Shown: positions 1 through 64,000 of the stretch, piece after piece
Numbering within the stretch: the first letter of the stretch is position 1
Layout: the number at the start of each line of letters is the position of its first letter
NCBI GenBank assembly: GCA_963995505.1
Contig: OZ023194.1
Span: 10,412,428 to 10,476,427 of the forward strand
Direction of reading: 5' to 3'
From: Hypericum androsaemum
Taxonomy: Eukaryota; Streptophyta; Magnoliopsida; Malpighiales; Hypericaceae
Length of the DNA: 64,000 nt
Translations under genes and position numbers: made by a program
The notes under the pieces: generated by a model
Told to the model about the DNA's origin: nothing
What the model saw: the letters and a program-made list of their open reading frames with translations, nothing else
Database searches by the model: none

Positions 1-843
1 GGGTATAATTGTAAGGGTTCATTTGGTAGAATAGCTCGGGAATAAACAATGGGGTAATGGGTAGAAATAAGGCCAACAAAGAAGCCGAGACCAGTTGCTT
101 TTGATGTGTAATGTGATGAATGGATGTGATTGAGGAATGTTGTGAAAATTGAAAAAGAGAAAAAGAAAGAAGAAAAAAAGCGAGAAGTGAAGGAAAAGAC
201 ATGAAAAAAAGGGTGAAAAAGTGATGAAAAGGGAATGTGAAAGTTGGAAATGGAACAAATGTTTAATGATGGAAAGTGGAAAGTTTGGAAAGAGGTTGGA
301 AAGTGAATAAATAGCACGGCTCGAGCTAAGTGGTCAATAGGATTTGGGTGTAATCTTGGGATGAGTGTGTATTAGACATAGTGTGAGATGTTTAGAATAG
401 ACGAGAGCTAGAACATTTTTGTGAGCTCCTCGGCCGGGTGGTTTAGCTACTTCCCACATATTTTATCCTCACCTGACCCTAACCTCATTACAACCCAATG
501 AAAAGTCCCCTTGATCATGAGCCCCGCATTTATCGAGGCACCACTGAGTGAGACGTATGAAACTTTGAGATCCCGGACGTGTACGCGAGTGATAGGTAGT
601 TGACTACTCATATATGTGAGCTTAAATTTCTGAACCTCTGAGTGGTCAACCTTCTAGTGTAATCTACTAAGTGCAAAAACTGGGTTAAACCATCATGGAT
701 GCGGTGTCTACACGTTCTTGCTCCTTGTGCTCAGGTAAGTGAACTACTTGGTTATGGGGTGGTATTTTAATAAGAGTTTGAAAGTTTGGGGTGTGTCTGA
801 TGCGCCTTACTTGAGGACAAGCAAGGAAATAAGTGTGGGGGTG
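1..843 (+). mobile_element. 3' non-coding internal end of a Tat/Ogre-type Ty3/gypsy element
   Basis: No protein of any known domain is readable here; the only long frame, on the minus strand near the start, is a low-complexity Phe/Leu-rich translation of a purine tract. The stretch ends with the phrase TTGAGGACAAGCAAG followed by a G-rich polypurine tract, which is the usual 3' boundary of Tat/Ogre/Retand-type plant gypsy elements, and it abuts an LTR. It is therefore read as the untranslated region between pol and the 3' LTR. The rest of the element lies to the left of the window. The lineage call is from the boundary phrase and LTR type only. Confidence 0.6.
831..843 (+). promoter_or_regulatory. 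Polypurine tract (plus-strand primer) of the gypsy element
   Basis: AAGTGTGGGGGTG stands directly before the LTR start TGATGAG. This is the expected place and composition of the plus-strand DNA priming site. Confidence 0.7.
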
Positions 844-1215
844 TGATGAGTGTGTAAACGCTCATATTTTATCATATGTTTCGTGTATGTTTAGTCATGT
901 TTTGAGTTATATTTATTATGTCATGTCAAGTCTTATGATCGTTTTAGTATATTTATGTTCGGGAATGGATTTCTACCCATTGTCATATTTTGTAGGAAAT
1001 TGGAGCTCAATGAAGGTCGTTCGCGGGGTAATTTTGAGAGACCACCTTGCAAGAGTCATAAATTTCTGTACGAGTGTCTGATTATACCAAATGAGATACC
1101 GTTGGAAAGCTTGAAGAGAGACCTACATTTTTTCATTTATAGTCGAAGCCAAATTCGAAGTGGAAGAGGGTCAGAACTACAAAATACGAAGATGTAACGA
1201 AGCTGATCAACTAAG

Positions 1216-1300
1216 TTGGCGGGCGCCAAATATGTTGGCGGGCGCCAAGTTGCTTACAGAAGGTGCAGTTGGCGGGCGCCAATGATGTTGGCGGGCGCCA
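1216..1300 (+). repeat. Four copies of TTGGCGGGCGCCA in the LTR U3
   Basis: Copies lie at 1216-1228, 1235-1247, 1269-1281 and 1288-1300, so they form two pairs, each with 19-bp spacing. Each copy contains the palindrome GGCGCC and the string TTGGCGGG, which resembles an E2F site. They lie about 190-275 bp upstream of the TATA box. A regulatory role is inference. Confidence 0.8.
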
Positions 1301-1490
1301 GGCCCCCGACATTTTTTTCGGACTTTCTTCTTTCACGGAGACTCGATTTATTTTAGTTATATTCGACTTTTAGCCTCCTGTTTCGGCTCTAAAACTTAAG
1401 TTATATTATTTATATTATTACTTGGCCAGCAAGACTTCCAATTTAGCTTAAGCTCCTTTAGGATTTCCTAATTTTGAGTTAGACTTTTGG

Positions 1491-1500
1491 CTATATAAAG
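1491..1500 (+). promoter_or_regulatory. TATA box of the gypsy LTR
   Basis: CTATATAAAG in the middle of the LTR, with the AATAAA about 80 bp downstream, consistent with a short R region. Confidence 0.6.
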
Positions 1501-2383
1501 CCCTTAGTTGTTAGGTTTTGTGAACGGTTTTTGAGAGGACGTTTTTACTGCAACTTTGACACAGCCTTTGGAGCTTAATAAAGTCGCGATTTCAGTTAGC
1601 ACGGGGAAAGGATGGCAAAGCTTGATCATCACGATTAAGCTTTCTCTATCTCTACCTTTATGTTAATTGCTATCATGTTCTTCATTAATCTATTGTGCTT
1701 TGTTAACATGCTTAGCGAGTAGTTCTCTTGTGAGTGCGATGCCCTAATTATGTGATTACTCGTCTATGTTAGCTATGGTTTGATTATCTTTCGTAGTAGT
1801 TGTTAATTGATGATCTTAATGCTTAATCTAACTTGATCACTTAGATTATGATATTTAGTTGATAATAATAGACCGGAAGGCATTAGAATCAACGGAAGAG
1901 TCAATTAACATATCTTAAAGTATTAATGAGGAATCTTGATACTAAGGGATAACCCGATAGGAGTTAACTTCATAATTGAGTTTAGTTTACTTCTTGGTCT
2001 AATTAATGAGCGGAAGTATTGATTAGTAATCATGAACTACACTAGCTTAGTTTTATCCTCCTAATGAGCGGAAGCGTTAGGAAGATGTACCAGAACACTC
2101 CGGGTACTAGTTAGAACTTCATAAAAACCATAGTCTTAACATAGATGGGTAGTCCATAAGGGTATCGTGCTCGTTTATCTCTATTGATTTACAACTCGTC
2201 TTTTATTTGCGTTTTAATCTAGTTTATTTACTTACGACATTTCACAACTTTATAAAACTTTAATTTTTCCGCTTCAAATAATTATTTGTCTTGATTTCGT
2301 GTTCAACCCTCAGTTCTAAGAACCTTACTTACCACTATACTATTTGCTTGTGCGTTTAATTGTTCGCAATTTTGCGTACATCA

Positions 2384-2880
2384 GATACTTGGAAGGACTC
2401 GCTGAGTTGCATCCCTTCAGCTTGGATCTCGTGAAGGATCAGCTGCAACTCTTGCACTTGGTCAATGACCTTCTTGAGTCCACCATCTTGAAGTCGAGGA
2501 ATCGTCCGACGATGAATTTCTTCGTTCCGGCATCCTCCATTTTGTACTTCTTCTCGAGTGAACTCCACCAGCTCTTTAGCTGTCTTAGCTTCCGCATAGA
2601 CGTTGTAGAGCGTGTCGTCTAGTCCATTCAGGACGTAGTTCCGGCATAGGAAGTCGCTGTGACTCCATGCATCGAGGGCGTTGATCTTCTGTTGATCTGC
2701 CTCATTTTCTACCACCTTCGGAGCCTCTTCCTTCAAGAATAGGACCAGGTTGAGCGTCGTCAGGTAGAACAACATCTTCTGTTGCCACCTCTTAAACTCG
2801 GTAGTGTTGAACTTGGCCGGCCTTTCGGCGTGGACAGTTCCCGGGACCGCTGGCACTGGCGCTGAGCTTGTCGATGCCAT
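2384..2880 (-). pseudogene. Copia gag fragment (UBN2/DUF4219 type), cut by the gypsy LTR
   Basis: Read leftward from an ATG at 2880 the frame gives a typical copia Gag N-terminus: FKRWQQKMLFYLTTLNL, then SHSDFLCRNYVLNGLDDTLYNVY and TAKELV. In the middle (about 2510-2600) the familiar sequence continues only in another frame, so two compensating frameshifts are present. The frame returns for QVQELQLILHEI and ends at LSESFQVS, exactly where the gypsy LTR begins; the zinc knuckle and pol are gone. Gag forms the virus-like particle of the retrotransposon. Its own LTR lies about 80 bp upstream at 2962-3722. It is a dead remnant. Confidence 0.85.
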
Positions 2881-2961
2881 CTTCAAGTACACAATCTCGT
2901 CTTACGATTGTTGTTTGTCGGAGTGGTGTACTTGATTAGGATCTACTTCAGTCGAGGCAAG

Positions 2962-3722
2962 TGTTGGACACTTTCTCCGTAAGACGAGATTGCCCCGTAT
3001 ATTTCAGTGCGGTACGAGCTTCGGCAATCGTCCCCAAAATACAACGACTGTTTAGGACATTTCCAAGACCATTGCACACGTATCTCGAAACTTTCGGGCG
3101 AACCCTTATATACCCAGAACTTTCGGACTCTTTTCTAAGTGAAGAACGGGGGGAGAGGAGAAGACAACAATGCTAAGAGGTGCACTTGCTGCTGGGATGA
3201 GAATTCTGGCAGGGGGGGCAGGCCTATTTATAGGCTGGAGGAGGCAGGGAGGCAGCCACCCCGAAGGGACGCGTCCGCTCGGCCAACAGGCTGACTGGCT
3301 GCGCTCGTGGCCCCTCGGTGGCTTCTGGATCCTTCCAGGCGTGTCCAGGCTGCGCTGGCGCCCTTTCGTGACGGATTTCACAGCCCTTCGACCTTCTGGA
3401 AGTCTCCCGGACTTTCGAGCCCGTCGTGCCTCTTCGGCGGCCAACCTGAAGGCGCTCGCAGCTCCTCGTCACTTCGGTAGCTGCGCAGCAGCCTCTGGAC
3501 CCGGGCAAAATACTTAAGGCTCCTCCAGCTCTTCGCGACGATGCGCACGCGCCGGTGAGTCAGCCTTTTAGGAAGTCAATCAAGTTGAAAGGCAAGGAGG
3601 GGAATTCCTTATAAACAAGGAAATCTTCCTTGCTCTATTCAATGTGGGATTGCAACCTTTCATCTCCCTTTTGGGCCTTTCCATTATAGGGCTTGTATTG
3701 AATTTTCCATTCAAACCCAACA
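2962..3722 (-). repeat. 5' LTR of the truncated minus-strand copia element (about 760 bp)
   Basis: On the minus strand the stretch starts TGTTGGGTTTG (at 3722) and ends GTCCAACA (at 2962), giving TGTTGG/CCAACA ends. The gag ATG follows about 80 bp downstream. A TATA box is at 3222-3235. The stretch 3180-3560 is GC-rich and yields open frames on both strands that resemble no protein. No convincing tRNA-Met primer site is seen after 2962, so the inner boundary is less certain than the outer one. Confidence 0.6.
3222..3235 (-). promoter_or_regulatory. TATA box of the copia LTR
   Basis: GGCCTATTTATAGG on the plus strand reads CCTATAAATAGGCC on the minus strand, upstream of the gag fragment and in the right orientation. 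Confidence 0.6.
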
Positions 3723-4597
3723 AAAAGCAGGTGCGAGGAGGTCCACTCCACTTGGGTTAGGAAGCGGAGCACCTATGCAGAGGCTCTGACTGGAGGGAAC
3801 ATTCGAGAGGTTGAAAGTGCCGGATGGGCCAAGCGTCCTCGAGTACCGGTCGCTGGAGATCGGAAATTGGTTAGCTCCGAGTATAGTTGCACGGTCCATA
3901 CCAACTGAAGAACCTCCACCTCAAACTTCAAACGCACGGAATCCGCTCATCACAAGAGAGGATCCTGGGAGGTAGCGTCGTCCTGATCACCCGCAATGAA
4001 ACAAAGAAAGTGCAGGTATGGATTCAGAAGCTAAAACCACTGTTTCGAGCCCCTCATTTAAGATAGATTCAAGGTATGTTTTATTTTAGATTTAATTTTA
4101 CTGTCAAAATAAGTTTGTTTTTATCACGTCCTTACGTTAGGGTAGTTTTGGAATATATAAAAAAATAAGTTAACCCTGTTTTGAGTGGCAGGAACAATGA
4201 GTTTAATTTTTCAAACTATAGGGACTAATTAACTTAAGTACCCTGTGGTATCGCAAAAAGTCAAATCAGTACCTTGTAATTTAAAACGTATCAATTGAGT
4301 CGTGATATAACCACAAACTTATCCATTATACTGTTGTATTGAGGATCAATGAATGATTGCTATGGTCAAACTCATCCATGGTCTTAGCGGAACAAGACGT
4401 CTGTACAATCCTTGATTTTTTATTAGGTGGGTGGTTTCGGTTATTCTTGTTTTACTTTTCCCGTTGGAATTATATTAAGCAACGTTTGTAGGAGGGGATG
4501 CTTCCCCTTTTCCATGGTGCTTCTCGCACTCATTTTTTAAATAAAAATCACTTATAAAAAAACCATTTTTATTGTGTTTAATATCTTAAGTTGTAGT
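3723..4597. other. No gene recognised; one dispersed repeat
   Basis: Short open frames only, none with a recognisable domain. About 4240-4300 holds CCCTGTGGTATCGCAAAAA followed by a T/A-rich string, and this is repeated at 55114-55182, so it is a dispersed repeat. 4080-4600 is AT-rich and looks intergenic. Confidence 0.6.
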
Positions 4598-5053
4598 TGT
4601 TGGGCTTAGGACTTTTAGCAGCCCAGTTATGTTATTTTTCCTACTTCCCCTAAAAGTCCACATGCTACGTGGCAGTAGATATAAGTAGAAGAACAAATGT
4701 GAGATGGAGTGCTTTTTGGCCATTTGAATTGAAAGTTGGTTATCAAAAGATTCAAAAGAAAATCCCTCGAACATCTTTAGATTTAGGTTGTTCTAGGATT
4801 GGCTCTCCTCGAATTGCTCTTGGAGAGATTTATCTAGCATTCTTTCTTTTGTTGTAGAGAGAGGTGATAGAACTCTTGAACTTCATCACTTTTGGTGGGT
4901 TCTCGAGCTGGTTTTGTTTCGAGCTATTGTTGAGAATTTTACATCGGTTAAAGCACAAGTACGGAGCAAGTTTATAAGTGTGAAAAATCTACCAATCTAT
5001 CGTCTTAAGGTTTTGGGTTGGATATGAAGATTCTAACATGGTATCAGAACAGG
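4598..5053 (+). repeat. Copia LTR (4598-5038) with primer-binding site (5039-5053)
   Basis: The LTR starts TGTTGGGC and ends GATTCTAACA. It is followed at once by TGGTATCAGAACAGG, which is complementary to the 3' end of initiator tRNA-Met apart from a small change and is the standard copia primer site. So this is a 441-bp 5' LTR in plus orientation. No gag follows; the element is truncated shortly downstream, probably before 5220. Confidence 0.75.
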
Positions 5054-5138
5054 TTGATCTTGTGCCCATTATAGAGCTCGCATGACCTCCATTTCTCGCA
5101 TTTTGTTGAAGTCAAAGTCAGCACTAACCACCAACTCA

Positions 5139-5215
5139 TGTATGGTCTGATGGATACGGTGTCAGTCCTTAAGCATGAGGTGGGAGGATCGAATCCCATG
5201 ACCGTCTAAAATCCA
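5139..5215 (+). repeat. Possible tRNA-derived SINE or tRNA-like promoter
   Basis: TGGTCTGATGG (5143-5153) resembles a pol III A box and GGATCGAATCC (about 5185-5195) a B box, with a normal spacing of about 30-40 bp. No clear A tail or target-site duplication is visible, so this may be just a fragment, or chance. Confidence 0.35.
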
Positions 5216-5339
5216 CACATCTTACTATAATAAAGAAAATGTCCTTTTTAAGCGGTTTGATCCGACATGGTGGAAATGTCGAAACTACTTTTTTAGTTAA
5301 AAAAGGATAAGAAAAATGCTAGATGATTGTATTAGCGAT

Positions 5340-5534
5340 CTATGAGCCGCCACCGATGGCCAGTAAGTGAACTTCATGTCCGATCCTCCTCCTCCCCGGA
5401 GCTCCATTGGCAGCCAGCGAGGAAGCGTCATCACCTGCAGTGGTGTATACGTAGCCAGATTCGATTGGGCGATCCCCGACGATTTGAGTATCGCCATTGG
5501 ACAAAAGTGATTTTCTTTGCGGGGTGGAATTCAA
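5340..5534 (-). other. Unassigned open frame, possible exon remnant
   Basis: The minus strand gives about 65 codons without an in-frame ATG at the start, with normal-looking mixed composition (e.g. SNGDTQIVGDRPIESGYVY, then AGDDASSLAANGAPG) and a stop at 5340. The minus-strand sequence upstream (5575-5680) is strongly C/T-rich, as in plant 5' leaders. I do not recognise the protein. It could be an exon of a decayed gene or a captured fragment; it could also be chance. Confidence 0.25.
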
Positions 5535-5874
5535 GAGCGGAGGCGCATTTTAAGGTTTGCGAGATGTCTTTTTAGAAGAGGGAGAGAGGGAATAATGAAG
5601 GGAGAGGCGCGGTGTTGGAGGAAGGGGTTGTGACGGTGAAGGAGAGGGGGTGGAAGCTAAGTCAGGGGATATTTAATTTTGATTTTGCTTTAGTAAAGAT
5701 ATTTTATTAAAATATTATATTTCGAAGGTGGGAGGAAAACCGGATGACAAAACTTCAACAGTAGGTGTAGAGGTAGAATTGGAATTATGACCGAGCACGG
5801 GGTATAATTATTTGAGGGGGAATATGAGGGAGCAATTTATTTAATGTGTGAGTCATGACGCAATTTACTATGTT
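5535..5874. other. No gene recognised
   Basis: Purine-rich up to about 5680, then AT-rich. Nothing coding is recognisable up to the MITE. Confidence 0.6.
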
Positions 5875-5882
5875 GTTTTGGT

Positions 5883-6495
5883 CAATGTTTTAAAAACTGA
5901 CCCAGAAGGCGAACCAGAATTCTTAAAATTTTTGGTTCACCCGGTCAGACTAGTTTGGCCGTCGGTCGGACCGAAATTTTTATTTTATATTAATATAATT
6001 AAAATAATATTTAATAAATTTAATTTAACATAAAAATGATAAAATATCAAATTAGTTCAAATATTTAGCAACTTTGTTATACAATTTATTCAAACAAAGT
6101 CTTCAAACATGAATTGAACAAGTCTAGAAGAACAAGAAGATGATTATACAAGTTTTCAGGTTCGACATATTAATCCAATTTATTTGACTTAATTAAAATA
6201 TTATCAAGAATTGTTAAAAAATAAGTTTTTTGTGATAAAAAATTAATGTACACGCTCCGAATGTGGAAGTTGAGGTTTTGTTTCTAAATTAAATCAGATA
6301 AAATAGAAAAAATATACACTATTTTTTTTATCCGGGTGAACCGGGTCACCCGGAAGCACCTATCTGGGCGGTCCGACCAAATTTTAGCCGGTCGAACTGC
6401 ATTCTAGGTTTTATGGAAAAATCGACCCGAATTTAGTTTTGAGTAGTGGTCAGACCGGTCGGACCGCGGGTCAGACCATAATTTTTAAAACATTG
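5883..6495 (+). mobile_element. hAT-type MITE (613 bp), non-coding
   Basis: The element has near-identical inverted ends, CAATGTTTTAAAAAC at the left and TTTTTAAAACATTG at the right, and is flanked by a perfect 8-bp target-site duplication GTTTTGGT (5875-5882 and 6496-6503), as expected for the hAT superfamily. Just inside the ends are GC-rich CCGGTC/GGTCGGACCG repeats; the centre is AT-rich with no open frame. A second copy with its own TSD lies inverted at 33866-34380. Mobilised in trans by some hAT transposase; none matching is seen here. Confidence 0.92.
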
Positions 6496-6799
6496 GTTTT
6501 GGTTGTTTCCCCCTCTTCTTTCTCTTTTTTAACTTTCTTTTTAAATGTGACTACAAGTTTAAAAAATTGATATTTCTAAAGTTTTGAAATAGTTACATTC
6601 TAAAATTCAAAATCTTCATGAATTAAAAATGAATAATTTTGTTGGTTAATATGTGTGAACTCTTTTTGAGTGAACGGAAGTGTGATTTTTTGTGAATTTA
6701 TTAGATTCGAGTCAATTTTTTTAAAAGAAACTTCCTTTTAAAAAATCTAATTTTCAGTGTTATAGTGTGAAAATATGAAAACTACACTTTTAGTTAAAT

Positions 6800-7384
6800 A
6801 GTGATGTTGTTGGCCAGGTCGAGGAGGGAAACGAGAACGACGTGGTTGAGGGATGGACGAATCCTTGAGGACATGACGGGGACGAAGGGGGAGGAATATT
6901 TCGGCGTGGCAGAGGAGACAATTGGCTTAGGATCAGAGCCAGATGTCGATGCAGTCCACGTTGAAAGGGTAGGAGTAGGTCGAGAGAGTCCTCTCTCTTT
7001 GAATTTTGGCAAGCACATGGAGCAGTCTCACAAAATGACGTCATTCGATAGCGGATTGTAGAGGGAGAGAGAGATCATCCTGATGATAGAGTCATCGAGC
7101 CCGTAGGGAAAGTACACTTGGAAGCCAGACAGGATGGGAGACGAGTCCAGGTTGGAGAACGTGGTGGAGTAGGACGATAGCTAGAACCTGCGACGCCGAC
7201 ACCGGTGCCACTACTAACAGAATTGATGAACGAGGTGGCGAAAGAGGAGACTGGAGTAGGTGACCAGTAGGATGGTCGCTGCCACAACGACAACCATAGT
7301 GATGAGCGGCGAGTTGTAGTCCATGCCCTAGACGCCAGCGTTGCCTGAATGCAGAGCAGACTGACCGATAGATGACGAGGACAT
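6800..7384 (-). pseudogene. RING-H2 (ATL-family) E3 ubiquitin ligase pseudogene
   Basis: Read leftward from an ATG at 7384, the layout is that of the intronless plant ATL family. There is a short N-terminus, a membrane segment (PLITMVVVVAATILLVTY), a basic stretch, the GLD motif (YGLDDSII), and a C-terminal RING-H2. The RING is recognisable from DCSMC (first zinc pair), then NVDCIDIWL and ANCLLC (last ligands). About six in-frame stops (e.g. after GNAGV, after HQFC and within DIWL) interrupt it. The central cysteine-x-histidine part of the RING is missing through a small deletion, and the following histidine is Asn. ATL proteins are membrane-anchored ubiquitin ligases, often in defence; this copy cannot work. 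Confidence 0.7.
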
Positions 7385-8509
7385 TGTCAGCGTGATCGTG
7401 GATGTGGGTCCTGCAGATGGAGACAGTGATGAGGCCTACAAGGGGGGCCGAGAAGGAGAAGAGAAGTGAGCTCCGGCCATCATATATTTTTTCTCTTTTT
7501 GCCCATTTAATTCTATGCAGTGATCCTCAGTGAGAAATCTACGGGTAAGAGAGTATTTATCCGTAGGATGCTATTGAACCCACTAGATAATCTTGAGATG
7601 CAATATAAGATGATATGCAAGCAGTTTTTGGTATGTATTATTTTTCATTCACGATCAACAAAGTACAATGACAAATAATTAAAAACACCGGTATTGATCT
7701 GCCTAAACATCTCTTCGGTCATGAGCAGTTGTACGTTGTCCTTTCAATAGGTATTTCAAGCAAGAACACTGAGGTGTTAGTCAAGAGAGGTGATATTGCT
7801 GATAAAGTTGGAACGTTTATAAAAATATCGTGTACAAAGAAATTTTGATGGCGTCTTAAGTAAATCAAAAATATATATAATTAAATATGTAACATATTAT
7901 TCATGTACATCTTTAAAAAATAATAAATAATATATTTTCCCAATTTTAAAATAAAATGACACTCGCATCGCACGTGCATCTTTGTTAGTCAGAATAATAC
8001 AAACCTCACGACAGAGAAATCGTTAAGTTGTGAAAACACAATTCAACCACGAATTACATCACCCCTCCTCCTCAAAAAAGAATTTCATCAACACTACCTC
8101 TATCTAATACAAACTCCGAACACGATTTAAACCCCAAAACCATCCCATGTCATGTGAAGAATGCACATGATCTGGGGTTTAGCAGTCGTCGTCGAATTCG
8201 TTTTGAAGCAATACAAACGGGTGACAAGAAATCAGTCGGATGACAAGACGATAACTCTTCGTAGTTTAATTGTTGGTCCTCTTGTGTTTTGTTTAAACCC
8301 ATTTATATTAGGTTTTGATTATCTTTTGGGTTGTGTAGCTTGAAAACTTTGATATACAAATGAATGAAACAGTGATGGGAGGAGTATGAACCCCCTTAGA
8401 AACGTACGAAAAACCAGAGAAGTCATTGGCCAAGCTAAGCTTGGAGTCTCTTCTATTTTGGAGTCTCTACTTATTCTATTCTTTCTCTTTTCGGATTCGA
8501 GTAGCTTTC
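7385..8509. other. No gene recognised
   Basis: Mixed, mostly AT-rich sequence with only short frames. The first 100 bp are the would-be promoter side of the ATL pseudogene. No repeat ends or TSDs could be made out. Confidence 0.6.
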
Positions 8510-9014
8510 TCAGGGTACCCGAGTGACTTCGAATAGAGATTCTTCAAACTTTCCTGGAATTTTCTGCGTATCATCCCACACGTATCCCTTATTTCCCTCT
8601 TGTAAGCTCCTTTCTTCCTTTCCCATCTTCACCTTTTCACAACCCAAAACAAACTCCCTCCTCCCAAGATAGCAACCAACCGCCGCCTCCTCCTCCTCCT
8701 CATTGTCCTCGCAACCTTCTCTAGCCCCGCCACTTTGGTAACCAGCAACTCTGACCAGTCTGTCAAAGTCAATGACCATCCAGCTATTCACCTTCAACTC
8801 TTTTGTATTAGCAGACGCCTCCAGCCTGACCATATTTTCCCCGAGCATTCTCGCGTTCTGGCACCAGCCCTCTTTGTCCCAGTTCCTCTATCATTTCTCC
8901 CCAGTTCCATACCTTCTCTCTTCCCTCGATTCTCTCAATGTGGGCTCCAACATTCCCACCCTCCTTCCAACCACACCCTAGCCATCACCTCGAATGCCAA
9001 CTCACTCAATGGGG
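8510..9014 (-). other. Unassigned minus-strand open frame, broken at the copia insertion
   Basis: A frame of about 112 codons (8848 to 8510) reads on the minus strand, with an acidic run of Glu (EDNEEEEE) in the middle. Similar coding-like composition continues upstream to 9014 in shifting frames (e.g. NWGEMIEELGQRGLVPE). The copia element starts at 9015, so whatever this was has been interrupted. I do not recognise the product. It may be a decayed gene or part of another transposon. Confidence 0.3.
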
Positions 9015-9808
9015 TGTTGGGGAAATTACCCACTTTCTGTGGGCCCACACAACGCAACGGACAATACAAGTACGAGCAAGCATGAACACAACTTAGCACG
9101 AACCATAAACACAAAGGAAAGCACAAAAGGAGAGACACAAAAATTTATTTACTCAGTTCGATCCTCAATGATCTACATCTGGGGGCATCCAAGCCAGGAG
9201 AGATTCTACTATCTCATGCACACACATGTGGAGCTTCACTCGCTCACTATAATGGATGTCACACTTTGGCTCACTCTTTCTGTCTTTTTCTCCTCTTCTC
9301 TCTTTTCTCTCTTTTTACTTGGAGAGCTCTTTGGGAATGGCAACCACACATTTCCAAGATGGGACAAATGGATATTTATAGTGCCCAAAACCTAGGGAAC
9401 TATTTGAGGGTCTTGAGGGGCATTTTTTTCCAAGTTCAGCAGCTTTCCCGGCTCAACTGGTGGTCGCCAATCAACTGGCGCCCACCAGTGGCCTCATACA
9501 TAAACTTTTGTAACTCAGCACTTGCGATCGCCAGTTAACTTGCTACCACAAGTTCCTTTAGCTTTTTCACAAAGCTCTTTTTTGACTTTATCTCTTGACG
9601 CGATCACCACCCCGATCATCCTCAAGGCTCTTCACTCGAGCCATACGATCCTTGGATGTCCTCAATGTCTTCACTCGACTCTTGACTCAATTGATTTCTC
9701 GAGCGTCCCCAGACTCTGAACCTAATCGATCAACTCACAAACCATCCTCACAGTTCTTCACTCGAACTAACTGAATATTTCACTCGTACTCAGGCTCTAT
9801 ACCCAACA
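9015..9808 (-). repeat. 3' LTR of the copia element
   Basis: Plus-strand ends are TGTTGGGG at the left and TATACCCAACA at the right. It matches the 12506-13323 LTR over its length. It contains the pair GGTCGCCAATC / AACTGGCGCCCA near 9458-9490, about 100 bp upstream (minus sense) of the TATA box at about 9370-9385. Confidence 0.9.
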
Positions 9809-9822
9809 ATCTCCCACCTGGA
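9809..9822 (-). promoter_or_regulatory. Polypurine tract of the copia element
   Basis: ATCTCCCACCTGG on the plus strand reads CCAGGTGGGAGAT next to the minus-strand LTR start TGTTGGG, the standard copia plus-strand primer. Confidence 0.8.
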
Positions 9823-10260
9823 GACTGACCTCCACATGAACCACCCGTCACTCGGCGATCCACATCTTCACTTGGTAATTTTCCACCCAAAAACTCACCA
9901 CATCACGAACCACCCGTCGATAGGCGATCCTCACTTATCAATCTCCCATCCGGAGACTAACCACAATACGAAGTACCTATCACTAGGAAATCGTTATCAC
10001 TTGTCAATCTCCTACCCGGAGACTAACCTCATCATCCATCATTCATCACTGGATGACCTTCTCCATCACTAGGCAATCTCCCACCCGGAGATCGACCTTA
10101 GTATTACCCATCACTAGGTGATCTTCTTCACTTCTTTGTAATTTTTCATCATTCATTTGATGACCTTCTTTACTTTATTGCTTGTCACCCGTCACTAGGT
10201 CATCATCTTCACCAATCAGTACTCGTCACCCGTCACTAGGTGACCTTCTTCCAATCGGAG
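9823..10260. repeat. Degenerate tandem repeat in the copia 3' untranslated region
   Basis: The phrases CTCCCACCCGGAGAC, ACCCGTCACTAGG and GATGACCTTCTTC recur several times at roughly 60-80 bp intervals with many substitutions. The copies appear to derive from the polypurine-tract neighbourhood itself. No coding content. Confidence 0.65.
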
Positions 10261-10498
10261 CTTCGACCTCTTCTCATCACTTCATAAGGCTAGTTGAAGC
10301 CAAGCATAGCTCCAACGTTTCCAAGGCACTCCCTTTGGGCTTCACGCTCGCAACCTCTTCTCTCAAGGTAGCTTGATGCCACATTCGCATCAACACATCT
10401 TGCCACTTTAGCCTTTTTTTCCATTTTCACTTAGGCTCTTCTCCACAATGCTTGTCAAGTGGATGGGCATCTGCTTCATTGTCTTCTCTTATTGCTTT

Positions 10499-11474
10499 TC
10501 AGGACTTCTCTTGAGCCTCCTCACTACTCGCATCCACACTTATCGGCCTTGTACACCCCTTGGCATACCACTCACGACCATATACAGAGCCACTTGGAGT
10601 CTTTTTCTTCTTGGCTCTTTTCTTGCAACTCTTGTTCTCCTTAGCCACACGCTTAACCTTTCGAGTCCCACGGCTCCATCTTCTCACTCTTTGTAAGCAT
10701 CCTCTTGGCCACATGCTCACTTTGCTATACGTCTGCATAATCTCTTGGCTCACCACCATTTATCGATAAGAGATAGTAGTTGGCGGGCGAGAACCCCTGC
10801 GATGAACCACCTTCACTTGTAGATCTCCGCTGTGAAATCACTGACAGTGGAGAACTTGGTTTCACCTTCTCTTCACTGACCTCCTGGCCATACAGTACCC
10901 TCTTGCTCCCACCCGAGTTTATGATGTCTAGTTTAGCCATCTCAATGCTAAAACTCTCATCACCGAACACACTTTCCTTATCCTCGAACTGTTGGAGCTT
11001 GTACTCTGTGCCATTTCTTTATCTCAAGCTCACCTTAAGACCATTCTCATCAAATGAGGTCTTGTAGCACGAACCACCCAAGGATGCCTCCGGTACTGAT
11101 CCCTTCGCTTTGACTAATTCAAGCTTCTCATCTTTCTGGAAACCGCTACCTCTTGAAAAGCTCACTTTTTGCTCTCCAAGACCACAATGCTCACGAAGAT
11201 ACACCTCCACAATCTTCAAGATTGGTAGCTTCCCTCTTGAACAAAGTACCTTCATCCTCTTCTCACTCTCATGGCCACTTTGCCATTTATGGGTGTTCTT
11301 CATCGCATACAAAGTCCCTTTCTTTACTCCTCGAGCCACTACCATGGCTTCTTTGGTGATCTTCCATGACCCGCAGTCAAAGGCCACACCATAACCATCC
11401 TCATCCAATTGCCCCATGGATAGCAAGTTCCTCCTCAACCTAGGAACATGCCTCACACCCTTCAATCGCAACAA
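10499..11474 (-). pseudogene. Pol remnants of the copia element (protease C-terminus, pre-integrase, linker)
   Basis: From 11474 leftward the frame gives VRHVPRLRRNLLSMGQLDEDGY and WKITKEAMVVARG, the stretch between copia protease and the GAG_pre-integrase region. Degraded pre-integrase (GSGFQKDEKLELV) follows, then a fragment with GGSCYKTSF and NGLKV that recalls the start of the integrase core with its middle deleted. 10725-10970 may be integrase-RT linker. No DDE set, no YVDD and no RNase H motif can be found. Several deletions must have removed them. Confidence 0.65.
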
Positions 11475-11588
11475 CGATCCATTTGGGGTCTTGATTCATA
11501 CATCTCCCATGCCCACAACTTGTAATGGCTCATCATTCGCTTGACAAACTCTTGCCAAAGTCACCTAGGACATACAGCTCCATCATCT

Positions 11589-12464
11589 TCACATCACTAC
11601 AAGAAAGAAATGATGCTCCCGAATCCACAATCCACTCCTCCAATGAACAACACCACTTAAGACCAACACATCTCCTTGGTCTTCCATCGTTGCATTGGCT
11701 GACTCATCCTCCCTCCTTGGTGTTGAGCACTGATCTTGGAAGTGACCATACTTGCCACAATTCCAACACTGTACCGAGCTCAAATCTCTCTTTGATCAAC
11801 CCCTCGGCTTAGATCTTGACTTACGGCGATCCTTCCTCCCCTTCGACTCGTACTTCCCCCTATTGCCCACACTCAAAGTCGATGTCGAGACTACTCTAGA
11901 TTCTCTCCTTCTTATCTCCTCAATCATGATCAAATCCCTCACCTTATCTAGCTTAAGCATCACCTTCCTTACCGAGGCACTCACTGCCATGATCGTGCCA
12001 CTCCAACTATTAGGTAAGGAACTTAGCAAAATTAGGGCTTGTACCTCATCGTCGAAGTCAATCTTCACCGAGCTCAACTGGGCAATCATCATATTGAACT
12101 CATGTAGGTTCTTGGCCACCATTTTACCCTCCCCCATCTTGAGGTTGAACAACCTCCTCATTAAATGCACGTTGTTGGCGGCCGAGGGCTTCTCATACAT
12201 CTCAGGCAAAGTCTCCAACATCTCCTTGGTGGACTTCGACTTCACCGTGTGCAATGCCACATTTCCAAACAAGGACAAATGCACCACGCTCATCGCTTTC
12301 TGGTCTAGCAACTTTCACTCATCTTCCTTCATGTCGTCCGACTTCTTCTCACTGAGAGGTAGGTGTAAATCCTTGCCATACAAATAGTCCTCTATTTGCA
12401 TCTTCCAAAAGCCATAATCTGTACCATCAAACCTCTCCACGGGCGACTTCTCTTCACCCATCAT
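11589..12464 (-). pseudogene. Copia gag with zinc knuckle, two in-frame stops
   Basis: Starting at the ATG at about 12464 the frame reads a UBN2-type Gag: VERFDGTDYGFWKMQIEDYL, later LFNLKMGEGKMVAKNLHEFN and LLSSLPNSWSGTIMAV. It then reaches the zinc knuckle CWNCGKYGHFQDQC (CX2CX4HX4C) near 11740-11775. Two TGA codons interrupt an otherwise single frame, near 12315 and at 11796-11798. Downstream of the knuckle the protease start (WI...S) is frameshifted. Gag packages the element RNA. Confidence 0.85.
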
Positions 12465-12490
12465 GCATGCTCTCACCACGCCCTAACCCG

Positions 12491-12503
12491 GGCTCTGATA
12501 CTA
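12491..12503 (-). promoter_or_regulatory. tRNA-Met primer-binding site
   Basis: GGCTCTGATACTA on the plus strand reads TAGTATCAGAGCC on the minus strand, one change from the usual TGGTATCAGAGC, and stands 2 bp from the 5' LTR. Confidence 0.8.
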
Positions 12504-12505
12504 GT

Positions 12506-13323
12506 AGTTGGGGAAATTACCCACTTCTTGTGGACCCAGACAATGCAACGGATAACACAAGCATGAGCAAGCACGAACACAACTAAGCATGAGCAAGCAC
12601 GAATACAACTAAGCATGAACCACAAACACAAAGGAAAGCACAAAAGGAGGGACACAAAAATTTGTTCACCCAGTTCGATCCTCAACGATCTACACTCGGG
12701 GCCGTCCAAGCCAGGAGAGATTCTACTATATCACACACACACGTGGAGCTTCACTCGCTCACTATAATGGATGCCACACTTTGGCTCACTCTTTCTCTCT
12801 TTTTCTCCTCTTCTCTCTTTTCTCTCTTTTTACTTGGAGAGCTCTTTGGGAATGGCAACCACACATTTCCAAGATGGGACAAATGGGTATTTATAGTGCC
12901 CAAAACTTAGGAAACTATTTGAGGGTCTTGAGGGACATTTTTGTCCAAGTTCAGCAGCTTTTCCCGCCCAACTGGCGGTCGCCAATCAACTGGCGCCCAC
13001 TAGTGGCCTCACGCAGAAACCCCTGTAACTCAGCACTTGCAATCGCCAGTTAACTTGCTATCGCAAGTTTCTTCAGCTTTTTCACAAAGCTCTGCTTCGA
13101 CTTCGTTCCTTGACCCGATTGCCACCCCGATCATCTTCAAGGCTCTTCACTCGAGCCACACGACCCTCGGATGTCCTGAATGTCTTCACTCGACTCTTAA
13201 CTCGATTGATTCCCTGAGCGTCTCTGGACTCTGAACCCAATCGATCAACTCTCAGACCATCTTCACAGTTCTTCACTCGAACCAACTGAATACTCCACTC
13301 GCACTCAAGCTCTATACCCAATA
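12506..13323 (-). repeat. 5' LTR of the copia element
   Basis: Pairs with 9015-9808. The minus-strand TATA box is at about 12885-12897 (GTATTTATAGTG on plus). The GGCGGTCGCC / GGCGCCCA motif pair sits at about 12975-13005, again upstream of the TATA box. Confidence 0.9.
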
Positions 13324-15852
13324 GGGAGATGCTTCACCCTCGCTAAAGAGCCTCAATGTCGATCAAGATCTGATATTTGACTCTTGATTCTAGGGGTTGA
13401 TGAGTTTTTCGACATGGGTTTCGAGGCTTTGGCCTAATGTGTGTGGATTCAACGTTTCCTCTGCTGGGTACTACTCATTTAGCTGAGCGATTAAGGCACT
13501 GAGGTCAAACGGGTACGGGATTGTGGCCTCGTTTCTTGATATGCAACTGCCCATGACCTTAAAAGAGAGGATTCTTTTCACCCGTTTGATTGGGCGGCTA
13601 AAGATTATGAAAGCAAAGACTACCCTTCCGTTATCTTGACATACATTATACCATGGCAAGTATCAGTGGCGAGACCTGGTCAATCTCGAAGACGGGTTCG
13701 TTTTGGAGACGCTCTCACAAGTGTTCAATATCAGCAGACGATCCTCGGGTGGGCAACGAATCTGCTGCTGCTGCTGGTGGTAATGACAGGCTCTTGATGG
13801 GCGCAGACAATTTTCTAGTGAATGTTATTAGCTCTTTTTTTCTCCAACTTTTCTGAGACTTTATAGGTCTAGATTACAACTACAATTGTAAGATGGGCCA
13901 AAAAAAGCTCTAGAAATTGTTTTGGTCGGTTGTTAAAAGATCTTTTCCAGGCCATCCTCCTGAATCCTGATGCTGTTCTGCTGTAGATTGAAGGACAACG
14001 ATTAATGTTGGAATGAATGTTCCACCATTTCCTGATTGATGATGTTCTTCTGCTGTTAGATTGAAGTCACTGGGCAGTATTATGTTAGCCAATGTTAAGC
14101 TTGTGGTTTAGGAATTGTTGGCTTTCTATGCCTTAAAGTTCTTGGTTTAGTGTTGGGGTAGGATTCCACAATCTTCGTAAAGGGGGTGGGAAGATGCTTT
14201 ATATAACTATCTTGGGTTACTCTCTGAAGAGTGACTCAATGGTAACCAGCATGGGTTCTAAGATTTTAGGTAAAATTTAGGAGTTTGGTCCTGATTGATG
14301 ATTCATCTCGATCTATGTTATTTTTCGTCATATTTTTTTCCAGGCTATTTGAGTATTAGGTGTGTTCTTTGGGAGTGAGTTTGGATTGGGATCAGAATAA
14401 GTGCAAGCGCACCACACATACAAAGAAAACAGGTCGCACTAATTATATGACATTTATAATATCTGAAATTACATAGGTCAATTTTGGAAATTTGTAGTTG
14501 TTACAATGCAAATGACAGACCGATATTAGAGGGTCAACATGTTGATCTTATCCCATGCCTTGTATTTGAAGCTACATGTTCTAGGGTGATAAGAATATGA
14601 TTGTCTTAATTATCGTGGCCATTATCATTAAGGTTATGTCGTGATGTGTTAGTATTATCTTGTTAATCCTTTTTTACTTCATACCTGCTTATATAACGAG
14701 AGTCTCTTGCCTCCTTTATTTGTATCAAAAATTGTCTTGGAGACAAAAAATCTAGAGAAAGTGAGATAGATAAAGTTACCTTCGGATTTGACAACCTTAA
14801 GTGAGAGAGAAGTGTCGTGTATTTTGACCCTTTGTAGCTGCTACGGAATTCAAGGACTATTCTTATTATCCTGAGGCATATTGTCCCCTGCATGCATCAT
14901 ATATATGGATATATCATATCCTCGTTTTTTATGCTTGCATGGGATAATGTGCCTCAAGATAATAAAGTGTAACAATCACGTTTTATGCATAAAAAAATTA
15001 TGAAATTCAGTTTTTTCTACTTTAGATTGAAATTGTTTCGTTATCTTAAGCCTTATGATTTATTTTTGAAGGAAGTTAGGATAATGTATCATTTGGTTAT
15101 ACATTTTCAAATGGATTGGCTATGATAAGATTTCTCCTTATTGTGAGATTGGTTAATGATAGAACTGTAAATTGTCAGATCAAGAAGCGAGCCCAGGAAA
15201 AATTGGTTTAGCAAATAGATCAATCTCGAAGGTTGGTTTGTTTTGGAAGATATATGATCAACCTAAGAAAAGTTGGTTTAGCGAGGCCAGGTTTGTTTTG
15301 TTTAGGGTATGCTGTTATAAATATTTCTACAAGAACCTCATACACGTGTAATTGCGGTCCAATAGATTCGGGAATGTGGCCTCAATATAAACGAAGGGTA
15401 GTCCTTGATGTGAAACTATAGATTGCGTGCTAAGAGTACTAACTCAAGGACTACGCTTGGTTTATCTTGAAGTGCATTGTCTCCTGCAAGAGATCGTGGA
15501 TCTGATTGGCTAATGTCAAGGATGGTTTCGCTTTTGTCACGGATGGACTAAGAAAGGCTGGTGGTTTAGTAAACTCCTGATGATTGGCGGGTCTAGTGTG
15601 GGCTACTGCAACTTGTAGAGGAATGGATGGCTCGTCGTTCTCGGCCTCCATTGGCTGGTCGTCGAGCCTGGGAGACATGACGGAGTTGACTAATATTTTC
15701 TAGTGACTACTATAAATTTTTTGTGTTTCTGTTTAATAAGTGGTACTATTTTTGTGTTTCTTGTTGATATTATCCCATGCCTTATAATTAGAATAGCTTA
15801 CATGCTCTAGTTAATGTTTACTATACTTGACCATGATAATATTTATCGTAAT
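13324..15852. other. No gene recognised
   Basis: Mixed sequence with only short frames. A 75-codon minus-strand frame (15678-15451, starting MSPRLDDQPMEAENDEPS) has protein-like composition but no recognisable domain. Two phrases recur in diverged form: CAATCTCGAAG...TTCGTTTTGGA near 13681 and 15221, and GGGA(T/A)TGTGGCCTC near 13517 and 15369. This hints at an old duplicated repeat. A diverged third copy of the 15853 repeat start is near 15134. Confidence 0.5.
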
Positions 15853-16256
15853 TGTGGGATTTGTTAAAGATAGAACGGCAAATTGTTGGATATGATGATT
15901 AAGGACATGGAATTGTGAAACTTCATTTTTGTAAGAAATGATAATACTTTATTGATTAAGTGCACGATTAAAGAAATTAGCAGTCCTAGTATATATTGTG
16001 GGATTTGTTAAAGATAGAACTGAAAATTGTTGGATATGATGATTAAGAAGATGGAATTTCTACCAAAGCGCATTTGGCCTAACGGTACAAGGCGTAGATG
16101 ATTTGATGGAGATCTAGAGTTCAAACTTAAAAAATTTATCTTTACAAAAAATGAAGATGGAATTTCTGAGTTGGTGAAACTTCATTTTTGTAAGAAATGA
16201 TAATACTTTATTGATTAAGGGCACAATTACAGAGATTACCAATCCTAGTATATATT
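15853..16256. repeat. Tandem duplication (144-bp unit; second copy carries a SINE)
   Basis: Unit A is 15853-15996 and unit B 15997-16256. Both start TGTGGGATTTGTTAAAGATAG and end CCTAGTATATATT. Unit B is longer because of a 91-bp insertion plus its duplicated 15-bp target. Unit A shows the unoccupied site. Confidence 0.85.
16062..16152 (+). mobile_element. Short tRNA-derived SINE (91 bp) with 15-bp TSD
   Basis: The insert is flanked by a perfect 15-bp direct repeat GAAGATGGAATTTCT (16047-16061 and 16153-16167). It carries a pol III A-box-like TGGCCTAACGG and a B-box-like AGAGTTCAAACT about 30 bp apart, and ends in an A-rich tail (ACAAAAAAT). This is the structure of a tRNA-derived SINE, copied by LINE machinery. 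It has no coding capacity. The neighbouring duplicate unit A lacks it. Confidence 0.8.
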
Positions 16257-16417
16257 CATGTAGCCTAATTATGGTCAGGAATGTTAGACCTTGGGCCCAT
16301 CAGGCAATTATTATTGTGCCTGATTGGGCCCAGGCCAATCAGGCCCAAAAAGTTGGGTTAGATGGGCCGGTCAACCCGAGTTGACCGGCCCGATGCCACG
16401 CGAGCACCACGTCAGCG

Positions 16418-16756
16418 TGACGTGGCGCTGACGTCATACATGGCAGCCCACGTGACGCGTCCACGTGGCGCCACGCGGCAGACAAGTGGCCGAATGGCGT
16501 TACGTGTCGACAAGTGGCGTGCCACGTGGCAGACATGCGGTCTGGAATGCCACGTGGCAGCCGCGCGGCAAAGCTATGGGTAGCTTCGCCGAGTGGCATG
16601 CCACGTGGCAGACACGTGTCAAAGCTATGGTTAGCTTCGCCACGTAGCGGACATGCGGTACGCCGGTGTGCCACGCGGCAGCCACGTGGCAAATCTATGG
16701 GTAGCTTCGCCACGTGGCAGGCATGCAGTCGAAAGTGCCACGTGGCATTCCACGTG
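16418..16756 (+). promoter_or_regulatory. G-box/ABRE array in the copia LTR U3
   Basis: About ten CACGTG cores occur here, most in the form GCCACGTGGC, which includes the ABA-response core ACGTGGC. Two TGACGT motifs at 16418 and 16429 precede them. The array ends about 25 bp before the TATA box (16781-16790). CACGTG is bound by plant bZIP and bHLH factors; that this LTR responds to ABA, stress or light is inference. The 3' LTR array (24958-25198) has about six cores. Confidence 0.75.
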
Positions 16757-16780
16757 GCGCATTTTGATTAGCCGGACTTT

Positions 16781-16790
16781 CCTATAAAAG
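16781..16790 (+). promoter_or_regulatory. TATA box of the copia LTR
   Basis: CCTATAAAAG immediately downstream of the G-box array; the same position in the 3' LTR reads CCTATAAAAT. Confidence 0.75.
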
Positions 16791-17084
16791 GTAAAATCTG
16801 GCTAGACCAATTTAAAAATTTGCCATCAAACACTCAATAAGAAAGGAAAAATTCTGGATTAGTTCCTGAATTTTGATCAGATTTTCTATAGAGGAAATCT
16901 CGTGAAAATCAATTACGAATCCGTTAAGACGTGATCGTAATTTGACTAGCACGAAGACTTTGTGGACCCGAACCTGTGGACCTCTTGCTTCAACAAGTAA
17001 GTGATTTATTATTAATGAATTAGTTTGTTAATTAAACAGGTTTAATACATAATTACTCGTTAATTACGAGTCGAATTCGTCAAT

Positions 17085-17100
17085 TGGTACCAGAGCATGG
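17085..17100 (+). promoter_or_regulatory. tRNA-Met primer-binding site
   Basis: TGGTACCAGAGCATGG, 2 bp after the LTR, close to the usual TGGTATCAGAGC. Confidence 0.85.
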
Positions 17101-18206
17101 TTGAAACCATGTTTTGATGATAATATGATGTTTTACTTTAAATAATTATGTGATTTTTTGTGTTAAAAATCGTATTAATTGTGATTTTATTGAAAATCAT
17201 AATCTGTTGGACTTTAAAATAATTAATTTAGAACTAGCGGGACTAAATTAAATTTTGCCTAACCGCGCTGGCAAATTTGCGCACGCGCAAAATCTTAAGG
17301 TACTAATCTGAAATTTGACCGCTTATGTGGCACCTGCGTGTCATGGACTTCGGTACAATATTCGGAAAATATGGAGATTAATTGGAAATTTTCCCAAAAA
17401 TTCCCAAATCGAAAATAAACCCTAATCGGGCGATTTCGCCCGAAATTGAATTCTGTCGATTTCGACGATTTCGTCGCCGTAGATCGACGATAGTCGATTC
17501 TCCAGCTTCTCCCCGACGTCCCGATACCACGTTTGTGGATCGACGTCACCGGAATCGCGAGATCGAAGACGACGACGGCGGAGAGGCGCGGAACGGAGAA
17601 GACGACCGCAATGGAGAACGGCTGGACGACAGCCCGCGAGGCTGAGACAAGGCGATTGCGACCGGTCTCGGCCGGTGGTTCGCCTCCGTTACGCGGCGGT
17701 CGTAGGTGGAGCGGCGGTCGGAATTTTCGCCCATTGCGGGAGAAGAGAGAGAAAAGGAAGGGGAAATATGCGAGGGGCAAAATCATAATTTCACGATTTT
17801 TCCCGAAAATATTTATACCCGGGTCAAGAAAAACAAAAAACTGGACGGATTGGCCTGGTTTCTTGGTTCGACCTAACCCGATTTACGGTCAATTTTGACT
17901 TAAATTATTGGGTTTTTCCTCTTTTAATTGGATAAAATCAGTTTTTATTCAATTAAAATCCAATAAATTGATAAAAATTTTGAGAAAATTTTGTCAATTA
18001 GGTTTATTAAAATTATAACGATATTTTTAATAAAATTAAAAATAAAATATTTTAGAACGAGTTCTGAGATATGTTAAATTTAACTAAAATCACATAAATT
18101 GATCCATAGTATGATCATCAAAAGATTGGAAAATGAGTTTTTCAATCCTATTTTGGGAAAATATGAGTATTAACCTGAAATTGAATTGCAATTGTTGCAA
18201 GATATT
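17101..18206 (+). other. Untranslated leader of the copia element
   Basis: About 1.1 kb between the primer site and the first long ORF. 17400-17790 is GC-rich and gives overlapping Arg-rich frames on both strands, none like a known protein. 17880-18180 is AT-rich. The leader probably holds packaging and translation signals. Confidence 0.6.
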
Positions 18207-18788
18207 ATGGCTACTGGAGATAGGTATCTGAACTTCTGTGCAACAGAACTTCGACAGAAGATTCTGAAGCGCCGTTTACCGCTCCGTGTGCCTAAGGATG
18301 ACATGTATGTTATCCTCGAGCACATTGAGGCTGTTCACCGGGAGATGCAAGAGTGCATCTGGGCTGGAGGTTACGATCATGGAGAGGACTGGCCCTCTAT
18401 GTTTCGAGACCTCCTGGTCACGATGAAAATTCGAGAAGATATGTGTGTCTTCTCAGAACCCGAGTTCAATACCCATAGAGATGCCCTCTATGGTCTGATC
18501 CATTATCTTGAGAATAAGGATCTTCGCAAAGAAATGATACCTTCTCCTGTTCTGGAGCTGCGAAGCGGTTTGATCTTGAACCGCTACCTCGCTAAGGATT
18601 ACTATTATAGTTTTCCTCCGCTCCTGATCATCTGGATCATGGATTCAATTCTAGTTCCGGCAAGTACCCTGGAACTTCTCTCCGGATCGTCCTCGCACCC
18701 GGTCCCCACAGGATCGTCCTTGGACCCGGATCCAGATATGTATCTGGATTCTCCTACCGGATCGCCTGGACATTCGATCCCTGTGTGA
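18207..18788 (+). CDS. Extra ORF upstream of gag in the copia element, function unknown (193 aa)
   Basis: An uninterrupted frame runs from the ATG at 18207 (MATGDRYLNFCATELRQK) to TGA at 18786; the frame is open a little further 5' without an ATG. The N-terminal 115 residues look like a soluble, mainly helical domain rich in charged residues (KRRLPLRVPKDD, LEHIEAVHREMQEC, EDWPSMFRDLLVTM, HRDALYGLIHYLENK). The last 60 are Ser/Pro/Asp-rich (e.g. SLDPDPDMYLDSPTGSPG). It has no zinc knuckle, protease or other motif I know. It lies 365 bp before gag on the same strand. Unlike gag-pol it has no nonsense codon. It could be an accessory protein of this copia lineage or a captured host exon. No function is assigned. 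Confidence 0.6.
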   Translation: MATGDRYLNFCATELRQKILKRRLPLRVPKDDMYVILEHIEAVHREMQECIWAGGYDHGEDWPSMFRDLLVTMKIREDMCVFSEPEFNTHRDALYGLIHYLENKDLRKEMIPSPVLELRSGLILNRYLAKDYYYSFPPLLIIWIMDSILVPASTLELLSGSSSHPVPTGSSLDPDPDMYLDSPTGSPGHSIPV

Positions 18789-19152
18789 TTACATGTTATG
18801 TTTAACTGTCCCCATGTATATATGTTGTTTTTGGAGGAATTTTGTATAATAGGTTGAGACCTTGTCTGAGTTTTTTGTACATGTGTGTATAAGCTCAGAA
18901 TGTACAAATGCATGTAATTAAATAAAAATATTTGTTTACTTACTTCCACTTGAATTTACTATCGATGAACTTTAAACGGTTGAAGTTTAAGATTAATACT
19001 TGAATGGTGAGGGGAAGCATGCCCGCGACCCACTTCGATTTTGAGATTAATCAAGAACTCCATATCGTTAAAAGTTATGAGTGATTAGTAAATTGAATCA
19101 TATTGCCAAATCAAACTTCTAATATGTTCTCATATTAAAAATCTCTATAGAG

Positions 19153-20026
19153 ATGTCAGTTGCTTCTAGATCCATCATAGCTGAGCTAAACCGTGAGTTA
19201 AAACTCAACGGTGAAAACTATAAGAATTGGAGCATGAAAATCTAATATGTGCTTGAAGAACAAGAGGTTCTGGAGCACATACATGTGATAATGGATGAGC
19301 CTGAAGAAGGCACAACTGCTCAATATAAGTGAGATAAGGAAGCTTATGTTATTTGGAAGAGAAAAAATACTACTGCTCGATTGATCTTGTTGAGTTCAAT
19401 GATGGATGATATCACCAGACAATTTCGCGTGCATGACAATGCGAAAGAGTTATGGGATGTTCTCAAACAAAAATTTAGAAAGCTTTCAATGTCGAAGCTG
19501 CGTGCTTTGACTATAAGGTTTGACACCTTTAAAAAGCGTCCGGAGGTTTCCATGAGGAAACACTTGAGAGTGATGTCCAATATGATCAGTGAACTGGCAG
19601 AGGCTGGTCACATACTCAGCAACGAGCAGCAGATTCAAGCTGTCATCCGTTCTCTACCACCAAGTTGGGAACAGATGAAGATGAATCTGACCCATTCCGA
19701 TCATTTGGTAACATTTGATGATGTTGCCAAACACCTTGAGCTGGAGGAAGATCGCCTCCTAGCTATGAAATCCCACCCTAAAGCCCATTCGATTTGTTCG
19801 ACTGGAAGTGGTGGGAAAAAGAAGAAAGGTAAAGGGAAGGGTAAGTGTAAACAAACTCCAAAGGCTGAAAACCATGGAACCAAGTTGGATGGCTCCAAGG
19901 CTAAAAAGAACAAGCGGTTTAACATTTCAAAAGTGAAATGTTTTAACTGTCAACAGAAGGGACATTTTGCAAAAGATTGCAAGATGCCCAAGCAGGTACA
20001 TCTAAACTCAAGTGTGAGTAAGTTGT
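19153..20026 (+). pseudogene. Copia gag with zinc knuckle, nonsense-mutated
   Basis: From the ATG at 19153 the frame gives a UBN2-type Gag: ELNRELKLNGENYKNWSMKI, then, after two stops (TAA near 19243, TGA near 19332), SSMMDDITRQFRVHDNAKELW, RSLPPSWEQMKMNLTHS and a lysine-rich linker. The zinc knuckle CFNCQQKGHFAKDC (CX2CX4HX4C) is at about 19940-19982. The stops replace codons that are Gln and Arg in the family. A frameshift just after the knuckle puts protease in another frame. Gag forms the particle and binds RNA. Confidence 0.9.
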
Positions 20027-20036
20027 ATGTATCCTC

Positions 20037-22240
20037 TTGTACCCTTCTAATTCTATGTGGGTGATTGATTCAGGAGCGACAGACCATATAGCTAGAGTCT
20101 GTTGTTTGTTCATTGAGTACAGGCGGTTGCCGGCTGGAGCAAAAACTATTTTTGTCGGTAATAACTCGTGCGTGGATGTAAAAGGCCTGGGCACTTGTAG
20201 ATTACACATTCGTGGTGGTCGTGCCCTTCTTTTATATGACGTGTTGTTTGCTCCAGACATACGAAGGAACCTGATCTCAGTTTCGGCCTTAATGTCTTTA
20301 GGTTTTCGGTTGTTGTTTGAGAACGACACTGTTAGATTATTTTTGTATGATGCCTATTTTGGCCTTGGATATATATCGGAAGGTTTTTTGATTCTGGATA
20401 TTGATCCCTGTGAAAGTTTTTCCTTTGTTACTAGTTCAAACTCATCAGAGGATGACATTAAACTATGGCATTCTAGACTTGGCCATATCGGTCAGGATCG
20501 TTTAAACCGTCTAGCTAAGGCAGGACTGTTGGGCAATATAGAGAAATCTATATTACCTAGTTACGTATCCTGTCTAGAAGGAAAAAGTACTAGAAAACCT
20601 TTCGGTACTGGAGCTAGAGCCAAATTTCCACTACAATTAATCCATTCTGACATATATGGTCCAATGAACGAGAGGGCAAGGCATGGAGCATATTACTTCA
20701 TCACCTTTATTGACGACTATACTAGATATGGTCTGATATACCTGATTTCTCACAAGTCTGAAGCCTTAAACTGCTTCATGACATACATGAGTTTTGTTGA
20801 GAATCAGAAGGACAGAAAGATAAAGGCCTTATGAACTGATCGTGGCCGTGAATATCTTTCTGATGAGTTCAAAGCTCTATACATTGAAAAAGGAATTGAA
20901 CATCAGTTGTCCATTCCTTATACACCACAGCAAAACGGAGTTGCTGAAAGAAGGAATAGAACCCTTCTCGATATGGTTAGATCGATGATGGCAGAGGCAA
21001 GTTTGCCTATATCATTCTATGGAGATGCGCTCCTGACTGCCGCATACGTTCTAAACCGTGTTCCCTCTAAGTCTGTTACAGCCACTCCTTACGAAATGTG
21101 GACAGATCGAAAGCCCAATTTATCCTATTTTAAGCCATGGGGGTGTGCGTCATATGTCCATTCTACCTCAAGTGCTTTCGGTAAATTAGGACCGAGAGGT
21201 AGAAAAAGTATCTTTATAAGATACCCAGAGGTATCTAAAGGGTACGTGTTCGTGGGTGAACTGGACAATGGACATGTAACAGAATTTGAATCACTCGATG
21301 TCACATTGTCGAAATCAAAGATTGGTTATCTTCCAACTTTGAAATGAAAGACATGGGTGAAGCGGATTACATACTCGGAGTTAAGATTTCGAGGAATAGT
21401 TCGAAGAGAATAGTGTCTCTTTCACAAGAGACATATATTCGCAAAGTAGTAGAACATTTCAATTGTGATCACAGTAACCCAAAGTACGTCCCATTGGTAA
21501 AAGGTCATAATTTGGGTAAGGACATGTGCCCAAAAATAGCTAAACAACGTAGGGACATGGAGAAGATTCCTTATGCTAATGCAGTTGGATGCCTAATGTA
21601 CGCAATGTTGTGTACTAGACCTGACATTTGCTATGCTGTTGGAATAGCAAGTAGATATCAGTCTGATCCACGTAGTGCTCACTGGAAGGCTGTCAAAGGG
21701 ATTTTGAAATATTTGAATACTACTGCAGAATACTCCTTGTGCTATCAAGGCCGTGACTTGATATTGAGTGGCTATACTGATGCTGATTGGGCAGGCGATG
21801 TGGATAAGAAAAAGTCTACATCTGGATTCGTTTTCTTGTTGAACGGGGGTGTTATCTCATGGAGCAGTAAGAAGCAAACATGCGTATCCCTGTCAACAAT
21901 GGAAGTAGAATATGTAGCTTCAGCTCATGCTGCACAAGAAGCGGTATGGCTAAAAAGATTCTTAAGCCATCTCTCCCTTATCTACTCGACGGAGCCCGTA
22001 AGTCTATTCTGCTACAACCAGACAGTTATAGCATATGCTAAGGATCCTAGATTCCATAGCAGAGCTAAGCATATAGATATTAAATTTTACTTTGTTAGAA
22101 ATTTAATAAAATATAAAGAACTGTGTATGAAACACATATCTACACGAGATATGGCGGCAGATCCAATGACTAAAGCATTACCTCGAGAAGTGTTCGAGAG
22201 ACATGTTAAGTCACTGGGTTTACGACGGTTTCATTTGTAA
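20037..22240 (+). pseudogene. Copia pol: protease, integrase, RNase H; RT core deleted
   Basis: The protease active site WVIDSGATDHI is at about 20055. The pre-integrase region (LWHSRLGHI) follows, then the integrase core with the first Asp in HSDIYGPM, the second in TDRGREYLS and the Glu in NGVAERRNR. A TGA at 20832-20834 replaces an Arg codon. After the integrase end (FESLDVTL, about 21310) the sequence jumps directly to WLSSNFEMKDMGEADYILG, which normally follows the YVDD segment of RT. About 900 bp of RT core, including YVDD, is therefore gone and the frame changes. RNase H (YTDADWAGD) reads intact from 21344 to the stop at 22240. Confidence 0.92.
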
Positions 22241-22649
22241 TCCAATTAGTTGGAATAAAGGATTTTTTTTTGGCAATATGAGTTAAATGTGAAACATGTC
22301 GGACAGAGAAGTAGCCCACTCACACGGGTGTTTACCTCAGTGGGAGTCAAAGAAGTTGATTCCTAGATGAGATGAGGCAGTTATTGGACATGCATAAATG
22401 CATATCCTATGACGGAATGCCGTCTTGCTCAAGAGCAAGTTTCCTTATGGGATGCAGGAACAAGTTGCTGCATTTGGATTTTCTACAATCCATATGATAA
22501 GATATAAGTGGAACTTATCATACTTTTTGTCCTATTAGCCTAGAGTTAAGCTAAGGCTGAGACTCTAGTATGGTGTTAAATGACATGTGTTCTTTTAAAA
22601 AGGAAAATACACCATAACACGTGATCAGTATCATGTCTGCTATTCGACC
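22241..22649 (+). other. 3' untranslated region of the copia element, first part
   Basis: Non-coding, between the RNase H stop and the hAT insertion; it continues at 24296-24810. Confidence 0.75.
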
Positions 22650-22998
22650 ACTGGATGTAGACCTGGCCACGAATTGAATCTGATTCGTGATTCGATTCGA
22701 TTCGTAAAAAATTCGATTCGATTCGACAATAATTCGATTCGTCAAAAAATTCAATTCGAATTTGTCATGATAAGAATTGAATACGGTTCAAGTTTTTTGT
22801 AATTCGTCAAACCGGCGAATTCAATTCGAATTCGTTTTGAGAATTCGATTCGTATCGAATTCGATTCGAATTCGAATCGAATTCATAAAAATTCAAAAAA
22901 AAGGGGGGAGCGGCGGGAATAAAAAAAAGGGAGGGGTGGGGGGGGGAATTTAAAAAGGGGGGTGGGGTTATTTGGATTTCGCTTTAGGACCAATTAAC

Positions 22999-23036
22999 GC
23001 TGACGTCAGCACTGACGTCAGCGCTTGCGTCAGCAT
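22999..23036 (+). promoter_or_regulatory. as-1-like tandem TGACG element of the hAT promoter
   Basis: Two palindromic TGACGTCA sites at 23001-23008 and 23013-23020 are spaced 12 bp apart, the spacing of the plant/viral as-1 element. An inverted TGACGCA half-site follows at about 23026-23032. A CCAAT string lies just upstream (about 22990) and a TATA box downstream. TGA-class bZIP factors bind such sites; activity here is inference. Confidence 0.55.
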
Positions 23037-23156
23037 TAGGGGTAAATTACCCTTTTTTCTTATCATTTTTTTTGTTACCGTTTTAATCCCTAGGTTACCT
23101 TTTTTTACTGTTGGTACTTTTTTAATTTTTTTTATAAATTCAGAATTTCTTCCCAA

Positions 23157-23169
23157 CTCTATAAATACC
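23157..23169 (+). promoter_or_regulatory. TATA box of the hAT transposase promoter
   Basis: CTCTATAAATACC, about 130 bp after the as-1-like element and about 290 bp before the readable transposase. Confidence 0.55.
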
Positions 23170-23446
23170 ACCTCTTATTCTTCAAATTTTACACATTCCA
23201 ATCTCAATTCTCTACTTCTCTTATTGAAAATTTGAGCTATATAAATTCTCCCTCAAGTTTACTAATTAGATATATTAGTCATACTTCTCATATAATTACT
23301 CATATTACTATATATTTAATCTTTGTACTCAAGATGGAATTAAAGCTTTAGACTCTACATTAGGACCAATTAAACAAGCACTTAATTTATTATGGGCTCG
23401 CCCAAAATTGCTAAAAGATTGAAAAAAATTTTGCAAATTAAACAAC

Positions 23447-24029
23447 ATGAAACCAAAACGTTTTCCACAAGATGTTCAACATCGTTGGAATTCGACTTAT
23501 GATCAAACTAATAATATTATGTTACAACCTTACCATTGGGACCTTGTAGAAAAACTAAATGAGCTTTTAGAATATTTTAATTATGCTACACATCTTTTAT
23601 CGGGTATTTATTATCCTACATCTCATTTACTATTATGCAACCGTTTTTATGCCAAACATTAAAATTGATAGTTTACAAAAAGATATTATGGATTTAATGA
23701 GTGAGTATAGTATTAGGAATAATGCTTCTACATCTAATGAACCAACTCCCTCTCCCTCACAAGGTGAAAAATTAAGTTTTATGGAAAGATTGCTAATGAA
23801 AAAACAAAAAAGACCCCGAGGAATAAGTTTAACCAATTCGGAATTTGATTTATATCTTAACACACAATTTGATATTCCATTTGTCAAATCTTCTAATTTT
23901 GCTTTATTAGAATGGTGGAACAACCATGTAGAACAATTTCCGGTTATGTCAATTGTTCCAAAAGAATTGCTTGCTTGTCCGATTTCGACGGTTGCCGTAG
24001 AAGTTGGAACAAGCATTTCGAAAATATGA
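23447..24029 (+). pseudogene. hAT transposase, C-terminal part, frameshifted
   Basis: The first segment reads KRFPQDVQHRWNSTYD, the conserved region near the end of the hAT catalytic domain. A frameshift near 23640-23660 separates it from the second segment. That segment ends with the hAT C-terminal dimerisation domain: FDLYLNTQFD, LEWWNNHVEQFP and LLACPISTVAVE. The BED zinc finger and most of the catalytic domain are missing; 23330-23440 holds only a few residues of related sequence between stops. A transposase cuts and pastes the element; this copy cannot. Confidence 0.88.
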
Positions 24030-24295
24030 CAAAAATATTCAAAATATCAAAAAAAAATTAGAGGTTTTAGAATTTTTTAATTAAGTATTAAAATTATAGA
24101 ATTAATTCGAATTCGAATTCGATTCTAATTCGATTCTAATTCGAAAATTCATAATTCGTATTCGATTCGTCTTGTAAAGAATTGAATATGGTTTAATGTT
24201 TTGATGAATTTGAATTCGAATAAATTCGATTCGAATTCGAATAAATTCGATTCGAATTCGTCCAAATTCGAACCGTGGTCAGGTCTAACTGGATG

Positions 24296-24809
24296 GGATG
24301 AAAATGTTGAGTGATTTCACAATCCCTGGTGTGAGACCAATTTTCGAGAACTGTGATTCCCAAAACCTACTCTTAAGATCCTAAACGTATTCTGGAAGTA
24401 TGATCCAGTGCTGCTAGTTTGGAAAGTTCATGAAAAGGTTATGGCATAGCGATTCGACCTGGCAGGGCTGACCAGAAAAGCAGGTTGTATCATTATGAAA
24501 AGAATATAGTTAAGGGAGAAGGAACTCTGTTCATCACATTCTGAGTTTCGTGGTTCAAGTGCACCAATTGTATTGAAAAGTACAATAGTAAACCCGAATA
24601 TAATTGTTTGAAATTACTGATGTGAACAATGGAATGTGACATGAGTCCTGGGGTAATAGCATACATTATACAAGAAGGTAGTCGAGATGCTACTATTAAA
24701 GTAGCCTGAGTGTCTGTGCTCTTGAATTTGGCTTAACATACTCGACGTGTGCTGGTCGCACGAAATCCTTTAAAGAAATCTGATAACTGTTGATCGAGGT
24801 CAATAATAA
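24296..24809 (+). other. 3' untranslated region of the copia element, second part
   Basis: Non-coding continuation after the hAT insertion, up to the polypurine tract. Confidence 0.7.
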
Positions 24810-24821
24810 TTGAGTGGGAGA
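24810..24821 (+). promoter_or_regulatory. Polypurine tract of the copia element
   Basis: TTGAGTGGGAGA directly before the 3' LTR start TGTTGGACC. Confidence 0.8.
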
Positions 24822-25536
24822 TGTTGGACCTTGGGCCCATCAGGCAATTATTATTGTGCATGATTGGGCCCAGGCCTATCAGGCCCAAAAAGTTGGGTTG
24901 GATGGGCCCGTCAACCCGAGTTGACCGGCCCGATGCCACGCAAGTGCCACGTCAGCGTGACGTGGCGCTGACGTCATACATGGCGTCCGCGTGGCGCCGC
25001 GTGGCAGACATGTGGCCGAATGGCTCCACGTGACGACACATGTCGTGCCACGTGGCAGACATGCAGTCTGGAATGCCACGTGGCAAAGCTATGGGTAGCT
25101 TTGCCGTGTGGCATGCCACGTGGCACACCGGTGTGCCGCGTGGCAAAGCTATGGGTAGCTTCGCCACGTGGCAGGCATGCGGTCGGAAGTGCCACGTGGC
25201 ATGCCGCGTGGCGCATTTTGATTAGCCGAACTTTCCTATAAAATATAAAATCCGGTTGGACCAATTTAAAACTTTGCCATCAAACACTCAATAAGAAAGA
25301 AAAAATTCTGGATTAGTTCCTGAATTTTGATCAGATTTTCTATAGAGAAAATCTTGTGAAAATCAATTACGAATCCGTTAAGACGTGGTCGTAATTCGAC
25401 TAGCACGAAGACTTTGTGGACCCGAACCTGTGGACCTCTTGCTTCAACAAGTAAGTGATTTATTATTAACGAATTAGTTTGTTAATTAAATAGGTTTAAT
25501 ACGTAATTACTCGTTAATTACGCGTCGAATCCGTCA
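24822..25536 (+). repeat. 3' LTR of the copia element (715 bp)
   Basis: Matches 16282-17082 except for a shorter G-box array and scattered substitutions. It is followed by the TSD AGGAA. Confidence 0.95.
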
Positions 25537-25541
25537 AGGAA

Positions 25542-25985
25542 CACTAATGGTAGAAGCAATAAATGGATTGTCAACCGCTTTTACAGCTAATCTAATCTAA
25601 ACTTAAGTCTATGATTATACAACAAGCTTTGCTAACTAAAAATTGTAATCTAGTCACTTTAATACATGTTTATATAGCTCGGATCATGCTGCAAGCAGCT
25701 TCAAAGTCCACAGAAGAGTAGCAACATCTTGTCGCAGAGTTGCAGCAGTAGCAGCAGCTTGATCATTGACCTGATGATCTCCAACACTGCCCCTCAAGAT
25801 GGGTGAGAATAAGATAATCTGACCCAACTTGCTGAGGATGAACTGAAATCTAGATGGTTAAACAGTCTGGGTGAAAATGTCAGCTAGGATGAAATTTGAT
25901 GATGAGTACGGATCTCTTTGCTTTGCACCTTTTCTCGAACAAAATAGCAATCCACCTTAATGGATTTAATACGTTCATGAAACAC
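25542..25985 (-). mobile_element. Older copia element: RNase H end, polypurine tract and part of 3' LTR
   Basis: On the minus strand 25985-25804 gives the end of copia RNase H in broken form (FCSRKGAKQRDPYSSSNF, LADIFTQTV). Then come the polypurine tract (CTTGAGGGGCAG, about 25787-25798) and the LTR start TGTTGGAGATCATCAGG at 25786. The LTR contains a TATA box (CTATATAAAC) and runs into the AGGAA duplication, where the younger copia element cut it. The remainder of this LTR should lie left of 16282. Confidence 0.75.
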
Positions 25986-26819
25986 TAGTTTAGCTAACTA
26001 ACTAGTGCTGTCGCTACTAGTTGTCTACTTAAACCACTTAACCAACTAATAATACTACTCAAAAGACAACTAACTTCCCGACTAACGCTCTTGCTAATTA
26101 GTAATTCATTAGCCAATTAGTCGGTCTTTCCATAAACCCCTAACACTCCCGCTAATTATGTTTTTACTAAGTTCCTAATGTTTAGTTCATTAGCCTATGA
26201 TTGAACACTACCTACTCCTCTCTCGAGGTTATTAGGTGCATTATAAACCCTAATCCAAATGATCCATCCCTTAGGCATTAAGCTCACCGCCTAAAAGTAC
26301 TAACCCATTGAAAACCTAGCTAGTTAGGTGCACCGAGGGAACCCAACCAAAAACATAAACTACTTACTCATCTCAAATAAGGAACACGGCATAATGGTAA
26401 TGAAATTCATTAAAAAAAAAGAAAATAGAGAGGCTCAATAAAATGTCTTCGAGCACGCTCCAGATCTGTGTTCTTAAATGCCGAGCCAAGTGCCATCAAT
26501 GAGAGGAGAGAATGTTTTCTCCACCCAAAATAACTAGCCACTACTTTAAAAAGCTAGTAAAATGTTTGAGAATCTCTAGAAATAATTAACTAGTTCTACA
26601 GGGGACTCAAATGGGTATAAATAGTCCACCCCCTTTGACCTAAAAATTCTCACAAAGAGACAAAATGTCATTGGAAAAAAATGCAGCATTCCCGGTCTAG
26701 ATGGCGATCACTAGCTCGTGTCTTTAAAAATGGCATTCGCCAGGTCGATTGGCATTCGCAAACTCAGCATCGCCCACTTTCTCGAGCTGGAGCTTGATGG
26801 CATCTGATGCGTTTGTTTA
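25986..26819. repeat. Diverged LTR-like fragment(s)
   Basis: No coding sequence. The order of elements around CAAATGGGTATAAATAG (about 26610-26624) and the GGCGATC/CATTCGCC strings at about 26705-26760 resembles the layout of the 9015 and 12506 LTRs. It is therefore read as remains of a distantly related minus-oriented LTR. Boundaries cannot be placed. Confidence 0.4.
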
Positions 26820-27008
26820 CTAGAAGGGGCTGCAAATCTCAAAGAAATTTAATATGTGATCATTTGGGTCGTGAAGAAGCACATATAATCGCATTGTGGC
26901 ATGTAGCATTTGTATGACCGTTGGCTTAATGTCAAACGTGTTTGCTTTGAAAGTTGGCGTTGGCACTCCCGACAAAACTCCCCTCAAGGTGGGTCTTGCA
27001 ATGTCCAA
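26820..27008 (-). pseudogene. Ty3/gypsy gag fragment (Athila/Tat type)
   Basis: A 62-codon minus-strand frame includes NTFDIKPTVIQMLHATMRL and DPNDHILNFFEIC. This is the conserved N-terminal part of Gag in Athila/Tat elements, where residues like FELKP...DPNAHI..FLEIC recur. Nothing of the rest of gag is seen. A short stretch at about 27026-27070 resembles the LTR start of the Tekay element at 39198 and is probably another scrap. Confidence 0.6.
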
Positions 27009-27189
27009 GAATGGATGGTTAACCTCTCACGACCCTGAACTTCAAAGTCGATGATCGGTGCTAGACCTTAGCCAATTTCAAGCACGAAACGAGTTTAGCC
27101 AACCTCAAATATATTTAACTGGTTAAAGCCATTGGTCTCAAAACACAAAAAATAGTATAATTATCTTTTACATTTTTTCCAGGATCAAC

Positions 27190-27618
27190 ATTAACACTGT
27201 GACTATAGAACTGCTAGAAAATATGTAAGCTGAAGATTTTTATACAAGCCTTGAAGAAGCAATTTTATTAGACACCAACAAATTTATCTCTAGACGAATA
27301 CAAAGCCATATAAAAAATCTATAAAACTAACACTACGACTATAGAGCTACTAGACAAAAGAGAAAATATGTAAGCTGAAGATTTTTATGCAACCCTTGAA
27401 GAAGCAAATTTATTAGACTCCAACAAATTTATCTCTAGACGAATACAAAGCCATATTAAAAATCTATAAAACTAACATTATGACTCTATAGAGCTACTAG
27501 ACAAAAGAGAAAATATATAAGCTGAAGATTTTTATGCAAGCCTAGAAGAAGCAAATTGATTAGACACCAACAAAGTTATGTCTGGACGAATACAAAGCCA
27601 TATTAAAAACCTTTAAAA
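27190..27618. repeat. Tandem repeat, three copies of about 145 bp
   Basis: Units start near 27190, 27328 and 27473. They share AAGCTGAAGATTTTTATG, TTGAAGAAGCAA, CTAGACGAATACAAAGCCAT and similar strings. Non-coding. Confidence 0.85.
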
Positions 27619-28150
27619 TCGGTTATGTTCCGAATTAGAACTTAAGTATGCCCAACATCATTAAAGACAACATAAAAAAGCATACTACTCATATAAAAAA
27701 CATAAATAGATACAAGTGCAAATTACGTGATGTCTCATACCATCACGAAATGTGTCACATGAACATATATAGGTTTAAATCAGATAGTAACAAATGGTGA
27801 GTTCTATATAGGTTTAAATCATACCTCTCCACCACCCGCACATAGATATTGACATGGTCATCCAATCTCCATTATCATCAGAATCACATACTAAATGTAC
27901 AGAAGTAAGCTAGGATATTCCCATTATTTGTGCACAAAGGCTAACATCTCTAGTTGGCATGGAAAATATTGTTCATTCTTACATAAATCAAACATAGCAT
28001 ATACATGATCTAATTAGAGGTTCAAGACTATATCCAAGAGAAACGAACATACAATACAATAACAAATCGACCTAAAGCAAAGAGATGCATGTTCTCTAGC
28101 TGGCCATACACAAGTCGGGACTAGTGTTAAAATTTAATAACTCATTTATC
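27619..28150. other. No gene recognised
   Basis: AT-rich sequence, short frames only. Confidence 0.6.
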
Positions 28151-28630
28151 ATAATAACTAATTTTTTTCAGAAAATATTAGTGCAAAATCTCGGTCCAAA
28201 TTTTTGCATAAAGTGATTTTTTTTTAAATACATATATTTTTACATACTTTACGAATTTGAAAAATATTTTAAGATGCTAGTTTGTGCTAGATTTTCTTGT
28301 TTGATAATTTTTACATTATCATGCATCTTTTGGATTATCTTCAAATGGTCCTTGTGATCGCTATATGCAAATGGTCCTTGGTAAGTGGTAATAACTAATA
28401 TTTTTCAGAAAATATTAGTGCAAAATCTCGGTCCCAATTTTTGCATAAAGTGATATTTTTAAAAAAAATACATATATTTTTACATACTTTACGAATTTGA
28501 AAAATATTTTAAGATACTAGTTTGTGCTAGATTTACTTGTTTGATAATTTTTATATCATCATGCATCTTTTGGATTGTCTTCAAATGGTCCTTGTGATTG
28601 CTATATTCAAATGGTCCTTAGTAAGTGGTA
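28151..28630. repeat. Tandem duplication of about 239 bp
   Basis: Units 28151-28389 and 28390-28630 are nearly identical. Each begins AATAACTAAT(A/T)TTTTTCAG and ends with TCAAATGGTCCTT..TAAGTGGTA. The string CAAATGGTCCTT also occurs twice within each unit. Non-coding. Confidence 0.85.
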
Positions 28631-29348
28631 AAGCACTCTAGCATCGCTATTTCTATGAGCGGAAAGGTAACTGACCTTTGATATTTTGAACTTTCATTCA
28701 ACTGGCCAACATTAAGTAATTCTGCACTGCGATGAAGAGTGTTGGATATGGTAGATTGAGTGACCTTGAGATTATACTTATCTTCAAGCCATTGTTAAAA
28801 ACTTTTCTAACTAACATTAGGGTTGTCTTTTTTGTATTGACATAGTTCTTTGTGAATTTTGTATTGACATAGTTCTTTGCAAATCTTTCCGGTCATGGTA
28901 ACATGAGGAGATTGTTTAGGAGTCATATGTATATACACTATTGATAAAATTTAGAAAAATTTATTCTAATTTATAAGTATTTTATGGGTTAAATTTTTAT
29001 CGTAAATAGTTATTAATAACTTATTTAGAAATTAAAAAATCTATTGTAATTTTCTAAGAGATAATAAGTATGATTGTTATCAATATATTTTTTGAAGACT
29101 TGAATATGGTCAAAAAAATATTTATAATTTTTTGGTGATTTGAATATACACAAAATAATTTTTTGCAGTAAAAAAATATAAACTTTTTTTATGTGATAAT
29201 CTCTCTAAATTGATAATTTTTTCTGATCTCAACAATATCACTTTAGAGAGATTTTACTGTACTACATATGTCAGAAATTAATCCAAGTATGACCAAGCAT
29301 AGCACTTATGCAAATGACCACATCATAGAAAAAAGTCATATGCATGAG
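28631..29348. other. No gene recognised
   Basis: Very AT-rich, with no coding frame. Confidence 0.6.
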
Positions 29349-29612
29349 TGATGAGTGTCCGAACACTCATTCTTTAATGTCTTTATCGATTCTTTTTCCT
29401 AGTATTTCTGTATGTTTTGAGTCTTTTGAGTCCTTGGAGTGGATAATTTTTCCTTTAATTATATTTCGCACGAAGAGGAGCGATTCGCGACGAAATTGTG
29501 CAAAAAGCGGTCTAAAATAGGAGAAAATGAGAAGAAACCAAATAACGTGTCACACGCCACTTCAAGTCGAGCGATAGCCCGCATGTCAACACGCCACATT
29601 TGTGCTTACAAC
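29349..29612 (+). repeat. Fragment of a Tat/Ogre-type LTR
   Basis: It starts TGATGAGTGTCCGAACACTCAT, closely like the start of the 844-2383 LTR (TGATGAGTGTGTAAACGCTCAT), and then diverges. The right boundary is placed where the promoter repeat begins and is approximate. Confidence 0.55.
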
Positions 29613-29635
29613 GTTGCCTCTATTAGTTACCATTA

Positions 29636-30500
29636 AAATCATCATTATTATATTATACAGGTACCCAAAATTTCATTAAAATCATCATTATTGTTAATTA
29701 TTTTTTACCTTTGAAACTTTGGTTATCACATAAACATAATGGATAGATCTTAATTCTCAAAATATTTTAATTTGCATTCAATGGGTTTCTACTTACTTTT
29801 TTTAATCTTAATTGTGTACAATCCAAAAAAATCGAAAAATAACTAACAGTGACTAAAAGTTAATTGGTCATAATTCTTTTCTTTAGAAAGTCAAAACACT
29901 TTAGATATTGAGACCTTTGTAAAGAATCATCATTATTATATTATACTAGTTACCCAAATCGTCATTAATAGCTTCAACATTATTAATAACTTTGCCTTTG
30001 GAAATTTTGGTTATCATATAAATAATTAATAGATAAATATCAATTCTCAAAATAATTTAATTTGCTTGGTTTATAATTTCTAGAGTTATATAATAGCGTG
30101 TACAATCCAAAAAAAGGAAGAAAATAACTTATTGTTTGACCATATATTAATGGGTCAAATCAATTTTCTTTTAAAAGTAAATGATTAAGATCTTTATTCA
30201 ACATCATCATTGTTATATTATTCTAGTTACCCAAAATTTCATTAAAATCATCATTATTAATAATAAATTTAGTGTTGAAAATTTTGACTATCACGTAAGC
30301 AATTAATCGATAGGTATCAATTCTCAAAAGCTTTTACTTTTCATTCAATTGGTTTATGCATTTTGGATGTATGGAGTCGTAATGGTGTGTACAATCCATA
30401 AAAGGCTAGAACATAACTAATAGTTTGAGTAAAATTAATGGGTCAGATTTTTTTTTAAGTGATTAATCAAAACATTTAAGATATTGTGCCCTTTGTAAAG
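29636..30500 (+). repeat. Three tandem copies of about 290 bp upstream of the neprosin gene
   Basis: Units begin near 29636, 29925 and 30202 with AATCATCATTATTATATTAT. Each contains a TTACCCAAA string, TATCAATTCTCAAAA, GTGTACAATCCA and an ACCTTTGTAAAG-like end. The third unit ends about 12 bp before the TATA box. The copies are well diverged, so the array is old. Confidence 0.8.
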
Positions 30501-30512
30501 TCGATCCAAGTC

Positions 30513-30522
30513 TCTATAAAAT
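30513..30522 (+). promoter_or_regulatory. Probable TATA box of the neprosin gene
   Basis: TCTATAAAATAA about 45 bp before the start codon, implying a very short 5' leader. Confidence 0.55.
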
Positions 30523-30561
30523 AAATCAAGTCTTGTCTAAATTTTATCAATTGTACAGAAG

Positions 30562-33500
30562 ATGATGGGTGTCTATGTAATCATCTTCATTTTATGTATT
30601 AGCTCAACTTACCGTGGTGCGATAGGATTAAGAACAAGTAGTTTGTATGGAGAAGAAATCCATGCTAAGTCAAAAAAAAATTACGATACAACAACAAGGA
30701 AAACTGAGGTAACAATTTATACTTTTTATAATTCTTGACCTAACATCCCTATTATATTCTTGGTCAAATGTCTCAAGGTTCTAAATATTTTTGAATATCA
30801 TCTCTATGATTTTTCATTTTTGAAATGTAATTTTGGTGTGCCTCCTCTTTGACTAAATATAACTCTTACGTCTTGTGTTAATGTTATTAGTCATTTTTCT
30901 CTTTTTATTATGTGAAATTACTTACATATCCATAATATTAAATTTCTAAAAATTATAAATTAAAAAATATGAAACTTCCTCTCTCCCTCCACTTTATATT
31001 TATGGGGAGATATAAATAACTAACAACGCTTATAAAAAATAAGTTTCTTTGTCGAAAATTTCTAAATAGAGGTACATCTTTCCATGAAAGTAAAATTCGC
31101 CTTAGACGGAGGTGAACAATTAAGTAAAATTATCATATATCTGAAGGATATCCATCTAATTGGAAATAGTTAGATATTTAAGACTGTAAAAAAAGAGATT
31201 AGTTTTAGTAACTCTATTATATAATTCTAGTGGGCTAGCAATTACGTTAGAATTAGATGAAGAGCTTTTTATGTACCAGGCTTCTTGTTCACGTGAAAGA
31301 GTTTTCATATTTTAGTGCTTCATGTAGCCTTTAATTAAATATACAACGGTGCGATAATTTTTAAACACCCAAAATATTTTAAATCATGAAAATAACTTTA
31401 AAAACACATAAAAATGTATAAAAGAACGTCAAAGAAAACATATTCATATAACCTCAAATCACTCCTTCCTTGCTCAAACTTTCTTTGTCGATATCTATTA
31501 TCTCCATTTCTAAACTAGTGCATTTAGATGACCTCTGTATGCATTTTAGCGATGACTTACCTACTCTCTCCAAAGCTATTAAATCTCTTCTTCTCTCCCT
31601 TCCTATTTTCTTCTTGGAAAGTGATTTTAAATTTTTATGAAGTTTTTAAATTGTTTAATTTATTCATTGATTCCATTTGGCAATTAGATCTCATTTACTT
31701 AATTTAAAGCACGAATATTGTCTTTCAGCATGGATGGTTAGAGTCATATCTCATTTTACTTTGTTACTTTTGTAGTCCTCGTATATTGAGTGCATCGATA
31801 TATATAAACAACCAGCTTTTCATCATCCAATGCTTAAAAATCATAAAATTCAGGTATTTATTTTTTATTTATAGAAGTTAATTTAAACAAAATTTTAATA
31901 GTATTTTTAAAACTATTACACTTATATAAAGATGGAACCGAGCTTCAAAATTGAGAGAGACTATCAAAGAACTTTGAGATATGATAACCGTGAAATATTT
32001 GGATTCTTGGAAGACAATATTTGTCCAAATGGTTCAGTGCCTATTCAAAGAACAAAAGGTGGATTAATGCATCCACTAACGTTGGATTATCCCGGACAAC
32101 ATGTAAGTTTACTAATTATATAATGTATTTATTAATATCTCATGAACCACATCTTATTTACATAAATATACACGTTGGTTTTCTTTTGCATTTTTTGTTT
32201 GTTCATCCAAATTATCCATTAATCATTCATTAATACTCTTTGATTATTTTGCGTGTATTGGTTTCTAGCATGCAAGAGGAAGATAAAATGAATTTAGTTA
32301 AACTGATCCGAGGGTCATTCGTTTAACAGGAAAAAATGTAAATCTTAATTTTCAAAGGATAAATTACACCTAAGTATCTATTGTTTAAGAAATTGTATTC
32401 GGATGTCTAAAAAGTTGCACGTTGGTTCATCTAGGTGATATTTTTAGAAATCATGGAATTATATAATAGCCATCATTCTCTCATAGATACCTTGTATTTA
32501 TTATTTACCAGCCTAAGAAATATTAAAAACACTATAATGGGTATAAGGTTAGTACTATAACAAAATTTCACTTATATAGGTTCGTAGGTTTTTTTACCAT
32601 GTATTTGCACTAATGTTAATTAGAAAAGAGAACAAAATTTCATCAAGTACTATGGATTCTTGTTGTAGATTTTATTGAAAGTACTTTTTTCTAGATCTTG
32701 TAACATTATGAATAATGATCACTATAAAATTGATCAAATGCATGTAAAACTTGACCTTGTAATGTGTTCATAAAATTCTTATGTTGTAAATTCATTTTAC
32801 TTCCACCGTTCCATGCATTTTATTTGTGCTACGTCATTTTTTTTAAATGTAAATTTTTATACCATGCAAGGCTTGAACCTTGGACTCCTTTGAAATTTAC
32901 AACTCCCTGTACCCTACATGCCCTTTGTAAATTCATTTTACTTCCACCCTTCCATGCCTTTTATTTGTACTACATCAATTCTTACATTTGAATGTTCACT
33001 TCACTTGAACGCAACCTCAATCATTAAATTGTAATACGGAATTCAGCGCACTATTTTGAACCCCATAATATCAGTGCAATTTTATACTAGAAGATCCATG
33101 AATTTTATTTTCCTATTAATATTTTTGTCTATTTGTATGACTTAAATAACTATTGTTGTTTCTTTTTGTTTTTTTTGTAACTTGAAAAAAATAGTTCGCT
33201 ACATTAAATACTGTACGTGATCAAGAAACATATCGTGGAGGCATTGCATCTATATTTGTAGAACAACCGTCAATGAAATCTGATCAATTTAGTGGAGGAT
33301 TAATTTGGGTCCAGAGCGGACCACCAAATGAAATTAATATAGTTACTGTTGGATGGATGGTAAGTCTTTTAACTAATATAAAGAAACTTATTAATCTGAT
33401 CAGTTCAGTCTCATAATGATTCATTTCATTGTGAATAGTAAAAGTTACATCTTACTATTTGAAAAAAAAAATTTGGTTTATTAATATTAATATGTAATAT

Positions 33501-36251
33501 ACTTTGTGTGTTCATCGTTATTATCCTATAAACTTGTTTGATAAAATAATGAAATAAACATATGAGACTCATATAAAACTCTTCATAAGTATTCAGAAGT
33601 ATTATTCAAATAGAGGCCTACAAAATATTTAGGAAGAGTCAATTATTTACAAATTTTACTTAACCACCGAAATCACAAGCCTTAAATAAGTTATAGATTA
33701 ATTTCACGTGAATATGAATATCCTACCTTTTGTAATATTTATAAATTTTATTGGACTGAATAAAAGAAAAGAGAAGCAATCTAGAGATTAATTTTGAAAC
33801 TAAAAAATAAGAGGTTTTCGTACAAATAAAGTATAACAAGGACTTAAGTGTCACATAGTCTTATGCAATGTTTTAAAAACCGCGGTCGGACCGCCCGGTC
33901 AGGTACTTCCGGGTGACCCGGTTCATCCGGATCAAAAAAATTAGTGTATATTTTTTCTATTTTATCTGATTTAATTTAGAAACAAAATCTCAACTTCCAC
34001 ATTCGGAGCGTGTACATTACTTTTTGATCACAAAAAACTTATTTTTTAACAATTCTTGATAATATTTTAACTAAGTCAAACAAATTAGATTAATATGTCG
34101 AACCTGAAAACTTGTATAATCATCTTCTTGTTCTTCTAAACTTGTTCAATTCATGTTTGAAGACTTTGTTTAGATAAATTGTATAACAAAGTTGCTAAAT
34201 ATTTGAACTAATTTGATATTTTATCATTTTTATGTTAAATTAAATTTATTAAATATTATTTTAATTATATTAATATAAAATAAATGTCTCGGTCCGACCG
34301 GTGGCCTAACCGGTCTGACCGGGTGAACCAGAAATGTTAAGAATTCCGGTTCGCCTTCCGGGTCGGTTTTTAAAACATTGGTCTTATGTAGTATTAGAAG
34401 ATGTATCTTAATCTCATTTCTTGTCTCATTTGTTTATGAAAGTTAATTTTGTACGTTGCTCACATGAGAATATCTCTTTTTAATAATTAATTCTATGAGA
34501 CAAAACTTACTTTCTTATCAACTAAAAAACAAAATGTATTATTAATCTGAATAAGACATTTCTTTGTTGACATTGTTTATGAAAAATATAATAGTTAAGA
34601 TAGAAAATCTATTTCTCTAACATCAAAAAAGTTATAAAATGACTATGTTTCTGTGCATGAACATACAATTTATGGTTATCAATAAATAGTTAATTTTGGT
34701 AAATTAATTTGCAAGATGTTCAAAGTAGATTAATTTTTCATCAATTCAACAATACATTCAGATCTTACCAAATCATTAGTTAAAAGCTTCTTTTTTCAAA
34801 GCTTGAAATTTAAAAAAGGTAACAATATCTAAATGTCAATATATCCCATTTTTAATGGAAAACCTTAACACAAATCAAAATACTCCAATAACAATAGAAT
34901 CATTGAGTCCTACAGAATTAACGCCACTATTATTTTGCATTATCCCAAAAAATCTACACTCAAATATAGGAACAAGCATAATGTTTTAACTTCTATTAAG
35001 AATTCTCCTAAGATTTTGGAAAATAATTATTAGTGTTGACTAAATTGTATTATTGCATCTGGTTAAAGATGAAAAATGTCATAAAATATTAATTATATTA
35101 CATACTCCTAAGAAATTAATTAATTTAACACTACGAATACCACTTTTTAGGTAAATCTAAAACTCTATGGTGACAATATAAGTCGAATTACGGCATTCTG
35201 GATGGTAATGAATGACTCTTTCAATTTTTAAGTAGATTTGCTCATAGTATTCTATATAATTGTATATATCTCACCAAAACTATGGTATTTGGTGCATGCA
35301 GGAAAATGGTAAAAAAAAAGGTTGTTACAACACATTATGTCCAGGATTTGTGCAAATAAATCGAGAGCACCATTTAGGCGAAGATTTCTCAAATGTGTCT
35401 AGCTCAATAAGACAATTCTCAACCCTTTTTTCAATAATTCAGGTATCATATAATGTAATGAATTACTATAGGAAAATAATTTTAGTTCTTATGAACTATG
35501 ACGATATCTTTGGGCTTAAACTAATTTGAAATTCATTTCATTAGTAAATATATTCTATAATAAAATTATTCAGGTTTCTAAAAAATTGGTTTTAAAATGC
35601 AGTCTAATGAATTAGAATTGGACTCTAATAGGGCTACAACAAAAAGCCATGAGTGTTCTTAAAAAACTCATAATGCGTTTCTTAACTTTCGAAAAAGAGA
35701 TAATAACATTGTGACAAATTATTTATGTCATATTCCAACCATCTTCTTTAATTATTTCTTTCTTGTATTGATGTTATAGGTGAGCTAATAGACAGAGTAG
35801 AAAGAATATCCATAAGAAGAAGACCAAATTTTAATTTTTAACATATTTTGCCCTAATTTTACTGTAATTTTTGTAGGATCCATTATCGGATAATTGGTGG
35901 TTGATGGTTAATGATGATAAGATTGGATATTGGCCAAAAGAACTATTTACTCATCTGAATAGAGGAGCAAATGGAGTTTCATTTGGTGGAATAACATATG
36001 CACCTGTTGGACAATCTAGTCCACCTATGGGAAGAGGAACATTTCCTACTTCCAAAAGTACAACGTCATCAGGCTTTATAAGAATCAAAATCGTTGACGC
36101 CAATTACCATGTTGCTAATATTGACTATAAAAAAACAACAACGTTTATCGACAGTAAAAAATGTTATGGTTTATCTCATTTGAAATATACTCAAAGAAGT
36201 GAACAAGGTTTTTCTTATGGTGGTCCAGGCGGAGACTATTGTGGTATCTAG
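30562..36251 (+). CDS. Neprosin-domain protein (DUF239/DUF4409 family), seven exons, 376 aa
   Basis: Exons: 30562-30708, 31776-31853, 31932-32102, 33195-33359, 35151-35204, 35302-35442, 35877-36251. All introns are GT-AG and every exon is a whole number of codons, so the model reads without a break. Residues 1-22 are a signal peptide (MMGVYVIIFILCISSTYRG). The activation peptide domain includes IECIDIYKQPAF and MLKNHKIQ (about 52-75), then CPNGSVPIQRT (about 103-113). The neprosin domain starts near FATLNTV (133) and includes VTVGWM (about 182-187), GCYNTLCPGFVQ (about 212-223), GYWPKELF and FGGI (288-291). Neprosins are secreted glutamic endopeptidases that cut after proline. The usual Glu of IEAGW and of WGGE, the catalytic pair, is Thr183 and Ile291 here. 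It may therefore be an inactive paralogue. Long AT-rich introns; intron 4 holds a MITE. Confidence 0.87.
32785..32985. repeat. Short direct repeat in intron 3
   Basis: GTAAATTCATTTTACTTCCACC...TTCCATGC.TTTTATTTGT is present twice, near 32786 and 32928, about 142 bp apart. Confidence 0.7.
33866..34380 (-). mobile_element. hAT-type MITE (515 bp) in intron 4 of the neprosin gene
   Basis: Starts CAATGTTTTAAAAACCG and ends TTTTTAAAACATTG, with a perfect 8-bp TSD GTCTTATG (33858-33865 and 34381-34388). Its sequence is the reverse complement of the MITE at 5883-6495 over most of its length (e.g. the stretches around ACATTCGGAGCGTGTACATTA and TTCATGTTTGAAGACTTTG). It is about 100 bp shorter near one end. 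Confidence 0.92.
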
Positions 36252-36309
36252 ATAATATTTTATTATTTCTATGTTAGACAATATATGTAATAATAGTCTG
36301 TCTAATATG

Positions 36310-36315
36310 AATAAA
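36310..36315 (+). terminator. Likely polyadenylation signal of the neprosin gene
   Basis: AATAAA about 60 bp after the stop codon, in an AT-rich 3' region. Confidence 0.5.
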
Positions 36316-36882
36316 AAATTATGCCAAATTTTGAAGAGGCACTAGAATTACAGATCTAGCCAATAGAACATGCCACATTCATTTTAACATGAAGGTCTTC
36401 AAATCATATTTTTTAACGACTCTTCAAATCATATTTTTTAACGACTCTTCAAATCATATTGTTGCCTCTCTTCTCTCTATACACTTGTAATGTACATACA
36501 AGCAAGGGCCATAATGTTGCACAAATGCATGAATTTGAGGTCCATTTCGCTAGTGTCATTTATAATTTACTTGCAGGTCTTGGAATTTTAAATATTAAAG
36601 AATCACAAAGATAATCTAAAAGTAAATTAACCGTGTTAGCAGGAAAAAGTCAACAAAAAATTTGGTGTGTGACAACAAAAAGAAAACCATTGAATCCAAG
36701 AGATAAGTTATCAGTGTGCAACATAAAAATGAGTGACTATAGCATAAAAATGAGTGACTATAGCATTCCAATCACCAAGAGAGTCATTCCTTCTCGACTT
36801 GCATCAATTAAGGAAGACCAGATATACTAAGAGAAGGCGAAAGTGTTCATTTATGGATATTTTGAGTTTCATTGGATCTGAA
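36316..36882. other. No gene recognised; two microrepeats
   Basis: About 36408-36462 carries CTTCAAATCATATTTTTTAA repeated with a 25-bp period, and about 36725-36765 repeats AAAATGAGTGACTATAGCAT. No coding frame of note. Confidence 0.6.
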
Positions 36883-38094
36883 TGTTAGTATATATGTCCT
36901 AGAGACAATCGGAATAAGGACATTGTATTTGATCACATTCTGTTATATTATTGATTTGCATTAATAATATTTGATATTATATAAATGAATATAATATTTG
37001 ATTGTTTGCATATATTCATGTTTATGTTCTCATGAACTAGTGTTGTCATTGAGAATGTGAGATCTCAGATGACTATAAATATAGTTCTTAAATAGCCACA
37101 ATCAATGATCATCGAGAATGGGATATCGATTATGCGATTAGATTAGTGTGTGATCTGCATCATATCCTTAGAGGATATAGTGGTTCTCACAACTACGAGA
37201 TACTAGGTATTTCATGATTGATACACAGATATTTTGGAGAGTATTGGCATGCCCGACCGAGAAATTGTTTGATGTATTCTATTTACGTATCTACAGAAAT
37301 ATCTGTTTGTGGAGTAGTGTAAGAGTCCTCTGACTTAAGGTCAATGCGCCCGACATGTACGGAGTGATAGACTTTGACCATGATCAACGCTTGCACTCCT
37401 GACAGGGTAGATACAGCATGTGTTTGGTACATCACGAAGTGCATGTGCGTGATAGTTGATCCAAGAATATGATTCATTCCTCAAATAGACTTAGAGAGAA
37501 TACTTGTCTTCTCATAACTAATTGAATCGTTAGTTGTTGGCTAATGCACGTCACTTTTGGAATGGTGTCTAAAAGTGACAATATGATCAATTAGTAGAAT
37601 GAGATAATATAATTAAGTTATTTGAATAGACACTTAATCATGTTCAATACTTAATCAGATTATTCGCGAATGAAAGAACCGTACCACTGTAAGCTTCACA
37701 TTACAGGTAGTTGCAGTATCCTCGCAATGTACCTCATATGTTGAGATTGTCTGGTCTATTATCTAGGGTTCGACTAAGACCATTAGTTCGACTAATCGCT
37801 TAACATGTGAGAGCCTATGGGTAACAGAACAAGTAGTCTTAGTTTAAGAATTGAAGTTGAGTACATTAAATATTGATTTGTCCAAGAATATTTAATCCTT
37901 GTAGAAATATTATAATTCTATTAGATAATTAATTAATTAAATTAGATTTAATTAAATAGTGTATATATATTAAAATATTGGACATATTTGACTTGGTCAA
38001 GAAAATATGAAATTGGGGTTTAAGGCCCATATAAAATTGGGCTTCAAAGCCCAATATGGTGGTCAAAGTTGGAGGCTACTAAAAGCTTTCAACT
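36883..38094 (+). repeat. LTR (copia-type), left part, split by the LINE
   Basis: Starts TGTTAGTATATATGTCC and runs to the LINE target site. It has no coding content. The rest resumes after the LINE at 53406. Neither a primer site nor a polypurine tract is seen beside it, so a solo LTR or a truncated element is most likely. The assignment to copia is from general appearance only. Confidence 0.55.
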
Positions 38095-38101
38095 TTTTTT
38101 T

Positions 38102-38623
38102 TAGGGGTAAATAATTCCATATCATTAATCAAAAAGTTAACTGTTACATCCATGAAAGCACATATAGCAACCTAAAAAACTCCAAACGTACAATAGCACG
38201 AGAGGCGCGTATACCCACCTAGACCCACCACCCTCCGCCTGGCCCTACAACCTATGCTACCTACCCGACCTGATGTCCGCCGTACAACAGCACTAGGACA
38301 CTACTCACTTAGTAAGCTACCCTAAAATCTGTAGATCTCCCCTCACTGAAAGCGAGGTTGTAGCCGCCGGCCTCGGTAAAAACCTGTTCCAGAAAATTTG
38401 CCTTACCGGGAAAAAACCAAAAATCAGGAAAAGAGCATTGCTCGATAACACTGCAAGGAGAAATGAGAACTACGAACTACCCCTGTTACACCCATCCCCA
38501 AACAAACCCAAAATCCCACCCCATGAACCCACCACCCACCCGAACCCAAACCAGAAGTTAGGTCTCTAAGCTTTGGTCTTCCAGTAGAACATCATGAAGC
38601 ACCGCAGGTGAGAAAGAGAAGAA
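38102..38623 (-). other. 3' untranslated region of the LINE
   Basis: Non-coding between the RNase H stop and the A tail. Confidence 0.7.
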
Positions 38624-39172
38624 CTAAAAATGTCGGCCATCTTCTATGTCCATCTTGGCGAGCGCATGTGCTGCCTTATTACCTTCACGTCGAGAAAAGC
38701 AGAAGCGACAACCTAGAAAACCCCGAGCCATCTCCATACCATCCGCCACCAGTAGAGCCAGGTCGCTTCTATCAGGTACCTGTCTAGACATAGCTTGAAC
38801 AAGGGGTAAGCAATCAGATTCCAATATGACATACCTGAGACCAAGGGCATTGCCGAGCTCCAACCCGACCAGCATCCCGTGTCCCTCGAGTACTGTGGGG
38901 TGAATGGTGCCATCAAACTTTTGAACGAAGCCCGCAACAAAATGTTCTCTCTCGTCACGAACAATAGCTTCGACCTGAGCTCCTCCCGAACCATTCATCC
39001 CTGCATCAGTATTGATCTTGAACCATCCGACCTCGGGTGGATGCCAAACCTCTCTCAGCCGAACTGTAGGAAGGGGTTGCGATGTATTGACTGCAATATG
39101 GTCTAACCAAAGTTTATGGGCCATCTCCAAAATCTTTTGTGCCTCTATAAAAGGAGCACCCTTGAAAACCAT
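38624..39172 (-). pseudogene. LINE ORF2, RNase H domain (3' part after the Tekay insertion)
   Basis: The frame reads GWFKINTDAGMNGSGGAQVEA with the first RNase H Asp in NTDA. It continues with VLEGHGMLVGLELGNALG (the Glu motif, where E...A is usual), VILESDCLPLVQAM (second Asp), and ends FCFSRREGNKAAHALAKM. This is the plant-type RNase H of L1 LINEs (RVT_3). It is joined to zf-RVT across the Tekay insertion: the coding sequence resumes exactly at the duplicated GCCCC. A one-base frameshift near 39175-39185 separates it from the upstream frame. Confidence 0.9.
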
Positions 39173-39197
39173 TTCATTTCAAACTTTCCAAATGCCC

Positions 39198-41803
39198 CTG
39201 TCACGACCCAAATTCGTGGTCGTAACCGGCGCTAGATCATGTCAAACTTAATATAATAAACCATAACCTAGCAAGCCTCAAATCATAATACATCCTTCTC
39301 ATTACCAGGATTATCAAAATATATTTTTTTCCACAACATTGTTTCTTCAAACAAACATATTTACCGTGTCCAAAACCTGATAGGCATTGGAGTATTGGAG
39401 TACACATCTCCAACGTCATATCATCAAACTCATCCTTTTCAAACATAAACATAAATTTACATATACATTTCTTGTTAACATTAATCAAAGATCATATATC
39501 AAAGACCAACAAATATGTACAATGGAGCGACCTAGATTACAAAGACAAAGACCATCCGGAGACCTTTGAACATAGCCCGAGAAAGAAAGACAACGGGCTG
39601 AACTCTGATGAAAAAAGCTTCTCCAGATGCAAACCACGGGTCAAATCTCTTCACCTGTGGATTGAAGTAAGGGATAAGTGCTTTGAAACACTTAGTAAGC
39701 AAATATTATAAGTAACATGTATTTAACCAACTAGTCGTTCCCATCAAACCCAACCAAATACTAACACACAACTAAGACAATAAAATACTACTTCACAGAC
39801 AAGGTCATCAAAGAATTCACATATCACACGTAATCAGAACTTCAGATAGACTTTCACAGAACATATAACACAATTCGGATGAACTTCAGATAGGTCTAGA
39901 TAGTGTCACTCCCACACCGACACGAGGATACCATATCTTAAAGGCGCCATCAGAAACTAACCCCGCCGGCCAAATATCATATCGTTTACATATCCAATGT
40001 ATCCTCAGAATATGTGCACATATGCCAACATCCCCGGTTGGTCACGGGTAGACCTCATCATCCGCCATCACACAAACCACATACCAAACTTTTCAAAAAT
40101 TCACATACATACACAGACAATCCAAAAGCAACCTCAAATATCAAATAGACCAAAACCAAACCCAATACCACATTTCATATCATTCAAAAGTACGTCAAAT
40201 AAAGCACATCACCCACGTCTAGTTAACTCAACACATGTTACAAAGAATATCCACTTACAAGACAATGGTTGCTCAAACCACTCAAAGAGAAGCTCCTTGC
40301 TTCGTTTTACAACTCGTGGCACTTGGATTCAAAATGTCGATTAACTAGTCAAAAGAATAATTAACCACTATCATTACCACCCTCTTTAGCATGTAAAAAG
40401 GTCTTAGGAAACGTAAAACTTTATTTCTTAACTTGCAATTTCTGTCAAATAAAATGCTGATGTCCTTGGTTACTAGTCAACTAAAGTAATTACTACTGAA
40501 ATTCATCTTCCCCTCAAGTATTTGTCACTCGTAAGCAAATAGTCAATTCTTAATATAGATATGCTTACCAATTATGATTTCATTTTTTCTTTACTGGTAA
40601 CTGATTCACCTTCAAATTACAATACTTAATTACATTTCTGAATTACTTAATTAATTAATTATGTCTACTTATTATCGTTTCTAATTACTTCCAAGCAATT
40701 CATCACAATTTCATCTAAGTTAATTACTAAAATATAAATATTCGAGCTCATTACTTTACCCCGTATACTTTCCCTCTTTCACTTTTGCTTATTATTTCTG
40801 TTTTCTAAAACAGTCTGTTTCTAAAACCTACCAACTTCAAGCATGAATTGCATTGTTCATAAACACGGTGACCAAATTTCTATGAGGTTCAAAGCTAATC
40901 AATTTACTTTATTGATAACGTTACTTGCTCAAAATTAAAATCTCTCAATTTCACTTCTCCGTAATTTTTATGTGTACACAAATAAATAGATAATCTTAAA
41001 ACAATAGTTACCTAGTTGAACATCTTTTCTGTATCCATTTTCTCTTCGGTGAAATTTTCACCTTCTCTGGTCCTTCTCTTTTTTTTTTATTCTTTGGATT
41101 GGTTCGGTGGAACTTACTCAAATTTATCCATTTCAAATATACTTATCTATTCTTATGAAGAGTTTACATGTTTGGTGGCACTTTCAAAAGTTGCCACGTT
41201 TTGTTTTTTACTTTTTACCCTTATCCTTTACCAAACTTAATTAATTTATCTTATACTTAGCTCATTTTATAATATATATATATATATATATATATCATGA
41301 CCATTTCTAATAATTTCCACGTTCGCAATTCTATCTTCTTCTCTTTTTTTTCCTTATTCAACCCTACAAGCTAAAATTCAACTAGCTCTTAATCCGTCTC
41401 AAAACTATTTACAAATCTTGTCACTCGACAGCTAAATATACTTTGCTTAAATTATCAAACTTAATATGGCTAATCATCATATGGAATAGTAAATTCAAAA
41501 TTTAGGTTAACTTAAATAAAATCACATAACAAATATTTCCAATACTGACAAAATCAGACCTATATCAGAGCACCGTAAATTCTTGATTTGTTTCGGCCAG
41601 ATTATTTCATAAATCACAAAACTAAAAGAACAAAGTTATAGATCTAGGTGTTATGAATCTACACAAATTGAAATCACCTAATTTGGAGTCCGGATGAGAA
41701 AGTTATGCCTATTTTACCGAATAATGACAGACTAAGCCTAAACCCTTCCAAAACCAACCTTATTATGTTGTAACCAATTTGATTGAAGGGTGAGGGTATC
41801 ACA
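39198..41803 (-). repeat. 3' LTR of the Tekay element (2606 bp)
   Basis: Plus-strand start TGTCACGACCC, end GGGTATCACA. It contains a short AT dinucleotide run at about 41271-41295. AT-rich centre, no coding frame of note. Confidence 0.95.
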
Positions 41804-41820
41804 TTCTCCCCTCCTTATAA
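41804..41820 (-). promoter_or_regulatory. Polypurine tract of the Tekay element
   Basis: TTCTCCCCTCCTTATAA on the plus strand reads TTATAAGGAGGGGAGAA before the minus-strand LTR start TGTGATACCC. Confidence 0.8.
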
Positions 41821-41863
41821 AATTCGGTCCCCGAATTTATGTAATGGAAGGTTAACTTACTTG

Positions 41864-44800
41864 TCATACAAATAGATGTGGGTACTTGGTTTTCATCACT
41901 TCCTCTATTTCCCAAGTTGCCTCAGCCAAGGAACGATTTGCCCATTCAACCTTGACCATCGGAAGTTCTCTATTCCGAAGCTTTCTAACTTCACGATCTA
42001 ATATTCTTATTGGATTCTCTTGATATGTCAAATCTCCACTTATCTCTACTGTCTATGGCTCCAAAATATGAGTAGGATCGTGCAAATATCGCTTAAGCAT
42101 AGAGACATGGAACACTGGATGAATATGTGACAAGGATGGTGGCAAAGCCAATCGATATGCCACTGGTCCAACTCGCTCCAAAATCTCAAATGGGCCAATA
42201 TATCTAGGACTGAGTTTGCCCCTTCTCCCAAACCTCATTGTTCCCTTCATAGGTGAAACCTTGAGAAAAACATGTAGTCCCACATCAAACTCGATATCCT
42301 TTCGTCTCTTGTCTGAGTATGACTTTTGCCAACTCTGGGCTGTTTCCAACCTTTGTCGAATCAACTGTGTCTTCTCATTGGTTTCTTGTACTAAGTCATT
42401 GCCCAATAGTTGTTTCTCACCAACCTCATTCCAACATAACGGAGATCCACATTTTCTTCCATACAAAGCTTCATATGGAGCCATCTTGATACTTCACTGG
42501 TAGCTATTATTATAAGCAAACTCCATCAATGGCAAATAACGATCCCAACTTTCTCCAAAATCAATGACACAAGTTCGCATCATATCTTCCAATATCTGAA
42601 TAACATGCTCAGACTGGCCATCTGTTTGAGGATGAAAGGCCGTACTCAAATCCAAACGAGTTCCCATAGCCTCCTAAAATTGCCCCCAAAACCTTGATGT
42701 GAAATGAGTTCCACGATCAGATACAATTGAAACTGGTACACCATGAAGACGAATAATTTCATCCATAAATATCTTAGCAAACCTACTTGCATCATATGTA
42801 CGCTTTATTGGTAGGAAATGTGAAGATTTTGTCAATCTGTCTACAATAACCCACACTGCATCATAACCTCTTGAGGTAGTTGGAAGCCCTACTAATAAAT
42901 CCATTGTTATCCGCTCCCACTTCCAAATTGGAATCTCTAGAGGTTGTAGTAATCCAGAAGGCCTCTGATGCTCTGCTTTAACCTGTTGACATGTCAAACA
43001 CTTTGAAACAAACTTTGCAATGTCCTTTTTCATACCTTGCCACCAATAATTGCTTCTCAAATCATGGTACATTTTTGTAGATCCAGGGTGCATACTGTAG
43101 ACCGCTCGGTGTGCCTGAGTCAATAATTCCTTTCTTAGATCTCCAACATCAGGGACAACCACTCGAGAACCAAAATACAAGATACCATTAGCACTAAGTC
43201 AAAATTTAGGTAATTCACCCTGCTCAACTTGTTCCATCATCACAATAACCTCTGGATCCTCCCATTGCAATTCCATAACCCGTCCTCGCAAGGTAGGTCT
43301 CATATGCATCTCTGCTAGAAACTTTGGCTGAATTAAGGATTTTTGACTTAAAGCATCAGCTACCACATTAGCTTTCCCAGGGTGATAGTTAATGGTGCAG
43401 TCATAATCCTTAAGTAACTCCGTCCACCTTCTCTGTCTTAAGTTCAAATCTCGTTGCTCAAAGATATACTTGAGGCTTTTATGATCTGTATATATCTCAA
43501 ACTTCTCACCATACAAGTAGTGCCTCCAAATCTTCAGTGCAAACACAACAGCTGCCATTTCCAAGTCATGGACTGGATAATTCTCTTCATGTTTCTTCAG
43601 CTGTCTAGAAGCATAAGCAATAACATTCTTGTGTTGCATAAGAACACATCCCAAACCCACTCTTGAAGCATCACAATACACTGAATATCCACCTGATCCT
43701 AAAGGTAGAACCAATACAGGTGCATGGGTTAACCGATCCTTCAATTCTTGGAAACTCTCTTCACACCTACCCGACCATTCATACTTGGCATTTTTATGAG
43801 TTAACCGAGTTAACGGTGCTGCCAAAGTAGAGAATCCTTTGATAAATCGTCGATAATACCCTGCTAAACCCAAAAAGCTGCGTATCTCAGTAACATTAGC
43901 TGGGGTAGGCCAATTCACAACAGCTTCCACCTTCTTTGGGTCAACTGACATTTCATCTTTAGACACAACATGTCCTAGAAAAGTTACACTTTGAAGCCAA
44001 AACTCACACTTTGAGAATTTAGCATATAACTTTTTCTCTCGTAGCGTCTGCAACACTTGCCTAAGGTGTCTCTCATGATCCTCCTGATCAATAGAGTAAA
44101 TCAATATATCATCAATAAACACAACCACAAACTGATCCAGGAAAGGCTTAAAATTCTGGTTCATCATATCCATAAAAGTAGCTGGGGCATTAGTCAATCC
44201 AAATGGCATAACCAGAAACTCATAATGGCCATATCGAGTCATGAATGCCGTCTTTGGAATGTCCATCTCTCTAATCCGCAACTGATGATACCCCGATCTC
44301 AAGTCAATCTTAGAAACCATTTAGATCCCCACAACTGATCAAATAAATCATCTATTCTCGGAAGAGGATATCGGTTGCGTATAGTTACCTTATTCAGCTT
44401 TCGGTAGTCTATGCACAATCGTAAACTCCCATCTTTCTTCTTCACAAATAGCACTGGGGCTCCCCACGGAGAAACACTAGGCCTTATGTACCCTTTATTC
44501 AACAAATCTTGCAACTGATCTTTCAACTCTTTCATTTCAGCTGGAGCCATACGATAAGGTGGTATAGAGATTGGTTCAGTTCCTGGTTCAAGATCAATAC
44601 AGAATTCAATCTCTCTCTCTGGAGGTAAGCCTGGTAAATCCTCTGGAAATACATCTGGGTACTCTCTCACAATAGGAACATGATCTACCAAAACATCTTC
44701 TTTCTTTATTTCCTTTACCATAGCTAAATAGCTTGCACATCCTTTCCTTAGAAACTTGCTAGCTTTCATGTAAGAGATAAGCTTTGCAGTAGTTACCTTT

Positions 44801-45489
44801 TTCTCACCCTGAAACTCAAACTCTGCCTCATCTGTTGGATGGAAAATCACTCTTTTTCCAAAACAATCCACTATCGCATGATAAGTGGATAACACGTCCA
44901 TACCCACTATGATATCAAAACCATCCATATCCAATATGTATAAATCAGCTGACAAGTCATGCCCACTAATTTGAATATTGCAGGATCTAACAACTTCACA
45001 AACATATACAAACCCACCCGAAGGAGTGGCAACGATCATTGACTCATCCAGACATACAGGCATAGCATTCAAACATCGAACATATTGAGATGACACAAAA
45101 GAGTGTGTAGAACCCGAATCAAATAGAATACGTGCATAAGATGATCCAATTGGAAGGTTACCTGACACCACAGTATTACTAGCATCAGCATCTCTCCTGG
45201 TCAAAGCATACACTCTAGGCTGTGCACCGCCTCCTCCACTATCAGACTTAGGTCCCTCAATCCTCAAACCTACTTCTCTTTGATCAAGTAGATTGCCCTG
45301 CTGAACTACTGGTCGAAGAAAGTGTTGTGTTGGCGGCCTAACTATCAAACTTGCCACTTGCTTACGTTGATCGATTGTAGGACAGTCTTTCACCAAGTGA
45401 CCTTGCATACCACAGCGAAAACAAGCTCCTGTCCTTTTATAACAAATATCTCCAGGATGTTGTTTACCACAACTTTGGCATCTCCTCAA
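41864..45489 (-). pseudogene. Tekay pol: zinc knuckle, protease, RT, RNase H, integrase, chromodomain
   Basis: Reading leftward: zinc knuckle [14 protein letters not shown] (about 45400), protease [13 protein letters not shown] (about 45120), RT start ([18 protein letters not shown]). A one-base frameshift follows at 44299-44320. RT continues with [11 protein letters not shown] (catalytic FIDD) and [12 protein letters not shown], then RNase H ([21 protein letters not shown]). Integrase has its zinc region (HPGSTKMYHDLRSNYWW...CLTCQQVK) and core (DLLVGLP, SDRGTHFTS, HPQTDGQSE). The end is a chromodomain, PIRILDREVRKLRNRELPMV...WEIEEVM (about 42015-41870). Stops near 43199, 42672, 42486 and 42053 fall where Arg or Gln codons are expected. 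Confidence 0.94.
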
Positions 45490-45654
45490 ATTACTGGATT
45501 GGTTCTTACTGAATTGCTGACCACAAAAATCCTTCCCTCTACCAAAACTACCAACTGGTCCTCCACCCTTTGACGATACTGGCTGAATATTGGTCCATCT
45601 CTCTTGCTGTCTAAAGCCTTGGTTGAAACTCCTTTGTGGTGGTTTTTCAAACTT

Positions 45655-46470
45655 CTAAAATTTTGGTTGACTTTGGACCACTCGACGTTCATTATCTCGC
45701 ATCTCCAAGGTTCGAGCACAATCCACTGCAGCTGCATATGTCTCGAAACCACGAGGATACATAACCTTGAACATAGAATCATCAAGTTCATGAATAAACC
45801 TCTTTACCTTCATCTCATCATTGGGAACCAAGTGTTTTGCATACCGTGACAGATAAGTGAACCTCTCATCATATTGCGATACTGTCATCTCTCGGGTCTT
45901 CACCAATTGCTCAAATTCAAAAGCTCGGGCATCATTCAAACTCTCTGGTAAGAACCGATCCAACAAGGCCTTCGTAAAGATCTCCCAAGTCCATGCATAT
46001 GATCCCTCATTTTGGAACCAAACTCCAGCCACACCTACCAACTTAAATGATGCCAACTCCACCATTCGCTCTTTATCACACCTTAAGATTCTTCTCCTCT
46101 TCTCCATCTCATCAATGAATACTTGAGGATCATCACTTAAGCCAGAAAATGTTGGTGGATGCAACTTCAAGAACTCAACCAAAGAGTCATCTTTAGCAGC
46201 CAATGTAACATTCTGCTCTAATTGTGCTTGCTGAGCAGCGATGAATTTCTCCATTGCTTTCATAACTCTGTCTACACCATCACCACCCTGCCTCTCCATC
46301 TCAGAAGTAAGAACATCAGCAACAGGTGGTGGAATCTCATCTCTAGTGACCCTACCAGCAGAAATGGCCTCCACTAGTGGTGTAGTCTCAGATGCAACAT
46401 CATATCTTCGACCTTGGGAGTTTTCACCGTGCTCCCTAACCGTATCCATACCACTACGTGTAACTGTCAT
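45655..46470 (-). pseudogene. Tekay gag (retrotrans_gag), separated from pol by a stop
   Basis: 272 codons open from the ATG at 46470. The conserved core reads FLKLHPPTFSGLSDDPQVFI, LASFKLVGVAGVWF, WEIFTKALLDRFLPES and FEFEQLVKTREMTVSQYDERF. A TAG at about 45655-45657 ends it in the same frame as the downstream zinc knuckle, where a Gln codon is likely ancestral. Gag builds the particle; chromoviral Gag and the chromodomain integrase steer insertion to heterochromatin. Confidence 0.93.
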
Positions 46471-46616
46471 ATCCTCCTATACAAATAAGTCAGAATTAAG
46501 TATACCAAAAGACAACACAACAAAAGAGGTTCAAGGACATGACAAATCCTATGCTCCATTAGACACAACATATAATTCAAATAATAAGCTAGGCTCAAAC
46601 CTAATGCTCTGACCAA

Positions 46617-46629
46617 GCTCTGATACCAA
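46617..46629 (-). promoter_or_regulatory. tRNA-Met primer-binding site of the Tekay element
   Basis: GCTCTGATACCAA on the plus strand reads TTGGTATCAGAGC, the standard site, a few bases from the 5' LTR end. Confidence 0.9.
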
Positions 46630-46632
46630 GTC

Positions 46633-48690
46633 TGTCACGACCCAAATTCGTGGTCGTAACCGGCGCTAGATCATGTCAAACTTAATATAATAAACCATAA
46701 CCTAGCAAGCCTCAAATCATAATACATCCTTCTCATTACCAGGATTATCAAAATATTTTTTTTCCACAACATTGTTTCTTCAAACAAACATATTTACCGT
46801 GTCCAAAACCTAATAGGCATTGGAGTACACAACTCCAACGTCATATCATCAAACTCATCCTTTTCAAACATAAACATAAATTTACATATACATTTCCTGT
46901 TAACATTAATCAAAGATCATATATCAAAGACCAACAAATATGTACAATGGATCGACCTAGATTACAAAGACAAAGACCATCCGGAGACCTTTGAACGTAG
47001 CCCGAGAAAGAAAGACAACGGGCTGAACTCGGATAAAAAAAGCTTCTCCAGATGCAAACCACGGGTCAAATCTCTTCACCTGTGGATTGAAATAAGGGAT
47101 AAGTGCTTTGAAACACTTAGTAAGCAAATATTATAAGTAACATGTATTTAACCAACTAGTCGTTCCCATCAAACCCAACCAAATACTAACACACAACTAA
47201 GACAACAAAAGACTACTTCACAGACAAGGTCATCAAAGAATTCACATATCACACGTAATCAGAACTTTAGATAGACTTTCACAGAACATATAACACAATT
47301 CGGATGAACTTCAGATAGGTCTAGATAGTGTCACTCCCACACCGACACGAGGATACCATATCTTAAAGGTGCCATCAGAAACTAACCCCGCCGGCCAAAT
47401 ATCATATCGTTTACATATCCAATGTATCCTCAGAATATGTGCACATATGCCAACATCCCCGGTTGGTCACGGGTAGACCTCATCATCCGCCATCACACAA
47501 ACCACATACCAAACTTTTCAAAAATTCACATACATACACAGACAATCCAAAAGCAACCTCAAATATCAAATAGACCAAAACCAAACCCAATACCACATTT
47601 CATATCATTCAAAAGTACGTCAAATAAAGCACATCACCCACGTCTAGTTAACTAAACACATGTTACAAAGAATATCCACTTACAAGACAATGGTTGCTCA
47701 AACCACTCAAAGAGAAGCTCCTTGCTTCGTTTTACAACTCGTGGCACTTGGATTCAAAATGTCGGTTAACTAGTCAAAAGAATAATTAACCACTATCATT
47801 ACCACCCTCTTTAGCATGTAAAAAGGTCTTAGGAAACGTAAAACTTTATTTCTTAACTTGCAATTTCTGTCAAATAAAATGCTGATGTCCTTGGTTACTA
47901 GTCAACTAAAGTAATTACTACTGAAATTCATCTTCCCCTCAAGTATTTGTCACTCGTAAGCAAATAGTCAATTCTTAATATAGATATGCTTACCAATTAT
48001 GATTTCATTTTTTCTTTACTGGTAACTGATTCACCTTCAAATTACAATACTTAATTACATTTCTGAATTACTTAATTAATTAATTATGTCTACTTATTAT
48101 CGTTTCTAATTACTTCCAAGCAATTCATCACAATTTCATCTAAGTTAATTACTAAAATATAAATATTCGAGCTCATTACTTTACCCCGTATACTTTCCCT
48201 CTTTCACTTTTGCTTATTATTTCTGTTTTCTAAAACAGTCTGTTTCTAAAACCTACCAACTTCAAGCATGAATTGCATTGTTCATAAACACGGTGACCAA
48301 ATTTCCATGAGGTTCAAAGCTAATCAATTTACTTTATTGATAACGTTACTTGCTCAAAATTAAAATCTCTCAATTTCACTTCTCCGTAATTTTTATGTGT
48401 ACAAAAATAAATAGATAATCTTAAAACAATAGTTACCTAGTTGAACATCTTTTCTGTATCCATTTTCTCTTCGGTGAAATTTTCACCTTCTCTGGTCCTT
48501 CTCTTTTTTTTTTATTCTTTGGATTGGTTCGGTGGAACTTACTCAAATTTATCCATTTCAAATATACTTATCTATTCTTATGAAGAGTTTACATGTTGGT
48601 GGCACTTTCAAATGTTGCCACGTTTTGTTTTTTACTTTTTACCCTTATCCTTTACCAAACTTAATTAATTTATCTGATACTTAGCTCATT

Positions 48691-48755
<65 letters not shown>

Positions 48756-49261
48756 TGACCATTTCTAATAATTTCCACGTTCGCAATTCTATCTTCTTCT
48801 CTTTTTTTTCCTTATTCAACCCTACAAGCTAAAATTCAACTAGCTCTTAATCCGTCTCAAAACTATTTACAAATCTTGTCACTCGACAGCTAAATATACT
48901 TTGCTTAAATTATCAAACTTAATATGGCTAATCATCATATGGAATAGTAAATTCAAAATTTAGGTTAACTTAAATAAAATCACATAACAAATATTTCCAA
49001 TACTGACAAAATCAGACCTATATCAGAGTACCATAAATTCTTGATTTGTTTCGGCCAGATTATTTCATAAATCACAAAACTAAAAGAACAAAGTTGTAGA
49101 TCTAGGTGTTATGAATCTACACAAATTGAAATCACCTAATTTGGAGTCCGGATGAGAAAGTTATGCCTATTTTACCGAATAATGACAGACTAAGCCTAAA
49201 GCCTTCCAAAACCAACCTTATTATGTTGTAACCAATTTGATTGAAGGGTGAGGGTATCACA
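46633..49261 (-). repeat. 5' LTR of the Tekay element (2629 bp)
   Basis: Near-identical partner of 39198-41803; the main length difference is a longer AT run at 48695-48753. Confidence 0.95.
48695..48753. repeat. (AT)n microsatellite in the 5' LTR
   Basis: About 59 bp of uninterrupted AT dinucleotides, against about 24 bp at the same place in the other LTR (41271-41295). Confidence 0.95.
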
Positions 49262-52200
49262 GCCCCAAAGCCACCCTGCTCTCCTACCCTGCTCAATAGG
49301 ATCCTGCACATCAACCAATTTAGTATACACAGAAATCAGAGAAGTACCTTGTAAAGCCCGTGAGTCAACGCCCGCTTTGAACCAGAGGGATGCCGCAACC
49401 GCACATTGGAAGAACAAATGAAGCTCTGATTCTTCGACCCCCCTACAAAAAGGACAACGAACATCCACCTCCATTCCCCTCCTTGCAATGTTAACTCTGA
49501 GGGGGAGATTCCCATCTATCAAACGCCATATGAAAGATCTAATCCTGGGAGGGCAAGAGAGCTTCCACACCTCCCTTCACACTTCTCTCTCATGCTTCTG
49601 AACAGTAGCAAGCTTTGACGTCTCCCACCAACCCTGTAGGTCAATGTAATAGCCTGACCTTACCGTATAAACTTCATCCCTACTGTGTCACCATCGAATA
49701 ATATCTTCTGGAAGTCTAGCACTAATAGGAATAGACATTATTCTCTCAACCATCCATATTCCAATCGGTAGTCCCCTCAACCAAAAGTTCAGACACAAGC
49801 TGAACAGAATCAAAGCCCAGAAAAATGTAACGCGGATGTCCTAACTCAGAGCCAGTCAACCATCTGCTATCCCAAATTTGCACCTTACTCCCATTCCCAA
49901 TCCTCCATTCAAAAGAGCTACTCCCTCCAAAATGCTCCTCTACGTATAACTCGGTTTGTACCCTATGGCGGCTGAAAGAATATCACTCCTAGGGTAATAC
50001 TTAGCTCTTAATACCTGAGCCGGAATTGAGTCTGGCATACACAGTAGATGCCATGCTTGTTTCGCAAGTAAGGCCTTATTGGAACTGATAAGTCTCCTAA
50101 ACCCGAGCCCACCATCCATTTTTGACCTACACATCCTTATCCAACTACGCCAATGCATCTTTTGCTGACCCTCTTTACTACCCCAATAGAAACTGCATAA
50201 CTTACTCTCAATCCTGTCACAAATCTCAATAGGAAGCTTGAAACAACTCATTACATAATTTGGCACAGATAAAAGCTCAGACTTTATAAGTGTTTCCCTC
50301 CCAGCTCGTGATAGGTACTGCTCTTTCCACCCTCCAACTTTAGAAACAATCTTGTCCTCAATATAAGCAAAAATCTGACGCTTAGAATAGCCCACTAGTG
50401 TTAGGAGTCCCAAATAGGTATCACCTTCTTCTCCACGACGCATTCCCAGAACTGAACAAAGTCTTTCTTGGGCTTCCTCATTGATATTTCTGCTGAAATA
50501 GACCGAGCTTTTCTTCAAGTTGACATGTTGACCTGATGCCCGAGAATAAGTGTCCAATAAAGATAAGATATGCCTGAGTTCCTCTTCCGTCACTCTAGCA
50601 AACAATAAATAATCATCTGCAAAGAAAAGATGAGTTATAGTTGGGGTGCTCCGCACGACCTGTAGACCATATATTTATCGAGTAACTTCTGCCCGCTTGA
50701 TCAGGGCCGCTAATCCTTCTGCGTAGATTAGGAATAAATACGGAGATAAAGGATCACCCTGCCTTAGTCCCCTTCCTAGAATGAAAGATTCTCCCACCTG
50801 TCCATTGACCTGCACTGCATATCTGACTGTGCACACACATCTCATAACCAGGTTAGTGAAGGAAAGCTGAAAATCCAAAGCCAGCAAAGTCTTTTCCAGA
50901 TAATCTTATTCTATCCTATCATACGCTTTCAACATGTCTAACTTTAATGCGCACCACCCCCACTTTCCCAAAGTTTTCTTCTTTAGATAATGATAGGACT
51001 CGAAAGTAATAAGTGCATTATCAGTAATAAGACAGCCCGGAATGAATGCCCATTGGCTCTCATGTATAATCTCATTCAAAAAAACCTTCAACCTGTTCGT
51101 AATAGTCTTAGTCACAATCTTCATAATAACATTGCATAAGCTAATAGGACAGAACTCCAAACAAGTCGTTAGACGCTTAACCTTTGGGATCAGAGTAATA
51201 ATAGTCTCATTAATAAAAGAGGGGTCAGCCCCATTATTAAGCACAGAAAGGGTAGTTTGGGTTACCGCATGACCGACCGTTTTCCAATGTTTTTAGCAAA
51301 ATAAGGGTGGCAGACCATCTGGACCTAGTGCTTTTGTAGGAAGCATCTCATTTAGTGATGCATGAACTTCCTCTTTGGTGTATGGCTTATCAAGCTGGTT
51401 GTTCATCTCGTCAGTCACCTTCTGTTCCATCAAGCTTGTCACCTCCTCCACCTGCGTAACAGACTCAGAAGCAAACAAGTTAGTATAAAAATCTCTAAAG
51501 GACTTTTCCAAACCTGACCAGCCCCGTACAACTTGACCATTTGAGTCCTGCAGCTCAAGAATCATGTTTCAAACACCCCGATTCCTAGCTTTTTGGTGAA
51601 AAAACTTTGTATTACGATCCCCTTCTCGGAGCCATTTGACACGCGACCGCTGAGCCCACATTGCCTCTTCCCTAGAGAGCAGTTCTTCCCGTTTCTTAAT
51701 CAGCTCATCCAGAATGCGCTTCCTATCCTGTGTCAAACATTGGTCCTGCAGAAGACCAATACGCTTTTCCAAATCCCCCTTCAGCCTCCGAACATTTTCA
51801 AAAACTGCCTTATCCCAATTTGATAGTTGTTGAGCACAATTAGTCACCCGAGAAGTCCATGTAGAATCTCCCAAAGAAAGCCACCCATGCTGAATAACCC
51901 GCTCGATATCCTCATGCCTCTCCCACATCTGCTCATATCGAAAGCACCTCGGGGGAGGCCTAGTATCCTCAACTCGCAAGGAGCAAACCAATGGAGCGTG
52001 GTCTGACCCTAATCGTGGCCGAGCCTCCACCCACGAATGCAGATAAAGCACAGACCAATCTAATGTAGTGAACACTCTGTCCAGCTTGCACTCAATGTGG
52101 CCCTCATCCTCCTGGCCATTAGTCCAAGTATACTTTAACCCTATTTGTTTCATCTCTGAAAACCCACAGAATTGAACGACTTCCCAGAAAGCATCTATAC

Positions 52201-52675
52201 GTCTCTGATGAACAAGATTGCCCCCTCTTTTCTCTGTATTGGACAAGATCTCATTGAAGTCGCCACCACACAACTAAGGTAGAGTAGACCACTCCTTTAA
52301 CTGTCAAAGCAGAGACCAAGATAAATGCCTCTCTTCAGTAACCGGCCATCCGTAAAAACCTGTAAACCGCCAATGAAAAGAATCCAACACCTCCATATCT
52401 ATATGATGACTCGAAAAGGAATAAAGAGTAATATTCAAATCACGCCTCCATAACAGTACGAGTCTGCCACTACGCGCTCTACCCGTACCATTACAAGATA
52501 CGTACACACCGCACTCAAACCCCAATTTCCACTTAAGACTTTCAGCCTCCACTTCCGATAGCTTTGTTTCTGACAAGAATAGAATCTGGGGATTGCAGGA
52601 TCTTAATAACCTGCGAACCTGTTGAACTGCCTCTGGGCTCCCCAGACTACGGCAGTTCCACCAAATGACATTCAT
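49262..52675 (-). pseudogene. LINE ORF2: endonuclease, reverse transcriptase, zf-RVT (5' part)
   Basis: From ATG 52675: endonuclease motifs WNCRSLG, LSETKLS, GDFNEILSN and GSDHAPLV (about 52010). RT motifs follow, ALGPDGLPPLF, TLIPKVK, LKLDMLKAYDRIE (first Asp), GRGLRQGDPLSPYLF and LFFADDYLLF (catalytic FADD, about 50615). Then come GYSKRQIF and the zf-RVT domain (LSCPPRIRSFIWRLIDGNLP, CPFCRGVEESELHLFFQC). All segments lie in one frame and are interrupted only by single stops (for example near 52303, 52276, 51567, 51290, 50903, 50672, 49938). ORF2 nicks the target and copies LINE RNA; this one is dead. Confidence 0.93.
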
Positions 52676-53405
52676 TGTTCCTGGCGGGTACCTAGAGCAG
52701 TACCTAAAGCTTTCATAACACCAGATCAAGATGTTAAGAACAACGAGGCAAAGAAAAACTAACCAGTAAGGGAGGGTGCAAACAATGATATGACAAAAGC
52801 AGCCAGATCCTAGACAATGAGAGATCAACCAAATGAGTAGTAAAGCACAAAGCAGAACCCTTACAAGAGAAAATGTAACAGATCGAGGACAAGCAGATGA
52901 ACAAAGCGACATAAGACGAATCAAAGATCTAGTATGCAGAGAAGACGAACCACCTGACCTAACTGAACGGAAGCCAAGCAGATAATTAAACAAAACGACA
53001 CACTGAAAACTTAATAATCAAACGAAACCCTAAACTATGCAAACCTAAAGCAAGCGAAAACAAAAGGGATACTAAGAACGAAACCTAAATATGCAAAAAG
53101 ACAACCCTATTAAACAAAGAGACAAAACTCTAAGACAAGTGTAACAAAATGAAGCCACAAACGGAAGACCAAAGGAGAACAACGAGAAATAAAACAACGA
53201 GATCAGGAGTGGGACGGAAGTGTGGAGATGATCAAAAACGTGAGCGCGGTGGAGATTGAGATGGTAAAATTGAAGCGGATCAGCTAGAAACCCTACGAAG
53301 GGAGACGGCTCTATAAAAGAGACTAAACCCTACGAAGGGAGACTAAAAATTAACTCGTATGCTATGTTATGTGAGATCTAGGTTATCCATAATTAACTTA
53401 GTTAG
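52676..53405 (-). other. 5' region of the LINE, no ORF1
   Basis: The 730 bp before ORF2 give one open frame that is hydrophobic and unlike any Gag-like ORF1; no CCHC knuckle or DUF4283-like sequence is visible. The string CTCCCTTCGTAGGGTTT (minus strand) occurs twice near 53295-53345. It probably acts as the internal promoter/leader region. Confidence 0.65.
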
Positions 53406-53703
53406 ACTAAAAGCTTCCAACTTAATGCCTAAGAAAGGTATTAACTTAATGCCTAAGAAAAGGCATTTAACTTAATGCCTAAGAAATATTTCCCTATATA
53501 TATACATGTGCATCTAGGTTTTCAATGAAGAAATCTACCTAGATACAAATCAACTTCTCTAGTTCTCTAGCGAATTCTTAAAGGTATCAAGAATTCTCTA
53601 ACTATGTTGTTATATTTTATGTTATACTGTCATGATCAGATTATTGTTAGTGAAAATTTCAAGCTTCCGCTGCTACGGACCCGAGGTTCGTACTCTTAAA
53701 TTC
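53406..53703 (+). repeat. LTR (copia-type), right part, after the LINE
   Basis: Continues 36883-38094 beyond the duplicated LINE target. It carries AACTTAATGCCTAAGAAA three times (about 26-bp period), a TATA-like run (CCCTATATATATAC, about 53492) and ends near TACTCTTAAATTCCAA. The exact end is uncertain. Confidence 0.5.
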
Positions 53704-55113
53704 CAAGGGGCGGATTCAGCTCAGCCGTAGGTGGGACCCCTTTGAGCGACCCCATCACCGCTGTGGGGCAGCTTTCTATGTGGGTGCCTACCATATGGGT
53801 GACACCTTTGAACACCAATGTTGCGGGTGTGGGTTTTGTCCCTAGTTCCAGGGAAGCATCACACTCTTCGAATCATTTTTTTGCTTTCACAGCGTATATG
53901 GCTCTAATGCATCAGGAAAAGAATGTATCGCAGGAGCAACGGAGGAAGAGGCACAATCAGCTGGCCCCGGCAGCACACACAAGGTATGATCACGGGAAGC
54001 CATCGTTGATAGTTTTGGCCCCTGACATGGCACATTCACCCTAAAGTGATGCACTTGACTCGGTTCCAGGGAAGTTTCGACGGACCCTACAATTTATATG
54101 GGTAAAAATGTACAGGCTAGTTATGCTCTTTAGTGTCTTTGATTCTTCGTCCCAGGGTCAACCTGATTCATAATCTTGGGTGGCCTCGGAGGTAGAGAAG
54201 CAGACACACCCACGGCATGCAATAGGAGTAAGTTAACTTTCTGCAACTGCGGGTACAGTGTATGTCCCTGGTACCAGGGAAGATTTTCCATGCCTTACTA
54301 GCATTCATTTTGATAAGAATATGATGACGGAAGATTATTTCATCGTTTGTGTATCAGTTGAAACAAGACCATCCATTGTAGCACAATGAATGATCTAATC
54401 CTGTAATATGGGTGCCTGGGTGCAACTAAAAATGCACGAGTATTACCGCCGGTCTGCCTCGGCCGGTGGATCACCTCAGTAACTGGGGTACGCTCATCAT
54501 ATGCTACCATAGTACGTTCCTAGCCCGGAGGTTGGACCAACAAAAGTACTCATATCAAACAGGTCTTTAATTGTGATCATTTTGCTATCGTGAGTAATGA
54601 GGATCGATATGCTAATTAGTATGTGAAATGAGCTTGTATTGGAAAATTTATTCTTCCTAAAGGTGTTATGCCGTGTTTATTGCTGATTAGAAAGGTTTTA
54701 TTTTCCATGGTGTGGTCAAACTCCGAATGATCTCTTTATGGTTGGGCCATTATTGATTCCACTTTGATTCTAAGAGGGACAAATAAGTGACTTGGAGCTC
54801 TATGGTATGGAAATTGTCTGTAACCTTGGGTATGCGTAGCTTCACTGCAAGATAATGTCATCTTAATTCCAACATGCCAGAGGTCTCAGATTTGGGTAAA
54901 GGGTTTGATTGTAGCCAGGAAAAGAGAAATTGCACAAGCAAAACATCTGGTGCAGGCTACTGGATCTGGGTAAAGGGATTGGGAATTGACGCAAGTAGGC
55001 TCGTGTTTTATTTTATCCAATCGACATGAATTGAGGTTAGGCTCAGAGAGGAGAGGGCTAGGATTGACCTTGCCTTTGGACCTACTAATTTTTTCTAGGA
55101 AAAAGTCTATTTC
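53704..55113. other. No gene recognised; weak long-period repeat
   Basis: A 100-codon plus-strand frame (53742-54044) has no recognisable domain. The phrase (G/C)TTCCAGGGAAG or a close variant recurs near 53845, 54065 and 54273, spaced about 210 bp, suggesting a decayed tandem repeat. Confidence 0.5.
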
Positions 55114-55182
55114 AGTACCCTGTGGTATCGCAAAAAATTAAGTAAGTACCTTGTGGTTTAAAATGTATCAATTTCACTAAGA
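55114..55182. repeat. Dispersed repeat shared with 4240-4300
   Basis: CCCTGTGGTATCGCAAAAA and the following GTACCTTGTGGTTTAAAA string match the 4240 region with few changes. It abuts the start of the gypsy RT fragment. Confidence 0.7.
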
Positions 55183-57621
55183 TCGACTTGCGGTCCGAAT
55201 ATCACCAAGTACACATGCACTCGGACGATGTCAAGAAAATGGCATTTCGCACTCACCATGGTCACTTCGAGTTCCTCGTTATGCCGTTTGGGCTCACTAA
55301 TGCACCGGCAACTTTTTAGGCACTAATGAACAACCTCTTGCGTTCCTTTCTCCGCCGGTTCGTGTTGGTCTTCTTTGACAACATCCTAATATATAGCCTG
55401 ACATGGTCTGAGCATCTAAAGCATGTTCGTTTGGTATTTGCCTTAATGCATCAACATCAGTTCTATCTTAAGAAGTCCAAGTGCACGTTCAGGGCTTCCT
55501 CGGTGGCATATTTAGGATACATAATTTCAATAGAAGGAGTCACCATGAATAATGACAAAGTTCACTCGGTTATGACTTGGCCGATACCTAGGTCAGTTCG
55601 GGGGCTACGAGATTTTTTGGGACTCGCAGGCTATTACCGCAAGTTTATACAAGATTTTGGGATAATTGTGGCCCCTCTCAGAAAATTGTTGCAGAAAGAG
55701 GCGTTCAAGTGGTCTGAGGAAGTCGAGCATGCCTTCACCGCCCTAAAAAAGGCTCTCTCCTTCACTCCGGTTCTCCAGTTACCAGATTTTACGCAATCCT
55801 TTATTGTCAAATGTGATGCCTCAGGTAGCGGTTTTGGCATAGTACTTCACCAGGGTGCGGGACCCCTGGCTTTCTTCAGCAAACCCATAGCGGCCCGACA
55901 TGCTAAACTGGCTGCTTACGAGCGAGAGTTTATCGGTCTCATTCAGGCTGTTAATCATTGGTGACCATACCTTTGGGGATGTCCTTTTACTGTCCGCACG
56001 GACCACTACAGCTTGAAGTTTTTGTTAGATCAACGACTCTCCACAATTCCATAGCACCAATTGGTGAGCAAGCTGTTCGGGTACAACTTTCATATTGAGT
56101 ATAAGCCTGGCCGCCTTAATATTATGGCCGACGCCTTGTCACGACGTGACTTTGAGCTCGAGGAGTTGATGGCTATCTTGGGTCCTAGTTTTCAACTCTG
56201 GGATGACTTACGACTCGAGGTTCCCACAAATCCAGAGTTATGCGCCTTGGTGGCAAAAATTGAATCGGGACAGCTAGGCGCCCTGTGGAGTATTTTAGAT
56301 GGTTTGGTGTTGTATGGGCGATGAGTGTTTGTGCTGACTTCCTCTACCATCTTGCCATCCTTACTCGAGGCTGCGCATATGACAGGATATGAGGGTGTCC
56401 AAAAGATGCTACACCGACTTTGAGCTGACTTTCACGTTCCCCGTGCTAGAGGGTTAGTACATGAGTTCGTTAAGGCCTGCGCCACCTGTCAGTGCAACAA
56501 AATGGAGCACCTCCATCCGGCCGGATTGCTGCAGCCATTAATGGTCCCTTCGTAAGTCTGGGCTGATATTGCGATGGATTTTGTCGAAGGCCTTCCGAAA
56601 GTTCATGGCAAATCTGTCATTTTGACGGTGGTGGATCGGTTTCCAAGTAGGCACATTTCATACCTCTAGGAAATCCATACAGTGCAACTTCGGTGGCACA
56701 AGTCTTCTTTGATGGGATCGTACGCTTACATAGATTTTCTAGTTCTATTGTTAGTGATAGCGACCTGGTCTTCATTAGCAACTTTTGGAAAGACCTCTTT
56801 CAGATGGCTGGAGTCCGCCTCAACATGAGCTCAGCCTTTCATCCCCAGTCGAATGGCCAGTCTGAGGTCACCAACAAGGTCATTGCTATGTATCTTTATT
56901 GCTTGACAGGCGATCGACCCAGGGAGTGGCTCTCTTGGTTTCCATAGGTGGAGTATTATTATAACACCTCCTTTCAGACATCACTCTGCACTACCCCATT
57001 CGAGGTGGTCTATGGTCGTTCTCCTCCTCCACTTTGCACATATCAGCTTGATTTTGCTTCCGTAGCAGCCATAGATACAAACCTACAGAACCGGGATGAA
57101 TTTTTGGCCAAGATCCGTGATCGTCTTCTCCATGCTTAGCAGACTGCACGTAAGTATTATGATGCTCATCATCGGGACGTCCATTTTGCTAAAGGCGACT
57201 GGGTTTGGCTTCGTCTATTTCATCGACCCACATCTTCTCTTTCGGGGCACGTATCCGGCAAGCTCGGGCCTCGCTACTTTGAGCCTTACCAGATTGCTGA
57301 AAAGGTAGGGGCCATCACTTACCGCCTCATTTTACATGTTGGTACCCGTTTGCATAGTGTTTTTCAGGTGGGATTGCTCAAACCATTTCATGATACACCG
57401 CCGATGGCACCTCTAGCGTTACCTCCTACCAAGCACAGACGTGCTCTTCCAGTTCCTGCCAACATTTTGAAAGCCGCTCTCCGTCGTGATGTCTGGCACA
57501 TTCTAGTTCAGTGGTAGGGATTGTCCGAAGTTTACACCTCCTGGGAACCCCTGGACGAGCTTAGGTGTTCTTATCCTGCTTTTCAGCTCGAGAATGAGCT
57601 ATTTTTCCAGGAAGGGAGAGC
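55183..57621 (+). pseudogene. Reina-type chromovirus pol, 3' half (RT to chromodomain)
   Basis: It begins abruptly at [11 protein letters not shown] in RT and continues [17 protein letters not shown], then LVFFDNILIYS, where the second catalytic Asp is Asn, and [12 protein letters not shown]. RNase H (KCDASGSGFGIVL) follows, then IN zinc region remnants (CATCQCNKMEH) and the IN core (MDFVEGLPKVHGKS, SIVSDSD, HPQSNGQSEV). The IN C-terminus (YYNTSFQTSLCTTPFEVVYG) leads to a chromodomain with VQW-GLSEVYTSWEPLDEL (about 57510-57570). Many stops and frameshifts occur. The missing front half is found inverted at 59261-61721. Confidence 0.9.
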
Positions 57622-58048
57622 TGTTATGTGGGGGAAAGCATATCAGCGGCGCAAGACGAAAAGTGGCTAACAGTCGCCATTAGCAAATTTGAATCAGGAG
57701 ACTTCATTAGTTGGCTATTTACTATTCTGTTATTTCCTATTCAGTTCATTTGCTTCCTTGAGAGGTTTACCTCGATTAGGACTAGTATTGTTTAGTTCCT
57801 TTTCCTATTATGTTTTGGTTTCATTTCCTATTCGTAATTGTAAACGCTTGGCTATTTATAGAGCTTGCGTGCTTTAGGTTTAGGCATCAATAAATAATTC
57901 AGAAGTCTTCCTTACCTTCTCTTTCTCTCTGTTCCTCTCTTCTTCTTCTTCTTCTGCTGTTCCGGCAACATCACAGGAAAGCAAGGTAAACAATCTTAGC
58001 CTTCTGCGGGTCACGGGTACAACTTACGAAGTACCCCAGCCCATCCCA
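57622..58048 (+). repeat. 3' LTR of the Reina element (about 427 bp)
   Basis: Starts TGTTATGTGGGGGAAAGC after a purine tract (GGAAGGGAGAGC). It ends near AGCCCATCCCA, judged from its inverted partner at 61301-61721, where the primer site follows. It contains a TTCTTCTTCTTC tract near 57940. Confidence 0.85.
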
Positions 58049-59260
58049 TTTGCCAAGAAGGCCGAGAAATAGAAAGAAAAAAAAATAAGGGAGAGGTTGA
58101 GTTCGTCGAGACTGACAAGTAGTTTTTCATCTTTTGATGTTGCCTCAGATTCGATGCTGTCCGATAATTCAACTCTTGTGCAGTTGGATAGTCATTTTGT
58201 TTTGAGCTTCTTTACTTTTGGTTGCAGGAATTGCTGTAAAAAATTACCCAAGTTAGGAACTTGGTCGTGTCATTGCTGTCCTGGGATGACCATTCTTTAT
58301 TCTGTTTGGTCTTTGCTTAAGCTTATATGGAGGAAATATAAAAAAATATGAGTCGATCCAAGTGGTAAGGGACTTGGATACTCTTAAACACCCAATATGC
58401 ACTTGCATTGACCTTATGTAATAATACGGAAAAGGAAAAGACAAGGGGTTCCCAGAGAACTACGAGATGAAGGAGGAAAGGACGACCTTGATCGGCTTAC
58501 AAACAGAAAAGTGGGGCGGGGCAGGGCGATTGGCGGTGGCTTGGGTTTGTCGCAAGCCATCCCTCTTGCTCTTTCTTTCCCTCATAGACAAGAGCAACAG
58601 TGCTCTTTAAAGAGCCAAAAATGGAGAAAGAAGTGCGTGGATGGCCTTCAGTCCATGAGGATTATGTCTTGGGTTGTGGCGGACATGGCCGGCTGAGAGG
58701 GATGACTCGACTGCAACCTTTCTCCTCACTACACCACATGACTTCATCCTCGGCATCGTTGCAAATCCAAATTAACCCAACGCCATTGACGGAGGAAAAT
58801 AAAGAGAAAAGGAACGGGGAGGATTTAATTGGCTCCCGATTCACAAAGGCAGAACCCAAAGGTAAGGGTTTTGACGCGGTAGCTCAATTGAGCTCTTGAA
58901 GGGGAAAGGGGAGAAGATAGGGTTTTGTGTTATTGGGATTAATAGAAATCATAGTGAAAAAGAGTGGCTTAGCGCATTCTTTGGTGAGGATTATTGGGTT
59001 TTACCGTTATTGGGATTATTCCCAAATAAAATCAATTTTCTCCTATTTTTGGTGATGCCCATTCTTGATTTCGAGGGCAACGATAGGGAGGGGAAGGATT
59101 GAGCAACGAATGGAAGAAGAAAGGGGGAAGAGGAGAGAGATGGGTTGTACACGTGGCACCACGTCATCAGATAAATCTGATGTGGCTGGTTCACGTGGCC
59201 GGTTAATGTTTGGGCAAGACGGGCAAGGTCTGGGCAGCTGTCCAGACCTTTAATTGATTT
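58049..59260. other. No gene recognised between the two Reina halves
   Basis: Short frames on both strands without recognisable domains. 58500-58560 and 59085-59190 are G/A-rich, and 59147-59200 has several CACGTGGC/ACGTGGC strings. Nothing coding could be assigned. Confidence 0.5.
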
Positions 59261-61203
59261 TAATTGGAATAAGTTCGGAATTAGAAACTTGTCCTTCACT
59301 GTGTGCTCGTTGAGTGTGCGGTAGTCAATGCAAAAATGCCATGAGCCATTTTGCTTTTTAACTAGGAGGACCGGGGAAGAGAACTCTGAATTGCTCTCGC
59401 AAATAATGCCTTGGTGAAGCATGGCCTCGCACTGTCTTTCTGTAATTGGGGATAGTGATAGGGGCAGTTCCCAGAAGAAGGCAAATTCGGTGATTGCGGG
59501 AACGATCAAGTGGAAGACTCGTAGGCTCTGTAAACAGTCCAGGAAAACTCGACTAAGAGGGTGTCTAGTAGCGTCGGATATGTGCCCTGCAAAAATTTTA
59601 GGCAGAAAGAGGGTGCGGTGATGCCCGCCCAAGTGATGCGTCGACCTTCTAGGCAAAAGGTCATACGTAAATCTACAAAATTCCACAAGATAGGCCCCAG
59701 TGTGCGCAACCATTGAACGCCGAGCACAACATCAAAGTCTCCCAGCAGAATAGTGTTGCAGTCCACCTGGAAGTCTTCATTTCTGATACGCATGTGAACT
59801 CCTCGGCACATTCCTCCACTAATGAACTGGTCCCCGTTTGCGACCGCTACCTTCAATCCTGGTCGGGACTCAACTGCAATTCCCGAGCGTAAGGCAACTC
59901 CTTCTCCAAGAAAATTGTGGGTAGACCCGGAGTCTAATAGCGCTACGAATTTTTTGGAGCCTATAGAGACCATCAACTGCATTGTATCTCCGGCTCGGGA
60001 TTGACACAATTGGTGGATCAGGATATGGTTCATCTGTGATGGTGTCTTCTTCTTCCTCATCATCAGGAGCAATTATTATAGAGAAGAGGCATTGGCATCG
60101 GTGCCCTCATGTGTAATGCTCATCGCAGTTGTAACATAGGCCTTATTTCCTTCTTTCAGCCAACTCAGTAAGCGATAAATGCCGAGGACGGCTAGTTATA
60201 GCTTCAAATTGGCCTCCTGTGAGTGTGCCGGTCGGTTTGGGCCCGATTGACACTGGTGTTGATGCTCGATTCCAATTCGATCCCTTTACAAGAGCTTTTG
60301 TTGTAGCCGATATTTAATTTCTCGGCAGAGTCAGTCGCTCGTAAACACGGGCCAGACTCATAGCATCCTGGAGGTCTATCAGGTTCATTAATTCCACATT
60401 GGTCCGAAGTGCATTTGGAAGTCCCACCGTAAATAATTCCACTTGATCTTGTTGGTCTAGTATGTGGATATGACAAACTAAGGCCGAGAACTGCTCCTGA
60501 TATTGTTCCACTGTACCGAGGTATGATAACCTAGCGAGCTCCCATAGATAGTTGCTTCAGGCTCGGGGACCAAATCGCTGATGACAAAGATCTACGAATA
60601 TCGACCACGGGGGCTCTCCAGTAGTGCTACACCTGTCATGTGGTATGAGGCCAACCAAACTTTTTCATCTTCGAGGGTACGTTGGCCTCGAAAAAATTGC
60701 CTGCAATTATTTAACCATGCGGTGGGTCATCCTTGCCATCAAATGTCGGAAAGTCAAGCTTGTAATAGCGTGGGAACCCTGTTCCAGTCGCCCTCATCCT
60801 CCTCGGCTGGAATTCTTCTTCTCCAATTGCCTCCTCACCGTCTAGCGGTTCTGGCTCGGTCGGTTAGATTGCCGCTGCTGAATACCCGGCATTGGGCACT
60901 GGGTATCGTGGGAGGCCAGAGCCGCGACGGTAATCGCCACCATGGGGGCCCAGAGAACGAGCGGCTCAGGCCGTGTATTGCCTGGAGGGCCAAATCGGGG
61001 CCGCTATGTTACGAGCAGATTGCCGAGTAGGCCAGGCTTGGGCTAGGGGGTTTTCCCTCACATGGATTCCTTCCTGAGGGTTCGCCGGTGCCGTCGTTGG
61101 GATTGGCAAGAGGAGTGGCAGACGACCCGTGTTGCTGAACCCGACGTCGGAGGGTTTCTCTAAGGCTTGGAAGCGCTGTGTTAGGTCCTTCATCTGGTCT
61201 CAT
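59261..61203 (-). pseudogene. Reina-type chromovirus gag-protease-RT N-terminus (5' half, inverted)
   Basis: Read leftward: gag with KLDFPTFDGKDDPP, FFRGQRTLEDEKVWLASYHM (about 60640-60760, frameshifted) and EQYQEQFSALVCHI...LFTVGLPNALRTNVEL (60511-60314). Protease follows with VALLDSGSTHNFLG and DFDVVLGVQWL (60072-59650). Then comes the start of RT: LSPITERQCEAMLHQGII, PVLLVKKQNGSWHFCIDYR, ending at VKDKFLIPN (about 59265), where similarity stops. The CCHC knuckle region is degraded. The other half of RT is at 55183. Confidence 0.88.
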
Positions 61204-61284
61204 ATCTCCAACATGATTTGCAATAGTTGCTAGTTGGACCCGTCGCCGGCTTCATTGTCGGAGCTAGGCATCGCAGCCGACAAG

Positions 61285-61300
61285 GGCTCTGATACCAAAT
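61285..61300 (-). promoter_or_regulatory. tRNA-Met primer-binding site of the Reina 5' half
   Basis: GGCTCTGATACCAAAT on the plus strand reads ATTTGGTATCAGAGCC on the minus strand, directly at the LTR edge. Confidence 0.85.
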
Positions 61301-61721
61301 TGGGATGGGCAGGGGTACTTCGTAAGTTGTACCCGTGACCCGCAGAAGGTTGAGGTTGTTTACCTCGCTTTCCCATGATGTCGCCGGAACAGCAGAAGAA
61401 GAAGAGAGGAACAGAGAGAACAAGAAGATAAGAAAGACTTCTGAATTCTTTATTGATGCCTGAACCTAAAGCACGCAGGTTTTATAAATAGCCAAGCATT
61501 TACAATTAGGAAGAGGAAACGAAACCAAAACATAATAGGAAAAGAAACTAAACAATACTAGTCCTAATCGAGGTAAACCTCTCAAGGAAGCAAACAAACT
61601 GAATAAGAAATAACGGGATGGTAAATAGCTAACTAATGAAGTCTCCTGATTCGAATTTCCCAATGACGACTCTTAGCCACTTTTCATCTTGCGCCGCTGA
61701 TATGCTTTCCCCCACATAACA
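61301..61721 (-). repeat. 5' LTR of the Reina element (421 bp), inverted partner of 57622-58048
   Basis: Plus-strand start TGGGATGGGCAGGGG, end CCCCCACATAACA. It matches the other LTR in reverse complement nearly throughout. Confidence 0.9.
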
Positions 61722-62608
61722 GCAAAGTACTTGTCATCGAACTTATCGGCACCGAGCCCAGCCGAGTCAAACCTTGGTAGAAGTGGCAATGACATAGGAC
61801 TGGTTCACCCTCCTCGGAGGAACACACCACTGACCTTGAAAACAGAGATATGAACAAGGTCACATTTGATACCAAAAAAGGCGTAAAGTAACAATGCCAG
61901 GCAGCAATCCAGAACTTACAGGTGACAAGAAGCAACCCAGAAGCAACCTGTATGAGGAACACAACCCTCTTTCCCTTGAACCGTCCCGTCCCGTCCAGCA
62001 AGCAAGGATGATCCAAAACGGGTTACCCCCGGCTGAAACCACAAATGAAGAAAATAAAAAGACAAGGTGGTAAAGAATGAGTTACTTACATATCCAACCA
62101 AGTCCATAAATAATCCCCTGATCGCAAAACAATCACCACTTATAAATAAACGAGCAAGCAAAGCTACTCCTCTTATACATGCTAGTGTCACCAAAAACCC
62201 AGCAATATATCCCAATCCACAAATTCGTCACATTTCGTGTATTCTCTCCTCACAAATAAATACACTGGATCCGGCTTTCAAAATTGTGTCCAGAAGAAAA
62301 TGAACCCAACTAAACAAATAATATTGGACTATAAAAAACTCCATTATACCTACCTAACAGAGAAAGAAAAACACTTGGGTACATTCATTCTTAATAATAA
62401 TTTCCATAACTCTTTTTTTTCCTTTTGAGGGTTTTCAAATAACATTAAAATACTTGTATCAAATTAACTCCTAAAATACATTCTCCCTCAATCAATCATA
62501 ACTTGTAAATACCTTCCAAAGACAAACCCATTCCCAAAAACAGGACCAATCATAATAAATCAAAAGCCAAAACCCTAACAAAAGAAATACAAAGGGGCGT
62601 ACCCTGAC
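61722..62608. other. Unassigned; possible decayed membrane-protein exon on the minus strand
   Basis: At about 62215-62085 the minus strand reads GYIAGFLVTLACIRGVALL and FAIRGLFMDLVGY followed by GTAAGT, which looks like a hydrophobic exon with a good splice donor. However, an in-frame TGA stands eight codons upstream with no acceptor AG between. So either the exon is broken or the frame is accidental. The rest is AT-rich and non-coding. Confidence 0.3.
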
Positions 62609-63711
62609 GAGAAATTTTATGGTGATCCCTACATACCAAGTCATTTGGTGACTTGGTATGTACCCACTAATCAACAATTGCCAAGTGAGTTTATGTCAAA
62701 TTAATTAATTAGTTGACTTGGATATGTATCTATGGTAACTAAATCAAGTCATTATTGTAAAATATGTTAAAAACAAACTATTTTCTTATCAATACAACTA
62801 AATCATAAATGAAACAAATATGACGAAATATTGTTATATTTTAATTTTCTTAAGTACGTAAAATATTTTTATTTTTATTTTACAAAAAGTTATGAAAATT
62901 TTATAAAAATAATTAAGTATTTTACTTTAATTTCAAGAAGATAAAACTAAGTTCAACTACTTTAAGTGCATGTCCAAAAATATGCAAACCGATAAAGCAA
63001 TTGTTCAAAAAATTGTTCAAAAAAATAAGTGTTATATTTTTTATTTTCATGATTAAAAAATAATTGTTCTTCCATCAAATAATTAAAATTAAAATTATTT
63101 TTCGTAAGAACAATTATTTGATGGACTTAGGTCTATTTCCTTGAAATTATGAAAATTAAAATAGATCAGTTAGAACGATTCTTTTATTTGGTGAATAATT
63201 ATTTTCTTAACTTTTCATAAAATTAAAATTTAAAAATATTTTATGGTCTTAAAGAAAATTAAGATATAACTTAGGTCTATTTTTTAATTACGATTCTATA
63301 AAAATTTTATGAAATTTTTTCTTAAATAAAATTGTCGTAACTTTAATTAAAACAAGTATTCTATAACAATTATTTGATGGACATAAAATAGATCAATTAT
63401 TTTATTTGGTGAACAATTATTTTTCATAACTTTTCATAAAATTAAAATAAAAATATTTTACGTACTTGAAGAAAATTAAAGTATAACAAAATTTTAACAT
63501 GTTCCTTTCATTTATGATTTAGTTGTATTGATAAGGAAATAGTTTGTTTTCAACCTATTCTACATTAATGACTTGATTTAGTTACCATAAATATATATAT
63601 CCATGTCAACTAATTAATTAATTTGACATAAACTCACTTGACAATTGTTGATTGGTAGGTACATACCAAGTCACCAAAGCTTGGTATGTAGGGATCACCG
63701 TAAAATTTCTT
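62609..63711. mobile_element. Long-TIR fold-back element (about 1.1 kb), possibly Mutator-like
   Basis: The two ends are long inverted repeats of 300 bp or more: left GAGAAATTTTATGGTGATCC, right (inverted) AAGAAATTTTACGGTGATCC. Both continue through GTGAGTTTATGTCAAATTAA and the string TCAATACAACTAAATCATAA. Flanks carry CCCTGAC at 62602-62608 and 63714-63720, a probable target-site duplication (7 bp as seen, 9 bp if a small change is allowed). Inside each end is a smaller hairpin (TACATACCAAGTCA...TGACTTGGTATGTA). No coding frame. Confidence 0.8.
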
Positions 63712-63720
63712 ACCCCTGAC

Positions 63721-64000
63721 TGAGCTTGGGCGTCCTCTTTTCGGAATAGGCTTTCTGACGTCATCTTCGGGGTAGAACTCTCGGCGGGAGCCTGAGGCTT
63801 CGGCTTGAGGTCATTCTTGGCCTTAATTGCCCACAGTCCCCTCTTGTGACCGGGAGTATGTACTCTCCCACCCCACCCCACCACACCCCACGGATCAAAA
63901 GATATATATCCGAAAAAAGACGACATCGCTTCGCTTCTTCAAATTTAAATTTGTCCTCATAAAATTAAAAGCTTGATTCGAGGATTTCCAATTAAATTAG
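63721..64000 (-). other. Unassigned minus-strand open frame running to the fold-back element
   Basis: From 63926 leftward about 70 codons read MSSFFGYISFDPWGVVGWGG and then a Lys/Pro/Ser-rich stretch (KNDLKPKPQAPAESSTPK, SLFRKEDAQAQSG) before entering the fold-back element at 63711. Composition is protein-like, as in a plastid or signal-bearing N-terminus, but I do not recognise it. It may be a first exon disrupted or flanked by the insertion. Confidence 0.35.

What the first reader, a model, noticed from the sequence alone, without database searches (positions are those of the whole stretch)
30562..36251. Intact neprosin-family gene that appears to lack both catalytic glutamates
Seven exons give an unbroken 376-residue secreted protein with the propeptide and neprosin domains. 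In the family the catalytic pair (Glu188 and Glu297 of Nepenthes neprosin) lies in IEAGW- and WGGE-type motifs. Here these read VTVGW (Thr183) and FGGI (Ile291), with positions that run parallel to the neprosin numbering. An open, conserved frame with both catalytic residues replaced suggests a pseudoenzyme (binding protein, inhibitor or decoy) under some constraint, not simple decay.
Basis: partly seen in the sequence, partly recalled or inferred. Interest (0 to 1): 0.75.

Follow-up and report, generated by a model that had tools for sequence, protein, structure and literature searches.

The report
Neprosin-like protein without its catalytic pair
A plant gene encodes an intact, probably secreted protein related to neprosin, a protein-cutting enzyme of pitcher plants, but without the two residues that do the cutting; it is one of many such proteins in a branch of the family that lacks the pair, so it is probably a binding protein and not a protease.

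Summary
Seven exons (30562-36251, +) with GT-AG introns encode 376 residues with neprosin propeptide and neprosin domains. Catalytic Glu188 and Glu297 of neprosin align with Thr183 and Ile291; essential Gln173 is Leu168 and Tyr214 is gapped; Trp175 is kept.

The loss is not peculiar to this gene. Among 282 relatives of 280-480 residues (of 315 listed), 108 have both glutamates and 131 neither. A tree without active-site columns splits the sample: 51 rows, 49 with both, against 79, this gene included, none with both (same with 284 rows). By source names the second side is eudicot only, while moss and Amborella lie in the first, so the pair was probably lost long ago.

The gene is not drifting freely: it keeps 54 of 56 near-invariant columns, like relatives, and neutral decay would soon bring stops. 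Best reading: a secreted non-peptidase with the neprosin fold that binds a ligand in the old cleft. The fold is inferred from a 43%-identical relative. Inactivity by the known mechanism is likely; binding is inference. Expression and dN/dS could not be tested.

The parts
30562..30708 (+). exon 1: hydrophobic N-terminus (putative signal peptide)
   Evidence: poorly supported by relatives
31776..31853 (+). exon 2: start of neprosin propeptide domain (Cys55)
31932..32102 (+). exon 3: propeptide domain (Cys106) and short linker
33195..33359 (+). exon 4: neprosin domain with Leu168 (for Gln173), Trp170 (Trp175), Thr183 (for Glu188)
33345..33347 (+). codon ACT, Thr183 in place of neprosin Glu188
35151..35204 (+). 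exon 5
35302..35442 (+). exon 6: Cys213 and Cys218 kept; Tyr214 of neprosin gapped
35877..36251 (+). exon 7: Ile291 (for Glu297), Cys348, Cys374, stop
35991..35993 (+). codon ATA, Ile291 in place of neprosin Glu297
30515..30521 (+). TATA-like word 47 bases before the start codon
   Evidence: chance match possible
36310..36315 (+). AATAAA polyadenylation-like word
   Evidence: chance match possible

Best explanation
The gene encodes a secreted protein with the neprosin fold (propeptide plus beta-sandwich) that cannot cleave peptides by the glutamate-pair mechanism. It belongs to an old eudicot branch of the DUF239/neprosin family in which no sampled member has the complete pair. Most likely the protein keeps its propeptide and binds a ligand outside the cell, perhaps a proline-rich peptide or a wall component, in the former substrate cleft. 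Shown by sequence: gene model, family, replaced residues, branch, constraint. Inferred: the fold (from a relative), catalytic inactivity (from published neprosin mutants), secretion, lack of maturation, binding.
Against: No ligand, transcript or assay. The branch is not uniform: 15 of its 79 tree rows keep the first glutamate and 11 the second; in the gene's own clade 9 of 25 rows have Glu at the 297 column, several with Gln at 188, the pair used by eqolysins, so parts of the branch may still be enzymes. Another catalytic arrangement in this protein is not excluded. The LOTR1 authors argue for a protease function through two cysteines, and this protein has a like-spaced pair. The short linker is not a mark of the branch: 14 of 25 clade rows have 29-38 residues, 9 have 19-21 and 2 have none; the branch median is 31 against 34 on the complete-pair side. 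The structure was predicted for a relative, not for this protein.
Confidence: 0.65

Rival explanations
1. Recently silenced gene: a former member of the branch that has lost its role but not yet gathered stops.
For: Transposon fragments around it and an element in intron 4; a long end branch of 0.84-0.89 changes per column; no close homologue (43-44% at best); active-site residues more altered than in many kin.
Against: Intact frame and splice sites; in simulation a neutral frame is stop-free in 4.2% of 500 runs at 0.05 substitutions per site and in none of 500 at 0.1 (indels not simulated); 54 of 56 near-invariant columns kept, as in relatives. A very recent silencing would escape both tests.
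Confidence: 0.15
2. Active enzyme with another mechanism: the branch cuts or modifies its substrate with residues other than the glutamate pair.
For: Trp175 and the fold cysteines are kept; LOTR1 needs C255 and C260, spaced like Cys213/Cys218 here (the equivalence is my reading, not aligned here); several legume kin have Gln/Glu as in eqolysins.
Against: The cysteines aligned with Cys213/Cys218 form a disulfide in neprosin (PMC9343461; alignment); at the known pocket columns this protein has Leu, Ile, Thr and Ile and no acid; neprosin E188Q is inactive.
Confidence: 0.12
3. Regulator of active neprosins: the protein competes for substrate or pairs with active paralogues.
For: Pseudopeptidases of other families can regulate active kin (PMC11266112, start of abstract in listings); the fold is kept in a predicted relative.
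Against: No evidence of contact; the pairing would have to persist in a very divergent branch (median tip depth 1.84 against 0.94 changes per column).
Confidence: 0.08

Closest known systems
Neprosin of Nepenthes (PDB 7zu8, 7zva, 7zvb; glutamate prolyl endopeptidase)
   Same: Two-domain order; GYWP, GGPG and GC-C-PGF motifs; five aligned cysteines; Trp175 and Tyr220
   Different: Glu188->Thr, Glu297->Ile, Gln173->Leu, Thr186->Ile, Tyr136->Phe, Trp294->Phe, Tyr214 gapped; linker 19 against 30 residues
LOTR1 and its Arabidopsis homologues (43 proteins with both domains, PMC8794472)
   Same: Domain order; extracellular; a published case in which only the uncleaved protein was found (passages)
   Different: The passages read name no glutamate pair, and 'glutam' does not occur in the text; whether LOTR1 has the pair was not tested here
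Brassicaceae DUF239 proteins such as P0001
   Same: Same supported clade (99/98), short linker, incomplete pair
   Different: Gln188 and Asn297 with Gln173, Ser186 and Tyr214 kept; 43% identity
Eqolysins (family G1, e.g. SCP-B, PDB 2ifr)
   Different: 11-12% identity; their Gln/Glu pair is absent from this protein

Membership tests
Neprosin/DUF239 family (PF03080 with PF14365) | Both Pfam domains above gathering score, in order | tested here: met
   209.4 bits (cut-off 22) and 61.5 bits (cut-off 39.2)
Neprosin/DUF239 family (PF03080 with PF14365) | Cysteines of the three disulfides | tested here: met
   Cys55, 106, 213, 218 and 348 align with five of them; Cys374 lies past the aligned neprosin segment, so the sixth is by position only. 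Neprosin's other cysteine is Ile324 here
Neprosin/DUF239 family (PF03080 with PF14365) | Neprosin fold | tested here: inconclusive
   Strong sequence match; structure predicted only for the relative P0001
Neprosin-type glutamate peptidase (eelysin) | Catalytic pair Glu188 and Glu297 | tested here: not met
   Thr183 and Ile291
Neprosin-type glutamate peptidase (eelysin) | Essential Gln173 and Trp175 | tested here: not met
   Gln173 is Leu168; Trp170 kept
Neprosin-type glutamate peptidase (eelysin) | Hydrolysis after proline | not testable with these tools
   needs an assay
Eqolysin (G1) | Gln/Glu catalytic pair | tested here: not met
   Thr and Ile at the equivalent columns (equivalence from PMC9343461)
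Pseudopeptidase under selection | Open frame and fold-defining columns kept | tested here: met
Pseudopeptidase under selection | Transcription and dN/dS below 1 | not testable with these tools
   no transcript data and no plant DNA of a relative was at hand

The most novel reading that the evidence does not exclude
An ancient eudicot branch of a plant glutamate-peptidase family, with many proteins now labelled 'neprosin PEP catalytic domain-containing', has turned into fast-evolving secreted binding proteins, with some legume members that show an eqolysin-like Gln/Glu pair; this gene is an extreme member with a largely hydrophobic pocket.
Probability: 0.35. Interest if true: 0.68.

Novelty: new variant of a known kind. 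Interest (0 to 1): 0.45.

Why it matters
Plants carry many neprosin-domain genes (43 in Arabidopsis with both domains, PMC8794472, passages) that databases name as peptidases. If a whole eudicot branch lacks the catalytic pair, those names mislead, and reading a family member as a protease by analogy needs a residue check first. The branch also offers natural active-site variants of a poorly studied peptidase class.

Tried and rejected
Neighbouring copies: no other neprosin-like stretch in the window at E 1e-3 with 122 query proteins. NCBIfam gave no match (a library for prokaryotes). Own-genome search for paralogues did not complete. A single-sequence structure job for P0001 was useless (mean pLDDT 30.3); I should have given the alignment first. 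A test of whether active-site columns are lost more often than other conserved columns gave p 0.035, but that call had one column mislabelled (Tyr208 taken for Tyr214); corrected, p is 0.14 (clade), 1.0 (branch) and 0.09 (complete-pair side), so no such claim is made. The same mislabel affects the 'Y214' tallies; one search has the right column. The residue aligned with His134 shifts between alignments (Gly130, Gln131 or His132), so nothing is built on it. One search used a wrong end for exon 3; one search corrects it.

Literature: in the listings and in the passages read I saw no paper on neprosin-family members without the glutamate pair. Only the open library was searched, and the in silico paper of Ting et al. 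2022 was seen only as a reference. Of the 36 papers holding 'neprosin' I read passages of six: PMC9343461 (also sections 11 and 12), PMC8794472, PMC9147577, PMC4969619, PMC8978399 and PMC11562870; also passages of three papers holding 'DUF239': PMC3266888, PMC10040562 and PMC6430479.

Full report
WHAT IS THERE. The window carries one neprosin-family gene on the + strand among transposon fragments; its relatives are plant proteins. Seven exons join to 376 codons and a stop; introns are 1067, 78, 1092, 1791, 97 and 434 bases, all GT-AG, all phase 0, and more AT-rich (71-88%) than the exons (63-69%). The last five junctions lie in stretches that align with relatives; exon 1 barely aligns. Pfam finds Neprosin_AP and Neprosin. 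The nearest proteins found are 43-44% identical, from Brassicaceae, so the species could not be named; the tree puts the gene in a clade with Brassicaceae, Tarenaya, legumes, Rhamnella, Corylus, Dipteronia and Liquidambar.

THE ACTIVE SITE. Against neprosin: Glu188->Thr183, Glu297->Ile291, Gln173->Leu168, Thr186->Ile181, Tyr136->Phe133, Trp294->Phe288, Tyr214 gapped; Trp175 and Tyr220 kept. Published mutants E188Q, E297Q, Q173A and W175A are inactive, and H134A, Y136A and Y214A lose about 80% (PMC9343461, section 12). Three of the four residues whose change abolishes activity are thus changed here. From GAA the Thr codon differs at three bases and the Ile codon at two, so a sequencing slip is an unlikely cause (codons; the count is mine).

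IT IS A BRANCH, NOT AN ODDITY. Three protein searches gave 225, 4165 and 1260 hits, of which the best 120 each were listed: 315 different proteins. Of the 120 nearest this gene, 1 has both glutamates, 14 only the first, 9 only the second, 96 neither; of the 120 nearest neprosin, 114 have both, 3 only the first, 1 only the second, 2 neither, with gaps counted as absent. After 33 proteins longer than 480 residues were dropped, the 282 left have both 108, first only 30, second only 12, neither 131, one gapped. A tree of 128 representatives, this gene and neprosin, built without eight columns in or next to the active site, divides into 51 rows (49 both, 1 first only, 1 gap) and 79 rows (53 neither, 15 first only, 11 second only, none both), support 100. 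With all 284 rows and ten columns left out the split is the same: 109, 1 and 1 against 132, 29 and 12. Holding this gene with the complete-pair side is rejected (p-AU 0.009; 54 rows chosen from the 130). The 33 dropped proteins, mostly with two domains, were then scored with profiles of the two sides: 18 fit the branch better, none of them with both glutamates in one domain; 15 fit the other side better, of which 9 have a domain with both, 2 have glutamate at every site that could be read, and 4 (P0106, P0128, P0155, P0156) are exceptions without a complete pair. So the rule is strong but the complete-pair side has its own losses. By the source names, read by eye, the 79 rows are eudicots only, Papaver and Ranunculus relatives included, and the other side holds a moss, Amborella, grasses and eudicots; the two long monocot proteins (P0258, P0299) fit the complete-pair side. 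I infer that the pair is ancestral and was broken early in eudicots. Sampling was by similarity to two seeds and one alignment, so intermediate lineages may be missing, and gains cannot be told from losses inside the branch.

CONSTRAINT. Of 80 columns that are 90% conserved on the complete-pair side, 23 fall to half or less in the branch, among them 173, 188, 214, 294 and 297; 36 columns are conserved on both sides with one residue and this gene keeps 35. It keeps 54 of 56 columns that are near-invariant in its clade and 9 of 61 of the most variable; the other 25 rows keep 0.89-1.00 of theirs. Under drift over its end branch about 41% would be expected. In neutral simulation of its own coding sequence a stop-free frame has frequency 0.27 at 0.02, 0.042 at 0.05 and 0 of 500 at 0.1 substitutions per site. 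A very recent silencing stays possible.

FUNCTION. Catalysis by the known mechanism is very unlikely. I think a binding role outside the cell most likely, with the cleft of the front sheet as the site. DUF239 genes as a group are enriched among Arabidopsis central-cell transcripts (PMC3266888, passages), which makes reproduction one place to look; the passages do not say which branch these genes belong to. No ligand is known to me.

Noticed in passing
window 33866-34380 and 5883-6378: A 515-base element with 17-base inverted ends and an 8-base target duplication (GTCTTATG), hAT-like by the duplication length, sits in intron 4; a second copy, 94% identical over 19-515, lies on the other strand at 5883-6378.
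   Followed up: partly
window 29637-30500: Three degenerate repeats spaced 277-290 bases directly upstream of the gene.
   Followed up: no
window 19333-22240, 42053-46476, 49196-53017, 55320-60072: Broken copia-type and gypsy-type retrotransposon parts, and a LINE-like stretch at 49196-53017 (the LINE label is my reading, Pfam support there is below cut-off).
   Followed up: partly
window 23571-24029: hAT transposase dimerisation fragment.
   Followed up: no
P0052, P0063, P0078, P0256, P0272, P0275 (legumes), P0113 (Macadamia), P0077 (Cardamine): Relatives with Gln at the Glu188 column and Glu at the Glu297 column, the pair used by eqolysins; neprosin E188Q is inactive, so their activity is an open question.
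   Followed up: no
P0035, P0042, P0058, P0059, P0060, P0263, P0296, P0306, P0310, P0314 (Papaver, Macleaya): A clade of 10 rows that keeps Glu188 but not Glu297.
   Followed up: no
P0106, P0128, P0155, P0156: Long proteins closer to the complete-pair side that nevertheless lack a complete pair: further, separate losses or annotation faults.
   Followed up: partly
tree: The branch without the pair is about twice as deep as the complete-pair side (median tip depth 1.84 against 0.94 changes per column).
   Followed up: no
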